A stretch of DNA of 64,000 nucleotides from an uncultured Pelagibacteraceae bacterium (GTDB lineage: Bacteria > Pseudomonadota > Alphaproteobacteria > Pelagibacterales > Pelagibacteraceae): assembly GCA_902622795.1 (NCBI GenBank), contig CACNRD010000001.1, positions 1-64,000 of the forward strand. Reading direction: 5' to 3'. The first letter of the stretch is position 1, and every line of letters starts with the position of its first letter. The notes below the pieces were generated by a model, which did not search any database, had not been told where the DNA came from, and worked only from the letters and a program-made list of their open reading frames with translations. Shown one piece after another: positions 1-64,000 of this stretch. The position numbers were made by a program, and so were the translations under genes.

Positions 1-1070
1 TTGTATTTATTCACGAATATGGCCACTATTATTTTGCTAGAAAATATGGAGTAGGTGTTACTGATTTTTCAATTGGATTTGGTAAAGAATTATTTGGCTG
101 GAATGACAAATACGGAACGCGTTGGAAAATATGTGCAATTCCACTGGGAGGTTATGTTAAATTTTTTGGGGATAGAAATGTATATTCTCAAGCTGACCAT
201 AAAGAAATACTAGAAAAATACAGTAAAGAAGAACAAGAAAAATTATTTATTTTAAAACCTTTGTATCAAAGGGTATTAATTGTTTTTGGTGGACCTTTGG
301 CTAATTTTTTATTGGCTTTAGTTATCTTTTTTTCAATTTATACTTTTATTGGTAAAGATTTTACTCCAGCAATTATTAATGAGGTGCAAAAAGATAGCCC
401 AGCAATGACTGGAGGCCTTAAAAATCAGGATATAATTTTAGAAATAGACGGAAATAAAGTTCAAAGTATCATGGAGGTTTCTAAATTTATCACCATGTCC
501 ACAGGAGATGTTATAGATTTCAAAGTTAAACGTTCTTACGATGAATTAATTTTAAGAATTAAACCTAACATTGTTCAAGGTGAAGATGGATTAGGTAATA
601 AAATTAATAAAAGAATGGTTGGAATAAAACTTGGGGCTTACAATAATGAAGTAAATCATGTTAAATTAGGTCCTGCTCAGGCAATATACCATGCAGCTCA
701 TGAAGTATATTACGTCAGTACTTCATCACTAAAATACATTGGTGGAATGATCATGGGAAAAGCGGATACCTCCCAACTTGGTGGTCCAATTAGAATTGCA
801 AAGATATCTGGACAAGTTGCAACCTTTGGAGTGATAGCTTTTATAAGCATGATGGCTTATATTTCCATTAGTTTAGGGTTAATTAATTTGTTTCCAATAC
901 CTATGCTTGATGGAGGTCACTTAATGTTTTATGCATTTGAAAGTATTTTAGGGCGTCCCTTGTCACAAAAAACGCAAGAAGGGTTTTTTCGAATCGGTAT
1001 GTTTTTGTTGCTATCATTAATGTTTTTCACAACCTTTAATGACCTAAAAGATTTAGGTTTGTTTAGCTAA
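1..1070 (+). CDS. rseP: Site-2 intramembrane zinc protease RseP (5' truncated by window edge)
   Basis: Integral-membrane metalloprotease that performs the second, intramembrane cleavage of anti-sigma factors and clears signal peptides. The reading frame is open from base 3, so the ORF-track start at 261 is only an internal Met. The zinc motif HExxH is visible as HEYGH at the very start (from about base 12). A PDZ domain follows (VQKDSPAMTGGLKNQDIILE), then the second active-site region NLFPIPMLDGGHL with the LDG motif, and a C-terminal hydrophobic segment. Only a few N-terminal residues appear to be missing. HU follows after a 157-bp gap, so this is probably the last gene of its own transcript. 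Family assignment is firm. Confidence 0.95.
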   Translation, partial: VFIHEYGHYYFARKYGVGVTDFSIGFGKELFGWNDKYGTRWKICAIPLGGYVKFFGDRNVYSQADHKEILEKYSKEEQEKLFILKPLYQRVLIVFGGPLANFLLALVIFFSIYTFIGKDFTPAIINEVQKDSPAMTGGLKNQDIILEIDGNKVQSIMEVSKFITMSTGDVIDFKVKRSYDELILRIKPNIVQGEDGLGNKINKRMVGIKLGAYNNEVNHVKLGPAQAIYHAAHEVYYVSTSSLKYIGGMIMGKADTSQLGGPIRIAKISGQVATFGVIAFISMMAYISISLGLINLFPIPMLDGGHLMFYAFESILGRPLSQKTQEGFFRIGMFLLLSLMFFTTFNDLKDLGLFS

Positions 1071-1170
1071 CAAAAGTTTTCTCAACATCAAAAAATCAAG
1101 TAAAATCAACACTTATTTAAATTTTCACAAGATATTGTGTTATTTTTATTTTTTAACACTAAAAAAAAGC

Positions 1171-1202
1171 TTGATTAATCAACGTTTATGGCAAGTATAA
1201 AT
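1171..1202 (+). promoter_or_regulatory. Putative promoter with palindrome upstream of HU
   Basis: A perfect 12-bp palindrome TTGATTAATCAA (1171-1182) is followed by TATAAAT at 1196-1202. TTGATT could serve as a -35 with a 19-bp spacer. The palindrome overlapping the -35 could be an operator. This is inference from motif shape only. Confidence 0.35.
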
Positions 1203-1227
1203 ATTAACCAACAAAACCGGAGCTAAA

Positions 1228-1503
1228 ATGAACAAAAAACAACTGATTGCACAGCTTTCTGGCTCATTAAATTTGAGTAAAGCGGATGCAGAACGAACAT
1301 TTGATACGATTACCAACACTATTTTAGATGCTTTAAAAGGTGATGATTCAGTGAAAATTGCTGGATTTGGTACATATAAAGTAGCTAAAAGAAAAGCTAG
1401 AGTTGGAAGAAATCCTAGAACGGGTGAACAAATTCAAATCGCTGCTTCTCAGAAGGTAAAATTTTTACCAGCAAAAGCTTTAAAAGAAGTATTTAATAAA
1501 TAG
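1228..1503 (+). CDS. hupB: Nucleoid-associated DNA-binding protein HU
   Basis: Small histone-like protein that bends and compacts DNA as a dimer. At 91 aa it has the normal HU length. The N-terminal helices (MNKKQLIAQLSGSLNLSKADAERTFD) are followed by the family signature GFGTYKVAKRKARVGRNPRTG in the DNA-binding arm and a C-terminal helix ending KALKEVFNK. A GGAG ribosome binding site lies 8 bases upstream of the ATG. It is monocistronic: a putative promoter lies upstream and a clear hairpin terminator just downstream. IHF is a related alternative, but the arm sequence NPRTGEQIQI fits HU better. Confidence 0.95.
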   Translation: MNKKQLIAQLSGSLNLSKADAERTFDTITNTILDALKGDDSVKIAGFGTYKVAKRKARVGRNPRTGEQIQIAASQKVKFLPAKALKEVFNK

Positions 1504-1515
1504 TCATTTTTTTTA

Positions 1516-1550
1516 ACAGCCCTAATGTAAAAAATACACGTTAGGGCTGT
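1516..1550 (+). terminator. Intrinsic terminator of HU gene
   Basis: ACAGCCCTAA pairs perfectly with TTAGGGCTGT around an A-rich loop, 12 bases after the HU stop codon, and is followed by TTCTAT. The G+C content of the stem stands out in this AT-rich sequence. Confidence 0.85.
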
Positions 1551-1554
1551 TTCT

Positions 1555-1573
1555 ATATGCAAATACTGCATAT
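1555..1573. promoter_or_regulatory. Inverted repeat upstream of amtB (candidate operator)
   Basis: ATATGCA-AATAC-TGCATAT is a perfect 7-bp inverted repeat with a 5-base centre, about 75 bases upstream of amtB and about 45 bases upstream of a possible -10 (TATAAC, 1617-1622). The spacing and symmetry suit a dimeric nitrogen regulator, but no protein can be named from sequence. It could also be part of the HU transcript tail. Confidence 0.35.
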
Positions 1574-1646
1574 CCAATTTTCCTAATCAGCGTTAGTTTT
1601 CAAATTTATTAAAAAATATAACTCCATCTTTAACAGTGGAGGTCTT

Positions 1647-2948
1647 ATGACTAAATTAATAAAAAGAATATCTGCGCCACTTCTAAGTTTAATATTTTTA
1701 TTAAACATGAGTAGTGCAGGAATGGCAGAAACTACTGTTTCTGCTGAAGTTCAAGCTATATTCAATTCACTACTATTTCTAATTTGTGGTTTCCTTGTCA
1801 TGTTTATGGCTGCGGGTTTTGCGATGCTAGAATCTGGTATGGTAACTTCAAAAAGTGTTTCAGTAATTTGTGCAAAGAACATTGGTCTTTACTCAATTGC
1901 TGGAATAATGTTCTGGTTGTTTGGATATAACTTAGCGTATGGAATTCCAGAAGGTGGATACATTGGAACATTCACTCCATGGTCAGATGCAAGTTCAGTT
2001 GATACTGGATATGCAGATGGTTCTGACTGGTATTTCCAAATGGTTTTCTGTGCAACAACAGTATCAATTTGTTCAGGAGCAATGGCTGAAAGAGTTAAAC
2101 TTTGGCCGTTCTTTCTATTCGCAGCAATTTTAGCTGGAATTATTTATCCAATAGTAATGGGTTGGCAGTGGGGTGGAGGCTGGTTAGCAGAACTTGGCTT
2201 CTCAGATTTCGCTGGTTCAACTTTAGTACACTCAACAGGTGGTGCAGCTGCACTAGCTGGGATAATTTTGCTAGGTGCGCGTTCAGGAAGATTTGACAGT
2301 AAAGGTGAGGCTAGAGCGCTTAAACCTTTCGCTGCTTCTTCAATTCCATTAGTAACTGTAGGTGTATTTATCTTATGGTTAGGTTGGTTTGGATTCAATG
2401 GTGGATCTCAATTAGCTATTGGAACATTTGATGATGCAGTAGCTGTATCAAATATATTTATTAATACCAATCTTGCAGCCTGTGGTGGTGTAATGGCCGC
2501 GGCTATAATTACAAGATTGTTGTTTGGTAAAACAGATGTTGTACAAATGTTAAACGGAGCAATCGGTGGATTAGTTGCAGTAACTGCTGAACCATTGGCA
2601 CCAACTCCTTTAGCTGCAATTTTCATTGGAGCTATTGGTGGTCTGATCGTTGTATTTGGAACTAAATTATTATTCAGTTTTAAACTTGACGATGTTGTAG
2701 GTGCAATTCCAGCTCACATGTTTGCTGGAATTTGGGGAACACTAGCAGTTCCACTAACAAATACTGATGCATCTTTTAGCGCACAATTAATTGGTGTGCT
2801 ATCAATTAACATTTTTGTATTTGTCGTGTCATACATTGTGTTCTCGATTATGAAAGGAACATTTGGAATTAGATTAAGTAAAGAGGCTGAATCCAAAGGT
2901 ACTGACGTGACCGAAACAGGTGTAATAGCATACGCAATACGAGACTAA
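1647..2948 (+). CDS. amtB: Ammonium transporter AmtB
   Basis: Inner-membrane channel that takes up ammonium. At 433 aa it has the usual Amt length. A signal-like N-terminus (MTKLIKRISAPLLSLIF... ending near GMAE) precedes about 11 membrane segments. The twin pore histidines sit in DFAGSTLVHSTGG and VVGAIPAHMFAGIWGT. Family motifs such as GAMAERVKLWPFF and GWFGFNGGS are intact. The ATG is set by a strong GGAGG at 1638-1642, unusually good for this genome. The gene stands alone, with no glnK beside it, and is followed by two hairpins. Its isolation fits nitrogen-responsive control of a single cistron. Confidence 0.97.
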   Translation: MTKLIKRISAPLLSLIFLLNMSSAGMAETTVSAEVQAIFNSLLFLICGFLVMFMAAGFAMLESGMVTSKSVSVICAKNIGLYSIAGIMFWLFGYNLAYGIPEGGYIGTFTPWSDASSVDTGYADGSDWYFQMVFCATTVSICSGAMAERVKLWPFFLFAAILAGIIYPIVMGWQWGGGWLAELGFSDFAGSTLVHSTGGAAALAGIILLGARSGRFDSKGEARALKPFAASSIPLVTVGVFILWLGWFGFNGGSQLAIGTFDDAVAVSNIFINTNLAACGGVMAAAIITRLLFGKTDVVQMLNGAIGGLVAVTAEPLAPTPLAAIFIGAIGGLIVVFGTKLLFSFKLDDVVGAIPAHMFAGIWGTLAVPLTNTDASFSAQLIGVLSINIFVFVVSYIVFSIMKGTFGIRLSKEAESKGTDVTETGVIAYAIRD

Positions 2949-2961
2949 TTGCATGCAATAT

Positions 2962-3006
2962 AGGGGCTCTTCGATCTCCATGTCGTTATCTCATTGAAGA
3001 GCCCCT
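2962..3006 (+). other. Stable hairpin in the amtB 3' region (no U-tract)
   Basis: AGGGGCTCTTC (2962-2972) pairs perfectly with GAAGAGCCCCT (2996-3006) around a 23-base loop, 13 bases after the amtB stop. No T-run follows, so it is not a standard terminator. A conventional terminator lies 45 bases further on. It may be a 3'-end stabiliser or part of a small RNA. The structure is seen; the role is inferred. Confidence 0.6.
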
Positions 3007-3050
3007 AACAAAACAAAATTAGCTTAATATCTCTCTCTTGCTAGTTAGTT

Positions 3051-3070
3051 AAGGCCCCGAAAGGGGCCTT
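3051..3070 (+). terminator. Intrinsic terminator between convergent amtB and bcp
   Basis: AAGGCCCC-GAAA-GGGGCCTT is an 8-bp perfect stem with a GNRA-type tetraloop, followed by TTTATTTT, just beyond the stop of the oppositely oriented bcp gene. It is oriented to end the amtB transcript. Confidence 0.9.
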
Positions 3071-3071
3071 T

Positions 3072-3542
3072 TTATTTTACGATACTTTTTAGAGTTTCTA
3101 ATACTTCTATAGCATGATCTTTGGCTTTAACGTTGTTCCAAACCTTTAATATTTGCCCTTTTTTATCAAGTAAATATGTAGTTCTAACCACACCCATAAA
3201 TTCCTTGCCCATGAATTTTTTCTTTTGCCATACTTTATATTTTTTTAAGACTTTTAATTCTTCGTCAGATATTAAATCAAATTTAATTTTATATTTATCC
3301 CTAAATTTATCGTGACTTTTTAAACCATCTTTCGAAATACCATAAACTTCACATTCTAATTTTTTAAATTTTGAAAGTAATTTATTAAATTCATTTGTTT
3401 CGATTGTGCATCCAGGAGTATCATCTTTAGGATAGAAATATAAAACAACATATTTTCCAAAAGAGTCTTTTAAAGAATAATTATTTTTAGATGTAGAAAG
3501 TGATGTAAAAGCAGGTGCTTTTGAATTAATTTTTAATGTCAT
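3072..3542 (-). CDS. bcp: Thioredoxin-dependent thiol peroxidase (Bcp/PrxQ peroxiredoxin)
   Basis: Cytoplasmic peroxiredoxin reducing hydrogen peroxide and organic peroxides with electrons from thioredoxin. The 156-aa length is normal for the family. The peroxidatic cysteine lies in the motif YPKDDTPGCTIETNEF near residue 45. The downstream sequence CEVYGISKDG carries another cysteine, but the usual PrxQ resolving Cys five residues after the first is replaced (C-T-I-E-T-N), suggesting a 1-Cys or atypical variant. The start codon overlaps the stop of the upstream glycosyltransferase-like gene by 4 bases (ATGA), so the two are probably translated together. Confidence 0.93.
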   Translation of the reverse strand: MTLKINSKAPAFTSLSTSKNNYSLKDSFGKYVVLYFYPKDDTPGCTIETNEFNKLLSKFKKLECEVYGISKDGLKSHDKFRDKYKIKFDLISDEELKVLKKYKVWQKKKFMGKEFMGVVRTTYLLDKKGQILKVWNNVKAKDHAIEVLETLKSIVK

Positions 3543-4567
3543 ATCTTATTTTTTTCCCATAGTTTTTTATAATTTACCAAAGGAGATAAACCATAAATAG
3601 AGTTAATGTTAGTGTAATGGACTGCTATTGCTGGCATTGGACTAATACACAGTTCAGTTTTATATATATTATGAAATGGTTTTTCAAAAGGATTATGTTC
3701 AAATTCACAAGCACTAACAAATTTCTTAAAATGTTTATTAACAATTTTTGAACTTGTTAAAAAAGTACACAATGTTTCATTTATAGATCGCCAGTGACGC
3801 CCATGACCCAAAAAAATATTTGAATTTTCTAATTTATTATACAAATATGGATAGTCAGATGGACACATTATTAATTCTTTCCCTGTTTGACTAGAAATTC
3901 TTTCATAAGTATAAATCATTTCTTCAATAGCATTTACTGAATGAATGTAATCGTCTTCTACAAAATAAACTAAGTCTTCACAATCCTTTCCTAAATTTAA
4001 GGACTGATTTATATTACACATATTAGAAATTTGATTATTAGTTACTTTTTTTCCATCTTGATTAAGTTTTTTTATATTTTTTTTATAATGTTCTATATTT
4101 AATTTTATTATTTCACTTTTAAAAAATTGTACCTTTAATATTTTTTTCATTTTTTTAACGATTTTTTCATCAGAGTTATGATCTATTATGGTGAACTTTA
4201 ATTTTATTTTTTTAAACAATTTTTTACTATTGTTAATTGAATTAATAATAGAGCTTAATGTTTTAAGTGAGTAATCTTTTTTAGTTAAATTAAATATTCT
4301 TTTTTTAGATTGTGACAACATATTAACCGAAGCACAGGTTCTGAGAATAATATTGAGTGATTTTACTGGTCTAGTAACTTTTATTCTACCCATCGGTAAT
4401 AGTAGGGACTCTTTACCTATTTTTGATATGTTATTATGCCCATCTTTACTCATTACTGGTAAATGGAGGTTCCCTTGATCTATAATTTCAAAATCAAGTT
4501 TTCTACAGATTTTAATAAATATTTTTTTTAAAAAATTAGATTTTATGTTTTGATTTTGAAGCTTCAT
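3539..4567 (-). CDS. Putative glycosyltransferase-like protein (GT-A fold?)
   Basis: A 342-aa protein I do not recognise with certainty. It begins with a basic segment, has no signal peptide, and contains the acidic stretch DLVYFVEDDYIH near residue 200, which resembles the metal-binding DxD/EDD motif of GT-A glycosyltransferases. The surrounding sequence (IEEMIYTYERI, SDYPYLY) and the length also fit. The N-terminal half is lysine/isoleucine rich, as are surface-sugar enzymes in this genome. It is translationally coupled to bcp, although no functional link is obvious. The ATG lies only 18 bp from the divergent rhodanese ATG, so its promoter must overlap that gene's 5' end. Confidence 0.5.
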   Translation of the reverse strand: MKLQNQNIKSNFLKKIFIKICRKLDFEIIDQGNLHLPVMSKDGHNNISKIGKESLLLPMGRIKVTRPVKSLNIILRTCASVNMLSQSKKRIFNLTKKDYSLKTLSSIINSINNSKKLFKKIKLKFTIIDHNSDEKIVKKMKKILKVQFFKSEIIKLNIEHYKKNIKKLNQDGKKVTNNQISNMCNINQSLNLGKDCEDLVYFVEDDYIHSVNAIEEMIYTYERISSQTGKELIMCPSDYPYLYNKLENSNIFLGHGRHWRSINETLCTFLTSSKIVNKHFKKFVSACEFEHNPFEKPFHNIYKTELCISPMPAIAVHYTNINSIYGLSPLVNYKKLWEKNKI

Positions 4568-4585
4568 AAGTTAGATTATTTTTAT

Positions 4586-4969
4586 ATGTCAATTCTATCA
4601 TCTAAAACTCTTGTTGATAATGCTTTAAAAGAGATAAAAACAATTAACACAGACGAAGCTGTTCAATTACTAGAGGATAATAAATGTAATTTAATTGATA
4701 TACGAGATGTTCGTGAGTTAGAGAGAGATGGAAGAGTAGAAGGTTCACACCATATACCAAGAGGAATGTTAGAATTCTGGTTAGATCCTGGAAGTGCTTA
4801 TTTTCAGAAGGGAAAACTTGATCAAGAGAAAGAAATGGTTTTATTTTGTGCTGGTGGGTTAAGATCTGCACTTGCAGCAAAAACATTAAAAGATATGGGA
4901 TTTAAAAATGTTTCTCATATAGATGGTGGATTTGGAGCTATCAGACAAAGTAAATTTAAAATAGTTTAA
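4586..4969 (+). CDS. Rhodanese-like sulfurtransferase domain protein
   Basis: Single-domain rhodanese of 127 aa, likely transferring sulfane sulfur to a thiol acceptor. The catalytic loop is LFCAGGLRSALAA (Cys-x4-Arg form), preceded by the typical NLIDIRDVRELERDGRVEGSHHIPRG. The ORF track starts at 4550, inside the divergent neighbour. I chose the ATG at 4586 (MSILSSKTL) because it avoids overlapping that gene's start. The stop codon is shared as a TTAA palindrome with the convergent gene at 4966. The physiological acceptor cannot be read from the sequence. Confidence 0.88.
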   Translation: MSILSSKTLVDNALKEIKTINTDEAVQLLEDNKCNLIDIRDVRELERDGRVEGSHHIPRGMLEFWLDPGSAYFQKGKLDQEKEMVLFCAGGLRSALAAKTLKDMGFKNVSHIDGGFGAIRQSKFKIV

Positions 4970-5544
4970 TTATTTTTCAATTCATCTAAAGCATAATCTA
5001 AACGATCTTGTCCCCAAAAAATTTTATTATTAACAACAAATGTGGGGGCTCCGAAAATTTCTTTTTTAAAGGCTTCACTAGTAAAATTTTTTAATTTGTC
5101 TTTAATTTCTTGTTTGGAAATACTTTTAAAAAAATCTTTGTGATTGATACTTAAGTTTTCGAGTAAATGGATTATATTTTTTTCATCAGTTAAATCTGTA
5201 TCATTTTGCCAATACGCATTAAAAAAAGTTTCTAAATATTTTTTTTTTTTACTTTCTTCTACTGCCAAGTAACCTCTCATAATGTAAAGTGAATTAATTG
5301 GAAATTTTGAATTCCAAATAAAATTAATTTTATTTTTTTTAGAAATCAATTCACAATCATTTTTCATATTTTTTAATTTAAATTTGTTAAAAGCTGGTGC
5401 AGTTATATCAACCAGATTATGTAACCCACCTAATAGAATAGGCTTATAATTGAATTTTATATTTTCAATTTTGATAATATTTTTATAAGCGATAAAGGCG
5501 TAGGGGCTTATAAAATCAAAATAAAAATCTATATGATTACTCAT
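4966..5544 (-). CDS. DSBA-like thioredoxin domain protein (2-hydroxychromene-2-carboxylate isomerase family)
   Basis: A 192-aa member of the DSBA/GST-kappa fold family. The N-terminal FYFDFISPYAFIAYKNI carries the SPY motif where DsbA has CxxC, so it should bind glutathione rather than act as a disulfide oxidase. The C-terminal FGAPTFVVNNKIFWGQDRLD is the family's cis-Pro region. Characterised relatives isomerise hydroxychromene carboxylate in naphthalene breakdown, but in a pelagic oligotroph the substrate is probably different. It overlaps the start of the ABA4-like gene's stop region by 8 bases, in an operon on the minus strand. Confidence 0.85.
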   Translation of the reverse strand: MSNHIDFYFDFISPYAFIAYKNIIKIENIKFNYKPILLGGLHNLVDITAPAFNKFKLKNMKNDCELISKKNKINFIWNSKFPINSLYIMRGYLAVEESKKKKYLETFFNAYWQNDTDLTDEKNIIHLLENLSINHKDFFKSISKQEIKDKLKNFTSEAFKKEIFGAPTFVVNNKIFWGQDRLDYALDELKNN

Positions 5545-6010
5545 ACAGATTTATTCTTTTTGCGTAAAAAATTCTAATTAACCAATAAACAAAAACACCA
5601 AACGGTCCTATCAAATATGTAATTATCAATGGTGCTGCAAGCAGAATTTTATTAATTGAAAATTTTTGAGCATCCTTAACAATCCATCCACCAACAAATA
5701 AATTTATAGCTATGAAATGAGTCCAGAAAATCATTAAGTAAAACGGGTCCTCAAATAACCTGGATAATTCATTTAGACCCAAATAAAGATTAAAATTTCC
5801 ATCAAAATCATAACCAATTAGGAAGGATTTATATAAAATAAAAATATAAATACCGCTTAGTAATACAAATGGGAAAATAGAGGTTACAAAAAATCGACAT
5901 AAATAAGATTGTGGAAAAAAGATTAAAATAAGCCAGAAAGGGATAACCCCTAAATTAATCCACATATAAACTGTTTCAATTGTAAAATAAGTATAAATTT
6001 GTTCGATCAT
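5537..6010 (-). CDS. ABA4-like (DUF4281) integral membrane protein
   Basis: A 157-aa protein with about four membrane segments. The pattern WTHFIAINLFVGGWIVKDAQ followed by LLAAPLIITYLIGPFGVFVYWLIR matches the ABA4-like family, named after a plant protein needed for neoxanthin formation; the bacterial role is unknown. It forms an operon with the DSBA-like isomerase gene (8-base overlap). The start lies 26 bp from the divergent recX start. A link to carotenoid or retinal metabolism is possible, but nothing in the window shows it. Confidence 0.75.
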   Translation of the reverse strand: MIEQIYTYFTIETVYMWINLGVIPFWLILIFFPQSYLCRFFVTSIFPFVLLSGIYIFILYKSFLIGYDFDGNFNLYLGLNELSRLFEDPFYLMIFWTHFIAINLFVGGWIVKDAQKFSINKILLAAPLIITYLIGPFGVFVYWLIRIFYAKRINLYE

Positions 6011-6036
6011 TTAAGTATATTATATTCAATCTAATC

Positions 6037-6600
6037 ATGATTCCTATAAGAAATAGAAAAAAAACTCTTCAAGTCACAGTAGATGAAATGAGAAGTTTTT
6101 CTTTTGCATATGTTGAAAAGTACGCACCTTCTAAGCAACAACTTAAAACGTATTTATTAAAAAAATACATGAAACTCTCTGCATCAGATACAAGAAAAAA
6201 GGATGTTAATAAACTAATTGATATTGTTTTATCTGACTTAGAAAAAAATAAATTTATTAACGATCAATTTTATTCTGAAAGTAAAGCAAAAAGCATGGTT
6301 CAAAGAGGACATTCACTTAATAAAATTCGTAACTACTTAATGGGAAAAGGAATAAATCAAGAGTTTATTAAAGATACAGTCAATAAGATTAGAGAAGATA
6401 ATAGTGATCAAGACTTCTTTTCTGCAATAAAAATTTGTAAAAAAAAAAGAATAGGACCAGCTAGAGCTGAAGATAATAGAACTTTATTTTATAAAAAAGA
6501 CATATCATTGTTAGCAAGAAATGGTTTTGATTTTGAAACCTCAAAAAAAGTTATGGATATAGAGAAAGAGGAATTTTTAAAAATTATTAATTTACTCTAA
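6037..6600 (+). CDS. recX: Regulatory protein RecX
   Basis: Modulator that binds RecA filaments and limits recombinase activity. The 187-aa sequence is helix-rich with repeated three-helix modules: an N-terminal AYVEKYAPSKQQLKTYLLKKY, then DIVLSDLEKNKFINDQFYSESKAKSMVQRGHSLNKIRNYLMGKGI, which is the RecX signature. recA is not next to it here, unlike in many bacteria. The ATG at 6037 is the first of the frame. The 3' end overlaps a convergent 47-aa ORF by 9 bases. Confidence 0.87.
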   Translation: MIPIRNRKKTLQVTVDEMRSFSFAYVEKYAPSKQQLKTYLLKKYMKLSASDTRKKDVNKLIDIVLSDLEKNKFINDQFYSESKAKSMVQRGHSLNKIRNYLMGKGINQEFIKDTVNKIREDNSDQDFFSAIKICKKKRIGPARAEDNRTLFYKKDISLLARNGFDFETSKKVMDIEKEEFLKIINLL

Positions 6601-6735
6601 ATTTTTTTTATCTTCATCTTTTAAAAGACGATTAATTTTATTTCTAATATAATTTTTAACAAAAACAAAAACTAATAATCCAAAAATAGAGACTGATACA
6701 ATTATAATTAATATAATTCTTAGCTGCTCATCCAT
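6592..6735 (-). CDS. 47-aa single-pass membrane protein (not in ORF track)
   Basis: The reading frame MDEQLRIILIIIVSVSIFGL... has one hydrophobic helix (about residues 6-26) and then a basic, charged tail (KNYIRNKINRLLKDEDKK). Its ATG shares the A of the upstream cysQ stop (TAATG), a strong sign of coupled translation. I do not recognise the family. The topology and coupling suggest a genuine gene and a possible membrane-tethering or accessory role. It converges with recX and overlaps its last 9 bases. Confidence 0.65.
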   Translation of the reverse strand: MDEQLRIILIIIVSVSIFGLLVFVFVKNYIRNKINRLLKDEDKKNLE

Positions 6736-7499
6736 TATAATATAGATTTACTTTTTAAAATTAGACTTGAGTTTTTTAAATCTGGCTTACCATATAAAAT
6801 CTCATTTCCACTAAAATCAGTAACCTCTCCACCTGCATGATTTAAAATTGCATGACCAGCAGCAATATCCCACTCATAAGCTCTAGGCTCTGCAACATAA
6901 CCATCGTATTCACCTGTTGCAACTACACAAAATTTTAAAGAACTTTTCATTTTAATATTTTCCTCTACTCCTAAATCATTATAAATTTTTTGAATCTCAG
7001 GCTTAATTTTATTTGAGTATGAAATAAATTTAATTCGACCCGTGTTTTTTATAATTGACTCACTGAGATTTAATTCTTTACCGTTTTTAAGTTCATATGC
7101 GTTACCTTCTCCATAAGAGTAAAACATTCTTTTTTTAGCAGGAGCATTAATTAAACCCGCCACTGGTTTATTATCCATTACTAGCCCAGCATTAATTGTA
7201 AATTCTTCTAAATTATTTATGTAATCGTGTGTTCCATCGATTGGATCAATAAGCCAAAAATTTTTTAAATTTGATTTATCTTTATTCTCTGAACTTTCTT
7301 CAGAAATTATGGGAATTTCTGGTGTGATTTTAGATATTTCTTTTGTAATAAGCTTGTTTACTTCTATGTCACCATTGCTCACAGGGGTGTTGTCTGATTT
7401 AATTTTTTTTATTAACCCTTTTGTTCTTAATTCAATAGCTAACTCTCCAGCAATTAAAAAACTTTCAATTAAATCCTTAACTATTTTTTTTAAATCCAT
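6735..7499 (-). CDS. cysQ: 3'(2'),5'-bisphosphate nucleotidase CysQ / inositol-monophosphatase family
   Basis: Metal-dependent phosphatase that removes the 3' phosphate from PAP (and PAPS), preventing build-up of this sulfur-assimilation by-product. At 254 aa it is a normal CysQ length. The signature metal-binding motifs are ISEESS, WLIDPIDGTHDYIN and YEWDIAAGHAIL. Inositol monophosphatase is the alternative, but the TPVSNGDIEVNKLI stretch and the length favour CysQ. It sits three bases downstream of a DUF3553 gene and is coupled to the 47-aa membrane ORF. Confidence 0.88.
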   Translation of the reverse strand: MDLKKIVKDLIESFLIAGELAIELRTKGLIKKIKSDNTPVSNGDIEVNKLITKEISKITPEIPIISEESSENKDKSNLKNFWLIDPIDGTHDYINNLEEFTINAGLVMDNKPVAGLINAPAKKRMFYSYGEGNAYELKNGKELNLSESIIKNTGRIKFISYSNKIKPEIQKIYNDLGVEENIKMKSSLKFCVVATGEYDGYVAEPRAYEWDIAAGHAILNHAGGEVTDFSGNEILYGKPDLKNSSLILKSKSIL

Positions 7500-7502
7500 T
7501 TT

Positions 7503-7673
7503 TTATTTACCAAGTTTTCTCAATTCGATGTTATTTGCATTAATTACTTTTTTACCAGCATTTTCAAAATTAACTGTGACTTTGTCGTTTATTATCGATT
7601 GTACCTGTCCTATTCCCCATTCTTTATTACTTGGATTAGTGACTTTGTCACCTGGTTCATAATCTAAAATCAT
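7503..7673 (-). CDS. DUF3553 family small protein (not in ORF track)
   Basis: A 56-aa protein ([20 protein letters not shown]...). The pattern [20 protein letters not shown], then [13 protein letters not shown], matches DUF3553, a small beta-rich domain resembling the CarD/UvrD-tail type of polymerase-interacting modules. Function is not established. It is the first gene of the DUF3553-cysQ-47aa operon and is divergent from mnmA (41 bp between starts). Confidence 0.85.
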
Positions 7674-7714
7674 TTAATTTAATTTATATTGTAAATCAGT
7701 ATAAATACCACCTT

Positions 7715-8833
7715 ATGAATGAAGAATTAAACTCTTTAGGTTTTAATAAAAAACCATCAGATACTACTTTAGTTGTAGCTATGTCTGGTGGTGTAGATTC
7801 TTCTACAGTTGCAGGCATGATGAAGCAAGAAGGTTATAAAGTTATAGGTATCACTTTAAAGTTATATGATGATGGTAAGGAAGTAGCAGCCTCAAAACAA
7901 TGCTGCTCTGGCCAAGATATTATGGATGCAAAACGAGTGGCTAATAAATTAGATATTGAACATAAAATTTTATATTATCAGGACAAATTTAAACAAGGAG
8001 TAATAGATAATTTTGTTGATAGTTATTTAAAAGGTGAAACTCCTATTCCTTGTGTACAATGTAATCAAACCGTAAAATTTAAAGATTTATTTGAGGTATC
8101 AAAAGAGCTTAATGCCGATGCCTTAGTAACAGGTCACTATGTAAAAAGTATTACAGAAAAAAATACAACAAACATGTACAGAGCAATTGATGAGAACAGA
8201 GATCAAAGCTATTTTTTATTTAATACAACTAGAGAGCAATTAGACTATTTAAGATTTCCCTTAGGTGGAATGTTGAAAGATAAAACTAGAGAGATAGCAA
8301 AAAATTTAGATTTAAATGTTGCTGATAAGCCTGATAGCCAAGACATTTGTTTTGTTCCAAATGGAGATTATGCATCGGTTATACAAAAATTTAGACCTGA
8401 CTCTTTTCAAAAAGGAAATATCAAAAATTTAAATGGCAAAGTTATAGGTGTCCATGACGGTATTATTAATTTTACAATAGGACAACGAAAAGGAATAAAG
8501 GTTTCAGATATAGAGCCTCTTTATGTACTTAAAATTAATTCTGATAAAAATGAAATAATTGTAGGTCCAAAAGAAAAACTTGGAAAACAAACAATTTCTT
8601 TAAAAGATATAAATTTATTAGCACCAAATAATGAATTAGAAAAAAAAATTTTTGTGAAAGTGCGATCAACTGGTGATTTGTTAGAAGCAAATGTTTTTTT
8701 AAATGACAATAAAACAGGTATTGTTAATCTTAGCTTACCAGAGGATGGTATTTCACCTGGACAAGCTTGTGTTTTTTATAACAAAGACCAATTTGGGTAT
8801 AAAGTTCTTGGTGGTGGTTGGATTAAAGAATAG
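7715..8833 (+). CDS. mnmA: tRNA-specific 2-thiouridylase MnmA
   Basis: Installs the 2-thio group on the wobble uridine of tRNA-Lys, -Glu and -Gln, using ATP and persulfide sulfur. The 372-aa length is normal. The PP-loop is [11 protein letters not shown] near residue 22. The catalytic cysteine pair lies in [12 protein letters not shown] and [13 protein letters not shown]. The C-terminal beta-barrel portion ([15 protein letters not shown]) is intact. It is preceded by the divergent DUF3553 gene and followed by a convergent 27-aa ORF. Confidence 0.97.
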
Positions 8834-8841
8834 AAGATTAT

Positions 8842-8925
8842 TTACTTCTTTTTGTTTTTTCTTTTAGCTCTTCTTTTTTTTGAGCCTTGTTTTCTTCGAC
8901 CTCTATGTTTTTTTGGGTAACTCAT
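8842..8925 (-). CDS. 27-aa extremely basic peptide (not in ORF track)
   Basis: The frame encodes MSYPKKHRGRRKQGSKKRRA followed by KRKNKKK: more than half Lys/Arg, no acidic residues. It has an in-frame stop immediately before the ATG and a plausible Shine-Dalgarno (AGGA, 5 bases upstream). The composition resembles tiny ribosomal or rRNA-binding proteins such as bL36, bTHX or the mS38/DUF1713 type, but none matches clearly. It ends 8 bp from the convergent mnmA stop. Likely a real nucleic-acid-binding peptide. Confidence 0.6.
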   Translation of the reverse strand: MSYPKKHRGRRKQGSKKRRAKRKNKKK

Positions 8926-8998
8926 TCAATCCTATTTTAATTATATTGACGTTTTTCATGGGATATAGCATTGTCTTTTAAACATATCAAATTTTATT

Positions 8999-10174
8999 AT
9001 GAGTAGTTCTTTCAAGACTTTTCTTAAGCACACAGCTAAAGATTTTCATAATCAATCAGTTAACCCACCAGTGGTTAGAGCGTCCACCATAATTTTTAAA
9101 TCAATGAAAGATATAAGAAAAACTCAAGCAAAAGCTCAAAAAAATCCTATTGGGGGTCATTATGATTATGCAAGGCAGGGCACATCAACTACTTATATCT
9201 TACAAAAAATTTTAACTAAGCTTGAGGAAAGTTATCATGTTTTTACAACACCAACAGGTTTTGGGGCAGTTTTTTTAGCAATTTTTAGCGTCACTAGACC
9301 TGGAGATGAAATTATTGCAGCAGATCCAGTTTATAGTCCTACAAGAATATTAACTGAAAATTATTTAAAAGATTTCAATATTAAAACAACTTTTTACAAT
9401 CCTCATGATCTCAAAACTTTAGAAAAAAATATTACAAAAAAAACAAAGTTAATTTTCGTAGAAAATCCAGGAAGTAATTCTTTTGATTTTCAAGATCTAG
9501 GAAAAATAATTTCTATTGCTAAAAAAAATAAAATTTTAACCGCTATGGACAATACATGGGGAACACCATACTTTTTAAAACCTATTAAACTTGGATTTGA
9601 TATGTCAATCGTATCTGCAACAAAATATTATTCAGGTCATTCAGATGTAATGGGAGGATCTTTAGCAGTAAATAAAAAAGTATTTAATAAAGTGAAGGCT
9701 GCAGAGAGAATTACTGGTTTAAGACTTGGACCTGACGATGCCTATTTGATTACTAGAGGTTTAAGAACATTAGATGTCAGACTTGATAGACATAGAGAAA
9801 ATGCACAAAAAGTTGCAAAATTTTTATCTAGATTTAAAAATGTAAAACTCCTTTATCCTTATAAAAAAGGTTCTTACAATTATAAGATGTGGAAGAAATA
9901 TTATTCAGGAGCTTCCGGTTTAATGGGTTTAAAAATTAAATGTAAAAATGTAAACTCAGTTAGGAAATTTGTTAATTCTTTAAAACTATTTGGGTATGGT
10001 TACAGTTGGGGTGGATTTGAAAGTTTAGCTTTACATCAAGAGTATAGGGAGATGGGTACTAGAAAATTTTTAAAATTAGCAAAAGATGAACATTTAGTGA
10101 GATTACATATTGGATTAGAGGACTCTGGCGACCTTATCGCTGATATAAAGCAAGCTTTAAAACACTTAAAGTAA
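8999..10174 (+). CDS. metC: Cystathionine beta-lyase / Cys-Met metabolism PLP enzyme
   Basis: PLP enzyme of the trans-sulfuration family, 391 aa. The PLP lysine lies in SIVSATKYYSGHSDVMGG, and the phosphate/aldimine region is SYHVFTTPTGFGAVFLAIF. Cystathionine beta-lyase (cystathionine to homocysteine, pyruvate and ammonia) is the closest match, helped by the GHSDVMGG and GYGYSWGGFESL stretches. Cystathionine gamma-synthase or methionine gamma-lyase cannot be fully excluded. The MFS carrier follows six bases later, so they are probably co-transcribed. No SAM riboswitch was seen upstream. Confidence 0.85.
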   Translation: MSSSFKTFLKHTAKDFHNQSVNPPVVRASTIIFKSMKDIRKTQAKAQKNPIGGHYDYARQGTSTTYILQKILTKLEESYHVFTTPTGFGAVFLAIFSVTRPGDEIIAADPVYSPTRILTENYLKDFNIKTTFYNPHDLKTLEKNITKKTKLIFVENPGSNSFDFQDLGKIISIAKKNKILTAMDNTWGTPYFLKPIKLGFDMSIVSATKYYSGHSDVMGGSLAVNKKVFNKVKAAERITGLRLGPDDAYLITRGLRTLDVRLDRHRENAQKVAKFLSRFKNVKLLYPYKKGSYNYKMWKKYYSGASGLMGLKIKCKNVNSVRKFVNSLKLFGYGYSWGGFESLALHQEYREMGTRKFLKLAKDEHLVRLHIGLEDSGDLIADIKQALKHLK

Positions 10175-10180
10175 GTTCCT

Positions 10181-11401
10181 ATGAGCACTGAAAAATTTAT
10201 CAGGAATAAAACTGCTCTAATAACTTTAATAGCTGCATGTTTGGTAGTTCTAATATCATTAGGTGTTAGACAAACTTTTGGTCTATTCTTTATGGACTTT
10301 AAAAATGATTTAGGAATTTCATTAACAGAAGCTGGTCTTTCTATAGGGATACAAATGCTAATGTGGGGACTTACTGGACCTATATTTGGTGCAATAGCAG
10401 ATAAATATGGTGGACATAAAGCCATATCTTTAGCATTTGTATTTTTTATAGCAGGAATTTATTTTCTTTACGCAGGTCCAAACACAGGAATATTTTTTCA
10501 AATAGATATGGGTATTTTAGTAGGAATTGGTTTAGGTGGAACAGCTATTAGTATTCCTATGGCTATAGTAGGAAAACATTTCCCATTATCTAACAGAACA
10601 ATTGCAATGAGCTTAGTTACAGCTATAGGCTCTTTTGGATATTTTTTGTCACCACTTTTAACAACATACTCGCTAAATGAAAATGGATGGCAAATTACAT
10701 TAATTGCTTTCCTTGTTGCTCTTTTTATAGGTTTAATAGTTTCATATTTTGTAAGATCTCCGTCATTAGAACAAAGTATTGAAATACCAAATTCTCAAAG
10801 TACTTTTGAGGCAATTAAAGAGGCATTTGCTTCAAAAAGTTATATTCTTTTAGTATCTGGTTTTTTTGTTTGTGGTTTCCATATTACACTAGTAGGAACT
10901 CATGTACCTACCTATGTAATTGATAGAGGTTTAGAAAGTTGGACCGCAGCAGCAATATTATCTTTAATAGGATTGTTTAATATATTTGGCTCACTTTTGA
11001 GTGGTTATTTATCCACTAAGATTAGCAAAAAAATTATCTTAAGTTTTATTTATTCTTTAAGAGGTTTATCTATTATTTTATTTATATTTTTACCAGCTAG
11101 TAATATTAATGCTTTTATTTTTGGTGCTAGTTTTGGTTTCTTATGGTTATCAACTGTACCAGCCACAAGTGGAATAGTTGCTCACATGTTCGGAACAAAA
11201 TATTTAGGTTTATTATATGGAATTGTTTTTTTAAGTCATCAAATAGGATCATTTTTTGGAGCTTATCTTGGTGGTTTATTTCATGACCTTTATGGATCTT
11301 ATGACTATGCGTGGTATTTAGCAATTGCATTATCAATTTTCGCTGCAATAATCCACCTACCTATAAAAGAAGAAGCAGTATTGAGATTAAAAACAAACTA
11401 A
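10181..11401 (+). CDS. Major facilitator superfamily transporter
   Basis: A 406-aa carrier with about 12 membrane segments. The early loop GAIADKYGGHKAIS is the MFS motif A between helices 2 and 3. The N-terminal SLGVRQTFGLFFMDFKNDLG resembles the monocarboxylate/oxalate-formate branch. The substrate cannot be assigned. It is co-oriented with metC (6-bp gap) and is followed one base later by pabB, so the run metC-MFS-pabB-pabA-pabC-HIT may be one transcript. Confidence 0.82.
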   Translation: MSTEKFIRNKTALITLIAACLVVLISLGVRQTFGLFFMDFKNDLGISLTEAGLSIGIQMLMWGLTGPIFGAIADKYGGHKAISLAFVFFIAGIYFLYAGPNTGIFFQIDMGILVGIGLGGTAISIPMAIVGKHFPLSNRTIAMSLVTAIGSFGYFLSPLLTTYSLNENGWQITLIAFLVALFIGLIVSYFVRSPSLEQSIEIPNSQSTFEAIKEAFASKSYILLVSGFFVCGFHITLVGTHVPTYVIDRGLESWTAAAILSLIGLFNIFGSLLSGYLSTKISKKIILSFIYSLRGLSIILFIFLPASNINAFIFGASFGFLWLSTVPATSGIVAHMFGTKYLGLLYGIVFLSHQIGSFFGAYLGGLFHDLYGSYDYAWYLAIALSIFAAIIHLPIKEEAVLRLKTN

Positions 11402-11402
11402 A

Positions 11403-12566
11403 TTGAACAAAAATAAAATTTTAAACGATATTAATTTATCTGCCAAACCCTACGTTATCTACAAAACATCAAATGGGTTTGATTTATTTACAGATTTTTC
11501 AAAAAAAATTATTTTATCAAATAATAATGTTACGAATTTTTTGGAGACAATTTCTTCAAATAAAAAAAAAATCAAAAAAACTGATCTTTATATTGGTTTT
11601 TTTGGCTATGAACTTTTAAACCACCTAATTGGCATTAAATTTCCTAAGCAAAAAACTAACTTTTTTCCTAAGGGAATTTTTTATAAACCTGAAACTTTAA
11701 TAAGTTTAAGTGAAAATTTATCATTTAAAGCCCAGACTACAGATAAAAAAAATAAACAATTTAAAATAAATATTAATAGAAAAAATTATACAAAAATATT
11801 TAATAAGTTTAAAAGAAAAATTAAACAGGGCGAAACTTATCAAATTAAAATTTGCACAAAATATAAAAATAAATCAAAAATAGACCCTCTCGATTTTTTT
11901 TGTCGCCTATCTAAATCAAATCTTGCTCCAGAGGCTTTTTTGATTAAAGATAAAAATTATTCAGTTATCAGCTGTTCACCTGAGACCTTAATTGAGAAAA
12001 AAGGAAGATCAATAATCACTAAACCAATTGCAGGCACCCTTAAGAAAAATACAAGTCTAAATAAAAGTAAAGCTCTTCAATATTTTAGAAAAAACATTAA
12101 AGAAACAAAGGAACATAATATGATTGTTGACATGGAAAGAAATGATTTATCGCGAATTTGTATCCCAGGGTCAGTTAAAATAAAAAAAGAAAAAACTATT
12201 GAGGAATACAAGGATCTTTTTCACTATGTAAGTTTGATAAAAGGTAAGTTGAATAAAAAGGTAAAAACTATTGATATAGTTAAATCAATGATGCCTGGTG
12301 GTTCTGTAATAGGTTGTCCTAAAATAAGCACATTGAATCTCCTAAACAATCAAGAAAAAGAAAATAGAAATATTTATACTGGCAGTTTTGGTTATATTAA
12401 ATTTAATGGAGATATGAGGTTTAATATTATTATACGCTCAATACTTAATTTTAAAAATATTTCAGAAATTTCAGTCGCTTCAGGTGTTGTGATTGATAGT
12501 AATGCTAATCATGAGTTTAATGAAAATTTTATAAAAGCAAAAGCTCTAATAGATTTATTTAAATGA
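11403..12566 (+). CDS. pabB: Aminodeoxychorismate synthase component I (PabB)
   Basis: Chorismate-using enzyme that, with PabA, makes 4-amino-4-deoxychorismate for folate synthesis. It starts at TTG, one base after the MFS stop. At 387 aa it is shorter than E. coli PabB (about 450), with a trimmed N-terminus. Conserved chorismate-binding segments are KPIAGTLKKN, NMIVDMERNDLSRI, MPGGSVIGCPK and YTGSFGYI. The E. coli PIKGT lysine is an alanine here (PIAGT), as in anthranilate synthase. The adjoining pabA and pabC still favour the folate role over tryptophan. Confidence 0.87.
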   Translation: MNKNKILNDINLSAKPYVIYKTSNGFDLFTDFSKKIILSNNNVTNFLETISSNKKKIKKTDLYIGFFGYELLNHLIGIKFPKQKTNFFPKGIFYKPETLISLSENLSFKAQTTDKKNKQFKININRKNYTKIFNKFKRKIKQGETYQIKICTKYKNKSKIDPLDFFCRLSKSNLAPEAFLIKDKNYSVISCSPETLIEKKGRSIITKPIAGTLKKNTSLNKSKALQYFRKNIKETKEHNMIVDMERNDLSRICIPGSVKIKKEKTIEEYKDLFHYVSLIKGKLNKKVKTIDIVKSMMPGGSVIGCPKISTLNLLNNQEKENRNIYTGSFGYIKFNGDMRFNIIIRSILNFKNISEISVASGVVIDSNANHEFNENFIKAKALIDLFK

Positions 12567-13120
12567 TATATGTGATTGATCATAAAGACTCCTTTACTCA
12601 CAACGTAGTTCATCAATTGTCATTATTTGATGAAGTTAGATGTACAAATTATTACGAGATTAATAATCAATATTTAAAAAGAGCATCAACTATTGTTTTA
12701 TCTCCAGGACCTGGTTCACCTAAAGATTATCCAATCACTAGCAATATTTATAAAAATTATAAAGGAAGAAAAAGAATAATAGGTATCTGTTTAGGATTTC
12801 AACAGATATTATACTGTGAAGGAGCAAAAATAGTACAACAAAAACAAATTTATCATGGGTTCCAGTCAAAAATAAAAGTTGTAAGTAAAAATTCTATTTT
12901 TAAAAATAAAAATATTTATAAGGTAGGTCGCTACCATTCTTTAAAGTTGAAAGAACCTTTTTATTCCAAAAATTTTGACATAACCATGAGATGTGATATT
13001 TCAGGTTCAGCAATGGCATTAGAAAATAACATTGATAAAATTTATGGATTTCAATTCCACCCTGAATCTTTTTTAACTGTAAATGGTAACTTACTTATTA
13101 AAAAAATCTTATCAGCTTAA
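12563..13120 (+). CDS. pabA: Aminodeoxychorismate synthase glutamine amidotransferase (PabA)
   Basis: Class I glutamine amidotransferase that delivers ammonia to PabB. The 185-aa length is normal. The active-site motifs are VLSPGPGSPKDYP, the nucleophile Cys in IIGICLGFQQI (usual form GVCLGHQ, here with Phe for His), and the His-Glu pair in YGFQFHPESF. The ATG overlaps the pabB stop by 4 bases (ATGA). TrpG is the alternative, but pabC follows immediately. Confidence 0.9.
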   Translation: MIYVIDHKDSFTHNVVHQLSLFDEVRCTNYYEINNQYLKRASTIVLSPGPGSPKDYPITSNIYKNYKGRKRIIGICLGFQQILYCEGAKIVQQKQIYHGFQSKIKVVSKNSIFKNKNIYKVGRYHSLKLKEPFYSKNFDITMRCDISGSAMALENNIDKIYGFQFHPESFLTVNGNLLIKKILSA

Positions 13121-13850
13121 AGATCTCAAAGAGACAGAATTTCAAGATCTCTGGGGTGATCACGGTGTATTTACAACTATGTGGATTTATGGATCATCTC
13201 CAAAAATTCTTTTCTTTAAAGAGCATATTCAAAATTTATTAAAATCAATAAAAAATTATAAAATTTTTAAATCTTCAATAAAAAAAGATATTAATAAATT
13301 AATTAAAAATAATTTAGATCATAAAAAAAATTATAATCATTTGTTGAGAGTTGCCGTAAACAAAAAAATAATATCAATATCTTTAAGGAAAAGAATTAAA
13401 CCAAAACTTGATTTCAATTTAAAACTTGTAAAATTAAAAAGAGAAAAACCTGAATACAAAAACCTTAAATATAAAGAAATTTTAAAGTATCTTTCAAAAA
13501 TGGATAACTCAAGATCTGATATTGGATTATGTTCAGATGATAAAATATTTGAAACTGGTACATCAAACATCTTTTTTGTAAGAAATAATAAAATATATTC
13601 CCCTGCAAAAAATTGTTATAAAGGTATTACTTATAAATTTTTTGAGTCCAAAGTGAAAAAAATAAATAACAAAGATATAATGATTGATACATTGTCAAAA
13701 TATGATGAAATTATTTTGATAGGTTCAGGCAAAGGTGTTGCCTCTGTAAAGACAGTAGATAAAATTGGATGGAAAAGAAAAAGTTTAAAAACTTTTAATT
13801 TACTAAATAATCATTATTCATTAGCTGCAAAAAAATACCCAAGGTATTAA
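13083..13850 (+). CDS. pabC: Aminodeoxychorismate lyase (PabC), class IV aminotransferase fold
   Basis: PLP enzyme converting aminodeoxychorismate to p-aminobenzoate and pyruvate. The 255-aa length fits. The N-terminal WGDHGVFTTMWIYGSSPKILFFKEHIQNLLKS is the class IV pattern, and the cofactor-binding segment is FETGTSNIFFVRNN. The ATG at 13083 lies 38 bases inside pabA. No ATG, GTG or TTG occurs between it and the WGDHGVF motif, so the long overlap is probably real. It is placed directly after its pathway partners. Confidence 0.85.
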   Translation: MVTYLLKKSYQLKDLKETEFQDLWGDHGVFTTMWIYGSSPKILFFKEHIQNLLKSIKNYKIFKSSIKKDINKLIKNNLDHKKNYNHLLRVAVNKKIISISLRKRIKPKLDFNLKLVKLKREKPEYKNLKYKEILKYLSKMDNSRSDIGLCSDDKIFETGTSNIFFVRNNKIYSPAKNCYKGITYKFFESKVKKINNKDIMIDTLSKYDEIILIGSGKGVASVKTVDKIGWKRKSLKTFNLLNNHYSLAAKKYPRY

Positions 13851-13853
13851 TTG

Positions 13854-14255
13854 ATGATCAAAGACCCAAACAATCCTTGCCTTTTTTGCAATTCTGAAAA
13901 AAGCGGTATTACTTGTGAAAATGAACTAGCATATGCAAGTTACGACACATATCCTGTATCTAATCTTCATTGCCTAATTATCCCCAAAAGGCATCTCAGT
14001 GATTACTTTGATTTAACTAACGATGAGTTAATAGCATGTAATGATCTGATAAAAAAAATAAAGAGTGAAATAACCACAAAAGATAAAACCGTTAAAGCAT
14101 TTAATATTGGAACAAATGCTGGAAAAATTTCAGGCCAATCTATTATGCATTGTCATATTCACCTTATACCCAGAAGAGATGGAGATGTAGAGAATCCCCA
14201 AGGAGGAGTTAGGTCTGTAATTCCTAAAAATCAACACTACAAACGAAAAATATAA
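13854..14255 (+). CDS. HIT family hydrolase
   Basis: Histidine-triad nucleotide hydrolase, 133 aa, likely acting on nucleotide phosphoramidates or dinucleoside polyphosphates. The triad is seen in GQSIMHCHIHLIPRRDGD. CLFCNSEKSG at the N-terminus suggests the zinc-binding subtype. The ORF track uses the TTG at 13851; I chose the adjacent ATG at 13854. It ends the pab operon, three bases after pabC. The exact substrate is unknown. Confidence 0.88.
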   Translation: MIKDPNNPCLFCNSEKSGITCENELAYASYDTYPVSNLHCLIIPKRHLSDYFDLTNDELIACNDLIKKIKSEITTKDKTVKAFNIGTNAGKISGQSIMHCHIHLIPRRDGDVENPQGGVRSVIPKNQHYKRKI

Positions 14256-14367
14256 ATTCTAAGTTGTTATTAAGGACAAAATAACCAATAGTTTATGTTG
14301 ATATGAAGATTTAACTAGATTAGAAAATCTTTTAAATTAGATCAAAATAATTTAATTTAAGGGTAAA

Positions 14368-15162
14368 ATGTTAAATACAAATCCATTTTCTGCTTTAGCA
14401 GAGACAGTTTCTCCAGTTGCTATGCAAAGTTTCATTATTGCAATGGTAGTATTAATTGCAGCTGGAACAATTATCCAAATGATTTCTCACAGGAACCTAA
14501 CATATTTTTTTAATAATGCTAAAAAAGCAAAACTTAATGCAACTAAAGAACTAGGTGTGGGGGAAAAAGTATCTATCGTCGCAAAGACGACTGTTTATGA
14601 TATTGGCACTACCTCTGAGCTTGGGTTTGGCAAGAGAAGATTAGCCCATGTACTTGGAATGTATGGTACAATTTTATTTTGGGTTGCATCTGCCGTTTTA
14701 GTTTTTGTCTATACAGGCGTAGAAAAGTCATCTTCAACTATTTGGTCTATGATATGGCATATTGGAGCAATACTAACATGTATTGGTGGATATTGGTTCT
14801 GGTTTTTTTTAAGAGTGGATGTTTCAGCCGAAGCACATCCATGGTACAGAATTATTAAAGCAGACTTATTTGTTTTAGCTCTATTAGCTTGTGCAACGTT
14901 TGGTTTGTTATGGTCATATACTCAGTTCAACGGACAAACCGGATTATCATATTTATTTTTAACTTTATTTGTTGTTTCAAATTTAATTTTATTTGGAGGA
15001 ATTTACTGGTCTAAGTTTGCCCATATGTTTTATAAACCTGGAGCAGCAATTCAAAAAAATTTAGCAGAAGCGGATGGGTCAAGAGATAATCTACCACCAC
15101 CAGCAGACGCACCTGAGCAATTTGGCTTAGGTATAAAAAGAGAAGAGCCAAAACATTATTAA
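14368..15162 (+). CDS. aprM: Adenylylsulfate reductase membrane anchor AprM
   Basis: Integral membrane protein thought to link the APS reductase AprBA to the quinone pool. At 264 aa it has about five hydrophobic segments and a Pro-rich hydrophilic C-terminus (NLPPPADAPEQFGLG). I assign it from its position immediately upstream of aprB-aprA and from the AprM-like arrangement RRLAHVLGMYGTILFWVAS and GGYWFWFFLRVDVSAEAHPWYRI, where several His could bind haem. The aprM-aprB-aprA order is that of sulfur-oxidising bacteria and SAR11. The 112-bp upstream gap holds its promoter, not clearly defined. Confidence 0.85.
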   Translation: MLNTNPFSALAETVSPVAMQSFIIAMVVLIAAGTIIQMISHRNLTYFFNNAKKAKLNATKELGVGEKVSIVAKTTVYDIGTTSELGFGKRRLAHVLGMYGTILFWVASAVLVFVYTGVEKSSSTIWSMIWHIGAILTCIGGYWFWFFLRVDVSAEAHPWYRIIKADLFVLALLACATFGLLWSYTQFNGQTGLSYLFLTLFVVSNLILFGGIYWSKFAHMFYKPGAAIQKNLAEADGSRDNLPPPADAPEQFGLGIKREEPKHY

Positions 15163-15193
15163 TATGATAACAAGAAAAGGAAATAATTAAATT

Positions 15194-15664
15194 ATGTCAA
15201 CTTTTGTATATATGACTAGGTGTGACGGATGTGGTCACTGTGTGGATATTTGTCCTTCAGATATAATGCACATAGACGAAAACATTAGACGTGCAAAAAA
15301 TATAGAACCTAATTTTTGTTGGGAGTGTTACTCATGTGTGAAAGCTTGTCCTAATCACGCTATTGATGTTAGAGGTTATGCTGACTTTGCTCCAATGGGC
15401 CACAGCGTAAGAGTTAGAAGAGAAGAAGAAAAGGGAACAATTTCTTGGAAAATTAAATTTAGAAATGGAACTACTAAAGACTTCGTTTCACCTATAACAA
15501 CAAAACCTTGGGGAAAATTTATCCCTAAGTTGGCTGAGGGTGATAAGCCTAATCAAGGAGAGATTAATTCTCAAAGATTATATACTGAGCCAGAGGGTCT
15601 CAACATTGATGGTGAACTACCTAGTGTTCCAAAAGATTCTTTTAAAAAAGGGGTTTACTATTAA
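15194..15664 (+). CDS. aprB: Adenylylsulfate reductase beta subunit AprB
   Basis: Electron-transfer subunit carrying two [4Fe-4S] clusters. At 156 aa, the cluster motifs are CDGCGHCVDICPSDI (residues 9-23) and CWECYSCVKACPNHAI (about residues 43-58). The C-terminal tail that wraps AprA is present (SWKIKFRNGTTKDFVSPI). Its stop overlaps the aprA start (15664 shared). In this organism the complex probably oxidises sulfite plus AMP to APS. Confidence 0.95.
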   Translation: MSTFVYMTRCDGCGHCVDICPSDIMHIDENIRRAKNIEPNFCWECYSCVKACPNHAIDVRGYADFAPMGHSVRVRREEEKGTISWKIKFRNGTTKDFVSPITTKPWGKFIPKLAEGDKPNQGEINSQRLYTEPEGLNIDGELPSVPKDSFKKGVYY

Positions 15665-17523
15665 TGGCAAAGCATAAAACACACTACGAAGATTGTGATA
15701 TTTTAGTTGTCGGCGGTGGAATGGCGGGTACAGGTGCTACTTTTGAAGCGAGACACTGGGGCAGGGACATGAAAATTGTTTGTGTCGAAAAAGCTAACAT
15801 AGATAGAAGTGGTGCTGTTGCTCAAGGTCTTTATGCAATCAATTGTTATATGGGAATGCAATGGGGTGAAAATCAACCTGAAGATCATGTTCGATATGCA
15901 AGAAATGATTTAATGGGAATGGTAAGAGAAGATTTAGGTTACGACATGGCTCGTCACGTGGATTCTACTGTTCATATGTTCGATGAATGGGGTCTTCCAA
16001 TGATGAAGAACGAGGAAACTGGGAGATATTTAAGAGAAGGAAAATGGCAGATCATGATACATGGTGAAAGTTATAAACCAATTGTTGCAGAGGCAGCAAA
16101 AAAATCTGCAGATAAAATTTATAATAGAATTATGATTACTCATCTTTTGATGGATGAGGCTGAAGAAAATAGAGTTGGTGGTGCTGTTGGATTTAATATG
16201 AGAACTGGAGATTTTCATGTTTTTAGAGCTAAAGCTGTAATTGTTTCAGCGGGTGGTGCTTCACATATATTCAAACCTAGAGCAGTCGGCGAGGGAATGG
16301 GTAGAACATGGTATGCTCCTTGGAGTAACGGTTCAGCTTATGCATTACCAATTGCTGCTGGAGCTAAAATGACTCAGATGGAAAACAGAATTGTGCTATG
16401 TAGATTTAAAGATGGTTATGGTCCGGTTGGTGCATACTTCTTGCACTTAAAAACTTATACACAAAATGCTAATGGCGAAAACTATGAGAAGAAATGGTAC
16501 GATCAAACTAAAGAATTAGTAGGTGAATACATTGATCATCATCCCACTCCAACTTGTTTAAGAAATCATGCATTTATTCAAGAAACTATGGCAGGTGGTG
16601 GACCAATTCAAATGGTTACAACTGAGGCTTTTCAAGATCCACATTTAGAAACTGTAGGTTGGGAAAATTTCTTAGGGATGACAGTTGGTCAGGCTGTAGT
16701 TTGGGCATCTCAAAACATTGATCCAAAATATACAAATCCTGAATTAACAACCTCAGAACCATATGTTATGGGTTCACATGCTACTTGTTCAGGAGCTTGG
16801 GTAAGTGGACCTGAAGATTTATCTCCTCCAGAATATTTCTGGGGATATAATAGAATGCTAACAATTGACGGTCTATTTGGTGCTGGAGACACTGTGGGTG
16901 GAAGTGCACACAAATTTTCTTCTGGATCATTTACAGAAGGTAGATTGGCCGCAAAAGCTGCTGTTAAATATATTGAGGATAAAAAAGCTGAAGGTTTAAA
17001 GGTTTCAGATAAACAATGTGAAGATTTTAAAGATAAGGTTTATAAACCCCTTGAAACTTACAAAGTTGCTCAAAATGAAATAACTGGTGGAACAGTATCC
17101 CCGAGTTATATTTCTCCAATTCAAGGACTTCAACGTTTACAAAGGATTATGGATGAATATGTTGGTGGAATTGCGACTAACTACATGACTAACGCTAATA
17201 TGTTAAAAAGAGGTTTGGAACTTTTGACTTGGCTGGAGGAAGACCTAGAAAATGTTGGAGCTGAGGATTATCATCAACTTATGAGAGCTTGGGAGCTTAA
17301 ACACAGAGCTCTTACATCTCAGTGTGTAACAGAACATACAATGTTTAGAGAAGAAACTAGATGGCCAGGTTATTACTATAGAGGAGATCATATGAAACTT
17401 GATGATGAAAACTGGCACTGTTTAACAGTTTCTAGAAGAGATCCTAAGACAGGTAAATTTAGTCTTGAGAAAGTTCCTGTTTACCATATCGTGGATGAGA
17501 ACGAGAAGAAAAAAGCCTCTTAA
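15664..17523 (+). CDS. aprA: Adenylylsulfate reductase alpha subunit AprA
   Basis: FAD-containing catalytic subunit interconverting APS and sulfite plus AMP. The 619-aa length is normal. The dinucleotide-binding motif is ILVVGGGMAGTGATFEARHW. The region MTQMENRIVLCRFKDGYGP and the motif VMGSHATCSGAWVSGPEDL carry the arginine and histidine that contact APS in characterised AprA. The FAD C-terminal motif is GLFGAGDTVGGSAHKFSSGS. A dissimilatory sulfate-reducing role is unlikely, since no dsrAB is visible in this window and the lineage is aerobic. Confidence 0.96.
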   Translation: MAKHKTHYEDCDILVVGGGMAGTGATFEARHWGRDMKIVCVEKANIDRSGAVAQGLYAINCYMGMQWGENQPEDHVRYARNDLMGMVREDLGYDMARHVDSTVHMFDEWGLPMMKNEETGRYLREGKWQIMIHGESYKPIVAEAAKKSADKIYNRIMITHLLMDEAEENRVGGAVGFNMRTGDFHVFRAKAVIVSAGGASHIFKPRAVGEGMGRTWYAPWSNGSAYALPIAAGAKMTQMENRIVLCRFKDGYGPVGAYFLHLKTYTQNANGENYEKKWYDQTKELVGEYIDHHPTPTCLRNHAFIQETMAGGGPIQMVTTEAFQDPHLETVGWENFLGMTVGQAVVWASQNIDPKYTNPELTTSEPYVMGSHATCSGAWVSGPEDLSPPEYFWGYNRMLTIDGLFGAGDTVGGSAHKFSSGSFTEGRLAAKAAVKYIEDKKAEGLKVSDKQCEDFKDKVYKPLETYKVAQNEITGGTVSPSYISPIQGLQRLQRIMDEYVGGIATNYMTNANMLKRGLELLTWLEEDLENVGAEDYHQLMRAWELKHRALTSQCVTEHTMFREETRWPGYYYRGDHMKLDDENWHCLTVSRRDPKTGKFSLEKVPVYHIVDENEKKKAS

Positions 17524-17543
17524 AATTTAAATTACAAATAAAT

Positions 17544-17894
17544 ATGGATATTTTATCTAAAACTGATGATGAAATATATGAATTAGCCAAACCAATTTGG
17601 GATAATTTAGTAAAATCATCTAATCTTAAAGATTATGGAGGATTTACAAGGGATTTCTCTACTCAGATGCTTTTTGGAGCAAATGAAGTTGAATTAGGTA
17701 AACAGTGGGCAAACAATAAATTAATTGTAAATTTAAAGGAAACTTTTGAACCTTTTGGATGCTTAAGACGAGGGGATCACGTAACAGTTTTGATAAAACA
17801 AACGAACAAGGAGCTACCTGGTGAGTTCTTAGGTAGATTAGTTCTAGGTGTGGAAGATAATCTTGTCAAAGTTTATGGGGCAACAATTTATTAA
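17544..17894 (+). CDS. Conserved unknown protein linked to aprBA
   Basis: A 116-aa soluble protein 20 bp after aprA and probably in the same transcript. I do not recognise the family. It starts MDILSKTDDEIYELAKPIWDN, has no membrane helix or signal, and carries a single Cys in FEPFGCLRRGDHVTV. The mixed alpha-beta composition and acidic N-terminus suggest a small binding or accessory protein. The position suggests assembly or regulation of APS reductase, but this is inference. Confidence 0.7.
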   Translation: MDILSKTDDEIYELAKPIWDNLVKSSNLKDYGGFTRDFSTQMLFGANEVELGKQWANNKLIVNLKETFEPFGCLRRGDHVTVLIKQTNKELPGEFLGRLVLGVEDNLVKVYGATIY

Positions 17895-17923
17895 AAAAAA
17901 ATTGACATAAATTAAATAATTAT

Positions 17924-17951
17924 TTGACAAATTTTTTAGTGGGTGTAATGA
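17924..17951 (+). promoter_or_regulatory. Possible promoter upstream of the 44-aa peptide / tauE
   Basis: TTGACA (17924-17929) with TAATGA (17946-17951) at a 16-bp spacer, in the gap after the apr operon. A second TTGACA lies at 17902-17907. If used, transcription would start only a few bases before the 17960 ATG, giving a near-leaderless message. Weak support. Confidence 0.3.
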
Positions 17952-17959
17952 CGAGATAA

Positions 17960-18094
17960 ATGCACCTTTCAGAAATAAAAATTTTTAATAAACTTCCCAG
18001 ATTAAAATCATCATATATTAAAGTAGGTATTTTAATGAGTTTACTTGCATACTGGGGTGTAATTTTAGTTGGAACTTTTGTTACTTTTAACTAA
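17960..18094 (+). CDS. 44-aa membrane peptide upstream of TauE/SafE (not in ORF track)
   Basis: The frame encodes MHLSEIKIFNKLPRLKSSYI followed by one hydrophobic helix (about residues 21-42: KVGILMSLLAYWGVILVGTF) and a stop. The basic N-terminus followed by the helix suggests a single-pass inner-membrane protein. It lies 31 bp before the sulfite exporter gene and may be its small accessory subunit. No family is recognised. Confidence 0.6.
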   Translation: MHLSEIKIFNKLPRLKSSYIKVGILMSLLAYWGVILVGTFVTFN

Positions 18095-18125
18095 GTTATT
18101 TTTAACCCGTATTTTTTAAGTTTAT

Positions 18126-19205
18126 ATGGAAGTCTTTTTACCAATCGCACAAGTATTTGTTAATCCTATAGAAATACTATTATTAAGTGCAATAGTTGGA
18201 GTTTTATCAGGATTATTTGGAGTTGGAGGTGGGTTTTTAATGACACCTTTTTTAATTTTTTTAGGTATTCCCCCTGCTTATGCAGTTGCAAATGAAGCAA
18301 ATAATATTTTAGCCACCTCAGTATCTGGATCAACTACATACTATTTAAAAAATATTTTGGATTATAAAATGGGTTTTATGATAGTTATTGGTGGAGCTAT
18401 CGGCACCACGTTAGGAATTTATACATTCACATATTTTAAAGGTATTGGAAAAATAGATACGGTAATTTCACTAGCTTATATGTATATACTTGCAATCATT
18501 GGAACTCTGATGCTAGTGGAAAGTTTGAGAGAAATTGATCAAGCAAAGAGACATGTTTTAGCAAAAAAAAAAGCTCACGTCCATTACTGGATACATGGCC
18601 TTCCTCTAAGAATGAGATTTCCAAAATCAAAGTTATATGAAAGTATCTTCACCCCAATTATAATTGGTCTGATTGTCGGATTTATTGCAGCAATTATGGG
18701 AATTGGTGGAGCTTTTATTTTAGTTCCAGCAATGATTTATATAATAAAGATGCCAACAAAATTAGTTCCTGGAACTTCTTTATTTGTGACTATTTTTGTA
18801 AGTGTAATAGTAACTTTCTTACATTCGTTCAACTATGGTTCAATAGATTTGTTGTTAGTTCTTATGTTGGTTATTGGTTCAATAGTGGGTGTGCAGCTTG
18901 GACAAAAACTTGGTGAAAGAATTGATAGTTCAGGACTCAGAGCTTTGCTTGCAGTTCTTCTTTTAATTGTAGGTATAGCTATTGCATACGATACTTTTTT
19001 TGCAGACGAAGTTATAAATGGAACTACAATATCAGTAAAATCAGATTTAAATTTTTTCTCTAGATTTATTATAGACTTTTCAAAAGAGATGCCTTTCTTT
19101 TATGGTCTATTCTCAATTATGTTTGCTATCATTTTAGGAGTAGCTGCAGCTTTTTTAAGACGATTTATTTCAAATCTAAAAGGTAAAATTTTTATTAAAT
19201 CTTAA
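18126..19205 (+). CDS. tauE: TauE/SafE (TSUP) family sulfite/anion exporter
   Basis: Membrane carrier of the TSUP family, 359 aa with about eight helices. The paired family repeats are SAIVGVLSGLFGVGGGFLMT near residue 22 and GLIVGFIAAIMGIGGAFILV near residue 180, each with the glycine-rich signature. A hydrophilic loop around residues 120-165 separates the halves. Some family members export sulfite or sulfoacetate, and the apr/suy/xsc neighbours make sulfite the likely substrate. The stop is shared with convergent yeiH through TTAA. Confidence 0.88.
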   Translation: MEVFLPIAQVFVNPIEILLLSAIVGVLSGLFGVGGGFLMTPFLIFLGIPPAYAVANEANNILATSVSGSTTYYLKNILDYKMGFMIVIGGAIGTTLGIYTFTYFKGIGKIDTVISLAYMYILAIIGTLMLVESLREIDQAKRHVLAKKKAHVHYWIHGLPLRMRFPKSKLYESIFTPIIIGLIVGFIAAIMGIGGAFILVPAMIYIIKMPTKLVPGTSLFVTIFVSVIVTFLHSFNYGSIDLLLVLMLVIGSIVGVQLGQKLGERIDSSGLRALLAVLLLIVGIAIAYDTFFADEVINGTTISVKSDLNFFSRFIIDFSKEMPFFYGLFSIMFAIILGVAAAFLRRFISNLKGKIFIKS

Positions 19206-20302
19206 AATAAAAATTGTTTAATAGTTTCAATATATATTAAGCTTATAATTCCAACAGTTACTGCAGCAATTAAACCTACAATAAATGGTTTATAACCCAT
19301 TGACCTAAGCTCACCTAGATTAATTGAAATTCCTACAGCTGCCATAGCCATCGTTAAAAATACTGTCGTTAGAATTTTTAGATATTCTATAAATTTTAAC
19401 CAATTATAAAAATTATTATTTTCAGTTGAAAAAAATTGATCACCTAAGTTTCTAACAATTATCATGCCAATAAATCCAATCACAAAATAAGGAAAAATAC
19501 TAAATATAGAGTATTTTTTATCTTTAACCTCACCTCTGTTGTATAAATAGGCAAATAAAGGAATAAGTATTACTAAAAAAGTATTCCTAATAAGCTTTGT
19601 TACTGTTGCAACATCTAATGTTTCTGGATTGTTAAACTGCTGATCATAAATTAATCCAGCAGCAGCTACTTGTGAAGTTTCATGTATTGAAGTACCAAGA
19701 AATAAACCAGCCTCAAGGGCGTTGTCATTAAAATACCATTCTGCAAAATATGGATAAATCAGCATCGCAATTACTCCAAATAACGTAATATTAGCAATAG
19801 CATAAGCAATCTCAGTTTTTTTGGCATTTATCACAGGAGCAGTAGCAACTATTGCTGTTGCTCCGCAAACACTCGTACCAATTGCTATGAGATAAGACAT
19901 TTTTGAAGATATAGGAACTTTTTTTATAAGTAGTTTTATTAAAACTAAAACTCCTAATATACAAAATATTACTAATGGTATTGCAATTGATCCAAATTTA
20001 ATCAAATCAGAAAAACTTAATCTTATTCCTAAAAAAATTATTCCTAATTTCAAAATATATTGCTGGGTAAAATCTAAACCTATCATCATGCTAGGTCTGG
20101 GAGTAAATGCATTACCCATTATAATTCCGAGCAATATGGCTATTAGAACTGTTGAAATTGGGCTTTTAGCTGTTCCAAAAATTTCTACAGCTAAGACGTT
20201 GTTAATACCTTGAGAAAATAAACAAAATACTAATGCTAAACCAACTCCTGGTATAATTGACTTTAGATATTGATAGTTAACAGGCACAAAAAATTTATGC
20301 AC
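19202..20302 (-). CDS. yeiH: YeiH/UPF0324 family membrane protein, putative sulfate/sulfite exporter
   Basis: A 366-aa protein with about ten membrane segments. Family-typical motifs are [40 protein letters not shown]-like sequence near residue 145, and [14 protein letters not shown] near residue 205. Members of this family recur in sulfonate-degrading clusters and are proposed to export sulfite or sulfate, but direct evidence is limited. It overlaps suyB by 8 bases, forming the suyA-suyB-yeiH operon, which supports the exporter idea. Confidence 0.87.
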
Positions 20303-21461
20303 TTCTGTAGAGCTTGGTCATCACAAATTCTTTGTGACCTAAAGCCTCTGCACAAGTCAATCTTCCGTTAGCTACCCTTAAAGTTGTTTTGATTAATTCA
20401 TCTCCAGCTTGAGACATATTCATTTCACGTGTTAAAATTTTTGAAACATCACAATCAATATGTTCACCCATTCCTTTTACTGTCAAAGGATTTGCAGTTA
20501 ATTTAACAACTGGTTCAATTGGATTTCCAACAATATTACCTTGGCCTGTGGGGAATAAATGGATATTAAAACCTGCTGCTGCTTGAAGTGTTACACATTC
20601 AGCCGCAGCTGAAGAAGTATCCATAAAATACAAACCTTTTCCTTTAGTAGGTTCTTCCGCAGGTTCAAGAACATCAATAAATTTACAGTTTCCAATCTTT
20701 TGAAAATTTCCAAATGCTTTTTCTTCAATTGTTGTAAGTCCACCAGCTATATTTCCTGCAGTAGGTTGACTTTCAGAAAGATCATCTGTTGCTTCTTTTA
20801 AAATAAAATCATTATAATTATTCCAAGTATTCATAAATTTCTCTGAAGCTTCTTTTGTAGCACCTCTTGTAGCACAAACTTTTTCAGCTCCTGTAAGCTC
20901 TGACGTTTCACCAAAACACAAATGAACACCTAATGGCTCTAATTTATCCATCAAATTTCCAACTGTTGGATTTGCTGCTAAACCTGATGTAGTGTCAGAC
21001 TCTCCACACTTAACTGATATCCATAAATCACTTAAAGGACATTCTTCTCTTTGTTTTTCAGAGGCCCACATCACAAATTCTTGTGCTTTTTTTGAGGCTT
21101 TCATCGTTGTACCGATGTCTCCAGTTCTTTCGATATGAAATCCTTCAACTGGTTTCCCAGTTTTTGCAATTCCATCTACAATTTTTTTAGTCCATTTAGG
21201 TTCAATTCCAATTACAATCACCGCTGCAACATTTGGGTTACAACCAGTACCAATCATTGTTCTAAAATGAAGTTCTAAATCAGCTCCAAATTGAAGTCTT
21301 CCATAAGAATGTGGGAGTGCAATTGTCCCTTTAATATTGTTTGCTACAGCTTCAGCACATGCATTTGAAATGTCATCAACAGGAAGGATAATAACATGAT
21401 TCCTTGTACCTGCTCTGCCGTTTTCTCTTTTATAACCTAAAAAACTTTTTGGTATTTCCAT
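20295..21461 (-). CDS. suyB: (R)-sulfolactate sulfo-lyase large subunit SuyB (UxaA family)
   Basis: Large subunit of the enzyme splitting sulfolactate to pyruvate and sulfite. At 388 aa it matches SuyB and the C-terminal part of altronate/galactarate dehydratases. Landmarks are [36 protein letters not shown] and [19 protein letters not shown]. The conserved Cys residues would bind a metal or cluster. Altronate dehydratase is the alternative, but the separate small subunit, xsc next door and the exporter downstream favour the sulfonate role. Confidence 0.82.
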
Positions 21462-21465
21462 TAGA

Positions 21466-21750
21466 TTACCACTTTTTTGTTTTTACATTGTGAACATGAA
21501 CATGCTCACCTTTTTTTGTTGATTTCACAACTTTACCAATATCATGGCCATATTTTAAAATTGTATCACCCTTATTAAGATCAGTCATAGCAATTTTATG
21601 ACCTAAGGGTATTTCATCTAATGATTGTATATTTACTGTGCTATCATCCTCCATTATCCAGCAAGAACAATCTTGCTTTGGAGTGATTTTTTCTATTACT
21701 ACTACGCCCACATTGTCTTTCTTGTCGTGAATAATAATATCTGTGGCCAT
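21466..21750 (-). CDS. suyA: (R)-sulfolactate sulfo-lyase small subunit SuyA (SAF domain)
   Basis: A 94-aa SAF-domain subunit. The segment [22 protein letters not shown], then [20 protein letters not shown], is the family pattern, with the conserved IPLGHKIA region. It precedes suyB by four bases, and the two chains correspond to the split halves of the UxaA family. The start lies 113 bp from the divergent xsc start, so the regulatory region is shared. Confidence 0.83.
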
Positions 21751-21863
21751 ATATAGTGTCGATTTGTTTGTTTGAATTTTCTGAAATCTTATATATTAAT
21801 CGCTAAAATTAACAAATGAATTTTAATAGCATAAAATTTACACATTAGAGAGGTTCTTGTTTT

Positions 21864-23648
21864 ATGACAAAAATGACAACAGAAGAAGCTTTTGTAAAAG
21901 TTTTACAAATGCATGGAATTGAACACGCCTTTGGAATTATTGGTTCAGCCTTTATGCCAATTTCAGATATTTTTCCAGATGCTGGCATCACATTCTGGGA
22001 TGTTGCTCATGAAACGAATGGTGGATTAATTGCAGATGGTTACACAAGAGCTACAGGAAAAATGTCAATGGTTATTGCTCAGAATGGTCCTGGAATTACA
22101 GGATTGGTAACACCAATTAAAACAGCTTATTGGAATCATACTCCACTTTTACTAGTTACACCTCAAGCTGCTAACAAAACTATGGGTCAAGGTGGCTTTC
22201 AAGAAGTCGAACAAATGAATTTATTTAAAGATATGGTTTGTTATCAAGAGGAAGTTAGAGACCCATCTAGAATGGCAGAAGTATTAAATAGAGTTATAGA
22301 AAAAGCTATAAGAGGATCAGCTCCAGCACAAATCAATGTACCAAGAGATTATTGGACACAAGTTATTGATATTGATCTTCCACCAATTGTTAGATTAGAA
22401 AGACAAGCTGGTGGTGTTGATGCAATTAAAAAAGCTGCAGACTTATTATCTAATGCAAAATTTCCAGTTATTTTATCTGGAGCAGGTGTTGTTATTGGAG
22501 GTGCTATTGAAGATTGTAAAAAACTTGCAGAAAAACTAGACGCTCCAGTTTGTTCTGGTTATCAACATAATGATAGTTTTCCAGGAAGTCATCCTCTAGC
22601 GGCAGGACCTTTAGGTTACAATGGTTCAAAAGCTGGGATGGAATTAATTAAACAAGCAGATGTTGTTTTAGCATTAGGAACAAGATTAAATCCGTTTTCA
22701 ACTTTACCAGGTTATGGAATGGATTATTGGCCAAAAGATGCAAGTATTATTCAAGTAGATATGAACTCTGATCGTATTGGCTTAACTAAAAAAGTCTCAG
22801 TAGGAATTTGTGGTGATGCTAAACTAGTTGCTCAACAATTGCTTGCTCAACTTTCTCCAACAGCGGGCGACAAAGATAGACAAAAAAGAAAGGATATAAT
22901 TCATCAAACTAAATCTGCATGGTTACAAAAATTATCTAGTCTTGATCATGAAGATGATGACGATGGAACAGTTTGGAATAAAGAGGCAAGAGAAAGAGAC
23001 TCTGACAGAATGTCTCCAAGACAAGCTTGGAGAGCAATTCAAGCTGGTATGCCTGAGGATGTAATTATTTCAAGTGATATTGGAAATAATTGTGCAATTG
23101 GAAACGCTTATCCAACATTTGAAAAAGGAAGAAAGTATCTAGCTCCAGGATTATTTGGTCCTTGTGGATACGGTTTTCCTTCGATTTTGGGTGCAAAAAT
23201 TGGCTGTCCAGATACACCCGTAATTGGTTTTGCAGGTGACGGAGCCTTTGGTATTAGCATGAATGAAATGAGTTCATGCGCAAGAGAAGAATGGCCTTCA
23301 ATAACAATGGTAATATTTAGAAATTATCAATGGGGAGCAGAAAAAAGAAATTCTATCTTATGGTTTGATGATAATTTTGTTGGAACTGAACTTGATCCAG
23401 AACTTAGCTATGCAAAAGTAGCTGATGCTTGCGGTTTAAAAGGAGTAACAGTTAAAACAATGGAAGAAACTACCAATGCTATCAAGCAATCTTGCGATGA
23501 TCAAAAGAAGGGAATCACAACATTTATTGAAGTAATTTTAAATCAAGAGCTTGGCGAACCATTTAGACGAGATGCGATGAAAAAACCAGTTAGGGTTGCT
23601 GGTATTAAAAAAGAAGATATGAAGAAACAGCCTTCTTTAAGTTCTTAA
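21864..23648 (+). CDS. xsc: Sulfoacetaldehyde acetyltransferase Xsc
   Basis: ThDP-dependent enzyme that turns sulfoacetaldehyde and phosphate into acetyl phosphate and sulfite, the common end step of taurine, isethionate and sulfoacetate breakdown. The 594-aa length is typical. The N-terminal MTTEEAFVKVLQMHGIEHAF and GIIGSAFMPISDIFPDAGIT are characteristic of Xsc rather than acetolactate synthase. The ThDP motif is GDGAFGISMNEMSSC. GAGAGG is the likely ribosome binding site. Pta and the upstream transaminase or dehydrogenase are not in the window. Confidence 0.95.
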   Translation: MTKMTTEEAFVKVLQMHGIEHAFGIIGSAFMPISDIFPDAGITFWDVAHETNGGLIADGYTRATGKMSMVIAQNGPGITGLVTPIKTAYWNHTPLLLVTPQAANKTMGQGGFQEVEQMNLFKDMVCYQEEVRDPSRMAEVLNRVIEKAIRGSAPAQINVPRDYWTQVIDIDLPPIVRLERQAGGVDAIKKAADLLSNAKFPVILSGAGVVIGGAIEDCKKLAEKLDAPVCSGYQHNDSFPGSHPLAAGPLGYNGSKAGMELIKQADVVLALGTRLNPFSTLPGYGMDYWPKDASIIQVDMNSDRIGLTKKVSVGICGDAKLVAQQLLAQLSPTAGDKDRQKRKDIIHQTKSAWLQKLSSLDHEDDDDGTVWNKEARERDSDRMSPRQAWRAIQAGMPEDVIISSDIGNNCAIGNAYPTFEKGRKYLAPGLFGPCGYGFPSILGAKIGCPDTPVIGFAGDGAFGISMNEMSSCAREEWPSITMVIFRNYQWGAEKRNSILWFDDNFVGTELDPELSYAKVADACGLKGVTVKTMEETTNAIKQSCDDQKKGITTFIEVILNQELGEPFRRDAMKKPVRVAGIKKEDMKKQPSLSS

Positions 23649-23767
23649 TGAAGATCCATATCTGTCCAGTCTTTATTATTGTATCTATCTAGTTCTTTTT
23701 TGGTAATTGGACGGAATAAAACCCAAACTATAACAATAACTAAAGCTATAAGTATTAATGTTTGCAT
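23645..23767 (-). CDS. 40-aa membrane peptide (not in ORF track)
   Basis: MQTLILIALVIVIVWVLFRP followed by a charged tail (ITKKELDRYNNKDWTDMDLH): one N-terminal helix and a short cytoplasmic end. It lies three bases after the M23 peptidase gene, in the same direction, and its stop is half of a TTAA shared with xsc. Family unknown. Length and position suggest a true small gene at the operon end. Confidence 0.55.
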   Translation of the reverse strand: MQTLILIALVIVIVWVLFRPITKKELDRYNNKDWTDMDLH

Positions 23768-23770
23768 GAC

Positions 23771-24571
23771 TTAATTTATTACAGACATTGGATCTAGTCT
23801 AGTTTGAAACCAATTAACTCTAAAATCTAGATGTGGGCCAGTTGATCTTCCAGTTGAACCAACTGTTCCAATTATATCTCCTTGATTAATACTATCACCT
23901 ACTGAGACTAAAACATTTTCAAGGTGTGAGTATATTGTAGAAATTCCATGGCCGTGATCCATTATTACGGTTCCTCCAGTATAGTATAAATCATCTTCTG
24001 CCATAGTTACAGTTCCAGATCCAGAGGATTTAATCATCGTTCCTTGTTTAGCAGCAATATCAATTCCATAGTGTGGCCATCGTGGTTTACCATTTAAAAT
24101 CCGTTGACTGCCATAAACACCGCTTATAATTCCTTCAACTGGCATTATAAATTTTTCTTTAAAAAATTGCAGATTTGAATTTATTGCTCTTGCTTCACCT
24201 ATTGCATTATTTTCTTTTTTAATTCTTTTGTATACAGATTCAGGAGGAGTAACCTTACTTTCTTCGAGACCATCAATTCTTTGAATGTTATATTTTCTCT
24301 TAAGAACTTTTTTAGTAAATGTTGTTTTTTTTCCATTAAGAATTTTTGTAAAAGTAAGATCATATTTTTGGTCTCTATCAATTCCAAAAACAAAGTCTCC
24401 ATCCTTTGAGACTTTTACCTCTTTTTTCCCAACTAAAATTTTAGCATTAGGGTCAGTTAGACCAAGTATGAAATGGCCTTGTAAAAATTTTCCTTGAAAT
24501 TCAATTGCATATACAGGAGATGTTAAAAATAATAAAACTAGAAAAATTCTGGAAATTATTGAGCTGTCCAT
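23771..24571 (-). CDS. M23-family (LytM-like) cell-wall peptidase
   Basis: Secreted murein peptidase-type protein, 266 aa from the ATG at 24571 (MDSSIISRIFLVLLFLTSPV), which gives a clean signal peptide; the ORF-track start 21 codons earlier lies inside the SDR gene. The catalytic domain is C-terminal. HYGIDIAAKQGT carries the HxxxD zinc residues and YSHLENVLVSVGDSINQGD follows. The usual HxH is HLDF (GPHLDFRVNW), so one ligand is changed to Asp. It may be a degenerate or altered enzyme acting as an amidase activator. Confidence 0.85.
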   Translation of the reverse strand: MDSSIISRIFLVLLFLTSPVYAIEFQGKFLQGHFILGLTDPNAKILVGKKEVKVSKDGDFVFGIDRDQKYDLTFTKILNGKKTTFTKKVLKRKYNIQRIDGLEESKVTPPESVYKRIKKENNAIGEARAINSNLQFFKEKFIMPVEGIISGVYGSQRILNGKPRWPHYGIDIAAKQGTMIKSSGSGTVTMAEDDLYYTGGTVIMDHGHGISTIYSHLENVLVSVGDSINQGDIIGTVGSTGRSTGPHLDFRVNWFQTRLDPMSVIN

Positions 24572-25314
24572 CCACCATCTATTATAATTGATGTTCCAGT
24601 GATCATAGAGGAAGCTGGAGATGCTAAAAAGCAAACTGTAGTAGCAATATCACTTTCAGTTGCAACTTTTCCTATTGGAATTTTACCCAAAACCAGTTTT
24701 TTAAACTTATTATTTTTAAAAAATCTTTTTACCATTGGGGTTTCAACAAATGTTGGAGCTACCGAGTTAACTCTTATATTTTTTTTTGCTAATTCAACAC
24801 CCATTCCTTTAGTTAATCCTTCTATTCCAAATTTAGTCATATTATAAACATTTCTTCCAATCATTCCTACATGACCAAGTTGTGAAGACATATTTATAAT
24901 CGAACCAGACCTTTTTTTATTTTTAATCATTTTTTTTACAACCAATTGAGCAACATTAAATGCAGCTTTAAGGTTTAAATCCACTAAATAGTTCATGCTT
25001 GATTGTTTTATTTTTTCAAAAGGTTCAGGAATATTTGTCCCAGCATTATTAACTAAAATATCAATAATTTTAATTTTATTTAATTTTTCTCTCAAATCCT
25101 GATAGTTCATCACATCACACTCAATTGTAATGACTTTGCCTTTAACTTTTTTAATATCTTTTTCTAATTTGTTTAAATCAGATTGAGTTCTACTCAATGC
25201 AATAACTGTTGCACCTGCTTCTGCTAGTGCAATAGAACAAGCTCTTCCAAGTCCTTTTCCAGCACCAGTTACTAAAGCATATTTTTTTTTGAGATTTATT
25301 TTTTGAAGATACAT
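24556..25314 (-). CDS. Short-chain dehydrogenase/reductase (SDR)
   Basis: NAD(P)-dependent oxidoreductase of 252 aa. The cofactor motif is TGAGKGLG (residues 16-23), NNAG is at LVNNAGTNIPEP, the catalytic Ser lies in INMSSQLGHVG and the Tyr-Lys in VYNMTKFG. The C-terminal ASPASSMITGTSIIIDGGWT is classic. The substrate is unknown; gluconate 5-dehydrogenase-like or 3-oxoacyl-ACP reductase-like are options. The ATG overlaps the terC stop (TAATG). Confidence 0.88.
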   Translation of the reverse strand: MYLQKINLKKKYALVTGAGKGLGRACSIALAEAGATVIALSRTQSDLNKLEKDIKKVKGKVITIECDVMNYQDLREKLNKIKIIDILVNNAGTNIPEPFEKIKQSSMNYLVDLNLKAAFNVAQLVVKKMIKNKKRSGSIINMSSQLGHVGMIGRNVYNMTKFGIEGLTKGMGVELAKKNIRVNSVAPTFVETPMVKRFFKNNKFKKLVLGKIPIGKVATESDIATTVCFLASPASSMITGTSIIIDGGWTAQ

Positions 25315-25907
25315 TATAATAATAATATTTTAATATCTGTGTAAATCAACTCAACTGCAACAACCAAAATTGCTAATAATCCAAGCCAAGCTATCCATCT
25401 GTATTTTTTAATCCATCCAGATATTAGTGTAGCAGCTGTAGCCATCAATATAATTGATAAAACTAAACCAAATACAAGAAGTCCATAATGTTCACCAGCA
25501 GCACCCGCAACACCTAAAACATTATCTAAACTCATTGTGAAATCAGCTAAAAGAACAGTCCAAATTGCTTTTAAGAAACTAGAGTTATCTACTTTAATAT
25601 CTTCCTCTTTTTCAGATCCTTTAATTACATCTACGTAAAGTTTGTAAACAATATAAAGTAATAAAAGTCCTCCAATAAGTCTTAACCCTGTAATCTGTAA
25701 AAGATAAGCAGTAAGAAGTGTTAATATTATTCTAAGTATTACTGCACCCCCTATACCCCAAAAAATAACTTTTTTTCTTTGTTCAGGTGGAAATTTGGAT
25801 GCAACCATACCAATGATAATTGCGTTATCTCCAGCTAAAACTAGATCAATAAATATTATTTGTGTTAAAATTGCTATTTGTTCAGGAGCAAATAATTCAG
25901 CAAACAT
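25314..25907 (-). CDS. TerC/YjbE-family integral membrane protein
   Basis: A 197-aa protein with about seven helices. The acidic family motifs are FIDLVLAGDNAIIIGMV and LLADFTMSLDNVLGVAGAAG. Relatives are implicated in manganese export or tellurium resistance. Both of its ends overlap its neighbours by TAATG (GMC above, SDR below), so it is translated as part of that operon. Its functional link to the neighbours is unclear. Confidence 0.88.
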   Translation of the reverse strand: MFAELFAPEQIAILTQIIFIDLVLAGDNAIIIGMVASKFPPEQRKKVIFWGIGGAVILRIILTLLTAYLLQITGLRLIGGLLLLYIVYKLYVDVIKGSEKEEDIKVDNSSFLKAIWTVLLADFTMSLDNVLGVAGAAGEHYGLLVFGLVLSIILMATAATLISGWIKKYRWIAWLGLLAILVVAVELIYTDIKILLL

Positions 25908-27502
25908 TAATGATTAAGTATCATGTCTGCACCTTTTTCTGCAATCATTATTGTAGGAGCATTAGTGTTACCTGATGTAATATTTGGCATTATAGATGCA
26001 TCAATTACTCTAAGATTATTTACTCCTCTGACCCTTAGTTTTTCGTCAACCACTGACATTTCATCCTGACCCATTTTACAAGTACCAACGGGATGAAAAA
26101 TAGTTTGAGCGTAATTTGAAGCCTCTTTCACTAACTCCTCATCATCATTAATGTTTATTCCAGGTCTATATTCTTCAGGTGAATACTTTTTAAAAGTTTC
26201 AGACTCCATTATTATTTTTCTTGTTAATTTCAGACCTTTAGCTGCAATCATTCTATCATTATCAGTAGATAGATAGTTTTGTTTTATTTTAGCATAAGTT
26301 CTAGAGTCTTTGTCGACTATACTTACATGACCTCTGCTAGTAGGTTTTATGTTGGACACTGTTGGTGTAAAAGCATGGAAGTCATGATTTTTGGTTGCAC
26401 CCAATGTATCCATACTCATTGGCTGAACATGCCATTGCAAATCTGGTAATTCTAGTGAAGAGTCACTTTTGGCAAACATGCAAAGTTGACTAGCTCCCAT
26501 AGTCATAGGACCAGTTCTCCTAAAAATATATTCCAATCCAATCATTAAATTTCCAAATAGACTATTTATTTTTTTGTTTAAAGATTTTAGACCATTTATT
26601 TTATAAATAGGTCTTAACATAAGATGATCATGTAAATTTTCACCAACTCCATCTAAATTATGTACCATTTCTATTCCAAGGTTTTTTAATTTTTCAGAAC
26701 TTCCAATTCCTGATACCTGTAAGATTTGTGGCGAGCCAATGGCACCTGAGGATAATATTATTTCTCTGTTAGCTTCTACTTTTTTTAATTCATCACCTTG
26801 CCAAAATTCAACTCCTTTAGCTATTTTGTTTTCAAAAATTATTTTTTTTACGTGTGCGTGAGTAATAATATCTAAATTTTTTCTACTTTTAATTGGATTT
26901 AAATACCCTACAGATGTACTACATCTAAAACCATCTCTCTCCGTTACTTGAAAATATCCACACCCATGATTGTCTCCAGTGTTAAAATCTTTAGTTTTAG
27001 GTATTCCAAACTCTTCTGCTGCATTTTGAAATTCATCTAAAAGTGGTAGATGAATTCTTTGATCAGAAACCGCTAATGGTCCATTTATACCATGAAATTC
27101 ATTTTTACCTCTCTCTTGATCTTCAGCTTTTATAAAATATGGTAATACATCGTCCCATCCCCAACCAGTATTTCCTAACTGACGCCAGACATCATAATCT
27201 CTATTTTGTCCCCTTATATACAACAATCCATTTATTGATGAACTTCCTCCTAAAGTCTTACCTCTAGGATACCTAATAGAGATATTGTTCATACTTTCAT
27301 CAGGCTCAGTTTTGTAACACCAATCAGTTTTTGGGTTATGCATAGTTTTAAAATAACCAACAGGTATATGTATCCATGGATAATTATCTTTACCACCAGC
27401 CTCTAAAAGTAGGACCTTATGACTAGGATTTTCTGACAATCTATTAGCAAGTACACAGCCAGCTGATCCAGCTCCAAGAATTATAAAATCATAATTATCC
27501 AT
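25907..27502 (-). CDS. GMC-family FAD oxidoreductase (choline dehydrogenase-like)
   Basis: FAD-dependent alcohol dehydrogenase of 531 aa. The ADP-binding motif is FIILGAGSAGCVLANRLSEN at the N-terminus. GMC signatures are YPRGKTLGGSSSINGLLYIRG and SSGAIGSPQILQVSGIG, and the catalytic His lies in IFHPVGTCKMG near the C-terminus. Choline is one possible substrate, but a broad-range alcohol or sugar alcohol enzyme is equally likely. It is the first gene of the minus-strand operon and is divergent from the TRAP transporter. Confidence 0.9.
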   Translation of the reverse strand: MDNYDFIILGAGSAGCVLANRLSENPSHKVLLLEAGGKDNYPWIHIPVGYFKTMHNPKTDWCYKTEPDESMNNISIRYPRGKTLGGSSSINGLLYIRGQNRDYDVWRQLGNTGWGWDDVLPYFIKAEDQERGKNEFHGINGPLAVSDQRIHLPLLDEFQNAAEEFGIPKTKDFNTGDNHGCGYFQVTERDGFRCSTSVGYLNPIKSRKNLDIITHAHVKKIIFENKIAKGVEFWQGDELKKVEANREIILSSGAIGSPQILQVSGIGSSEKLKNLGIEMVHNLDGVGENLHDHLMLRPIYKINGLKSLNKKINSLFGNLMIGLEYIFRRTGPMTMGASQLCMFAKSDSSLELPDLQWHVQPMSMDTLGATKNHDFHAFTPTVSNIKPTSRGHVSIVDKDSRTYAKIKQNYLSTDNDRMIAAKGLKLTRKIIMESETFKKYSPEEYRPGININDDEELVKEASNYAQTIFHPVGTCKMGQDEMSVVDEKLRVRGVNNLRVIDASIMPNITSGNTNAPTIMIAEKGADMILNH

Positions 27503-27642
27503 ATATTAGAACCTTTATAAGTGAAAATTTTTTTTTTTGTAATAAATCTGAACAAAAAAATTGCAAATACCAATATTAGCACTTGTTTTGGATTTCAATA
27601 TTTGAGAAGCTTTATTTTTTAAAAATAACGAGAGGGAAAATA

Positions 27643-28737
27643 ATGAAAAAAATCATTTCAATGTTATTTGCAGTTGCAATGGTATTTGGGTTTATTTCAA
27701 ATGCTAATGCTGCAAAAACACTAAAATGTCAGACAGTTCTTAACACTAAAGCTGATGAAGTTAAGATGTTAAAGGATTTTACTGACACTGTTACAACTTT
27801 AACAGCTGGATCTCTAAAGTTTGAAATTTTACCTGCAGGAGCTGTTGTTGGTGTAAAAGAAACTTTAGATGCAGTTGATAAAGGTCTAATCGATTGTGGT
27901 TTCGCGTGGACTCACTATTGGTCAGGTGATCATCCTGCTGCTATGTTATTTGGTTCGCCAGTAGCTGGTGGTGGTGTAGGTATTGATAATATCGCATTCT
28001 TATCTTGGTTTCAATATGGTGGTGGTAAAGAACTATACGACCAACTATGGAAAGAAATGGGAAGAGACATTAAAGGATTTATGATTCAACCAGTTGGACC
28101 AGAAGCTTTAGGTTGGTTTCCAAAACCAATTAAAGATATGGCTGACTTTAGAAAATATAAATTCAGAACTCCTCCAGGAATTCCAGGACAAACTTATAAA
28201 GATATTGGTATAGCATCTGTAGCTATGGGCGGTGGAGACATTCTACCAGCTTTGGAAGCAGGTACAATTGATGCTGCTGAATGGTGTTGTCCAAAACCAG
28301 ACTTAACTTTTGGTTTCCAAAAAGTATTAAAGCACTACTACTTACAAGGTTTACACCAAGTAGTCGTAAATGCTGACTTTTATATTACTGGAAAAACTTA
28401 CAATGCAATGTCTGATCATGAGAAGAAGTCTCTTGAAGTAGCTGCTAATGCCTCATTAGCAAAATCTTTAAGTTACAGAATCTATGAAAATGGTAAAGCT
28501 TTAAGAGAGTTAACTACTAAACATGGAGTAATCTTAGAAGATACACCTTCTGATTATTTCACAGAATACATGGCTGCTGCAAAAGCATCTTTGAACAAGA
28601 ATGCTGCAGAGAACAAATTTTTCAATGAAGTTTATAATTCAATGAAAGACTTTGCTGATATTGCTGTTCCATTCTGGAGTGGTGCTCAAATGTCAAATGC
28701 GAAGCTAGGAATGGCTCACGCAGCAACATTAAAGTAA
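27643..28737 (+). CDS. dctP: TRAP transporter substrate-binding protein DctP
   Basis: Periplasmic solute receptor of 364 aa. The ATG at 27643 (MKKIISMLFAVAMVFGFISN) gives a clear signal peptide and has an AGAGGG ribosome binding site; the track start 20 codons earlier does not. The ligand-anchor region is KFRTPPGIPGQTYKDIG, with the Arg that usually binds a carboxylate. The sequence resembles the 2-oxoacid/mannitol-type TakP branch. The downstream hairpin probably keeps its mRNA level above that of the membrane subunits. Confidence 0.93.
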   Translation: MKKIISMLFAVAMVFGFISNANAAKTLKCQTVLNTKADEVKMLKDFTDTVTTLTAGSLKFEILPAGAVVGVKETLDAVDKGLIDCGFAWTHYWSGDHPAAMLFGSPVAGGGVGIDNIAFLSWFQYGGGKELYDQLWKEMGRDIKGFMIQPVGPEALGWFPKPIKDMADFRKYKFRTPPGIPGQTYKDIGIASVAMGGGDILPALEAGTIDAAEWCCPKPDLTFGFQKVLKHYYLQGLHQVVVNADFYITGKTYNAMSDHEKKSLEVAANASLAKSLSYRIYENGKALRELTTKHGVILEDTPSDYFTEYMAAAKASLNKNAAENKFFNEVYNSMKDFADIAVPFWSGAQMSNAKLGMAHAATLK

Positions 28738-28761
28738 TCAGTAATTAATCTTAAATTATAT

Positions 28762-28798
28762 AATTAGAGCGGACTTAATTGTCCGCTCTAATTTTTTT
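28762..28798 (+). terminator. Intrinsic terminator/attenuator between dctP and dctQ
   Basis: AATTAGAGCGGAC (28762-28774) pairs over 13 bp with GTCCGCTCTAATT (28781-28793) around TTAATT, followed by a run of T. It lies 25 bases after the dctP stop. The dctQ ATG at 28812 lies 19 bases beyond the stem, so partial read-through is expected. Confidence 0.85.
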
Positions 28799-28811
28799 TG
28801 ATAGAATTTAT

Positions 28812-29426
28812 ATGGCAGACGAACCAACTAAATTAGATATATCTGATGAAATGATTGCCGAAAGGCGAGGTGGTTCAGGTAAAATGCCAGAAGATATGCC
28901 ATCATGGATGGCAAGCTCTATAGTTAATATTGATAAATTTAGTAAATGGGTCGGTAATGTTGTTTGCTGGATTTTAATGCCTTTAATTTTTGCGATGACT
29001 TATGAGGTGCTTGCAAGAAAATTATTTTTAGCACCAACAATTTGGGCTTACGATATAAGTCGTTTTTTGTATGGAGCATTATTCATGCTGGGTGCTGCAT
29101 ACGCTCTCTCTAAAGGTGTACATATAAGAGCTGATTTTTTATATAGAAATTTTAAAACTAAAAATCAAGGTAAGATAGATTTCTGGTTGTATCTTTTATT
29201 TTATTTTCCAGGATTATTAGTTTTCCTTTATATGACAATCGGATTTGTTGGAGAGTCTATTCAAAGAGGTGAGAAAGGTATGGACACTACATGGATGCCT
29301 TATATGTGGCCTATCAAATCTTGTTTATTGATTGGAATTGTTTTTTTATTAATTCAAGGAATTTCAGAGTTATTTAAAAGTTATTGGGCTGCCACTAAAG
29401 GTGAATGGCCTGGAGAAGAAAAATGA
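28812..29426 (+). CDS. dctQ: TRAP transporter small permease DctQ
   Basis: Small four-helix membrane subunit, 204 aa. I chose the ATG at 28812 (MADEPTKLDIS) because the track start at 28779 lies inside the upstream terminator. The typical DctQ pattern is visible: IWAYDISRFLYGALFMLGAAYAL with a conserved acidic/Arg pair. A hydrophilic N-terminal extension of about 45 residues precedes the first helix. The stop overlaps the dctM start. Confidence 0.9.
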   Translation: MADEPTKLDISDEMIAERRGGSGKMPEDMPSWMASSIVNIDKFSKWVGNVVCWILMPLIFAMTYEVLARKLFLAPTIWAYDISRFLYGALFMLGAAYALSKGVHIRADFLYRNFKTKNQGKIDFWLYLLFYFPGLLVFLYMTIGFVGESIQRGEKGMDTTWMPYMWPIKSCLLIGIVFLLIQGISELFKSYWAATKGEWPGEEK

Positions 29427-30757
29427 TTGCTGAACTTATAGATCCAGCTATTTTAGGTTTTATTCTTGTAGGGGTAATGCTTTTTGCTATCTTTGTTGGT
29501 TTTCCGATTTCATTTACATTAATTTTTTTAGGATTTGTTTTTGGTTATTTAGGTTTTGGTAAGCTAGTATTTTATCTAATGACCCTCCAATTTTCGATGG
29601 TCATGACCGAACAAACACTCGCAGCTGTGCCGCTCTTCGTCTTTATGGGGATAATGATGGAGCAAGCAGGTTTGATGGAGAGATTATTTTCTTCATTCCA
29701 AATGATGTTAGCAAAAGTAAAAGGATCTTTATATTATGCAGTATTATTTGTTTCTGTGATTTTTGCTGCAGCAACAGGAATCGTTGGTGCTTCAGTTACA
29801 ATTTTGGGAATTATGGCTGCTAAGTCAATGAATAGATCAGGATATGACGTAAGGTTAGCAGCAGGAACTATAACTGCTGGAGGGACTTTAGGGATATTAA
29901 TACCTCCAAGCATTATGCTTGTTGTCATGGGACCCATCATGGAAATTCCAGTAATCGATTTATTTGCTGCTGCTATAATTCCAGGAATTCTTCTTGCAAG
30001 TTTATATGCTGGTTACACCACAATCAGATGTATGATTAATCCAAAATTAGGCCCTGTTCTGCCAGAGGAAATGCGAGCTGCTAGCATGAAAGAAGTATGG
30101 GTTGAATTTTTTTTGGGATTAGTTCCACCTGCAGCTTTAGTTTTTGCTGCTTTAGGAAGTATTTTGTTTGGTTTTGCTACACCAACAGAAGCAGCAGGTT
30201 GTGGTGCAATGGGGGCTTTACTTCTTTCGATTGCATATAGAAAGTTAACACTTCCAAAATTACAAGATGCGTTAGTTAAGACTTTAGAGATTACTGCCTT
30301 AATAATGGTTTTAGTAGCTGCCTCAAACTTTTTTGGAGCAGTTTTTGCAAGATTAGGCACTCCAACTTTATTAACAGAGTTTTTATTAGGTCTAGAAATG
30401 AATAAGTACTTAATTTTAGCCATGATAATGGTGATGATTTTTTTGTTGGGATGGCCATTGGAATGGGTACCAATCGTTATGATTATAGTGCCAATCATAT
30501 TACCTTTAGTTGAGGCTTTAGGTTTTAACCTAACTTGGTTTGCAATTCTGGTTGCAGTAAATTTACAAACCGCCTGGCTCTCACCACCTGTAGCTCTTTC
30601 TGCTTATTTTCTTAAAGGTGTAGTGCCTGAATGGGATTTAAAAGATATTTACTATGGTATGATGCAATTTATGGTTCTTCAGGTAATTGGTTTAGTTTTA
30701 ATTATTATTTTCCCTAAAATTGCTCTCTGGTTACCAACTCTCTTATATGGACAGTAG
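29423..30757 (+). CDS. dctM: TRAP transporter large permease DctM
   Basis: Large sodium-coupled translocation subunit, 444 aa and about 12 helices. The ATG at 29423 overlaps the dctQ stop (ATGA) and has GGAGAAG upstream, so it is preferred over the 29405 track start. Signatures are AAVPLFVFMGIMMEQAG, GTLGILIPPSIMLVVMG and GFATPTEAAGCGAMGALLL. The ligand is unknown; the GMC oxidoreductase and two SDR genes nearby suggest an organic or hydroxylated compound. Confidence 0.93.
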   Translation: MIAELIDPAILGFILVGVMLFAIFVGFPISFTLIFLGFVFGYLGFGKLVFYLMTLQFSMVMTEQTLAAVPLFVFMGIMMEQAGLMERLFSSFQMMLAKVKGSLYYAVLFVSVIFAAATGIVGASVTILGIMAAKSMNRSGYDVRLAAGTITAGGTLGILIPPSIMLVVMGPIMEIPVIDLFAAAIIPGILLASLYAGYTTIRCMINPKLGPVLPEEMRAASMKEVWVEFFLGLVPPAALVFAALGSILFGFATPTEAAGCGAMGALLLSIAYRKLTLPKLQDALVKTLEITALIMVLVAASNFFGAVFARLGTPTLLTEFLLGLEMNKYLILAMIMVMIFLLGWPLEWVPIVMIIVPIILPLVEALGFNLTWFAILVAVNLQTAWLSPPVALSAYFLKGVVPEWDLKDIYYGMMQFMVLQVIGLVLIIIFPKIALWLPTLLYGQ

Positions 30758-30782
30758 AATTTATTAGTTTAAAATAAATTCA

Positions 30783-32240
30783 GTGAATCAGCCAAAAGTT
30801 AAATATTCTCTTTCAAATTGGGATCTTGTTACTGTAAATCCAAATTATAAAACTTGGAATTGGAAAGATCTTTTTTGCTTTTGGGGAGTAAATATTCAGA
30901 GTGTAATTGGTTTTTCTTTAATCGCCTCTCTATATATAATGTACAACCTAAATACTTTTATTGTATTTTTTGGAACAATTTTAGGATCTTTTTTAGTTTA
31001 TATTTTTTGTAATTTAATAGGAAAGCCTTCTCAAAAATTTGGATTGCCTTTTGCGGTTCTTTTAAGATCCTCTTTAGGTTTCAATGGTGCAAAGTTTTTT
31101 GGTCTGTTAAGAAGTTTAGTTGGAATTTTTCTTTTTGGTATTCAAACATATTTTTTATCAAAGTTAGTAGTATACCTTATTAGAATACTTATCTTTTCAA
31201 TAGATAACACTTATCTAGACCAAGAAATATTCTTAACTTTTTTATTGGGATTAAATATAATTGATTGGATCTCAATTTTAGTAGTAATCGTTTTTCAAAC
31301 AATACTTTTTAGTATTGGGATTCAATATAATAAAAAACTAATTAATTATTCAGCGATAATAGTCTATGCAGGGATGATAATATTCTTTTTAACAGTCTTT
31401 CTTAGTGATGTTAAAACTACCACTCAAGCATTTACAAATATTTTAAACCTTGAAAACTTTGTAAAAAAAGATCATATTTTACCATTGATTACAGTCGCAG
31501 GAACAATTTTTGCTTACTTTTCAATTATCATTGTAAGTTTTGGAGATTTTTCAAGATATGTAAATAATGAGAGAGAATTAAGTAAAGGAAATTTAAGTTT
31601 AATTCTTAACTTAATAATATTTTCATTCTTTTCTATTGCAATTGTTGTTGGTTCAGATGTTTTTTTAAATCAAAAATTCCAGGATTTAGATAGAATTTTT
31701 ACAAATCCAACAGATATAATTGGTAAACTTAATAATCTGCAAATTACAATAGTAGTTCTGTTCTTTATAATAATTGCTTCAGCATCAACTAATTTAGTGG
31801 CAAATTATATTCCTTCCCAATACTCACTTATTAATTTTCTTCCAAATAAATTAAATTTAAAAAGTGCAAGTTATATAATTTCATTTTTAGGATTAATTGT
31901 TGGGATTTTTTGGCTAACTGTTCTAAGTCAAATTGGTATTTTGTCTTTTGTGGATACATTCAGTTGTTTTTTTGGGCCCTTATTTGGTGTTATTATTGCC
32001 GATTACTATTTAATAAAAAATCAAACTTTAAGTAATAAAGATCTGTATTCAATTGAAAATCAAAGTGCTTATTATTATTCAAAAGGGTGGCACATTAAAG
32101 GTACTTACTCAATAATATTAGGTTTTATTTTTTCTGCCTCAACTATATGGAATACTAATTTAATGTTTTTACAATCATCTGCATGGATTATAGGTGCATT
32201 TATTTCTTGGTTGACGTATTATTTGCTAGCCAAAAAATAA
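30783..32240 (+). CDS. NCS1-family permease (nucleobase/cofactor transporter)
   Basis: A 485-aa carrier with about 12 helices, starting at GTG. The N-terminal YSLSNWDLVTVNPNYKTWNWKDL, then FGLPFAVLLRSSLGFNGAKF, matches NCS1 transporters of cytosine, uracil, allantoin or thiamine precursors. A specific substrate cannot be called. It follows dctM by 25 bp and precedes an SDR gene by 5 bp, suggesting co-transcription. Confidence 0.85.
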   Translation: MNQPKVKYSLSNWDLVTVNPNYKTWNWKDLFCFWGVNIQSVIGFSLIASLYIMYNLNTFIVFFGTILGSFLVYIFCNLIGKPSQKFGLPFAVLLRSSLGFNGAKFFGLLRSLVGIFLFGIQTYFLSKLVVYLIRILIFSIDNTYLDQEIFLTFLLGLNIIDWISILVVIVFQTILFSIGIQYNKKLINYSAIIVYAGMIIFFLTVFLSDVKTTTQAFTNILNLENFVKKDHILPLITVAGTIFAYFSIIIVSFGDFSRYVNNERELSKGNLSLILNLIIFSFFSIAIVVGSDVFLNQKFQDLDRIFTNPTDIIGKLNNLQITIVVLFFIIIASASTNLVANYIPSQYSLINFLPNKLNLKSASYIISFLGLIVGIFWLTVLSQIGILSFVDTFSCFFGPLFGVIIADYYLIKNQTLSNKDLYSIENQSAYYYSKGWHIKGTYSIILGFIFSASTIWNTNLMFLQSSAWIIGAFISWLTYYLLAKK

Positions 32241-32245
32241 TCCAT

Positions 32246-32992
32246 ATGCACAAATTTGATTTTGAAAATCAAACAGCCATTATAACTGGGGGAGCCCAAG
32301 GTTTTGGATTAGATATTGCTAAAAGATTTCTAGAATCTGGATGTAATGTCTTTCTTTGGGATATAGATGAAAATCTTTTAAAAAAAACAATAGATGAAAT
32401 CAACAATCCAAATTTGAATTATAATGTAGTTGATGTTTCAAAGTATGCTGAAGTCGAAAAATTTGTTGGTGAAATAACCAATAAATATAAAATTGATATT
32501 TTAATTAACAATGCAGGAATTACAGGTCCAACAGACCCTCTTTGGAAGTATGATGTAGAAATGTGGAATAAAATAGTTCAAATTAATTTAATGGGTACAT
32601 TTAATTGCTGCAGGGCAATAGTACCAAATATGATTAAGAATAATTATGGTAGAATAGTTAATGTTGCGTCAGTCGCAGGTAAAGACGGCAATGCAAATGC
32701 TAGTGCCTATAGTTCAGGAAAAGCGGGTGCAATTGGTCTCACTAAAGCATTGGGCAAGGAATTAGCAGACAAGGATATTGCTGTAAATGCTGTAACACCA
32801 GCAGGAGCCAAAACTAGAATTTTAGATCAAATGAGCAAAGAACATGTTCAAAGAATGCTTTCCAAAGTTCCACGGGGAAGATTTCTTGAGATACATGAGT
32901 TTACTTCACTAGTTTGTTGGCTTTCGTCACAAGAGAATACTTTTTCAACTGCTGCTGTCTTTGACATAAGTGGAGGGAGATCTACATATTAA
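32246..32992 (+). CDS. Short-chain dehydrogenase/reductase (SDR)
   Basis: A 248-aa NAD(P)-dependent oxidoreductase. The ATG at 32246 (MHKFDFENQTAIITGG) is chosen over the track start at 32183, which lies inside the permease. The cofactor motif is TGGAQGFG, NNAG is present, the catalytic Ser lies in VNVASVAGKDGN and the Tyr-Lys in AYSSGKAG. It resembles 3-oxoacyl-ACP reductase/glucose dehydrogenase-type SDRs; the actual substrate may be the solute taken up by the upstream transporters. Confidence 0.88.
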   Translation: MHKFDFENQTAIITGGAQGFGLDIAKRFLESGCNVFLWDIDENLLKKTIDEINNPNLNYNVVDVSKYAEVEKFVGEITNKYKIDILINNAGITGPTDPLWKYDVEMWNKIVQINLMGTFNCCRAIVPNMIKNNYGRIVNVASVAGKDGNANASAYSSGKAGAIGLTKALGKELADKDIAVNAVTPAGAKTRILDQMSKEHVQRMLSKVPRGRFLEIHEFTSLVCWLSSQENTFSTAAVFDISGGRSTY

Positions 32993-33055
32993 ATTAATAA
33001 TTTTTTAAATCTTACAGATTATTGAATTAAAAAATAATTTATCTATAAGAAAGAT

Positions 33056-33706
33056 ATGTTAAAAATTTTCAATATTATTATTACGTCCATATTTTTATTT
33101 AGTTCTGCAGCTGCTGAGAATATAAGAATTTTTGAGTTTACTGAGAAAGAGCTTTCAGAACTAGAAGTTCGCAAAGTAAGAGGTGCGGATAATAAAACTA
33201 ATTACTCTGTTGGTTCAAACGAGAATGGTAATTTTTTAATAGCTATTGCAGATAATGCTGCCTCAGGTCTTGGCAAAAAGATCAAAATTAACCTTAATAA
33301 AACCCCCTATATTAATATTACATGGAAAATAGAGAAGGACTTAAAAGGAATTAAAGAAAATACAAAAAAAGGGCATGATTATGCAGCTCGAGTTTTTGCA
33401 ATTAAAAAAACTGGGGCTACACCTTTATCAAATAGAGCAATTAATTATATTTTTTCTAGCAATAGTGAAGTAGGTGAAAATTGGCCTAGTCCTTATACTA
33501 AAAAATCAATAGACAATGTATTAGCTTCTACCAAAAACAATTTTAATGAATGGGTTACAGTAAAAGCTAATGTAAAAGAAGATTTTAAAAGATTTCATGA
33601 TCTAGATGTTGAAGAGCTTGATGGGCTTGCAATAATGGCTGATACAGATAATTCAAAAATGAAATCAATTTCTTATTTTCAAAATATTTATTTTTCAGAA
33701 AATTAA
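33056..33706 (+). CDS. DUF3047 family exported protein
   Basis: A 216-aa protein with a signal peptide (MLKIFNIIITSIFLFSSAAA). The body carries DUF3047 features: ITWKIEKDLKGIK, GHDYAARVFAI, AINYIFSSNSEVGENWPSPY and LDGLAIMADTDNSKM. The domain is probably a periplasmic beta-sandwich and its function is unknown. The stop is shared with the convergent 46-aa ORF through TTAA. Confidence 0.8.
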   Translation: MLKIFNIIITSIFLFSSAAAENIRIFEFTEKELSELEVRKVRGADNKTNYSVGSNENGNFLIAIADNAASGLGKKIKINLNKTPYINITWKIEKDLKGIKENTKKGHDYAARVFAIKKTGATPLSNRAINYIFSSNSEVGENWPSPYTKKSIDNVLASTKNNFNEWVTVKANVKEDFKRFHDLDVEELDGLAIMADTDNSKMKSISYFQNIYFSEN

Positions 33707-33843
33707 AACTTCAAATATTTATTTAAAATTAAACTTAGAAAAGATAACAAAATAGCTGCTATAACATCGGCTAATGGAATTGCATTTGGGAAGCCAAAGT
33801 TCCAAATAATTACGCCAATTAACCATATTATATAAATTTTCAT
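33703..33843 (-). CDS. 46-aa membrane peptide (not in ORF track)
   Basis: MKIYIIWLIGVIIWNFGFPN then AIPLADVIAAILLSFLSLIL: two short hydrophobic helices separated by a Pro/Asn turn, with a basic end (NKYLKF). The turn NFGFPNAIPLADV reads as a conserved, functional sequence rather than random translation. Its promoter would lie in the 58-bp gap before ybgC. Function unknown. Confidence 0.62.
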   Translation of the reverse strand: MKIYIIWLIGVIIWNFGFPNAIPLADVIAAILLSFLSLILNKYLKF

Positions 33844-33901
33844 TGATGATCTCACAACTTAGTTTCTATTTTATTCTAAAAATTTTTGATATTATATTAA
33901 T

Positions 33902-34315
33902 ATGCCTAAAAATTTTAATCATAAGATTAAAGTTTATTATGAAGATACTGATGCTGGTGGTGTGGTATATTATGCAAATTACCTTAAATATCTTGAAAGA
34001 GCTAGAACCGAGGCCTTAATCAAAATTGATCTAAGCAATCTTAAGATTAAAGACAATTTTAAAGCCTTAATAATAGTCAAATCATGTAACATTGATTATA
34101 AAAAATCAGCTTATTTGGAAGACGAGCTAAATATAAAATCATATATACTTTCTCTCAGAAAGACATCATTTGTTATGAACCAAACTATTATTAAAAATAA
34201 GATAGTAATAGTTGAGGCCAAAATACATCTAGTTTTTGTAAATGAAAAAGCTAAACCTATAAAAATTCCAAAATTGGTTGTAGACAAATTTAAACCTTAT
34301 ACTTCTAACTTTTGA
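33902..34315 (+). CDS. ybgC: Acyl-CoA thioesterase YbgC (hot-dog fold)
   Basis: Tol-Pal-associated thioesterase of 137 aa. The catalytic Asp lies in VYYEDTDAGGVVYYANYLKY, the YbgC/4-hydroxybenzoyl-CoA thioesterase signature. The tol-pal genes are not next to it here. The 3' end overlaps the convergent uracil-DNA glycosylase gene by 11 bases. Confidence 0.9.
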   Translation: MPKNFNHKIKVYYEDTDAGGVVYYANYLKYLERARTEALIKIDLSNLKIKDNFKALIIVKSCNIDYKKSAYLEDELNIKSYILSLRKTSFVMNQTIIKNKIVIVEAKIHLVFVNEKAKPIKIPKLVVDKFKPYTSNF

Positions 34316-34991
34316 TAGCAGACATTTTTTTTGCTTTTTTAAATAGCCTAATCATCATTTTTTCTGAAATTACTTTAGTGTTTACATTCCTTGGACTTGG
34401 ATGATAACAAGAAATTAAATTTATATTATTTGGTAATTTATAGGTTTTACCGTGAACAAATTTTAATTTTTTTGAAAAGTTATAATTTTTTTTATAAAAT
34501 TTCACACAATTATCAAAAGCTACTTTACCAAGTGCTACTATTGTTTTTAAACTTATTAAATTTGATAGCTCAGAGCTAAAGTATTTTGAACAATTATTTA
34601 ATTCTTCTTTATTTGGTTTGTCTCCAGGTGGAACACACTTTAGAATATTAGTGATATAGGTAGATTTTAATTCAAGACCATCTTTTAAATTTATAGAATA
34701 TGGATGATTAGATATTTTTGCTTTATGCAAACATCTGAATAAAAAATCGCTGGATTTATCACCCGTAAAAGGTCTGCCTGTTCTTGTTCCTCCATGAGCT
34801 GCAGGCGCTAATCCCAAAATAAGAAGTTTTGAACTTGACTGGCCGAACCCTACAACAGGTTTACCCCAATAGGTCTCATTAATATTTTGTTTCCTTTTTT
34901 CAGTAGAAATTTTTTTACTAAAATCGATTAATCTTGGACATTCATGACAATTTATAATTGTCTTATTTAATTTTTTAAATTTAATATTCAT
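34305..34991 (-). CDS. Uracil-DNA glycosylase, family 5 (UdgB-like, Fe-S)
   Basis: DNA repair enzyme of 228 aa that removes uracil from DNA. The motif LGLAPAAHGGTRTGRPFTGD is the family 5 type, and motif B is SCYHPSPRN. Four cysteines (NCHECPRL, then KCVPPGDKP and NNCSKYF, 14 residues apart) would hold a [4Fe-4S] cluster. The start codon lies only 2 bp from the divergent phosphatase ATG. Confidence 0.9.
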   Translation of the reverse strand: MNIKFKKLNKTIINCHECPRLIDFSKKISTEKRKQNINETYWGKPVVGFGQSSSKLLILGLAPAAHGGTRTGRPFTGDKSSDFLFRCLHKAKISNHPYSINLKDGLELKSTYITNILKCVPPGDKPNKEELNNCSKYFSSELSNLISLKTIVALGKVAFDNCVKFYKKNYNFSKKLKFVHGKTYKLPNNINLISCYHPSPRNVNTKVISEKMMIRLFKKAKKMSAIKS

Positions 34992-34993
34992 TA

Positions 34994-35551
34994 ATGAAAT
35001 TTTTAAAAATTATTTTAGTATTATTTATATCTTTAAATAACTCTGTTAAAGCAGATTCAAAAAAAAATATAATTGAAAATTTAAAAGAGGGTGGAAAATT
35101 AATCTTTATAAGGCATGCTTATGCTCCTGGTGGGGGAGATCCTGAAAATTTTAATGTTTATGATTGCTCAACTCAAAGAAATCTCAGCGAAAGCGGTAGA
35201 ATACAGTCGAGAAAAATTGGTAATTTTTTTACAGAATATAATATTAAAATTGAAAATGTGTATTCTAGTGAATGGTGTAGGTGTAAAGAAACTGCTTCTT
35301 TAGCTTTTGAAAATTTTAAAACAAAAAGTTTTTTAAATTCTTTTTTTAGTTCAAAATTTGCACAAAATAAAAATTCACAAATGAGAGATTTCCAAAAATT
35401 TTTATTAGATTGGGACGAAAAAACTAATTTAATTTTTGTAACTCATTATGTTGTAATTTCTGAAATATTAGATTACCCCTCTTCCTCAGGAGAAATAGTA
35501 ATTTCAAATAAAAATTTTAAAATCATTGATACTTTAGAAATAGAGTATTAA
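34994..35551 (+). CDS. Histidine phosphatase (phosphoglycerate mutase-like) exported protein
   Basis: A 185-aa protein with a signal peptide (MKFLKIILVLFISLNNSVKA). The catalytic RH motif is LIFIRHAYAPGGGDP (RHG with Ala for Gly), the second conserved segment is VYSSEWCRCKETASLAF, and the C-terminal His lies in IFVTHYVV. Likely a periplasmic phosphatase with unknown substrate. Confidence 0.8.
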   Translation: MKFLKIILVLFISLNNSVKADSKKNIIENLKEGGKLIFIRHAYAPGGGDPENFNVYDCSTQRNLSESGRIQSRKIGNFFTEYNIKIENVYSSEWCRCKETASLAFENFKTKSFLNSFFSSKFAQNKNSQMRDFQKFLLDWDEKTNLIFVTHYVVISEILDYPSSSGEIVISNKNFKIIDTLEIEY

Positions 35552-35560
35552 ATTAAATTT

Positions 35561-35698
35561 ATGTCCTCTAAAAGAGCAATGCGACAAGCACAAAAGCAAG
35601 CCTTTGCTAAACATCGGTCTAATATCACTAATAGTAGATTTAACTTAAAGAAAAAAAATATAATAAATAAAAAAAATAAAGAGAAATTGAAAGATTAA
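35561..35698 (+). CDS. 45-aa basic protein (not in ORF track)
   Basis: The frame encodes MSSKRAMRQAQKQAFAKHRS and a Lys/Asn-rich tail (NLKKKNIINKKNKEKLKD). It is hydrophilic with no membrane helix. It lies 9 bp after the phosphatase gene and shares TTAA with the next gene's stop. It could be a small nucleic-acid-binding protein. Family not recognised; the tail is low-complexity, so confidence is limited. Confidence 0.5.
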   Translation: MSSKRAMRQAQKQAFAKHRSNITNSRFNLKKKNIINKKNKEKLKD

Positions 35699-36126
35699 CT
35701 TTGTTGACCAAATTTTTCAATTTTTTTACAAGTTGATATTTTTGAAATACCCTCAATATCATTTAAAACTGACTTCATAAATATTTCTGGTTTTTCTTTG
35801 TAAAATAATATTTGAGTATAGAACTGAGGATAGCCATGCTTTAGGGTAAAAATTTTACCATTTTCTTCGTAAATATTTCTAACATAAGTGTTTGATTTTT
35901 TAACACTAAGGTCAGTTATTCTATATTTCTGATAAGTTTTTTCATTGTAAACATAATTTCTAGTCATAAGTAATTCATTAAGATTTAAGATATATTCATT
36001 TTTTAAAAATACATCTTCTTTATGATCACACTTACTTAATATAATTATTTCTGAATAACACTTAGTGAAACTAAACATTAAAGTAGAAATTACTAAAAAA
36101 AATATTCTTAAATTACTTTTTTTCAT
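35695..36126 (-). CDS. Exported unknown protein
   Basis: A 143-aa protein from the ATG at 36126 (MKKSNLRIFFLVISTLMFSF), which gives a good signal peptide; the track start (TTG) lies four codons earlier. The mature part starts near SEIIILSKCDHKEDV and contains two widely spaced Cys (SKCDHKE, STCKKIEK) that may form a disulfide in the periplasm. No family recognised. It overlaps the 57-aa membrane ORF by 14 bases. Confidence 0.65.
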   Translation of the reverse strand: MKKSNLRIFFLVISTLMFSFTKCYSEIIILSKCDHKEDVFLKNEYILNLNELLMTRNYVYNEKTYQKYRITDLSVKKSNTYVRNIYEENGKIFTLKHGYPQFYTQILFYKEKPEIFMKSVLNDIEGISKISTCKKIEKFGQQS

Positions 36127-36286
36127 TTTTATCAGCAAAAAATAATGCGATTAAAAATATGATTGTCCATATAAAAACACCAATAGTTTTAATGAATGAT
36201 GTCTCTGCAGCCCAGATCTCAAGAAAAAGAGCACCAATTATTATCCCTATAGCATAAATAATACTAATTAATTTAACTTTACTCAT
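36113..36286 (-). CDS. 57-aa two-helix membrane protein (not in ORF track)
   Basis: MSKVKLISIIYAIGIIIGAL then FLEIWAAETSFIKTIGVFIW: two hydrophobic helices around a short acidic turn and a charged end (ADKNEKK). It lies 8 bp after the DUF1289 gene in the same direction, so it forms DUF1289-57aa-exported protein as one operon. Function unknown. The codon pattern and operon position support a real gene. Confidence 0.62.
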   Translation of the reverse strand: MSKVKLISIIYAIGIIIGALFLEIWAAETSFIKTIGVFIWTIIFLIALFFADKNEKK

Positions 36287-36294
36287 ATAGATCT

Positions 36295-36546
36295 TTATTC
36301 TTTAATTTGATTTTTTTTAAATAAAGACATCCCATTATTTATCTTATATTTATAAGACTCATTGAAGCTCTCAAGTTGCCACCCAGATAATCTTTTTTTT
36401 ACCACTTCAAGATTGTTTTTCTTCCAATCATCAGAAGTATCTTCTTTTTTCCATGTTTTCTTTTCTTCATTGCTTCTTCCACATCCATAACAATACCCTG
36501 TTGAAGGGTCTGTTTTACAAATACTTATGCAAGGTGAAATGATCAT
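36295..36546 (-). CDS. DUF1289 Cys-rich protein
   Basis: An 83-aa protein. The metal-binding-like motif SPCISICKTDPSTGYCYGCG has four spaced cysteines, followed by RSNEEKKTWKKE and LEVVKKRLSGW, matching DUF1289. Such proteins are thought to bind iron or zinc; the role is unestablished. It is the first gene of its minus-strand operon and divergent from tRNA-Leu. Confidence 0.85.
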   Translation of the reverse strand: MIISPCISICKTDPSTGYCYGCGRSNEEKKTWKKEDTSDDWKKNNLEVVKKRLSGWQLESFNESYKYKINNGMSLFKKNQIKE

Positions 36547-36595
36547 TATTTAAAAGTAATATAAAATTAATAAGATAAATAGATAATTTTTTAGG

Positions 36596-36632
36596 ATTTG
36601 TCATTGGACAAATAGTTTCAATAATATATAAA
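36596..36632 (+). promoter_or_regulatory. tRNA-Leu/tig promoter with overlapping inverted repeat
   Basis: TTGGAC (36604-36609) and TATAAA (36627-36632) are 17 bp apart, giving a start about 7 bases before tRNA-Leu. ATTTGTC-ATTG-GACAAAT is a perfect 7-bp inverted repeat (36596-36613) overlying the -35. The promoter call is good; the operator idea is inference. Confidence 0.55.
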
Positions 36633-36646
36633 ACCTCGTAATTTGT

Positions 36647-36731
36647 GGGGCGATGGCGGAATTGGTAGACGCGTTGGTCTTAGGAACCAATATGGCAACA
36701 TGTGAAGGTTCGAGTCCTTTTCGCCCTACCA
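36647..36731 (+). tRNA. tRNA-Leu(UAG)
   Basis: 85-base cloverleaf with GGGGCGA and TCGCCCT acceptor strands (one G-U), an AATTGGTAGACGC D-arm, loop CTTAGGA with anticodon TAG, a long class II variable arm and GGTTCGAGTCC T-arm. CCA is encoded. It lies 10 bp before tig. Confidence 0.97.
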
Positions 36732-36741
36732 TTAAAATATT

Positions 36742-38172
36742 ATGAAAGTTACAATAGAAAATAAAAAAGGTTTAAACAAAGATCTTAAAATTTTAATCGA
36801 TAAAGAGACTATGAACTCTTACATGGACGAAAAATATGAAGAGATTAAAGGTACTGTAAATCTGAAAGGTTTTCGACCAGGAAAAGTCCCAAAAGAAGTT
36901 TTAAAAAGACAATTTGGTAAAGCTGTATTTGGGGAAGTTTTAGATAAAGTTTTGAAAGATACTTCAACAAAAGCTTTGGAGGAAAATAAAATAAAACCAG
37001 CCGGTCAACCTAAATTGGATTTAAAAACTTATGGTGAGGATAAGGAGCTAGAATATGTATTATCAGTTACGGAATTACCTAAAGTTGATATTAAATCATT
37101 AGATAATATAAAATTTGATCAATATACAGTTAAGATTGATGATAGTGAAACTGACAAAAGAATTAAAGAAATAGCAAAAAACCAACCAAATTTTAAAGAT
37201 ACCAAACCTGGAACAAAAGCTAAAGAGGGAGATATGGTGGCTTTAGATTACAAAGCAACAGTAGACGGTAAAGAATTTAAAGGGAATGAAGGAAAAAATA
37301 CTCAATTAACTTTAGGAAAAGACTTATTTCTAAAAGGATTTGATAACCAGTTAATTGGAGTAAAGAAAGATGATGAAAAAATAGTTGAAGCTATATTACC
37401 TGAAAATTTTCCTGAAAAAGAATTAGTAAACAAAAAGGCTAAATTTAATTGTAAAATTTTAAATGTAAAACAACCAGAGGAAGTTAAAATTGATGACAAT
37501 TTTGCAAAAAATTTAGGTGCTAAAGATTTAAAAGATCTTAAAAGTTTAATTTCAAGACAAATAAATGACGAATACAAAAACTCACTCGATCAATTATCAA
37601 AGAGTCAGATTTTAAAAGAAATTGAAAAGATAAAAATTGAAGAAGTTCCTGAAAATCTGATCCAGGAAGAAGTTAAAATTCTCTCACAAGGAATGCCAGA
37701 AGAAGAGGTGAAAAAAAATAAAGAAACTTTTGAGGAAAAAGCTAAGACTCGAATTAAAACTGGATTGATCTTAAATGAATTTGGAGAAAAAAATCAAATA
37801 AAAGTAAGTGAAGTTGAAATTCAGAATGAAGTTCAAAAACAACTTAGAATGATGCCAGGACAAGAAAAAATGGTAATGGATTTTTATCAAAAAAATCCAT
37901 CTGCTGTTGCTAGCTTAAGAGGAACAGTATATGAAGAAAAAATTTTAAATTTAATTAAAGAAAAAGGTAAAGCAAATAAAAAGGAAATATCAAAATCTGA
38001 AGCTGAAAAAATTTTAAAAAAAGCACATGAGCAGAATCATGATCACGATCATAAAAAAAAAGAAAATAAGAAACAATCTGAGGTAAAAACTGCTAAAGAA
38101 AAAAAACCTTCAACAAAAACAGTAAAATCAAAGTCAGTTGCTAAAAAAATAAAAAAAGTTAGCAAAAAGTAA
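36742..38172 (+). CDS. tig: Trigger factor, ribosome-bound chaperone
   Basis: Nascent-chain chaperone with PPIase activity. The N-terminal ribosome-binding signature is [19 protein letters not shown] (residues 35-52). An FKBP-like domain follows ([17 protein letters not shown]), then the helical C-domain. At 476 aa it is about 40 residues longer than E. coli trigger factor owing to a Lys-rich tail with the His/Asp run [15 protein letters not shown]. It leads the tig-clpP-clpX-lon group. Confidence 0.96.
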
Positions 38173-38204
38173 TCTCAAGTTGTATAAGTGAGTTCGAATC
38201 AATT

Positions 38205-38816
38205 ATGACAACAAAATTATCTGAATATATGAGTAACCTGGTTCCAATGGTGGTTGAACAATCTAGTAAGGGTGAGAGAGCATATGATATTTATTCAAGA
38301 CTGTTAAAAGAGAGAATAATTTTTTTAACAGGTCAAATTAATGATAATGTAGCCTCACTAGTTACAGCTCAATTATTATTTTTAGAAGCAGAAGATCCTA
38401 AAAAAGAAATTTATTTATATGTTAATAGTCCTGGTGGTCTTGTAACAGCTGGTCTTGGAATTTACGACACAATGCAATATGTAAAACCTGATATTTCAAC
38501 CCTTTGTATAGGACAAGCTGCATCGATGGGATCATTTTTATTAGCAGCTGGAACTAAAGGAAAAAGATTTTCATTACCAAATTCTAGAATAATGGTTCAC
38601 CAGCCTTCAGCTGGATTTCAAGGTCAAGCTACTGATATTGAGATACATGCAAATGAAGTTTTATCATTAAAAAAAAGATTAAATGAAATTTACTCTAAGC
38701 ATACAGGCAAGAGTGTTGAAGAAGTGAAATCTGCTCTTGAAAGAGATAATTTCATGACAGCAGACGTAGCAAAGTCATTTGGTCTTATTGACGAAGTTGT
38801 AGAAAAGAGATTTTAA
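38205..38816 (+). CDS. clpP: ATP-dependent Clp protease proteolytic subunit ClpP
   Basis: Serine protease forming the Clp barrel, 203 aa. The catalytic Ser lies in [15 protein letters not shown] and the His in [14 protein letters not shown]. The hydrophobic and oligomerisation regions ([17 protein letters not shown]) are intact. It is in order with tig and clpX, so it partners ClpX in regulated proteolysis. Confidence 0.98.
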
Positions 38817-38864
38817 TACACATAATATTGAATTAAATTAATCCAAACTTGATTATTAGGAGGC

Positions 38865-38900
38865 ATTTATAATAAAGTATTTGAATTGATTCGTTTATAA
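38865..38900 (+). CDS. Possible 11-codon leader ORF before clpX (ATT start, speculative)
   Basis: A perfect Shine-Dalgarno AGGAGG (38858-38863) is followed by the frame ATT TAT AAT AAA ... TTA TAA, 11 codons ending 4 bases before the clpX ATG. There is no ATG, so it would need the rare ATT start. The strong SD otherwise has no partner. Treat as a hypothesis. Confidence 0.2.
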
Positions 38901-38904
38901 AATT

Positions 38905-40173
38905 ATGACAACAAATAATAAAAATATTCTTTACTGTTCTTTTTGTGGAAAGAGTCAGCACGAAGTAAGAAAATTAATTGCTGGACCAACTGTTTTCATT
39001 TGTGATGAGTGTGTTGAGTTATGTATGGATATTATTAAAGAAGAGAGCAAAGATACTTTTGTTAAACATCAAGATGGTCTTCCTTCACCTAAAGAAATTT
39101 GTAATGTATTGGATGATTATGTAATTGGACAAGCTCACGCTAAAAAAGTTTTATCTGTAGCAGTTCACAATCATTATAAAAGATTAAATTATGAGAACAA
39201 GACAAGTAAAAATGTTGAGCTTTCTAAATCAAACATACTTTTAGTAGGTCCTACAGGTTGTGGTAAAACTTTATTAGCACAAACTCTTGCTAGAATTTTA
39301 GACGTACCATTTACTATGGCAGATGCAACTACATTAACCGAGGCTGGATATGTTGGTGAAGATGTTGAAAATATTATTTTAAAATTATTACAAGCTTCTG
39401 ATTATAATGTAGAAAAAGCTCAAAGAGGAATAGTTTACATTGATGAAGTTGACAAAATAAGTAGAAAATCTGAAAATCCTTCAATCACAAGAGATGTTTC
39501 AGGTGAAGGTGTACAACAAGCTTTACTGAAAATTATGGAAGGTACGGTTGCCAGTGTGCCCCCACAAGGTGGAAGAAAGCATCCACAACAAGAATTCCTA
39601 CAAGTTGATACAACAAATATATTATTTATTTGTGGTGGAGCATTTGCTGGATTAGATAAAATAATTTCTCAAAGAGATAAAGGAACATCGATAGGATTTG
39701 GAGCTGATGTAAAAAATACTCAAGATAAGAAAACTGGTGAGTGGATGAAAGGACTTGAGCCAGAGGATTTATTAAAATTTGGATTAATTCCAGAATTTAT
39801 AGGTAGATTACCAATGATTGCTACTCTTGAGGATCTTGATGAAAAATCATTAATAAAAATATTACAAGAGCCAAAAAATTCTTTAACTAAACAATATCAA
39901 GAATTATTTAAACTAGATGGTGCAAAATTAACATTTAAAGAAAATGCTTTAAAAGAGATAGCACAAAAAGCTATTAAGAAAAAAACAGGTGCGAGAGGAT
40001 TAAGATCGATCTTGGAAAATATTTTGTTAAAAACTATGTATGACTTACCAAGCCGAGAAGATATTGATGAAGTTATTGTTGATGCAAGTGCAGCAAAAGG
40101 TCAATCGCAACCTATTTTGGTTCATTCAAAAGGTGACAATAATTCTAAGTCAAATAAGACTACAGCGGCTTAA
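38905..40173 (+). CDS. clpX: ATP-dependent Clp protease ATP-binding subunit ClpX
   Basis: AAA+ unfoldase, 422 aa. The N-terminal zinc finger is [11 protein letters not shown] ... CDECVELC. Walker A is [15 protein letters not shown] and Walker B lies in [11 protein letters not shown]. Pore-loop and sensor regions ([21 protein letters not shown]) are intact. The upstream region carries an orphan AGGAGG. Confidence 0.98.
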
Positions 40174-40233
40174 TATCCTTAATAACTAGCAAAAACCTAT
40201 TGCAAAATAAAATATAATATCCATATTAAGATT

Positions 40234-42612
40234 ATGGATGTTAAAATCTCACTGCCGTTACTTCCGTTAAGAGATATCGTAGTCTTTCCAAGCATGGTTA
40301 TTCCATTGTTTGTAGGAAGAGATAAATCTATTTCTGCATTAAATGAAGTAATGAAGAAAGAAAAAAAAATCATACTAGTCACTCAAAAAAATTCTGAAAT
40401 CGACGACCCAAACAAAACTGATGTTTTTATGTATGGATGTGAAGGAAATATTTTACAATTATTAAAATTACCAGATGGTACTGTTAAGGTCTTAGTAGAA
40501 GGAATTAAAAGAGTTAAAATTTTAGATTTTAGAGATAATGAAAAATTTATTACTTGTGACTATACTTACTTTAACGATGTTCTCACTAAGGATGAAGACT
40601 TGTTTCCATTAGCAGCAACCGCTTTAAGAAGACTAGAAAAGCTAACATCTATTAATAAAAAAATTTCTAACGAAACAATAAATACAATTAAACAACTAAA
40701 AGACCCATCTCAAATTGCAGACAATATAGCATCACATATAGCAGCTTCTATTTCTGAAAAACAACAAATTTTTGAAACCAATGATGTTAAAAAAAGATTG
40801 AACGCCATAATTAAAATTATGGAAAATGAAACAAGCATAATTGGTGTTGAGAAACGAATTAGAGGAAGAGTTAAAACTCAAATGGAAAAAACTCAACGTG
40901 AGTATTATTTAAATGAACAACTTAAAGCAATTCAAAAAGAACTTGGTGAAATTGAAGAAGGGAAAGATGAAACTACAAGCATAAACAAAGCAATCACTAA
41001 AGCTAAAATGCCAAAAGATATAGAAAAAAAATGTTTTCAGGAGTTAAAAAAATTAAAAAATATGAGCCCTATGTCAGCCGAGGCTACTGTAGTAAGAAAT
41101 TATTTAGATTGGATGACAGAACTTCCATGGCATAAAAAAAGTGAAGTTGATATTGATTTAGCGAAGGCACAAAATACTTTAGACAAGGACCACTTTGGAT
41201 TAGAAAAAATCAAAGAAAGAATAGTAGAGTTTCTTGCAGTTCAAAAAAGAATGGAAAAGATTAAAGGTCCAATTTTATGCTTAGTTGGACCACCTGGTGT
41301 AGGTAAAACTTCACTAGGAAAGTCAATTGCTAAAGCTACAAATAGAGAGTTTGTAAGAATGTCGGTTGGAGGTATGAGAGATGAGGCTGAAATCAGAGGC
41401 CATAGAAGAACTTACATTGGCTCACTTCCTGGTAAAATCATCCAGATGATGAAAAAAGCTGGTACCAAAAATCCTTTAATTTTGTTAGATGAGATAGATA
41501 AAATAGGAAATGATTATAGAGGAGATCCTTCTTCTGCTCTTTTAGAGGCTTTAGATCCAGAACAAAACACAACTTTTAATGACCACTACTTAGAAGTAGA
41601 TTACGATCTGTCAGATGTAATGTTTGTAACAACTGCAAATACACTAAATATACTACCACCTTTATTAGATAGAATGGAAGTCATCAGACTTGCTGGTTAT
41701 ACAGAGGATGAAAAAATAAATATTGCTAATAAGTATTTGTTACCTAAACAAATTAAAGACAACGGTGTAAAAGAGAAAGAAATGAACTTAAGTGACGACA
41801 TCATTAAAGAAGTTATAAGAGGCTACACTAAAGAGTCTGGAGTAAGAAATTTAGAACGAGAGATTTCAAAAATAGCGCGAAAAGTAGTTAAGAAAATTGT
41901 TGCTGGTGAAGAAAAAGAAGTCAATGTAAATAACAAAAATTTATCTGATTTTCTTGGAGTTGCTAAATTTAATTTTGGCGAATTAGAGTCCGATAATAAA
42001 GTTGGTATTGTTGTTGGACTTGCCTGGACAGAGTATGGAGGGGAGATTCTTAAAATTGAAACAGTCACTATGCCTGGTAAAGGTAGAATGCAAATTACAG
42101 GGAAGCTTGGCGATGTAATGCAGGAGTCAGTGAAAGCTGCAAAATCTTTTGTAAGATCTAAATGTTTAGAATACGGTATTATTCCGCCTTTATTTGAAAA
42201 GAAAGATTTTCATATCCACGTTCCTGAAGGTGCCACACCTAAAGATGGCCCTTCGGCTGGAGTTGGAATGGTAACATCTATTGTATCTTCAATTACGAAC
42301 ATCCCCGTCAGAAAAGACTTGGCAATGACAGGAGAAGTTACTTTGACAGGACAGGTGCTACAAATTGGTGGTCTAAAGGAAAAATTATTAGCAGCTCACA
42401 GAGCTGGAATTAAAGAAGTTTTAATACCAAAAGAAAATGAAAAAGACCTTGTGGATATGCCAAAAAAAATATTAGATGATATTAAAATTACCCCTGTGGA
42501 ACATGCTGATCAGGTCATCAAGATAGCTTTAACAAAAGAATTAAAACGTGCTGAATGGGTTGAAGTTGATATATCTAAGAAAGAGGATAAAACTCAAGCA
42601 AGTATTCAATAA
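40234..42612 (+). CDS. lon: ATP-dependent protease Lon
   Basis: Serine AAA+ protease, 792 aa. An N-terminal substrate-binding domain (LPLLPLRDIVVFPSMVIPLF) is followed by Walker A (CLVGPPGVGKTSLG), Walker B (ILLDEIDKIG), and the catalytic Ser-Lys dyad in ATPKDGPSAGVGM and QIGGLKEKLLAAHRAG. Completes the protease cluster. A TATAAT at 40213-40218 may be its own -10. Confidence 0.98.
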   Translation: MDVKISLPLLPLRDIVVFPSMVIPLFVGRDKSISALNEVMKKEKKIILVTQKNSEIDDPNKTDVFMYGCEGNILQLLKLPDGTVKVLVEGIKRVKILDFRDNEKFITCDYTYFNDVLTKDEDLFPLAATALRRLEKLTSINKKISNETINTIKQLKDPSQIADNIASHIAASISEKQQIFETNDVKKRLNAIIKIMENETSIIGVEKRIRGRVKTQMEKTQREYYLNEQLKAIQKELGEIEEGKDETTSINKAITKAKMPKDIEKKCFQELKKLKNMSPMSAEATVVRNYLDWMTELPWHKKSEVDIDLAKAQNTLDKDHFGLEKIKERIVEFLAVQKRMEKIKGPILCLVGPPGVGKTSLGKSIAKATNREFVRMSVGGMRDEAEIRGHRRTYIGSLPGKIIQMMKKAGTKNPLILLDEIDKIGNDYRGDPSSALLEALDPEQNTTFNDHYLEVDYDLSDVMFVTTANTLNILPPLLDRMEVIRLAGYTEDEKINIANKYLLPKQIKDNGVKEKEMNLSDDIIKEVIRGYTKESGVRNLEREISKIARKVVKKIVAGEEKEVNVNNKNLSDFLGVAKFNFGELESDNKVGIVVGLAWTEYGGEILKIETVTMPGKGRMQITGKLGDVMQESVKAAKSFVRSKCLEYGIIPPLFEKKDFHIHVPEGATPKDGPSAGVGMVTSIVSSITNIPVRKDLAMTGEVTLTGQVLQIGGLKEKLLAAHRAGIKEVLIPKENEKDLVDMPKKILDDIKITPVEHADQVIKIALTKELKRAEWVEVDISKKEDKTQASIQ

Positions 42613-42652
42613 TTTTATTTATATATTTTTTTAAAATATCAATATAATTTAT

Positions 42653-43354
42653 ATGCAGGCAGTTATTTTAGCAGGAGGCAAAGGAACTAGGTTTGGGTCT
42701 GTAACAAAAACAATACCAAAGCCAATGGTTAGGATTGGAAACAAGCCGATCATATGGCATATATTAAAGTTATTATCAAACAGAGGAATTAGCGAGTTTA
42801 TTATTTGCACTGGCTATAAAGAAAGTATAATCAGAAAATACTTATCAAGTTTAAAAGAAGATTGGAAAATTAAATGTATTTACACTGGTATTAACACGCA
42901 AACCGCTAAAAGAATTGGTTTAATATCCAAACATATTAAGGAAGATTATTTCTTGATGACATATGGTGACGGATTATCAAATATCGATATAAAAAAATTA
43001 ATTAGTATACATAAAAGAAAGAAAAAATTAGCTACTGTAACAGCAGTCTCACCAATTCCCAGATTTGGTGCTTTAAAAATAGAAAATAATCTTGTCAAAA
43101 AATTTAATGAGAAACCCAAAGATAGTAAAAATTTAATTAATGGTGGCTTTTTTGTTTTAGAAAGAAAAATTTTTGATTATTTAAATTTGAAGAAAAATGT
43201 TATGTGGGAGCAGGAGCCAATGATAAAACTGACAAAAAATAAAATGTTAGCTGCGTATACTCATAACGGTTTTTGGTATCCTATGGATACAGAACGTGAC
43301 CAAAAATATCTAACTCATCTATATGCAAAAAATCCAATATGGCTCAAAAAGTAA
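42653..43354 (+). CDS. rfbF: Glucose-1-phosphate cytidylyltransferase (RfbF)
   Basis: Makes CDP-glucose for deoxysugar synthesis. At 233 aa it is slightly short of the usual 257. The nucleotide-binding loop is VILAGGKGTRFGSVTKTIPK, and the family patterns IGNKPIIWHILKL and LINGGFFVLERKIFDYL are present. It opens the polysaccharide cassette directly after lon. Other hexose-1-phosphate nucleotidyltransferases are possible, but rfbG follows. Confidence 0.85.
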   Translation: MQAVILAGGKGTRFGSVTKTIPKPMVRIGNKPIIWHILKLLSNRGISEFIICTGYKESIIRKYLSSLKEDWKIKCIYTGINTQTAKRIGLISKHIKEDYFLMTYGDGLSNIDIKKLISIHKRKKKLATVTAVSPIPRFGALKIENNLVKKFNEKPKDSKNLINGGFFVLERKIFDYLNLKKNVMWEQEPMIKLTKNKMLAAYTHNGFWYPMDTERDQKYLTHLYAKNPIWLKK

Positions 43355-44415
43355 ATTTAAAATTAGCTGATAGAAAATTTTGGAAAAATAAAAAAGTATT
43401 TTTAACAGGACACACAAGTTTTAAAGGAACTTGGTTAAAATTGTGGCTTGAATATATGGGTGCCCATGTAGATGGATATTCAATTAATTATCCATCTTAT
43501 CCTAAATCATTTTATAAAACTATTTATAAAAAAAAAATTAAAAGAGAAAATATTCTTAACTTTGAAAAATTAAAGAAAAGAATATTAAAGACAAAGCCAG
43601 ATATTGTTTTCCATTTTGCTGCTCAATCCATCTTATCAGAGGCAAAAAAAAATCCGTTTAAAAATTATGAAACAAATATAATAGGAACTGCTAAAGTTCT
43701 TGAAGCATGTTCTTTGTCAGTTAATACAAAGTTAGTTTCAATTATAACCTCAGATAAATGTTACGAGGAAAATAATGCCTTAAAATACTACAGTGAAAAT
43801 TCTTTATTAGGTGGATCAGAGCCATATAGTGCAAGCAAGGCTTCTGCTGAAATCATTTCAAAGTCATACCAAAAAAAATATCAAAAATTAAAAAAAAAAA
43901 TAATTACATTAAGAGCTGGAAATGTTGTAGGTGGAGGTGATTGGAAAAAAGATAGATTAATTACTGATGTTATGAATTCAATTGAAAAAAAAAAACAACT
44001 TATTATAAGAAATCCAAATTCTACAAGACCTTGGCAACACGTTTTAGACTGCTTAAATGGTTATCTTCTCGCGTCTGAGTATTCATATAACTCTAAATTC
44101 ACATTTAATACGTGGAATTTTTCCCCACCTTTAAGAGATCAAATAAGTGTAATAAAGTTTGTTAAAAATATAATTTTAAATTTTAATTATCCAATTAGCA
44201 AAATTATTAAAGGTAAGAATGAGTTTTATGAAAGTACTAAATTAAATCTTGTATCTAATAAAGCGTATAAAGAAATTAAATGGAAATCTATTTTAACTCA
44301 AAAAAATGTAATATTATTTCTCGTAGAATGGTATAAAGCTTACTACAGGAAAGAAAAAATGAAAATTTTTTCGCAAAATCAAATTTATAAGTTTTATAAA
44401 ATGGCAAAAAGGTAA
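43339..44415 (+). CDS. rfbG: CDP-glucose 4,6-dehydratase (RfbG)
   Basis: SDR-type enzyme making CDP-4-dehydro-6-deoxyglucose, 358 aa. The N-terminal FWKNKKVFLTGHTSFKGTWL carries the NAD motif, TSDK lies at SIITSDKCYEEN and the catalytic Tyr-Lys in PYSASKASAEI. The start overlaps rfbF by 16 bases. The sequence matches CDP-glucose rather than dTDP-glucose dehydratases in its first 40 residues. Confidence 0.9.
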   Translation: MAQKVNLKLADRKFWKNKKVFLTGHTSFKGTWLKLWLEYMGAHVDGYSINYPSYPKSFYKTIYKKKIKRENILNFEKLKKRILKTKPDIVFHFAAQSILSEAKKNPFKNYETNIIGTAKVLEACSLSVNTKLVSIITSDKCYEENNALKYYSENSLLGGSEPYSASKASAEIISKSYQKKYQKLKKKIITLRAGNVVGGGDWKKDRLITDVMNSIEKKKQLIIRNPNSTRPWQHVLDCLNGYLLASEYSYNSKFTFNTWNFSPPLRDQISVIKFVKNIILNFNYPISKIIKGKNEFYESTKLNLVSNKAYKEIKWKSILTQKNVILFLVEWYKAYYRKEKMKIFSQNQIYKFYKMAKR

Positions 44416-44421
44416 ATAGTT

Positions 44422-45621
44422 GTGAAGATATCATACGGTAAGAATGTTTATGGGAAAGAAGAGATAAAAGCTGTAGTCAATCAATTAAATAAAACTACAC
44501 AGATGGGTATTTCTGTTAGTAAATTTGAAAAATTAATTGCTAATAAATTTTCAAAAAAATATTCACTTATGGTTAATTCTGGATCCTCAGCTTTAACACT
44601 AGCAATGAATGTTCTAAATTTTAAAAAAAATGATGAAATTATTGTTCCATGTTTAAATTTTGGGACCGCCCTATCATCTGTAATACAATGTGGTGCAACA
44701 CCTATATTAATTGATATTGAGATAGACACCTTGCAGATAAATGCAGATAAAATTGAGGAGAAAATTAATAAAAAAACAAAAGCAATAATGGTACCAAATT
44801 TAATTGGAAATATTCCAGATTTAAAAAAAATAAGAAACATAGCAAATAAATATAATTTGAAACTAATAGAAGATTCTGCAGATACTTTAGGAGCAAAAAT
44901 AGGGAATAAAAGTACAGGATATTATAGTGATGTTTCGATTACTAGTTTTTATGGATCTCATGTAATTAGCTGTGCAGGTAATGGTGGAATGTTTTTGACA
45001 GATGACAAAAAATTATTTGAAAGAGCAAAAGTTTTAAGAAGTTGGGGCAGAATGTCTACGTTAATAGCTGACTCAGAAAATATAAAAAAAAGATTGGATA
45101 TTAAATTAAAAGGTTATGATTATGACAAAAAATTTGTTTTTTCTGAGATTGGATACAATTTTGAACCTTCCGAATTAGGTGCGTCCTTTGGACTTGTGCA
45201 AATAAAAAGATTTAACCAATTTAGTAAGATTAGAGTAAGAAATTTTAATTTACATAAAAAATTTTTTAGCAAATTAAAAAACTTTTTTATTACACCTAAA
45301 ATTAACAAAAATGTTAAGACTAATTTTCTTGCCTACCCCATAATATTAAAAAATAACAAACATTTTAAAAGAAAAGATTTACAAATTTTTTTAGAGAAAA
45401 ATAATATCCAGACAAGACCAATATTTAGTGGTAATATTTTAAGGCATCCAGCATTCAAAAAAGTAATTTCAAAAAGAAATAAGATTAATTCATTTAAAAA
45501 TTCTGATTATATCATGAAAAATGGTATACTAATTGGATGCCACCAGGGTCTATCTTTAAAGCATATGACACATATACATAAAAAAATCGATAAATTTCTT
45601 AACAAATTTAGAAAATTTTAA
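44422..45621 (+). CDS. PLP-dependent sugar 3-dehydratase-like enzyme (RfbH/E1 family without Fe-S cysteines)
   Basis: DegT/DnrJ/EryC1 fold, 399 aa, starting at GTG. SFYGSHVISCAGNGGMF has His where aminotransferases have the PLP Lys, as in CDP-4-keto-6-deoxyglucose 3-dehydrase (E1/RfbH) and ColD. However, the segment RSWGRMSTLIADSENIKKRL, which aligns with the cluster-binding RDWGRDCWC...C region of E1, has no cysteines. So it likely removes the 3-hydroxyl by a ColD-like mechanism or has another role. The E3-type reductase is not in the window. Confidence 0.78.
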   Translation: MKISYGKNVYGKEEIKAVVNQLNKTTQMGISVSKFEKLIANKFSKKYSLMVNSGSSALTLAMNVLNFKKNDEIIVPCLNFGTALSSVIQCGATPILIDIEIDTLQINADKIEEKINKKTKAIMVPNLIGNIPDLKKIRNIANKYNLKLIEDSADTLGAKIGNKSTGYYSDVSITSFYGSHVISCAGNGGMFLTDDKKLFERAKVLRSWGRMSTLIADSENIKKRLDIKLKGYDYDKKFVFSEIGYNFEPSELGASFGLVQIKRFNQFSKIRVRNFNLHKKFFSKLKNFFITPKINKNVKTNFLAYPIILKNNKHFKRKDLQIFLEKNNIQTRPIFSGNILRHPAFKKVISKRNKINSFKNSDYIMKNGILIGCHQGLSLKHMTHIHKKIDKFLNKFRKF

Positions 45622-45629
45622 ATGTAAAA

Positions 45630-46556
45630 ATGAAAAAAAAAATTTCTATAATTATACCTTTTTTTAATGAAAGAGATAATCTTCCTCTTTTACTTAGTGA
45701 TGTAAAAAAACTAATTCAGTCAGAAAGTCAATATGATTTTGAATTAATTTTGATGGATAATAATTCTAATGATGGCTCAAATGAAGTTGCAAAAAAAGAA
45801 ATTAAAAATTTTACAGGCTCGAAGTACATTAAGTTGAGTAGAAATTTTGGTTATCAAGCAAACATAAAAGCTGGCTATGACAATTGTACTGGTGATGCCG
45901 CAATTCAACTTGATGCGGATGGTGAAGATGACCCTCAAATAATTTCAAAATTTTTAAGAGAATGGGAAAATGGCTTTGATGTTATTTATGGAGTAAGGGA
46001 AAAAAGAAAAGAAGGAATTTTATTAACTTATTTTAGAAATTTATTTTACTCTTTTTTAAAGAAGTTTTCAGAAATAAACATACCATCTAAAGCGGGTGAT
46101 TTTAGGTTAATAGACAGAAAAGTTATAAACTATTTGAAGAAATTCGATGAAAAAAATTTATACCTTAGAGGACTTGTTTCATTTATTGGTTTCAAGCAAA
46201 AGGGAATAAATTACGAGCGAAATAGGAGATATTCTGGTACATCAAAGATATCTCTAGTCAAATATTTTGACATGTCATTGTCTGCTATTACTTCATTTAC
46301 AAAGACTCCTTTAATAATTATTTTTACTATTGGATTAATTACTTTTTTATTAAGCTTAATTTTATTATTAATTTACTTTTTTTTATTTTTAACTGGAAAT
46401 ATTTCTGAGCCAGGATTTACAACAATAATTTTAATTCAATTGTTTTTCTTTGGTTTGTTGATGTTGATTATTGGAATTGTCTCTATTTATGTTGGTTATA
46501 TTCTAGATGAAGTTAAAAAAAGACCAACCTATATAATTGATGATGAATCGGAATAA
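45630..46556 (+). CDS. Family 2 glycosyltransferase with C-terminal membrane helices
   Basis: A 308-aa protein. The GT-A core starts MKKKISIIIPFFNERDNLPL, has the metal motif IQLDADGEDDPQ and ends with two membrane helices (LIIIFTIGLITFLLSLILLL and the segment near IILIQLFFFGLLML). It resembles DPM1/GtrB-type enzymes that load sugars onto lipid carriers. Its place in the cassette suggests transfer of the CDP-derived or another sugar to undecaprenyl phosphate. Confidence 0.87.
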   Translation: MKKKISIIIPFFNERDNLPLLLSDVKKLIQSESQYDFELILMDNNSNDGSNEVAKKEIKNFTGSKYIKLSRNFGYQANIKAGYDNCTGDAAIQLDADGEDDPQIISKFLREWENGFDVIYGVREKRKEGILLTYFRNLFYSFLKKFSEINIPSKAGDFRLIDRKVINYLKKFDEKNLYLRGLVSFIGFKQKGINYERNRRYSGTSKISLVKYFDMSLSAITSFTKTPLIIIFTIGLITFLLSLILLLIYFFLFLTGNISEPGFTTIILIQLFFFGLLMLIIGIVSIYVGYILDEVKKRPTYIIDDESE

Positions 46557-47418
46557 ATTAAATATATTTATAACAGGCTCAACAGGTTTCATTGGAAATC
46601 ACTTAAAACAATATTTAAAAGAGGCTTATACTTTAATCACACCGAGTAAAAAAAATTTAAATTTAAAAAATAAATACTCATTAAAAAAATTTCTCAATAA
46701 AAAAAAACCAAATATTATTATACATTTAGCCTCTTCAACAAATTTTAAAAATGACAAAATTACTGAAAATAAGAATCAATTTAACAATACCTTTATGATT
46801 ACAAAAAATTTAATTGACTCGCTTAACAAAGAGTGCAATTTTTTGATTTTTTTTGGTTCAATAGAGGAATATGGAAAAATTAAAACTCCTTTCAAAGAAA
46901 ACTGTAATCCAAAACCATTTTCATACTACGGAAAATATAAAAATTTATCATTAAAATATCTTCAAAAAAAAACTATTAAAAACAAAATTAATTATATTTG
47001 GGTTAGACCTTCACTAACTTATGGACAAAATGATAATAAACAAAGGATACTAGCTTATATTCTTTATTCAATTAAAAATAATAAAAAAATTTATATAAAT
47101 AATGGGAATCAGTTTAGAGATTTTTTATATATTGATGACTTATGTAAAATAATAGATTTATTAATTAAAAATCGTAATAAAAAATTTAATTCAATATTAA
47201 ATATTTCTTCTCAAAATTATATTAAACTAAGTACTATTCCCAAAATTATTGAAAAAATTTTAAAAAAAAAAATTAATTATAATGTAAAAATCAATGAAAA
47301 TTCCAAAATTAATTTACTCAATTCTAATAAAAAATTGTTAACTATCTTTCCAAATATTAAATTTACTAATTTCTATAATGGTCTAACTAAAACTTTGAAA
47401 AAAGAAGGAATAATTTAA
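46543..47418 (+). CDS. NAD-dependent epimerase/dehydratase (nucleotide-sugar modifying SDR)
   Basis: A 291-aa extended SDR. The nucleotide motif is FITGSTGFIGNHLKQYL, the active Tyr-Lys occurs at PFSYYGKYKNLSLKYL and FFGSIEEYGKI gives the Ser region. I chose the ATG at 46543 over the track start (TTG 46537). It may be the final reductase forming the dideoxyhexose (abequose/paratose synthase-like), but this is unproved. It overlaps the glycosyltransferase gene by 14 bases. Confidence 0.82.
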   Translation: MNRNKLNIFITGSTGFIGNHLKQYLKEAYTLITPSKKNLNLKNKYSLKKFLNKKKPNIIIHLASSTNFKNDKITENKNQFNNTFMITKNLIDSLNKECNFLIFFGSIEEYGKIKTPFKENCNPKPFSYYGKYKNLSLKYLQKKTIKNKINYIWVRPSLTYGQNDNKQRILAYILYSIKNNKKIYINNGNQFRDFLYIDDLCKIIDLLIKNRNKKFNSILNISSQNYIKLSTIPKIIEKILKKKINYNVKINENSKINLLNSNKKLLTIFPNIKFTNFYNGLTKTLKKEGII

Positions 47419-47656
47419 TTTTTAAAAGTTATCGTCTATTAAATTAATACATTTGCCTCTGTGGAAACATATTCAGTAAATATTTAAAGATGTATAAATA
47501 AAAAGACATTATAATTATCAGTATTATTAGCTCAGAAAAAAAGTAATTAAATAGAAGGAAAATATAGGTATTAATTTTTATCTAAATTTTTGTCTCTCTA
47601 GCTATTCTTTAAATAAAAAAAGTGATTTTTTAGCCATTTTTCAACATTAATAAATC
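47419..47656. other. Intergenic region with no recognisable gene
   Basis: About 240 bases, very AT-rich, with no ORF longer than about 11 codons on either strand and no clear structured RNA. It separates the polysaccharide cassette from the tRNA pair. Nothing further is seen in it. Confidence 0.5.
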
Positions 47657-47684
47657 TTGACGTTATTGCTCTAAAAGATATAAA
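47657..47684 (+). promoter_or_regulatory. Promoter of the tRNA-Val/tRNA-Asp pair
   Basis: TTGACG (47657-47662) and TATAAA (47679-47684) with a 16-bp spacer, about 20 bases before tRNA-Val. A good sigma-70 type match. Confidence 0.65.
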
Positions 47685-47703
47685 TCACGTTATTTTTGGT
47701 TAT

Positions 47704-47779
47704 GGGCGGTTAGCTCAGTTGGTAGAGCATCTCGTTTACACCGAGGGGGCCATAGGTTCGAGTCCTATACTGCCCACCA
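47704..47779 (+). tRNA. tRNA-Val(UAC)
   Basis: 76-base cloverleaf including CCA: acceptor GGGCGGT/ACTGCCC, D-arm GCTCAGTTGGTAGAGC, anticodon stem TCTCG/CGAGG with loop TTTACAC (anticodon TAC), T-arm ATAGGTTCGAGTCCTAT. Confidence 0.97.
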
Positions 47780-47791
47780 AGAATCAAAAGT

Positions 47792-47868
47792 GGGGGTGTA
47801 GCTCAGTTGGTTAGAGCGATCGCCTGTCACGCGATAGGTCGAGGGTTCGAGTCCCTTCACTCCCGCCA
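47792..47868 (+). tRNA. tRNA-Asp(GUC)
   Basis: 77-base cloverleaf including CCA: acceptor GGGGGTG/CACTCCC, D-arm GCTCAGTTGGTTAGAGC, anticodon stem ATCGC/GCGAT with loop CTGTCAC (anticodon GTC), T-arm GAGGGTTCGAGTCCCTT. It lies 12 bases after tRNA-Val and is co-transcribed. Confidence 0.97.
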
Positions 47869-47873
47869 CTTTT

Positions 47874-47955
47874 TCATTGAATTTCAACTAATTATCTAAC
47901 TCATTGAAATTGTTAGCTTTTTTAGTGTATTCAATATAAGTCATTGAAATTGTTA
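47874..47955 (+). repeat. Short direct repeats (TCATTGAAATTGTTA) after tRNA-Asp
   Basis: TCATTGAAATTGTTA occurs at 47901-47915 and again at 47941-47955, exactly 40 bases apart, each followed by a T-rich run. A partial copy, TCATTGAATTTCAACTA, lies at 47874. They may mark termination of the tRNA transcript or operators before nuoA. Confidence 0.55.
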
Positions 47956-48025
47956 ATTTTTTTTTTATTGAAAATGTGACGTATGGGCGCTTCAAGAACA
48001 AAAAAAAAATGCTATATAGACCTCA

Positions 48026-48394
48026 ATGTTATCTGATTTTTTACAAAACTACTTACCTATAATAATATTTTTAGTTCTAGCATTAGGTCTAAGTTGTGCT
48101 TTTGTGGTAATTAATTTCATTCTTTCACCAAAAAAACCTGATCCTGAAAAGCTTTCTGCATATGAATGTGGATTTGAACCATTTGAAGATTCAAGGATGG
48201 AGTTTGATGTAAGATTTTATTTAGTTGCAATATTATTTATCATTTTTGATTTGGAAATTGCTTTCCTTTTTCCGTGGGCAATTTCTCTTGGAAATATCGG
48301 TTTACTAGGTTTTTCATCAATGATGATTTTTCTCTTCATACTTACAATTGGTTTTATTTATGAATGGAAAAAAGGTGCTTTAGACTGGGAATAA
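48026..48394 (+). CDS. nuoA: NADH-quinone oxidoreductase subunit A
   Basis: Membrane subunit of complex I, 122 aa, three helices. [41 protein letters not shown] contains the loop Cys and the acidic DLE motif of the quinone-site region. First of the 14-gene run. TATATA at 48012-48017 is a plausible -10, which would give a very short leader. Confidence 0.97.
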
Positions 48395-48406
48395 AATTTA
48401 ATTACA

Positions 48407-48922
48407 ATGCAAAATAAAATAGATCAGGTTCCTGAAGAATTTAAGCAACTTGCAGACGATTTTAGCAAGAATGGATTCATTACAACTTCACTGGATAATT
48501 TAATAAATTGGTCAAGAGCAGGATCACTTCATTGGATGACATTTGGGTTAGCCTGTTGTGCTGTTGAAATGATGCAAACATCGATGCCAAGATATGATCT
48601 CGAAAGATTTGGTGCTGCACCAAGAGCTTCCCCAAGACAATCAGATGTAATGATTGTAGCAGGTACTTTGACTAATAAAATGGCACCTGCTTTAAGAAAA
48701 GTTTACGACCAAATGCCAGAACCAAGATACGTTATTTCAATGGGAAGTTGTGCAAATGGTGGTGGGTATTATCATTATTCATATTCTGTAGTAAGAGGTT
48801 GTGATAGAATAGTTCCAGTTGACATTTATGTGCCTGGATGTCCTCCATCAGCAGAGGCATTGCTTTATGGAATATTACAGCTTCAAAAAAAAATTAGAAA
48901 TAAAGGTTCTATAACAAGATAA
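48407..48922 (+). CDS. nuoB: NADH-quinone oxidoreductase subunit B
   Basis: 171-aa peripheral-arm subunit holding cluster N2. The Cys ligands lie in [24 protein letters not shown] and [15 protein letters not shown]. It follows nuoA after 12 bp. Confidence 0.98.
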
Positions 48923-48924
48923 TT

Positions 48925-49530
48925 ATGCAAAATTTAATTGACCTAGAAAAAAAAATTAACTCTGAATTAACAACTAAAATTAATAGAACTGAGATTAAAC
49001 ATAATCAGATTTATCTTGAAACAGATAAAGATGATTTTATTGATGTTGTTTTGTTTTTAAAAACAAACAATGACACTAAATTCAGACAACTTATTGATAT
49101 AACAGTTACTGATTATCCAGAAAAAAAACAAAGATTTGAAGTAGTATATTTATTTTTAAGTCATGAATTTAATCAAAGATTGATTTTAAAATATACAATT
49201 ACAGAAAATGAAATCATACCATCCATAACCAGTATCTTTCCAGGAGCCAACTGGATGGAAAGAGAAGTCTTTGACATGTATGGTGTTTCTTTTAAAGATC
49301 ATCCAGATTTAAGAAGAATACTAACTGATTATGGCTTTGAAGGACATCCACTTAGAAAAGATTTTCCATTAACAGGACACACAGAGGTTAGATACAGTGA
49401 AGATCAAAAAAAAGTAATTAACGAGCCAGTCAAACTTGAACAGAACTATAGAAATTTTGATTATGAAAGCCCATGGGAAGGCACCAAATATATTAAAGAA
49501 GAATTAGATAATAATGACAAAAAAAATTAA
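48925..49530 (+). CDS. nuoC: NADH-quinone oxidoreductase subunit C
   Basis: 201-aa 30-kDa subunit. The signature [44 protein letters not shown] is intact. It is a separate gene from nuoD, with a 17-base overlap, rather than the fused nuoCD of enterobacteria. Confidence 0.97.
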
Positions 49531-50689
49531 AAACTTAAATTTAAATTTTGGTCCTCAACACCCAGCTGCACATGGTGTCCTAAGATTAATTTTAGAATTA
49601 GATGGTGAAGTAGTTGAGAAAGCTGATCCTCATATTGGATTACTGCACAGAGGTACAGAAAAACTTATTGAAAACAAAACTTATATGCAAGCAGTCCCTT
49701 ACTTTGATCGACTAGATTATGTTGCCCCTATGAACCAGGAACATGCCTTTGCTTTAGCAACTGAAAAAATATTGGAAATAGATGTCCCAATTAGAGCTCA
49801 ATACATAAGAGTTATATTTTGTGAGATAGGAAGAATTTTAAGTCATATATTAAATGTCACTACTCAAGCCATGGATGTTGGTGCTCTAACACCTACATTG
49901 TGGGGATTTGAGGAAAGAGAAAAGTTAATGGGTTTTTATGAAAGAGTTTCTGGTTCACGACTGCATGCAAATTATTTTCGTGCAGGTGGTGTTCATCAAG
50001 ATTTACCCCAAGGCTTGGAAGAAGATATAGCTGAATTTTGTGAGACATTTCCAAAAATAATTAATGATTTAGAAAGTTTATTAACTGAGAACAGGATTTT
50101 TAAACAGCGAAATGTGGATATAGGAATTGTTACCAAACAGGATGCTTTAGATTATTCTTTTTCAGGCGTTATGATAAGAGGATCGGGCGTTCCTTGGGAT
50201 TTGCGAAAATCTCAACCCTACGATTGCTATAAACAATTAGATTTTAAAATTCCAGTTGGTAAAAATGGAGATTGCTATGACAGGTACTTATGCAGAATAG
50301 AAGAAATGAAAGAAAGTGTATCTATTATTAAACAGTGTCTTTCTAAAATGGAAAAAGGTCCAATAAAATCTTTAGATGGCAAAATAAGCCCACCTCCCAA
50401 GAAAGAGATTAAACAATCAATGGAAGCACTTATTCATCATTTTAAACTTTTTACAGAGGGTTACAGAGTTCCTAAAGATGAAATCTATACAGCAGTAGAA
50501 GCTCCTAAAGGTGAATTTGGAGTTTATTTGATTTCAGATGGATCTAACAAACCTTACAAATGTAAAATAAGAGCTCCTGGATTTTCACATCTTCAATCAA
50601 TGGATTATTTGATTAAAGGACATATGTTAGCTGATGTACCAGCAGTATTGGGTTCGTTAGATATAGTTTTTGGTGAGGTAGACAGATGA
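49514..50689 (+). CDS. nuoD: NADH-quinone oxidoreductase subunit D
   Basis: 391-aa 49-kDa subunit lining the quinone pocket. [15 protein letters not shown] near the start carries the conserved His. [18 protein letters not shown] and the C-terminal [15 protein letters not shown] are typical. The stop overlaps the nuoE start (ATGA). Confidence 0.98.
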
Positions 50690-51294
50690 GTTTAAGAAGA
50701 CCTGCAAAGAATCAACCCGAAACTTTTGAGTTTAGCTCTTCCTCGATGGATGAAGCAAACAAAATAGTTTTAAAATATCCTGAAGGTAAACAGCAAAGCG
50801 CTGTCATGGCTTTACTATATATCGCTCAAAAACAGAATGATAACTGGATACCCTTGGCTGCTATGAAATATATCGCAAAGTTTTTAGATATGCCTTACAT
50901 AAAAGTTTATGAGGTAGCAACTTTTTATACCATGTACAATTTATCACCAGTAGGAAAGTACTTTGTTCAAGTTTGTACAACTACTCCTTGCATGATTAGA
51001 GGAGCAAATAAATTAGTTGAAGCTTGTAAGGAAAAAATCTCAGATAAAGAAAATGAATTATCAAACAATAAAAGTTGTTCTTGGATGGAAGTAGAATGTT
51101 TAGGAGCATGTGTTAACGCCCCTATGATGCAAATTAATGATGATTATTATGAAGATTTAGATAAAGAAAAAACAATAGAAATATTTGATAAAATTTTAAG
51201 AGGTGAAGACCCAAAGCCAGGATCATATCGAGGACGATTAAATACAGAACCTGAAAATAACAGAAAAACACTTATGGACGTAAAAAATGCTTAA
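50686..51294 (+). CDS. nuoE: NADH-quinone oxidoreductase subunit E
   Basis: 202-aa subunit with the [2Fe-2S] cluster N1a, bound by [12 protein letters not shown] and [12 protein letters not shown]. The thioredoxin-like fold follows a helical N-terminus. It overlaps nuoF by 8 bases. Confidence 0.97.
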
Positions 51295-52618
51295 AGATCA
51301 AGACAGAATTTTTAAAAATTTGTATAATGATATGGGTGCGGATGTTAAATCTGCTCAGAAAAGAGGTGATTGGGTAAATACTTCAGAAATAATAGCAAAA
51401 GGAAGAGATTGGATAATTAACGAAGTAAAAGACTCGCAACTAAGAGGAAGAGGGGGAGCAGGATTTCCTACAGGTTTAAAATGGTCTTTTGCCCCTAAAG
51501 AAGTCGGATCTAGACCTCATTATTTAGTTATTAATGCAGACGAGTCGGAACCAGGTACATGTAAAGATAGAGATATTCTGAGATTTGAGCCTCACAAATT
51601 AATCGAAGGATGTCTAATAGCCTCTTATGCAGTTCAAGCTCATGCTTGTTATATATATATAAGAGGTGAATATTTTATAGAGGGTCAAAAATTACAATCA
51701 GCTATTGATGAAGCTTATGAAAAGAATTTAATTGGTAAAAATGCTGTTGGAGCTGGATGGGATTTGGATATCTACATTCACTATGGAGCAGGAGCTTATA
51801 TTTGTGGAGAAGAAACAGCTTTACTTGAAAGTATAGAGGGCAAAAAAGGACAACCAAGATTAAAACCTCCTTTTCCAGCATTGATTGGACTTTACGGATG
51901 CCCAACAATTATTAATAATGTTGAAACGATAGCTGTCGTTCCAACAATTCTTAGAAGAGGCGGAAAATGGTTTTCCTCACTAGGTAGAGAAAAAAATACA
52001 GGTACAAAAATTTTTTGTATTTCAGGCAATGTGAATAATCCATGTAATGTTGAGGAAGAAATGAATATTCCTTTAAAAGAATTAATAGAAGTCCATGCTG
52101 GAGGAGTTATTGGTGGATGGGAAAATTTACAAGCTGTAATTCCAGGTGGTTCATCAATGCCATTAATACCAAAAGAAAAATGTGAGACATTAACTATGGA
52201 CTTTGATTCATTAATGGCTGAAAAAAGTGGATTAGGAACTGCTGGAATTGTAGTTATTAACAAGGACCAGGACATTATTAAATGTATGGCAAGGATAGCT
52301 AGATTTTATAAACACGAAAGTTGTGGCCAATGTACACCATGTAGAGAAGGCTCAGGATGGATGTGGAGAATGCTAGAGCGAATGGCAAAAGGGGAGGCCA
52401 CTAAAGATGAAGTGGATATGCTTGGTGATGTAACAAACCAAATAGCTGGCCATACTATTTGTGCATTTGGTGAAGGATCATCATGGCCTGTGCAGGGATT
52501 GTTAAGACATTTTAAAAAAGAAATTCAGGAAAGAAATAATTTAGACCCTATTGTTCAGAAAAAAAATAATATTCCTTATTTGGTTGATCAACATTTATTA
52601 GATAAAAAAAATGCCTAA
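51287..52618 (+). CDS. nuoF: NADH-quinone oxidoreductase subunit F
   Basis: 443-aa NADH-oxidising subunit with FMN and cluster N3. [17 protein letters not shown] and [18 protein letters not shown] bind NADH and FMN, and the cluster motif is [12 protein letters not shown] plus a later HTICAFGEG Cys. It overlaps nuoG by 8 bases. Confidence 0.98.
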
Positions 52619-54641
52619 ATTAAAAGTAAATGACATTGAAATTGAGGTAGAAGAAGGTTTAACAGTATTACAAGCCTGCGAAAAAGCTGGAGCAGAAATT
52701 CCTAGGTTTTGTTATCATGAAAAACTATCAATAGCAGGTAACTGTCGAATGTGTTTAGTTGAAATGGAAAAATCCCCTAAACCAATTGCTTCTTGTGCAA
52801 TGCCTGCCGCTGAGGGAATGAATATTAAAACTAATACTGCTTTTGTTGAAAAAGCTCGAAAAGGAGTTATGGAATTTTTATTAGCTAACCATCCTTTAGA
52901 TTGCCCAGTATGTGATCAAGGTGGTGAGTGTGACCTTCAAGACCAGTCTATGTTTTATGGAGTAGATAAATCACGATTTAAAGAGAACAAAAGAGCTGTA
53001 CCAGAAAAACATATGGGACCATTAATTAAAACTCAAATGACAAGATGTATACATTGCACACGATGTGTAAGATTTGCTACAGAAGTTGCTGGTGTATCCG
53101 AGTTAGGAGCAATTGGAAGAGGTGAGGATATGCAAATTACAACTTATTTGGAGCAGTCAATGCAATCAGAGTTATCAGCAAATGTAATAGATCTTTGTCC
53201 AGTTGGTGCTCTAACATCAAAACCTTATGTTTTTGAGGCAAGACCTTGGGAACTTAAAAAAACAGAGACTGTCGATGTGATGGACGCTGTCGGATCAAAT
53301 GTAAGAGTAGATACATATGATTGGGAAGTTAAAAGAGTTTTGCCAATAATTAATGAGGATATAAATGAAGAGTGGATTTCAGATAAAACAAGATACGCGT
53401 GTGATGGTTTGTTAAATCAGAGGTTAGATACACCTTTTATTAAATATAATGGTAAATTTGAGAAAGCATCATGGAGTGAGGTTTTTAAAATTATTAAGTC
53501 AAAATTTGAAAATTCATCAAATGATAAAGTTTGTGGTTTTGTTGGTGATCTAAACAACATGGAGACAGGTTATATTTTTAAGGAATTTTTTGACAGAACA
53601 TTAAGCAATAACAACTATGATTCAAGATCGGATAACAGATATCTAGACAACTCTGAAAGAGAGAATTATATATTTAATTCTTCTATAAATGGAATTGAAG
53701 ATGCTGATTTAATATTTTTGATTGGAGCAAATCCCAGATATGAAGCTACAATTTTAAATGCTAGAATTCGAAAAGCTTTTGTAAATAATAATACAAATGT
53801 AATCTCATTGAATGATGTAGGTGATCTAACTTATCCTTATAAGAATTTAGATGGTCAAACCCAAACCATAAAAACTATTTTTGAAGGGTCTGAAGAAATA
53901 TCTAAAGAAATTATTAGCGCAAGTAAGCCAATGATTATAATTGGTGAGTCTTTACTAAAATTTAATTCAGCAGAACACTTATTTAATTTAATCAAAAATT
54001 TTTTGAAGAAAAATAATAAATACGCAGAGGATTGGAACCCATTAAATATTTTATCTTGTGATGCTGCAACAGTTGGTAATTTCGATCTAGGAATATTAAA
54101 TAATGAAAAAAATTTATTGGAGGAATTAAAATCTAATAAATTTGAAATTGTTTTCTTGGTTGGACAAGATAATTTAGAGTTTAATAAAAAAGATGAATTT
54201 GTAATTTATCTAGGTAGTCATGGAGATAAGGGAGCAGAAATTGCTGATATAATTTTACCAGGATCAGCTTATACAGAACAAGATGGTTATTTTACAAATC
54301 TAGAGGGAAAAATACAAAAAGCATATAAAGCATCTTACCCTCCAGGAGAGGCCAAAGAAGATTGGCAAATTATAAATGAATTAGCTGAAGTCATGAATAA
54401 TCGCAAATTATTTAATGATAAAGAAGAATTAGAAAGTAGTATGTTTAATTACCTAAAACTTCAACAAGAAAAACGAACAACTAAAAAAATAGAAAAAACA
54501 AATTTAGAATTTCAAAATGAAAAAATAAATATTCAATTAAAAGATTATTATTTTTCAAATGTTATTGCTAGATCTTCAAAAACTATGATTGAATGTAACA
54601 ACTCTAAACTAAATATCAAATCAACAGGTACTGAGGGTTAG
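52611..54641 (+). CDS. nuoG: NADH-quinone oxidoreductase subunit G
   Basis: 676-aa large Fe-S subunit. The N-terminal [2Fe-2S] motif is [15 protein letters not shown], then [15 protein letters not shown] and [10 protein letters not shown]. The molybdopterin-like C-terminal domain is shorter and less conserved, with a Lys/Asn-rich end. It abuts nuoH directly. Confidence 0.97.
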
Positions 54642-55640
54642 ATGGAATATTTGAGTATATTGTTTGATCAAGTTTATAAAATTCTTTTTTTATTAGTTCC
54701 GGTTTTAGTATCTGTTGCCATGGTAGTTTGGCTTGACAGGAGGGTGTGGGCGTTTGTTCAAAAGAGACAAGGACCAAATGTAGTTGGTCCGTTTGGTCTT
54801 TTACAAACTATTGCTGACGCATTAAAATATATTTTTAAAGAAATCATAATCCCATCAACTTCGAATAAAGTAATTTTTATTCTTGCACCAATTGTAACAA
54901 TGACACTAGCTTTAATTGCTTGGGCAGTAATTCCATTTAGCGCAACGCAAGTTTTAGCTGATATAAATGTTGGTATTCTCTATTTATTTGCTGTTTCATC
55001 TCTGGGTGTCTATGGAATTATTATGGGAGGATGGGCTTCAAATTCTAAATATCCTTTCTTAGGAGCAATTAGATCTGCAGCTCAAATGGTATCTTATGAA
55101 GTATCTATTGGAGTGATAATTATTAATGTTCTTCTTTGTGTAGGATCACTTAATTTAAATGATATTGTGATAGCTCAACAAGACTTATGGTTTGTTATTC
55201 CGTTATTCCCAATGTTTGTTATTTTTTTTATTTCTGCATTAGCTGAAACGAATAGACCACCATTTGACCTTCCAGAAGCAGAAGCAGAACTAGTCGCTGG
55301 TTATCAAACAGAATATTCTGGGATGATGTATGCAATGTTCTGGCTTGGTGAATATGCAAATATTCTTTTAATGTGTGCAATTGGCGCGATCTTATTTTTG
55401 GGTGGATGGCTATCTCCACTGGAAATTTATCCTTTTACTCTAGTGCCAGGGCCTCTGTGGTTAGTGTTAAAGATATTACTTTTATTTTTGTTGTTTGCTT
55501 TAGTTAAAGCAATTGTTCCAAGATACAGATATGACCAACTAATGAAATTAGGTTGGAAAGTGTTCTTACCATTATCATTAATATGGGTAGTATTAACAGC
55601 CAGTTATCTATTTTATTTTAATCTTCTACCGGTAAATTAA
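54642..55640 (+). CDS. nuoH: NADH-quinone oxidoreductase subunit H
   Basis: 332-aa membrane subunit at the arm junction, about eight helices. The signatures [20 protein letters not shown] and [20 protein letters not shown] are intact. Confidence 0.98.
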
Positions 55641-55642
55641 TT

Positions 55643-56128
55643 ATGAAAATATCAAGATTTTTTAAAACAATATTTATGGTGGACTTTGCAAGTGGTCTAT
55701 ACATGGCAGTGAAAGAAGTATTTAAATCAAAAAAAACAATAAATTATCCATTTGAAAAAGGTAAGATAAGTCCTCGTTTTAGAGGAGAGCATGCATTAAG
55801 AAGATATCCAAATGGTGAAGAGAGATGTATTGCATGTAAATTATGTGAAGCCGTTTGTCCAGCACAGGCGATAACGATTGAATCAACTCAAAGAGAAGAT
55901 GGAAGTAGAAAAACCACTCGTTATGACATTGACATGATGAAATGTATTTATTGTGGATTATGCGAAGAATCTTGTCCTGTAGACGCTATAGTTCAGGGTC
56001 CAAATTTTGAATTTTCAACTGAAACAAGAGAAGAACTTTATTACACAAAGGATAAACTGCTAGATAACGGTGATAGATGGGAAAATATTTTAGAGGCTAA
56101 TATAAAAGCTGACAGTTCTCATAGATAA
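55643..56128 (+). CDS. nuoI: NADH-quinone oxidoreductase subunit I
   Basis: 161-aa ferredoxin-like subunit with two [4Fe-4S] clusters (N6a, N6b): [16 protein letters not shown] and [16 protein letters not shown]. The amphipathic N-terminal helix anchors it to NuoH. Confidence 0.98.
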
Positions 56129-56130
56129 AA

Positions 56131-56763
56131 ATGATCGCACACTCTATTTTTTTTTATACATTTTCAATCATAGCTATTGTCTCTGCAATAATGGTTACTG
56201 CTTCTAAAAATACAGTCCACTCTGTTTTTTTTTTAATCTTAGATTTCATAAGTATTTCATGTCTATTTATTATGATTGGGGCGGAGTTTTTAGGGATGAT
56301 TATGCTAATTGTTTATGTAGGAGCTGTAGCAGTTTTATTTTTGTTTGTTGTAATGATGTTAAATGTAGCTCAACAAAAAAATCAGTGGTTTTCATCGGAA
56401 GAAAGTTCAAAACATATTCCAGTAGGCCTGATAATAAGCACTCTTATATTTGTTGAGCTAATAATCGTTGTTGGTGGTTGGAAATATAAACCAGATTTGT
56501 TTGACATAAATAATTCAATTGAAATTAATAACGTCAGTAATACCCATTCTTTAGGACAAGTGTTATATACTGACTATATCCATATCTTTCAAATTAGTGG
56601 CATGATTTTATTAGTTGCTATGATTGGAGCAATTGTTCTGACTTTTAGAAAAAGAGTGGGTGTAAAAACACAAAGTTATATAAAGCAAATTTCAAGAGAG
56701 AGATCTGATGGAGTAAGCGTTGTCAAAGTTGAGTCTAACAAAGGAGTTAAGATTGATGACTGA
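56131..56763 (+). CDS. nuoJ: NADH-quinone oxidoreductase subunit J
   Basis: 210-aa membrane subunit with about five helices; [28 protein letters not shown] carries the conserved pi-bulge helix pattern. The C-terminal tail is hydrophilic. Overlaps nuoK by 8 bases. Confidence 0.95.
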
Positions 56764-57067
56764 AATAGGCTTGGGGCATTACTTAACATTAGGAGCAATT
56801 ATATTTTCAATTGGAATTATTGGTATATTTTTAAATAGAAAAAATATTATCGTTATATTGATGAGCATAGAATTAATATTATTAGCTGTTAATATTAATC
56901 TGGTATCCTTTTCAATTTTTCTAGGAGATTTAACTGGTCAGGTATTTACATTATTTATCTTAACAGTAGCTGCAGCAGAGGCAGCTATTGGACTTGCAAT
57001 TATTGTGGTTTATTATCGAAATTCAGGGACTATTAGAGTTGAGCACATAGATAATTTGAAAGGATAA
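56756..57067 (+). CDS. nuoK: NADH-quinone oxidoreductase subunit K
   Basis: 103-aa proton-channel subunit, three helices. [20 protein letters not shown] is the family start, and the ATG at 56756 has AAGGAG upstream, so the longer track start is rejected. Buried Glu residues lie in [13 protein letters not shown] and [11 protein letters not shown]. Confidence 0.95.
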
Positions 57068-57069
57068 GA

Positions 57070-58983
57070 ATGGAACTTTCAATCATATTCCTTCCATTAA
57101 TTGCATCAGTAATATCAGGCTTCTTTGGTAAATTTATTGGTGATAGAAATTCTGAAATAGTCACAAGTGCTTTAGTTTCAATATCTGCCTTATTATCAAT
57201 TTTTGTTTTATACCAAGTAATTGTAAATCAGTATGAAGAAAACATTGTAATCGCAACTTGGATCAATTCAGGTTCATTAGATGTAAATTGGTCAATGTTA
57301 ATCGACCCATTGTCAGCCATAATGTTGGTTGTGGTTACTTCTGTATCTTCTTTAGTTCATATTTATTCAATTGGATATATGTCTCACGATCCTCATAAAC
57401 CAAGATTTATGGCGTATTTATCTCTGTTTACATTTGCAATGTTAATGCTTGTAACCTCGGATAATTTTGTTCAATTATTTTTTGGTTGGGAGGGAGTAGG
57501 TTTATGTTCATATTTCTTGATAGGTTTTTGGTTTAAAAAAGAAAGTGCTAATGCAGCAGCGATAAAAGCATTTGTTGTAAACAGAGTTGGAGATTTTGGA
57601 TTTGCTTTAGGAATATTTTTAATATTTTATTTATTTGGTACAGTAAATTACTCTGAAGTTTTTCAACAAATACCAACAGTTGTTGATAAAAATTTATTGT
57701 TTTTAGGATTTGAAATTAAAGCAATAGATTTGATTTGCTTACTTTTATTTATTGGTGCGATGGGTAAGTCAGCTCAAATTTTATTGCATACCTGGTTGCC
57801 AGATGCAATGGAAGGTCCAACTCCAGTTTCTGCATTAATACATGCAGCTACCATGGTCACAGCAGGAGTTTTTTTGGTAGTAAGATGTTCTCCTATTTAT
57901 GAATATTCACCCTTAATACTAAATTTAATAACTATTGTTGGAATGTCTACAGCTTTTTTTGCAGCAACAGTAGCTTTAGTACAAACTGATATAAAAAAAA
58001 TTATTGCATATTCCACTTGTAGCCAATTAGGATACATGTTTTTTGCTGCCGGTGTTGGTGCTTATAATGTTGCGATGTTCCATTTGTTTACTCATGCTTT
58101 CTTTAAAGCATTATTATTCTTAGGTTCTGGCTCTGTGATTCATGCTTTTAAAGATGAGCAAGATATAAATAAAATGGGAGGAGTTTGGAAAAAATTACCT
58201 TACACTTATGCTTTAATGATAATCGGAACACTTGCATTAACTGGTTTTCCTTTCTTATCAGGTTTTTACTCAAAAGATGCAATAATAGAATTTGCGTATC
58301 TTAGAGGTAATACCACAGGTTATTATGCAGCTGGTATAGGAATATTAACAGCACTTTTAACGTCAATATATTCTTGGAGATTAATATTTAAGACTTTCCA
58401 TGGAGAATATAATAACAAAGAAATAAAAATAGAGGAAACTCATGAATCTCCAATGGTAATGCTTATTCCTTTATTTATTCTTTCTATTGGGGCAATTTTT
58501 GCAGGCTTTTTATTTAAAGGGCTTTTTATTGGTAGTGGCGATGAAAATTATTTTTGGGCAGAGTCTATAAAATTTTTAGAACCCTTAAGCACTGATCATC
58601 CACCTACATGGTTTTTACTTTTAACACCTTGTCTAGTAACAATATCAATTCCTATTGCCTATTATCTATTTGTTAAAAATAAAGAAATTCCAAATGGAAT
58701 AGTATCGATGAATAAACCTTTATATAAGTTTTTAGTTAACAAATGGTACTTCGATGAATTGTACGAAGTTTTGTTCATTAAATCATCAAAGCGTTTAGGT
58801 TTATTTTTGTGGAAATTTTTTGATGGCACAATAATTGATGGATTTGGCCCAGATGGAATTTCATCTTTTATAAAAAAATGCTCGATTAAAGCAAATAAAT
58901 TTCAAAGTGGATTTATTTATCAATATGCATTCGTAATGCTTGTGGGTTTTTCTGCTTTTTTAACTTTTTTAATTGTAAGATAA
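57070..58983 (+). CDS. nuoL: NADH-quinone oxidoreductase subunit L
   Basis: 637-aa antiporter-like proton pump subunit. The signature KSAQILLHTWLPDAMEGPTPVSALIHAATMVTAGVF is intact and the C-terminal region has the long lateral helix. Its last base is the first of nuoM. Confidence 0.98.
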   Translation: MELSIIFLPLIASVISGFFGKFIGDRNSEIVTSALVSISALLSIFVLYQVIVNQYEENIVIATWINSGSLDVNWSMLIDPLSAIMLVVVTSVSSLVHIYSIGYMSHDPHKPRFMAYLSLFTFAMLMLVTSDNFVQLFFGWEGVGLCSYFLIGFWFKKESANAAAIKAFVVNRVGDFGFALGIFLIFYLFGTVNYSEVFQQIPTVVDKNLLFLGFEIKAIDLICLLLFIGAMGKSAQILLHTWLPDAMEGPTPVSALIHAATMVTAGVFLVVRCSPIYEYSPLILNLITIVGMSTAFFAATVALVQTDIKKIIAYSTCSQLGYMFFAAGVGAYNVAMFHLFTHAFFKALLFLGSGSVIHAFKDEQDINKMGGVWKKLPYTYALMIIGTLALTGFPFLSGFYSKDAIIEFAYLRGNTTGYYAAGIGILTALLTSIYSWRLIFKTFHGEYNNKEIKIEETHESPMVMLIPLFILSIGAIFAGFLFKGLFIGSGDENYFWAESIKFLEPLSTDHPPTWFLLLTPCLVTISIPIAYYLFVKNKEIPNGIVSMNKPLYKFLVNKWYFDELYEVLFIKSSKRLGLFLWKFFDGTIIDGFGPDGISSFIKKCSIKANKFQSGFIYQYAFVMLVGFSAFLTFLIVR

Positions 58984-60464
58984 TGGACTTTCCTATTTTA
59001 TCATCTCTAATTTTACTACCAATAGTTGGAGCACTCTTTTTATTTTTTACAAAAGATAAAGATGGAAATAATTTAACAGCAAAATATGTTGCTTTATTTG
59101 CAACAATTGTAAATTTTTTAATTTCAATTTATTTGTGGATATCTTTTGATCAAACAACCTCATCCTTTCAATTTGTTGAGGAAAGAGTCTGGATAAAAGA
59201 TTTTATTAATTACAAAGTTGGAGTAGACGGAATTTCAATTTTATTTATTTTATTAACAGCTTTTATAACACCTCTGTGTATTGTTTCTGTAAATAATACT
59301 GTCAAAAATAGATTAAGAGATTTCTTAATTGCAATATTAATCATGGAAAGTTTCATGATTGGAGTTTTCTGTGCTCTTGATTTAGTTGTTTTTTATCTAT
59401 TCTTTGAAGCTGGATTAATTCCAATGTTTTTAATAATAGGTATTTGGGGAGGTCCAAAAAGAGTTTACTCAGCATTCAAATTTTTTCTATACACATTGCT
59501 AGGATCTGTTTTGATGTTAGTTGCTATAATATCAATATACTGGATATCAGGTACTACAGATGTAATTAAACTTTATGAGCTAGGCATTGATGCAAAATAC
59601 CAAAATTTACTATGGCTAGCATTCTTCAGTTCTTTTGCTGTCAAAACCCCGATGTGGCCAGTTCATACATGGTTACCAGATGCACATGTCGAGGCACCTA
59701 CAGCAGGATCTGTTCTTTTAGCTGCAATATTACTTAAAATGGCAGGGTATGGTTTCATTAGATTTTCCCTTGGACTATTTCCTTTGGCATCAGAAGTTTT
59801 TACACCATTAGTTTATACGTTAAGTGTAATAGCAATTATTTTCACTTCTTTCATAGCTTTAATGCAAGAAGATATGAAAAAGTTAATTGCGTATTCATCT
59901 GTTGCACACATGGGTTTCGTTACCCTTGGGATTTTTACCCTGCAACAACAAGGTATAGAAGGTAGTATTATTCAAATGTTAAGCCACGGACTTGTTTCGG
60001 CAGCATTATTTTTATGTGTTGGTGTTGTCTACGATAGAATGCACTCAAGACTAATTAAATCATATGGTGGTATAGTTACAATCATACCAAAGTACTCCAT
60101 TTTATTTATGTTATTTACATTAGCTGCATTAGGATTACCTGGTACTTTTGGTTTTGTAGGTGAATTTTTAATATTAATGGGAGCTTTTAAAGATAATTTT
60201 TTGGTAGCAGTTATTGCAAGTTTTGGAGTAATTTTAGGAGCTGCTTATATGTTGTGGCTTTATAAAAGAGTCGTTTTTGGAAAACTTGTTAATGAAGATT
60301 TAAAAAAAATGGTAGATTTAAATAGATCTGAGTATTTAATATTAATATGCCTAGCGGTCCCAACACTATTTTTTGGATTTTATCCTGAGCCACTATTTAA
60401 CACTATAGAGGTTTCAGTATCAGATTTAATCAATATGCATAACTTAAATATAGCAAGCAAGTAG
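58983..60464 (+). CDS. nuoM: NADH-quinone oxidoreductase subunit M
   Basis: 493-aa antiporter-like subunit. LFFEAGLIPMFLIIGIWGGP holds the conserved Glu, and KTPMWPVHTWLPDAHVEAPTAG the Lys. About 14 helices. Confidence 0.98.
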   Translation: MDFPILSSLILLPIVGALFLFFTKDKDGNNLTAKYVALFATIVNFLISIYLWISFDQTTSSFQFVEERVWIKDFINYKVGVDGISILFILLTAFITPLCIVSVNNTVKNRLRDFLIAILIMESFMIGVFCALDLVVFYLFFEAGLIPMFLIIGIWGGPKRVYSAFKFFLYTLLGSVLMLVAIISIYWISGTTDVIKLYELGIDAKYQNLLWLAFFSSFAVKTPMWPVHTWLPDAHVEAPTAGSVLLAAILLKMAGYGFIRFSLGLFPLASEVFTPLVYTLSVIAIIFTSFIALMQEDMKKLIAYSSVAHMGFVTLGIFTLQQQGIEGSIIQMLSHGLVSAALFLCVGVVYDRMHSRLIKSYGGIVTIIPKYSILFMLFTLAALGLPGTFGFVGEFLILMGAFKDNFLVAVIASFGVILGAAYMLWLYKRVVFGKLVNEDLKKMVDLNRSEYLILICLAVPTLFFGFYPEPLFNTIEVSVSDLINMHNLNIASK

Positions 60465-60465
60465 T

Positions 60466-61884
60466 ATGAATAATCTTAATTTAGTATTTCCTGAAATATT
60501 TATTTCTTTATCAGTAATGTTTTTATTGATTTTAGGAGTTTTTAAAAAAGATAGTTCACAATTAACTTTTAATTTATCTTTAGTCACAATTTTGGTTGCA
60601 ATAATTCTTACTGTTAACGAAACTTTTTCAGTTAACAGAATTACTTTATTTAATGAAAGTATTGTTATTGACCAAATGGCTTCATTAATGAAAATTATAA
60701 CACTGATTGGTGCTTTTTTAGTTTTAGGTATTTCATCTAGTTATCTCAAATCATTTAAAATTTTTAAAATTGAGTATCCGATTTTAATATTGAGTTCTGT
60801 ATTAGGAATGATGATAATGATCAGCTCTAATGATCTTATGGCTTTTTATATGGGATTAGAATTGCAATCTCTGGCTCTTTATGTTTTGGCAACTTTTAAT
60901 AGAGACCAACTAAAGTCATCTGAAGCTGGATTAAAATATTTTGTGCTAAGTGCACTTTCATCTGGTCTATTATTATATGGTTGTTCATTAATTTATGGTT
61001 TTTCTGGATCAACAAATTTTGATGTAATTGCAAATCAACTTACCTCAAATGATTATGCTTTAACATTTGGTATTGTATTTATATTAGTTGGTTTAGCATT
61101 CAAAATTTCTGCAGTTCCATTTCATATGTGGGCACCGGATGTTTATGAAGGGTCTCCAACAACAGTAACACTCTTCTTTACAATGGTACCTAAAATTGCA
61201 GCTCTTACTGTGTTCATAAGATTTTTATATGTTCCATTTTTAAATCTAATAGATCAGTGGCAGATGATTATTGTCTTTTTATCTATAGCTTCTATGATAT
61301 TTGGAGCAATCGCAGCAATAGGTCAAACTAATATTAAAAGACTTGTAGCTTATAGCTCAATTGGACATATTGGATATACTTTGGCGGGTTTGGCTAGTGG
61401 CTCTAATGATGGAATTCAAAGTTCAATAATATACATTTCTATATATGTGGTAATGAATTTAGCTCTTTTTTCATGTTTATTGATGTTAAAAAGAAATGAC
61501 CAATACTATGAGGATATAGATGACCTTTCAGGGCTTTCAAAAAACCACCCACTATTGTCATTATCTTTATTAATAATATTATTCTCGCTTGCTGGGATAC
61601 CACCCTTAGCAGGTTTCTTTGCAAAATTCTACGTATTTAAAGCTGTAATTGAACAATCTATGTACTTCTTAGCAATAGTTGGATTACTATCAACTGTAAT
61701 TGCAGCATTTTATTATCTAAGAATTATAAAAATAATTTATTTTGATAAAGAAAAAGAAAAATATGACTCAGATCATGGAATATGGTTAAAATTTTCACTT
61801 ACTTTTTCAACAATATTAATTCTTTTATACTTCATATTTCCTAGTCAATTAATTGAGGTAGTTTCAAGAATTATTATTATTTAA
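60466..61884 (+). CDS. nuoN: NADH-quinone oxidoreductase subunit N
   Basis: 472-aa antiporter-like subunit closing the operon. ISAVPFHMWAPDVYEGSPTT is the signature, with GLELQSLALYVLATFNRD upstream. Its last base overlaps the birA start (TAATG). Confidence 0.98.
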   Translation: MNNLNLVFPEIFISLSVMFLLILGVFKKDSSQLTFNLSLVTILVAIILTVNETFSVNRITLFNESIVIDQMASLMKIITLIGAFLVLGISSSYLKSFKIFKIEYPILILSSVLGMMIMISSNDLMAFYMGLELQSLALYVLATFNRDQLKSSEAGLKYFVLSALSSGLLLYGCSLIYGFSGSTNFDVIANQLTSNDYALTFGIVFILVGLAFKISAVPFHMWAPDVYEGSPTTVTLFFTMVPKIAALTVFIRFLYVPFLNLIDQWQMIIVFLSIASMIFGAIAAIGQTNIKRLVAYSSIGHIGYTLAGLASGSNDGIQSSIIYISIYVVMNLALFSCLLMLKRNDQYYEDIDDLSGLSKNHPLLSLSLLIILFSLAGIPPLAGFFAKFYVFKAVIEQSMYFLAIVGLLSTVIAAFYYLRIIKIIYFDKEKEKYDSDHGIWLKFSLTFSTILILLYFIFPSQLIEVVSRIIII

Positions 61885-62429
61885 TGAAATTCAAAAAATT
61901 TAAATTTAAAAAAGTTAGAAGTACTAACAATACTGCTATTAGAATAATAAAAAAAACTAATTGTAAATATGGAATGGTAATCTCAGAGTCTCAAACAAAT
62001 GGCAAAGGTCAATATGGTAGAAAGTGGATTTCACATAAAGGAAATTTGTTTGTAACTTTCTTTCATGAATTAAATAAAATTAAATTATCTATAGCAACAA
62101 TTACAAAATTAAATTGTTTATTGATAAAAAAATTAATATCAAAATATACTAATAAAAAAATTTTTTATAAAAAACCAAATGATCTTTTGATTGAAAAGAA
62201 AAAAATATGTGGAATATTGCAAGAAATAATTTTTATGCAGAATAAAAAGTACCTTATTACAGGAATAGGTATAAATATAAACAAAAGTCCTTATATAAAA
62301 AATTACCCAACTACTAATTTAAATGAGCTAACAAATAAGCATATTAAAATTAAAGAAATAGAAAAATCATTAAAGCAAATTTTTGAAAACAATTTATTAA
62401 AAATATATAATCTTAAGGTTAATAATTAA
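61884..62429 (+). CDS. birA: Biotin-[acetyl-CoA-carboxylase] ligase BirA, catalytic domain only
   Basis: Attaches biotin to the carboxyl-carrier protein. The biotin-loop motif ESQTNGKGQYGRKWISHKGN and the segment KKPNDLLIEKKKICGILQEI are clear. At 181 aa it has neither the N-terminal DNA-binding domain of E. coli BirA nor the usual C-terminal SH3-like domain, so it cannot be a repressor. It overlaps nuoN and coaX by one base each. Confidence 0.88.
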   Translation: MKFKKFKFKKVRSTNNTAIRIIKKTNCKYGMVISESQTNGKGQYGRKWISHKGNLFVTFFHELNKIKLSIATITKLNCLLIKKLISKYTNKKIFYKKPNDLLIEKKKICGILQEIIFMQNKKYLITGIGININKSPYIKNYPTTNLNELTNKHIKIKEIEKSLKQIFENNLLKIYNLKVNN

Positions 62430-63175
62430 TGTATATTTTAGGTGATATAGGAAATACTGAAACCAAAATTTGGTTAATTTCCAAAAAAAATAAAATTATA
62501 AAAAAAATAATCTTTTCATCAAAAGAAATAACAATTAATAAATTATCAAAAATATTTAAAAAAAATAATTTTAAATTTAAATATATTGAAAAAATTCTCT
62601 TCTGTAGTGTTGTACCGCAAACTTTTAATTTAATAAAAAAATTTCTATCTAAAAAAACCAATAGAAAATGTTTTGAAATTAAAAATTTAAATTTAAAATC
62701 CTTAATTAAAATTAAAGTTGATTACAAGCAAGTAGGCTCTGATAGAATAACTAATGCAATTAGTTTAATGAATGGTAAAAATAACTATATTATTTTAGAT
62801 TTTGGTACCGCAACAACATTTGATGTTTTAGTTCAAAATACTTACTATGGTGGAATTATTGCGCCAGGTGTTAAATTATCACTTAATTCTTTATCCGACA
62901 AAGCAACGCTCATACCTAAGATTAATTTAAAAAAAATAACCAAAGTTATTGGAAACAATACAATCTCAGCTGTTAGGTCAGGTTTTTTCTGGGGATATGC
63001 AGGTTTAATTGACAATATTATTTATTTAATTAAGAAAGAAACCAGAAAAACCTTTAAAATAATTATTACTGGAGGATTTTCTGATTTATTTAAAAACTCA
63101 ATAAAAACGAAAGTTAGTCAAAATCAAGATATTACAGTTAAAGGTCTAATTAAAATTTCAAGGTTAATTAAATAA
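62429..63175 (+). CDS. coaX: Type III pantothenate kinase CoaX
   Basis: First step of CoA synthesis, 248 aa. The ASKHA-type motifs are LGDIGNTETKIWLI (phosphate 1), KQVGSDRITNAISL, and ILDFGTATTFDVL (catalytic). GGIIAPGVKLSLNSLSDKAT and the C-terminal IIITGGFSDLF complete the fold. CoaX is the common form in alphaproteobacteria. It is chained to birA. Confidence 0.92.
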   Translation: MYILGDIGNTETKIWLISKKNKIIKKIIFSSKEITINKLSKIFKKNNFKFKYIEKILFCSVVPQTFNLIKKFLSKKTNRKCFEIKNLNLKSLIKIKVDYKQVGSDRITNAISLMNGKNNYIILDFGTATTFDVLVQNTYYGGIIAPGVKLSLNSLSDKATLIPKINLKKITKVIGNNTISAVRSGFFWGYAGLIDNIIYLIKKETRKTFKIIITGGFSDLFKNSIKTKVSQNQDITVKGLIKISRLIK

Positions 63176-63176
63176 T

Positions 63177-64000
63177 ATGAAAGATGAACTATTATTCTGT
63201 CCGTTAGGTGGGTCTGGCGAGATAGGCATGAATATGAATTTATTTGGTTATGGCCAACCAAGTAATCATAAATGGATAATGGTTGATATAGGTGTTACTT
63301 TTGCAGATGATACCATTCCGGGTGTTGATTTAATTTACCCTGATCCAGGATTTATAGTTGAGAGAAAAGATAATTTACTTGGCATTGTACTTACTCATGC
63401 TCACGAAGATCATATTGGAGCAATTGCTCATCTATGGCCTAAATTAAAATGCAAAATTTTTGCAACACCATTTACAGCTGTATTAATTAGAGAAAAATTC
63501 AAGGAAAAGCAAATCGATATAACAAATGATTTACAGATTGTTCAGTTGAATGGATCTGTAAACTTAGAACCATTTGAAATTGAATATATCACGTTAACAC
63601 ACTCAATTTTGGAACCAAATGGTCTTAGAATTAAAACACCAGCTGGTGTTATTTTACATACTGGTGACTGGAAGGTAGATCCTAATCCACTAATTGGTGA
63701 CAACATAAACGAAAAAAGATTAAAACAAATTGGAAATGAAGGTGTGCTTGCAATGATATGTGACTCAACTAATGTTTTTAGCGCTGGCAGATCTGGGTCT
63801 GAGTTAGATGTTAGAAAAAATATGCTAAACGTAATGTCACGCTTAAAAAAAAGAATTATTATTACATCCTTTGCCTCAAATGTAGCAAGAATGGAAACAG
63901 CTTTTTATTGTGCAGAACAAACTGGAAGACAAATTTCTCTCGTAGGTAGATCGATGCACCGTATTTATAAAGCAGCTCGTCAATGTGGATATCTAAAAAA
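63177..64000 (+). CDS. rnj: Ribonuclease J (3' truncated by window edge)
   Basis: Metallo-beta-lactamase/beta-CASP ribonuclease with 5'-3' exo- and endonuclease activity. The ATG lies one base after the coaX stop, and the frame is open to the window end (about 274 residues), so it is missing from the ORF track. It begins MKDELLFCPLGGSGEIGMNM, with metal motifs LTHAHEDHIGAIAHLWP and LHTGDWKVDPNP, and beta-CASP sequence CDSTNVFSAGRSGSE. The C-terminal half lies outside. Confidence 0.93.
   Translation, partial: MKDELLFCPLGGSGEIGMNMNLFGYGQPSNHKWIMVDIGVTFADDTIPGVDLIYPDPGFIVERKDNLLGIVLTHAHEDHIGAIAHLWPKLKCKIFATPFTAVLIREKFKEKQIDITNDLQIVQLNGSVNLEPFEIEYITLTHSILEPNGLRIKTPAGVILHTGDWKVDPNPLIGDNINEKRLKQIGNEGVLAMICDSTNVFSAGRSGSELDVRKNMLNVMSRLKKRIIITSFASNVARMETAFYCAEQTGRQISLVGRSMHRIYKAARQCGYLK

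Follow-up and report, generated by a model that had tools for sequence, protein, structure and literature searches.

We conclude that a block of genes from a SAR11 bacterium of the Pelagibacteraceae is probably a unit for sulfonate desulfonation and sulfite disposal, in which APS is removed without ATP sulfurylase (Sat) and a HIT-family protein is the leading candidate for its removal. Profile searches for Sat (PF01747) came back empty for 21 of the 22 genomes covered, the one under study (83.9% complete) among them. On the best reading, the gain to the cell is in electrons, with no Sat-made ATP.

Composition of the gene block

The window, a 64,000-nucleotide stretch of one contig, carries the genes listed below, which were identified from its open reading frames and from NCBIfam and Pfam profile matches with curated cut-offs. 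A first-pass annotation had placed aprM-aprB-aprA, TauE, YeiH, SuyB-SuyA and Xsc at 14368-23648, and there they lie; AprA, AprB and Xsc all score above the curated cut-offs of their families.

13851..14255, + strand: HIT-family protein, 134 aa, His-triad HCHIHLI (PF01230, 71.2 bits)
14368..15162, + strand: aprM, membrane partner of APS reductase (partial QmoC match, 3.2e-5)
15194..15664, + strand: aprB, APS reductase beta subunit (TIGR02060, 186.8 bits; cut-off 135.65)
15664..17523, + strand: aprA, APS reductase alpha subunit (TIGR02061, 983.5 bits; cut-off 641.75)
17544..17894, + strand: P4, conserved 116-aa protein (matches neither Pfam nor NCBIfam)
18126..19205, + strand: TauE/SafE (TSUP) family anion exporter (PF01925, 155.5 bits; cut-off 32.6)
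19202..20302, - strand: YeiH/PF03601 putative sulfite or sulfate exporter (PF03601, 228 bits; cut-off 24.5)
20295..21461, - strand: suyB, (2R)-sulfolactate sulfo-lyase large subunit (GD_AH_second and GD_AH_C; identity to plasmid SuyB)
21466..21750, - strand: suyA, (2R)-sulfolactate sulfo-lyase small subunit (49% identity to SuyA of a plasmid DHPS operon)
21864..23648, + strand: xsc, sulfoacetaldehyde acetyltransferase (TIGR03457, 965.6 bits; cut-off 676.4)
27583..30757, + strand: TRAP transporter, three genes, probably for sulfonates (orthologues lie upstream of hpsN)

Two of these genes, P4 after aprA and the HIT gene just before aprM, are absent from the first-pass annotation.

Eight cysteines in the AprB sequence (C10, 13, 16, 20, 42, 45, 48 and 52) are those of two [4Fe-4S] clusters. 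The gene for AprM stands directly 5' of aprBA, as it does in most apr loci of Alphaproteobacteria (the lineage I arrangement); the protein matches no Pfam family, and His94 and His219 are among the positions conserved in at least 95% of the 37 AprM sequences compared.

Inheritance across the Pelagibacteraceae

The genes aprA, suyB and xsc behave in inheritance almost like a single unit. Among 147 genomes of the family, 63 have both aprA and xsc, 75 have neither and only 9 have one without the other; for aprA and suyB the corresponding numbers are 63, 76 and 8. Where two genes share a contig, aprA lies within 10 kb of xsc in 57 of 60 pairs and xsc within 4 kb of suyB in all 61, and the gene order is repeated in 80 named Pelagibacteraceae contigs. 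This co-inheritance across the 147 genomes excludes chance clustering, and comparison of the aprA, xsc and suyB neighbourhoods across SAR11, proposed earlier as a check on the block, comes out in its favor. In an apr-less genome that is 98% complete (G018), aprMBA-P4 and HIT-suyBA-xsc are both gone, and the tauE gene that they flank is kept between them.

Proposed pathway

The gene content suggests the following course. SuyAB would cleave (2R)-sulfolactate, derived from DHPS, to pyruvate and sulfite, and Xsc would convert sulfoacetaldehyde, derived from taurine or isethionate, to acetyl phosphate and sulfite. The sulfite could then be exported by the TauE-type protein and, in some strains, by YeiH; or AprBA could join it to AMP, forming APS and releasing two electrons that would enter the quinone pool, probably through AprM. 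Given that Sat is missing, some other means of removing APS is needed to pull the AprBA reaction, and this may be the HIT protein, acting by hydrolysis (to sulfate and AMP) or by phosphorolysis (to sulfate and ADP).

The absence of Sat also argues against the reductive direction of AprBA. SoeABC was considered as another sulfite oxidase and rejected, none being found in seven of the genomes examined: the search, which covered SoeA-type molybdopterin enzymes, gave each genome a single match, and in the window, G000, G003, G051, G093, G113, G036 and G052 this match has the size of NuoG and lies inside the Nuo cluster.

Candidates for the removal of APS

The HIT protein has an intact histidine triad, with H99, H101 and H103 invariant, and its gene stands immediately 5' of aprM in all 68 named loci that have room for it. 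Within SAR11 the gene is confined to apr-bearing genomes (40 of 68, against none of 79 apr-less genomes), and in 39 of the 40 genomes that carry it the distance to aprA is at most 6 kb. Its position in the block varies: beside aprM in the genus of the window, inside the suyAB operon in genera g3 and g4. The gene tree is compatible both with one moved gene and with two separate acquisitions. In an unrelated alphaproteobacterium (G382), HIT lies between aprBA and xsc; this genome encodes Sat as well. PMC7072326 and PMC8704414 describe or cite work that reports HIT enzymes acting on APS as hydrolases or phosphorylases, and we found no earlier report of an apr-HIT link in the openly accessible literature. 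The linkage of HIT with apr, suy and xsc thus looks new, and the protein, judged by its sequence and placement, is the leading, as yet unproven, candidate for an APS-consuming hydrolase or phosphorylase. As a tentative proposal, we suggest a Sat-free, AMP-dependent sulfite oxidation in which HIT, helped by P4, turns APS into sulfate and AMP or ADP; respiration would thereby receive electrons from the sulfite that DHPS, taurine and isethionate yield.

It is also possible, though less likely, that HIT is a bystander, a general nucleotide hydrolase, and that APS is removed by a Hint-type paralogue, by a CysC-like kinase together with CysQ, or only slowly, with export as the main route for sulfite. 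HIT is absent from 28 of the 68 apr-bearing genomes, at least one of which (G027) is also without Sat, and so cannot be the universal answer; Hint-type paralogues are widespread, and the window genome encodes CysQ (at 6735-7499) and, on contig C4, a CysC-like kinase. In G010, G416 and G321 HIT has a crotonase gene as its neighbor, showing that other contexts exist, and in the genus of the window HIT directly abuts pabC, with a gap of 105-119 bp to aprM, so that it may be co-transcribed with the pab genes. Against a bystander speak the restriction of HIT in SAR11 to genomes with apr, its two placements in the block and its recurrence between aprBA and xsc in the unrelated genome; the pair formed by the kinase and a nucleotidyltransferase, for its part, occurs independently of apr (G018; genus g2).

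The leading role of HIT might instead belong to P4, as an enzyme or adaptor that consumes APS or hands it over, but we consider this improbable. P4 follows aprA in 19 of 20 SAR11 stretches, and in another family two genomes carry a homologue with 43% identity 3' of aprA, likewise without sat in the retrieved apr stretches; none was seen in retrieved loci that do show sat. Set against this, P4 has no recognisable family or fold (its sequence matched nothing in Pfam, NCBIfam or the PDB, and a fold search with a structure model of pLDDT 62, built from close homologues only, gave no confident match), and a factor for Apr assembly or electron transfer is equally possible. We infer that P4 is a dedicated Apr accessory.

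The absence of ATP sulfurylase

Among genomes of the same genus, 11 of the 12 searched are without Sat, and the lone match (G074) lies within a polysaccharide-type island, away from apr. Most SAR11 are without Sat according to the literature (PMC5069961, PMC10356861). In the other Alphaproteobacteria sat is the usual neighbor: of 20 apr loci from outside SAR11, 14 have it in the retrieved stretch, and with G382 the count is 15 of 21. This, with the presence of AprBA and AprM, is what might commend the canonical energy-conserving, AMP-dependent oxidation of sulfite with Sat-made ATP that the first-pass annotation implied; since the window genome and 20 of the 21 others have no Sat match, that route is very unlikely. 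The absence of Sat means that APS is not convertible to ATP in the usual way and that the cell gains no more than the two electrons handed on by AprBA. Of the energy gain proposed from sulfonates, electrons through AprBA accordingly survive as a possibility and ATP through APS is not supported; the gene block and the sulfonate module stand.

A mini ATP sulfurylase, made up of a CysC-like kinase and a HIGH-type nucleotidyltransferase of roughly 125 aa, was considered as the main APS sink. The two genes (fused in some genomes) lie 5' of aprM in genera g3, g4, g6, g8 and g10, and on another contig in the window genome. We rejected it because the nucleotidyltransferase stays where apr has been lost and because, among curated proteins, it matches NMN adenylyltransferases best.

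Sulfonate genes and exporters

SuyB is 66-69% identical to SuyB from plasmid operons, one of them annotated hpsN-hpsO-hpsP-suyA-suyB; the next match is at 38%, and altronate dehydratases reach about 28-32%. Identity of Xsc with annotated xsc reaches 80%. That SuyAB are sugar-acid (altronate/galactarate) dehydratases, as their Pfam and NCBIfam superfamily might suggest, is scarcely credible in view of this identity gap, the separate SuyA subunit and the co-occurrence of HpsN. By sequence, SuyAB and Xsc are genuine, and the identity gap and the TIGR03457 score bear out the two sulfite-releasing enzymes first proposed.

Elsewhere the same genome encodes an HpsN orthologue, adjoined by the gene for a PTA/PTB-family phosphotransacetylase, as well as a taurine-type ABC transporter and an Ldh_2/sulfolactate-dehydrogenase-family protein. 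HpsN orthologues occur in 16 of 17 apr-bearing and none of 5 apr-less genomes (Fisher p 2e-4, a descriptive value that ignores shared ancestry). In G006, G036 and G052, orthologues of the TRAP transporter (76-93% identity) lie immediately 5' of hpsN. Activities of SAR11 HpsO, HpsP and HpsN on DHPS have been measured (PMC11131964). With SuyAB, Xsc and the co-inheritance of apr, suy and xsc, the HpsN and PTA/PTB-family genes uphold a C2/C3 sulfonate module.

The two exporters do belong to different families, as first noted, but YeiH scores 160.5 bits against TIGR00698 (cut-off 232.6), so that the name sulfate exporter is valid at the family level only; the substrates of both proteins, sulfite or sulfate, are presumptive. 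A family member with 26% identity also adjoins suyAB in the plasmid DHPS operon. Among 20 apr stretches across the family, AprMBA and P4 are nearly constant, whereas YeiH, encoded 3' of suyB, is present in only 8, spread over the family. Both disposal routes thus lie beside the release enzymes here, but not as a general rule.

Relation to known systems

The gene content of SAR11 and a role of AprBA in sulfite disposal are already published (PMC12636525, PMC5069961, PMC10356861, PMC11131964). In the text available, PMC12636525 reports the aprAB/suyAB/xsc core gene set and PMC5069961 proposes AprBA for sulfite detoxification, which are the same genes and the same idea in the same bacteria; to what that text contains we add the co-inheritance of the block, the paired loss, the linkage of HIT and P4, and the contrast in Sat with other Alphaproteobacteria. 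Cultured SAR11 is not known to excrete sulfate from taurine (PMC10356861).

Lineage-I AprBA-AprM systems with Sat, such as that of Allochromatium vinosum, share the aprM-aprB-aprA order, a two-cluster AprB and an AprA above the cut-off; SAR11 differs in having no Sat, in P4 after aprA and HIT before aprM, and in that apr is joined to a pathway for sulfonates, not for inorganic sulfur. The Roseobacter-type DHPS operon, hpsKLM-hpsNOP-suyAB-(comC/slcC)-sulfate exporter, shares SuyB (66% identity), SuyA (49%), a YeiH-type exporter by suyAB and the HpsN orthologue, but in SAR11 the genes occupy several separate loci, and sulfite would go to AprBA, not to a molybdenum sulfite dehydrogenase. 'Ca. Taurinisymbion ianthellae' (tauABC, tpa, xsc, aprAB, sat) likewise passes sulfite from Xsc to AprBA; it has Sat and a Qmo complex where SAR11 has AprM and no Sat. 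The APS hydrolases and phosphorylases Fhit, Arabidopsis Hint4 and C. elegans DcpS share with the SAR11 protein a HIT domain with an intact histidine triad; the latter belongs to a bacterial subfamily, is linked to apr, suy and xsc, and has a candidate APS activity.

Significance

SAR11 are among the most abundant marine bacterial groups, and two of the major compounds connecting bacteria with phytoplankton are DHPS and taurine. The combination of AprBA with a missing Sat has been on record for SAR11 since at least 2016, with the fate of APS and the energy yield at issue. The linkage of HIT and P4 names two testable genes for distinguishing sulfate formation with energy gain from sulfite export only. 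If the reading of HIT and P4 is true, sulfite from sulfonates would feed respiration in the ocean's commonest heterotroph.

Gene content and layout of the block

The segment 14368-23648, read in the first-pass annotation as a compact sulfonate-to-sulfite block, runs exactly from the first base of aprM to the last base of xsc. All genes named there were found as open reading frames at the positions reported; the identities of AprB, AprA and Xsc are backed by curated-family matches and those of TauE, YeiH and SuyB by Pfam. Two genes had been overlooked.

Genes added to the block
13851-14255, forward strand: HIT, a HIT-family gene, ending 112 bp before aprM
17544-17894: P4, encoding a 116-aa protein, starting 20 bp past aprA

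Two C-x2-C-x2-C-x3-C motifs supply AprB with eight cysteines, the set expected of a protein with two [4Fe-4S] clusters. The minus-strand genes suyA, suyB and yeiH are so tightly spaced (a gap of 4 bp, then an overlap of 8 bp) that they look like a single operon. The divergent suyA and xsc are separated by 113 bp (window 21751-21863; 62-123 bp across 84 loci), and relatives conserve in this gap a core resembling TATATATTAA, which may serve both genes as promoter or operator. The best named matches to the P4 locus are all Pelagibacteraceae, from single-cell or metagenome assemblies; the window genome (assembly 1.02 Mb, 83.9% complete) is therefore SAR11.

Upstream of apr, the window's genus carries pabB-pabA-pabC (11403-13850; PABA synthesis), in place of which genera g3/g4/g6/g8 of the family (stretches L034-L036, L038-L040) carry a CADD-family protein (TIGR04305, 301.8 bits, cut-off 200); the two appear to be non-orthologous substitutes for each other in folate precursor synthesis. 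A CysC-like kinase is paired with a HIGH-type nucleotidyltransferase of roughly 125 aa (G000:C4, L103 7395-8176; L039, L040 and others). The pair is fused in genera g2/g6; it lies beside a crotonase gene in the window's genus and upstream of aprM in other genera. In genome G010 the two seem to have traded places, HIT lying at the crotonase locus and the pair at that of apr.

Co-inheritance of apr, suy and xsc

Of 147 family genomes, 68 have aprA, 67 have xsc and 67 have suyB. Presence of aprA is concordant with that of xsc in 138 genomes and with that of suyB in 139, counts that take no account of shared ancestry; the co-inheritance on which the first-pass proposal depended is thus borne out. 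Pairs on the same contig are close: aprA-xsc within 10 kb in 57/60, aprA-suyB within 10 kb in 58/61, and xsc-suyB within 4 kb in 61/61. The order metC-MFS-pabB-pabA-pabC-HIT-aprM-aprB-aprA-P4-tauE-(yeiH)-suyB-suyA-xsc is repeated across the window's genus and in 80 named contigs. The fetched stretch of an apr-less relative (G018, 98% complete) reads metC-MFS-CADD-NTase-tauE-...-M23; aprMBA-P4 is missing from one side of tauE and HIT-suyBA-xsc from the other. Such a distribution is what one expects of a functional unit whose parts are gained or lost jointly.

In-frame stops or split matches affect aprA in G110 and G121, and xsc in G116, G121 and G050, and point either to faulty assembly or to a decaying block.

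Sulfonate supply

SuyB is 66.5% identical to the protein of an annotated plasmid operon (TRAP-hisD(hpsN)-SDR(hpsO)-ADH(hpsP)-suyA-suyB-Ldh-sulfate exporter) and 69% identical to a second plasmid copy, against 38% for the next plasmid matches sampled and about 28-32% for altronate dehydratases; SuyA is 49% identical to SuyA of the annotated plasmid hpsN-suyAB operon. Judged by these identities, SuyAB are very unlikely to be altronate dehydratases, the reading that would have told against the module.

Searches with the hpsN product of the annotated plasmid suyAB operon recovered an HpsN orthologue (54-59%) in 16 of the 17 apr+ genomes; the five apr-less genomes yielded none, just a HisD-like match of roughly 35% (Fisher p 2e-4). 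Activity of SAR11 HpsO, HpsP and HpsN on DHPS has been shown (PMC11131964). The window genome has a second locus, on contig C4, where HpsN (C4:27281-28552) is accompanied by a taurine/sulfonate-type ABC transporter, an Ldh_2 protein closest to L-sulfolactate dehydrogenase, and a PTA/PTB phosphotransacetylase; the exact substrates of these neighbours are putative, since the closest specific models matched below equivalog cut-offs. Orthologues of the window TRAP transporter (27583-30757) lie directly upstream of hpsN in G006, G036 and G052, which suggests that it carries a sulfonate.

Fate of sulfite

A SoeABC-type enzyme does not account for the fate of sulfite in seven of the genomes checked, as the only molybdopterin oxidoreductase match in each is of NuoG size. 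AprBA-AprM is nearly universal within the block. ATP sulfurylase (Sat, PF01747) had no match in 21 of 22 family genomes searched, the 83.9% complete window genome included; at apr loci of alphaproteobacteria outside SAR11, sat lies inside the fetched stretch in 14 of 20 (15 of 21 counting G382, another non-SAR11 alphaproteobacterium). SAR11 therefore retains the opening half of the classical route but lacks the half that yields ATP. The sulfonate module proposed at first pass stands in its gene set and co-inheritance; a gain of ATP from sulfite oxidation through APS is not supported.

The sole Sat match (G074, L114 6081-7103) sits in a polysaccharide-type gene island away from apr and perhaps serves sulfated glycans. 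A CysQ-like 3'(2'),5'-bisphosphate nucleotidase (6735-7499, minus strand; 193.8 bits, under the 228.8 cut-off) is encoded some 7 kb away from aprM, although sulfate assimilation is absent from these genomes.

AprBA without Sat in SAR11, and its proposed role as sulfite detoxifier, are already known (PMC5069961; PMC10356861), the latter stating that 'most SAR11 lack ATP sulfurylase'; PMC12636525 counts suyAB and xsc, together with aprAB, among core or near-core genes. The gene set and the detoxification idea are thus not new; the Sat-free, HIT- and P4-linked arrangement appears to be.

HIT and P4 as proposed companions of Apr

P4 lies after aprA in 19 of 20 SAR11 stretches. G431 and G339 have a homologue (43% identical) in the same position, and no sat shows in the apr stretches fetched from them. 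It has no family match, no PDB sequence match and no confident fold match; by its position after aprA, P4 would be an Apr partner.

Of 68 apr+ genomes, 40 have a strong match to HIT (E below 1e-25), and in 39 of these it lies no more than 6 kb from aprA; the 79 apr-less genomes have none. All 68 named loci with enough upstream sequence show HIT immediately before aprM, but genera g3 and g4 carry it inside the suyA-suyB operon instead. In a family tree the aprM-side and suyAB-side groups form separate clades, both distinct from Hint-type paralogues, a topology compatible with one moved gene or two acquisitions. A class-wide draw shows how uncommon the subfamily is outside the family, with 9 of about 287 genomes carrying it. 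The unrelated alphaproteobacterium G382 has the order sat ... aprB-aprA-CxxCxxCC protein-HIT-xsc-pta-GMC oxidoreductase (L222 3145-13825), apparently a sulfoacetaldehyde-to-sulfate island.

In reviews (PMC7072326, PMC8704414), Fhit proteins are reported to release AMP from APS, the product of AprBA, and Hint4 and DcpS are cited for both hydrolysis and phosphorolysis of APS. This reported activity, together with the apr-linked distribution and placements, makes HIT the best candidate for drawing APS onward. Caution is nevertheless due: 28 apr+ genomes lack HIT, in the window's genus it is flush with pabC but set apart from aprM, it adjoins a crotonase gene in G010, G416 and G321, and G382 carries Sat too.

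Longer proteins of about 330 aa join this HIT domain to an extension (L113 4452-5444, L221 9920-10909, L225 3098-4096). Those of L113 and L221 lie near a gene resembling a DNA methyltransferase, and the longer form could represent the HIT family on mobile elements or in defence islands.

Energetic consequences

With Sat absent, the maximum gain per sulfite would be two electrons from AprBA, presumably via AprM. AprM bears a weak resemblance to QmoC, and its His94 and His219 are conserved in at least 95% of the 37 sequences compared. What HIT would add is inferred as well: phosphorolysis of APS would spare one ADP per sulfite in addition, and hydrolysis would forfeit the energy of that bond.
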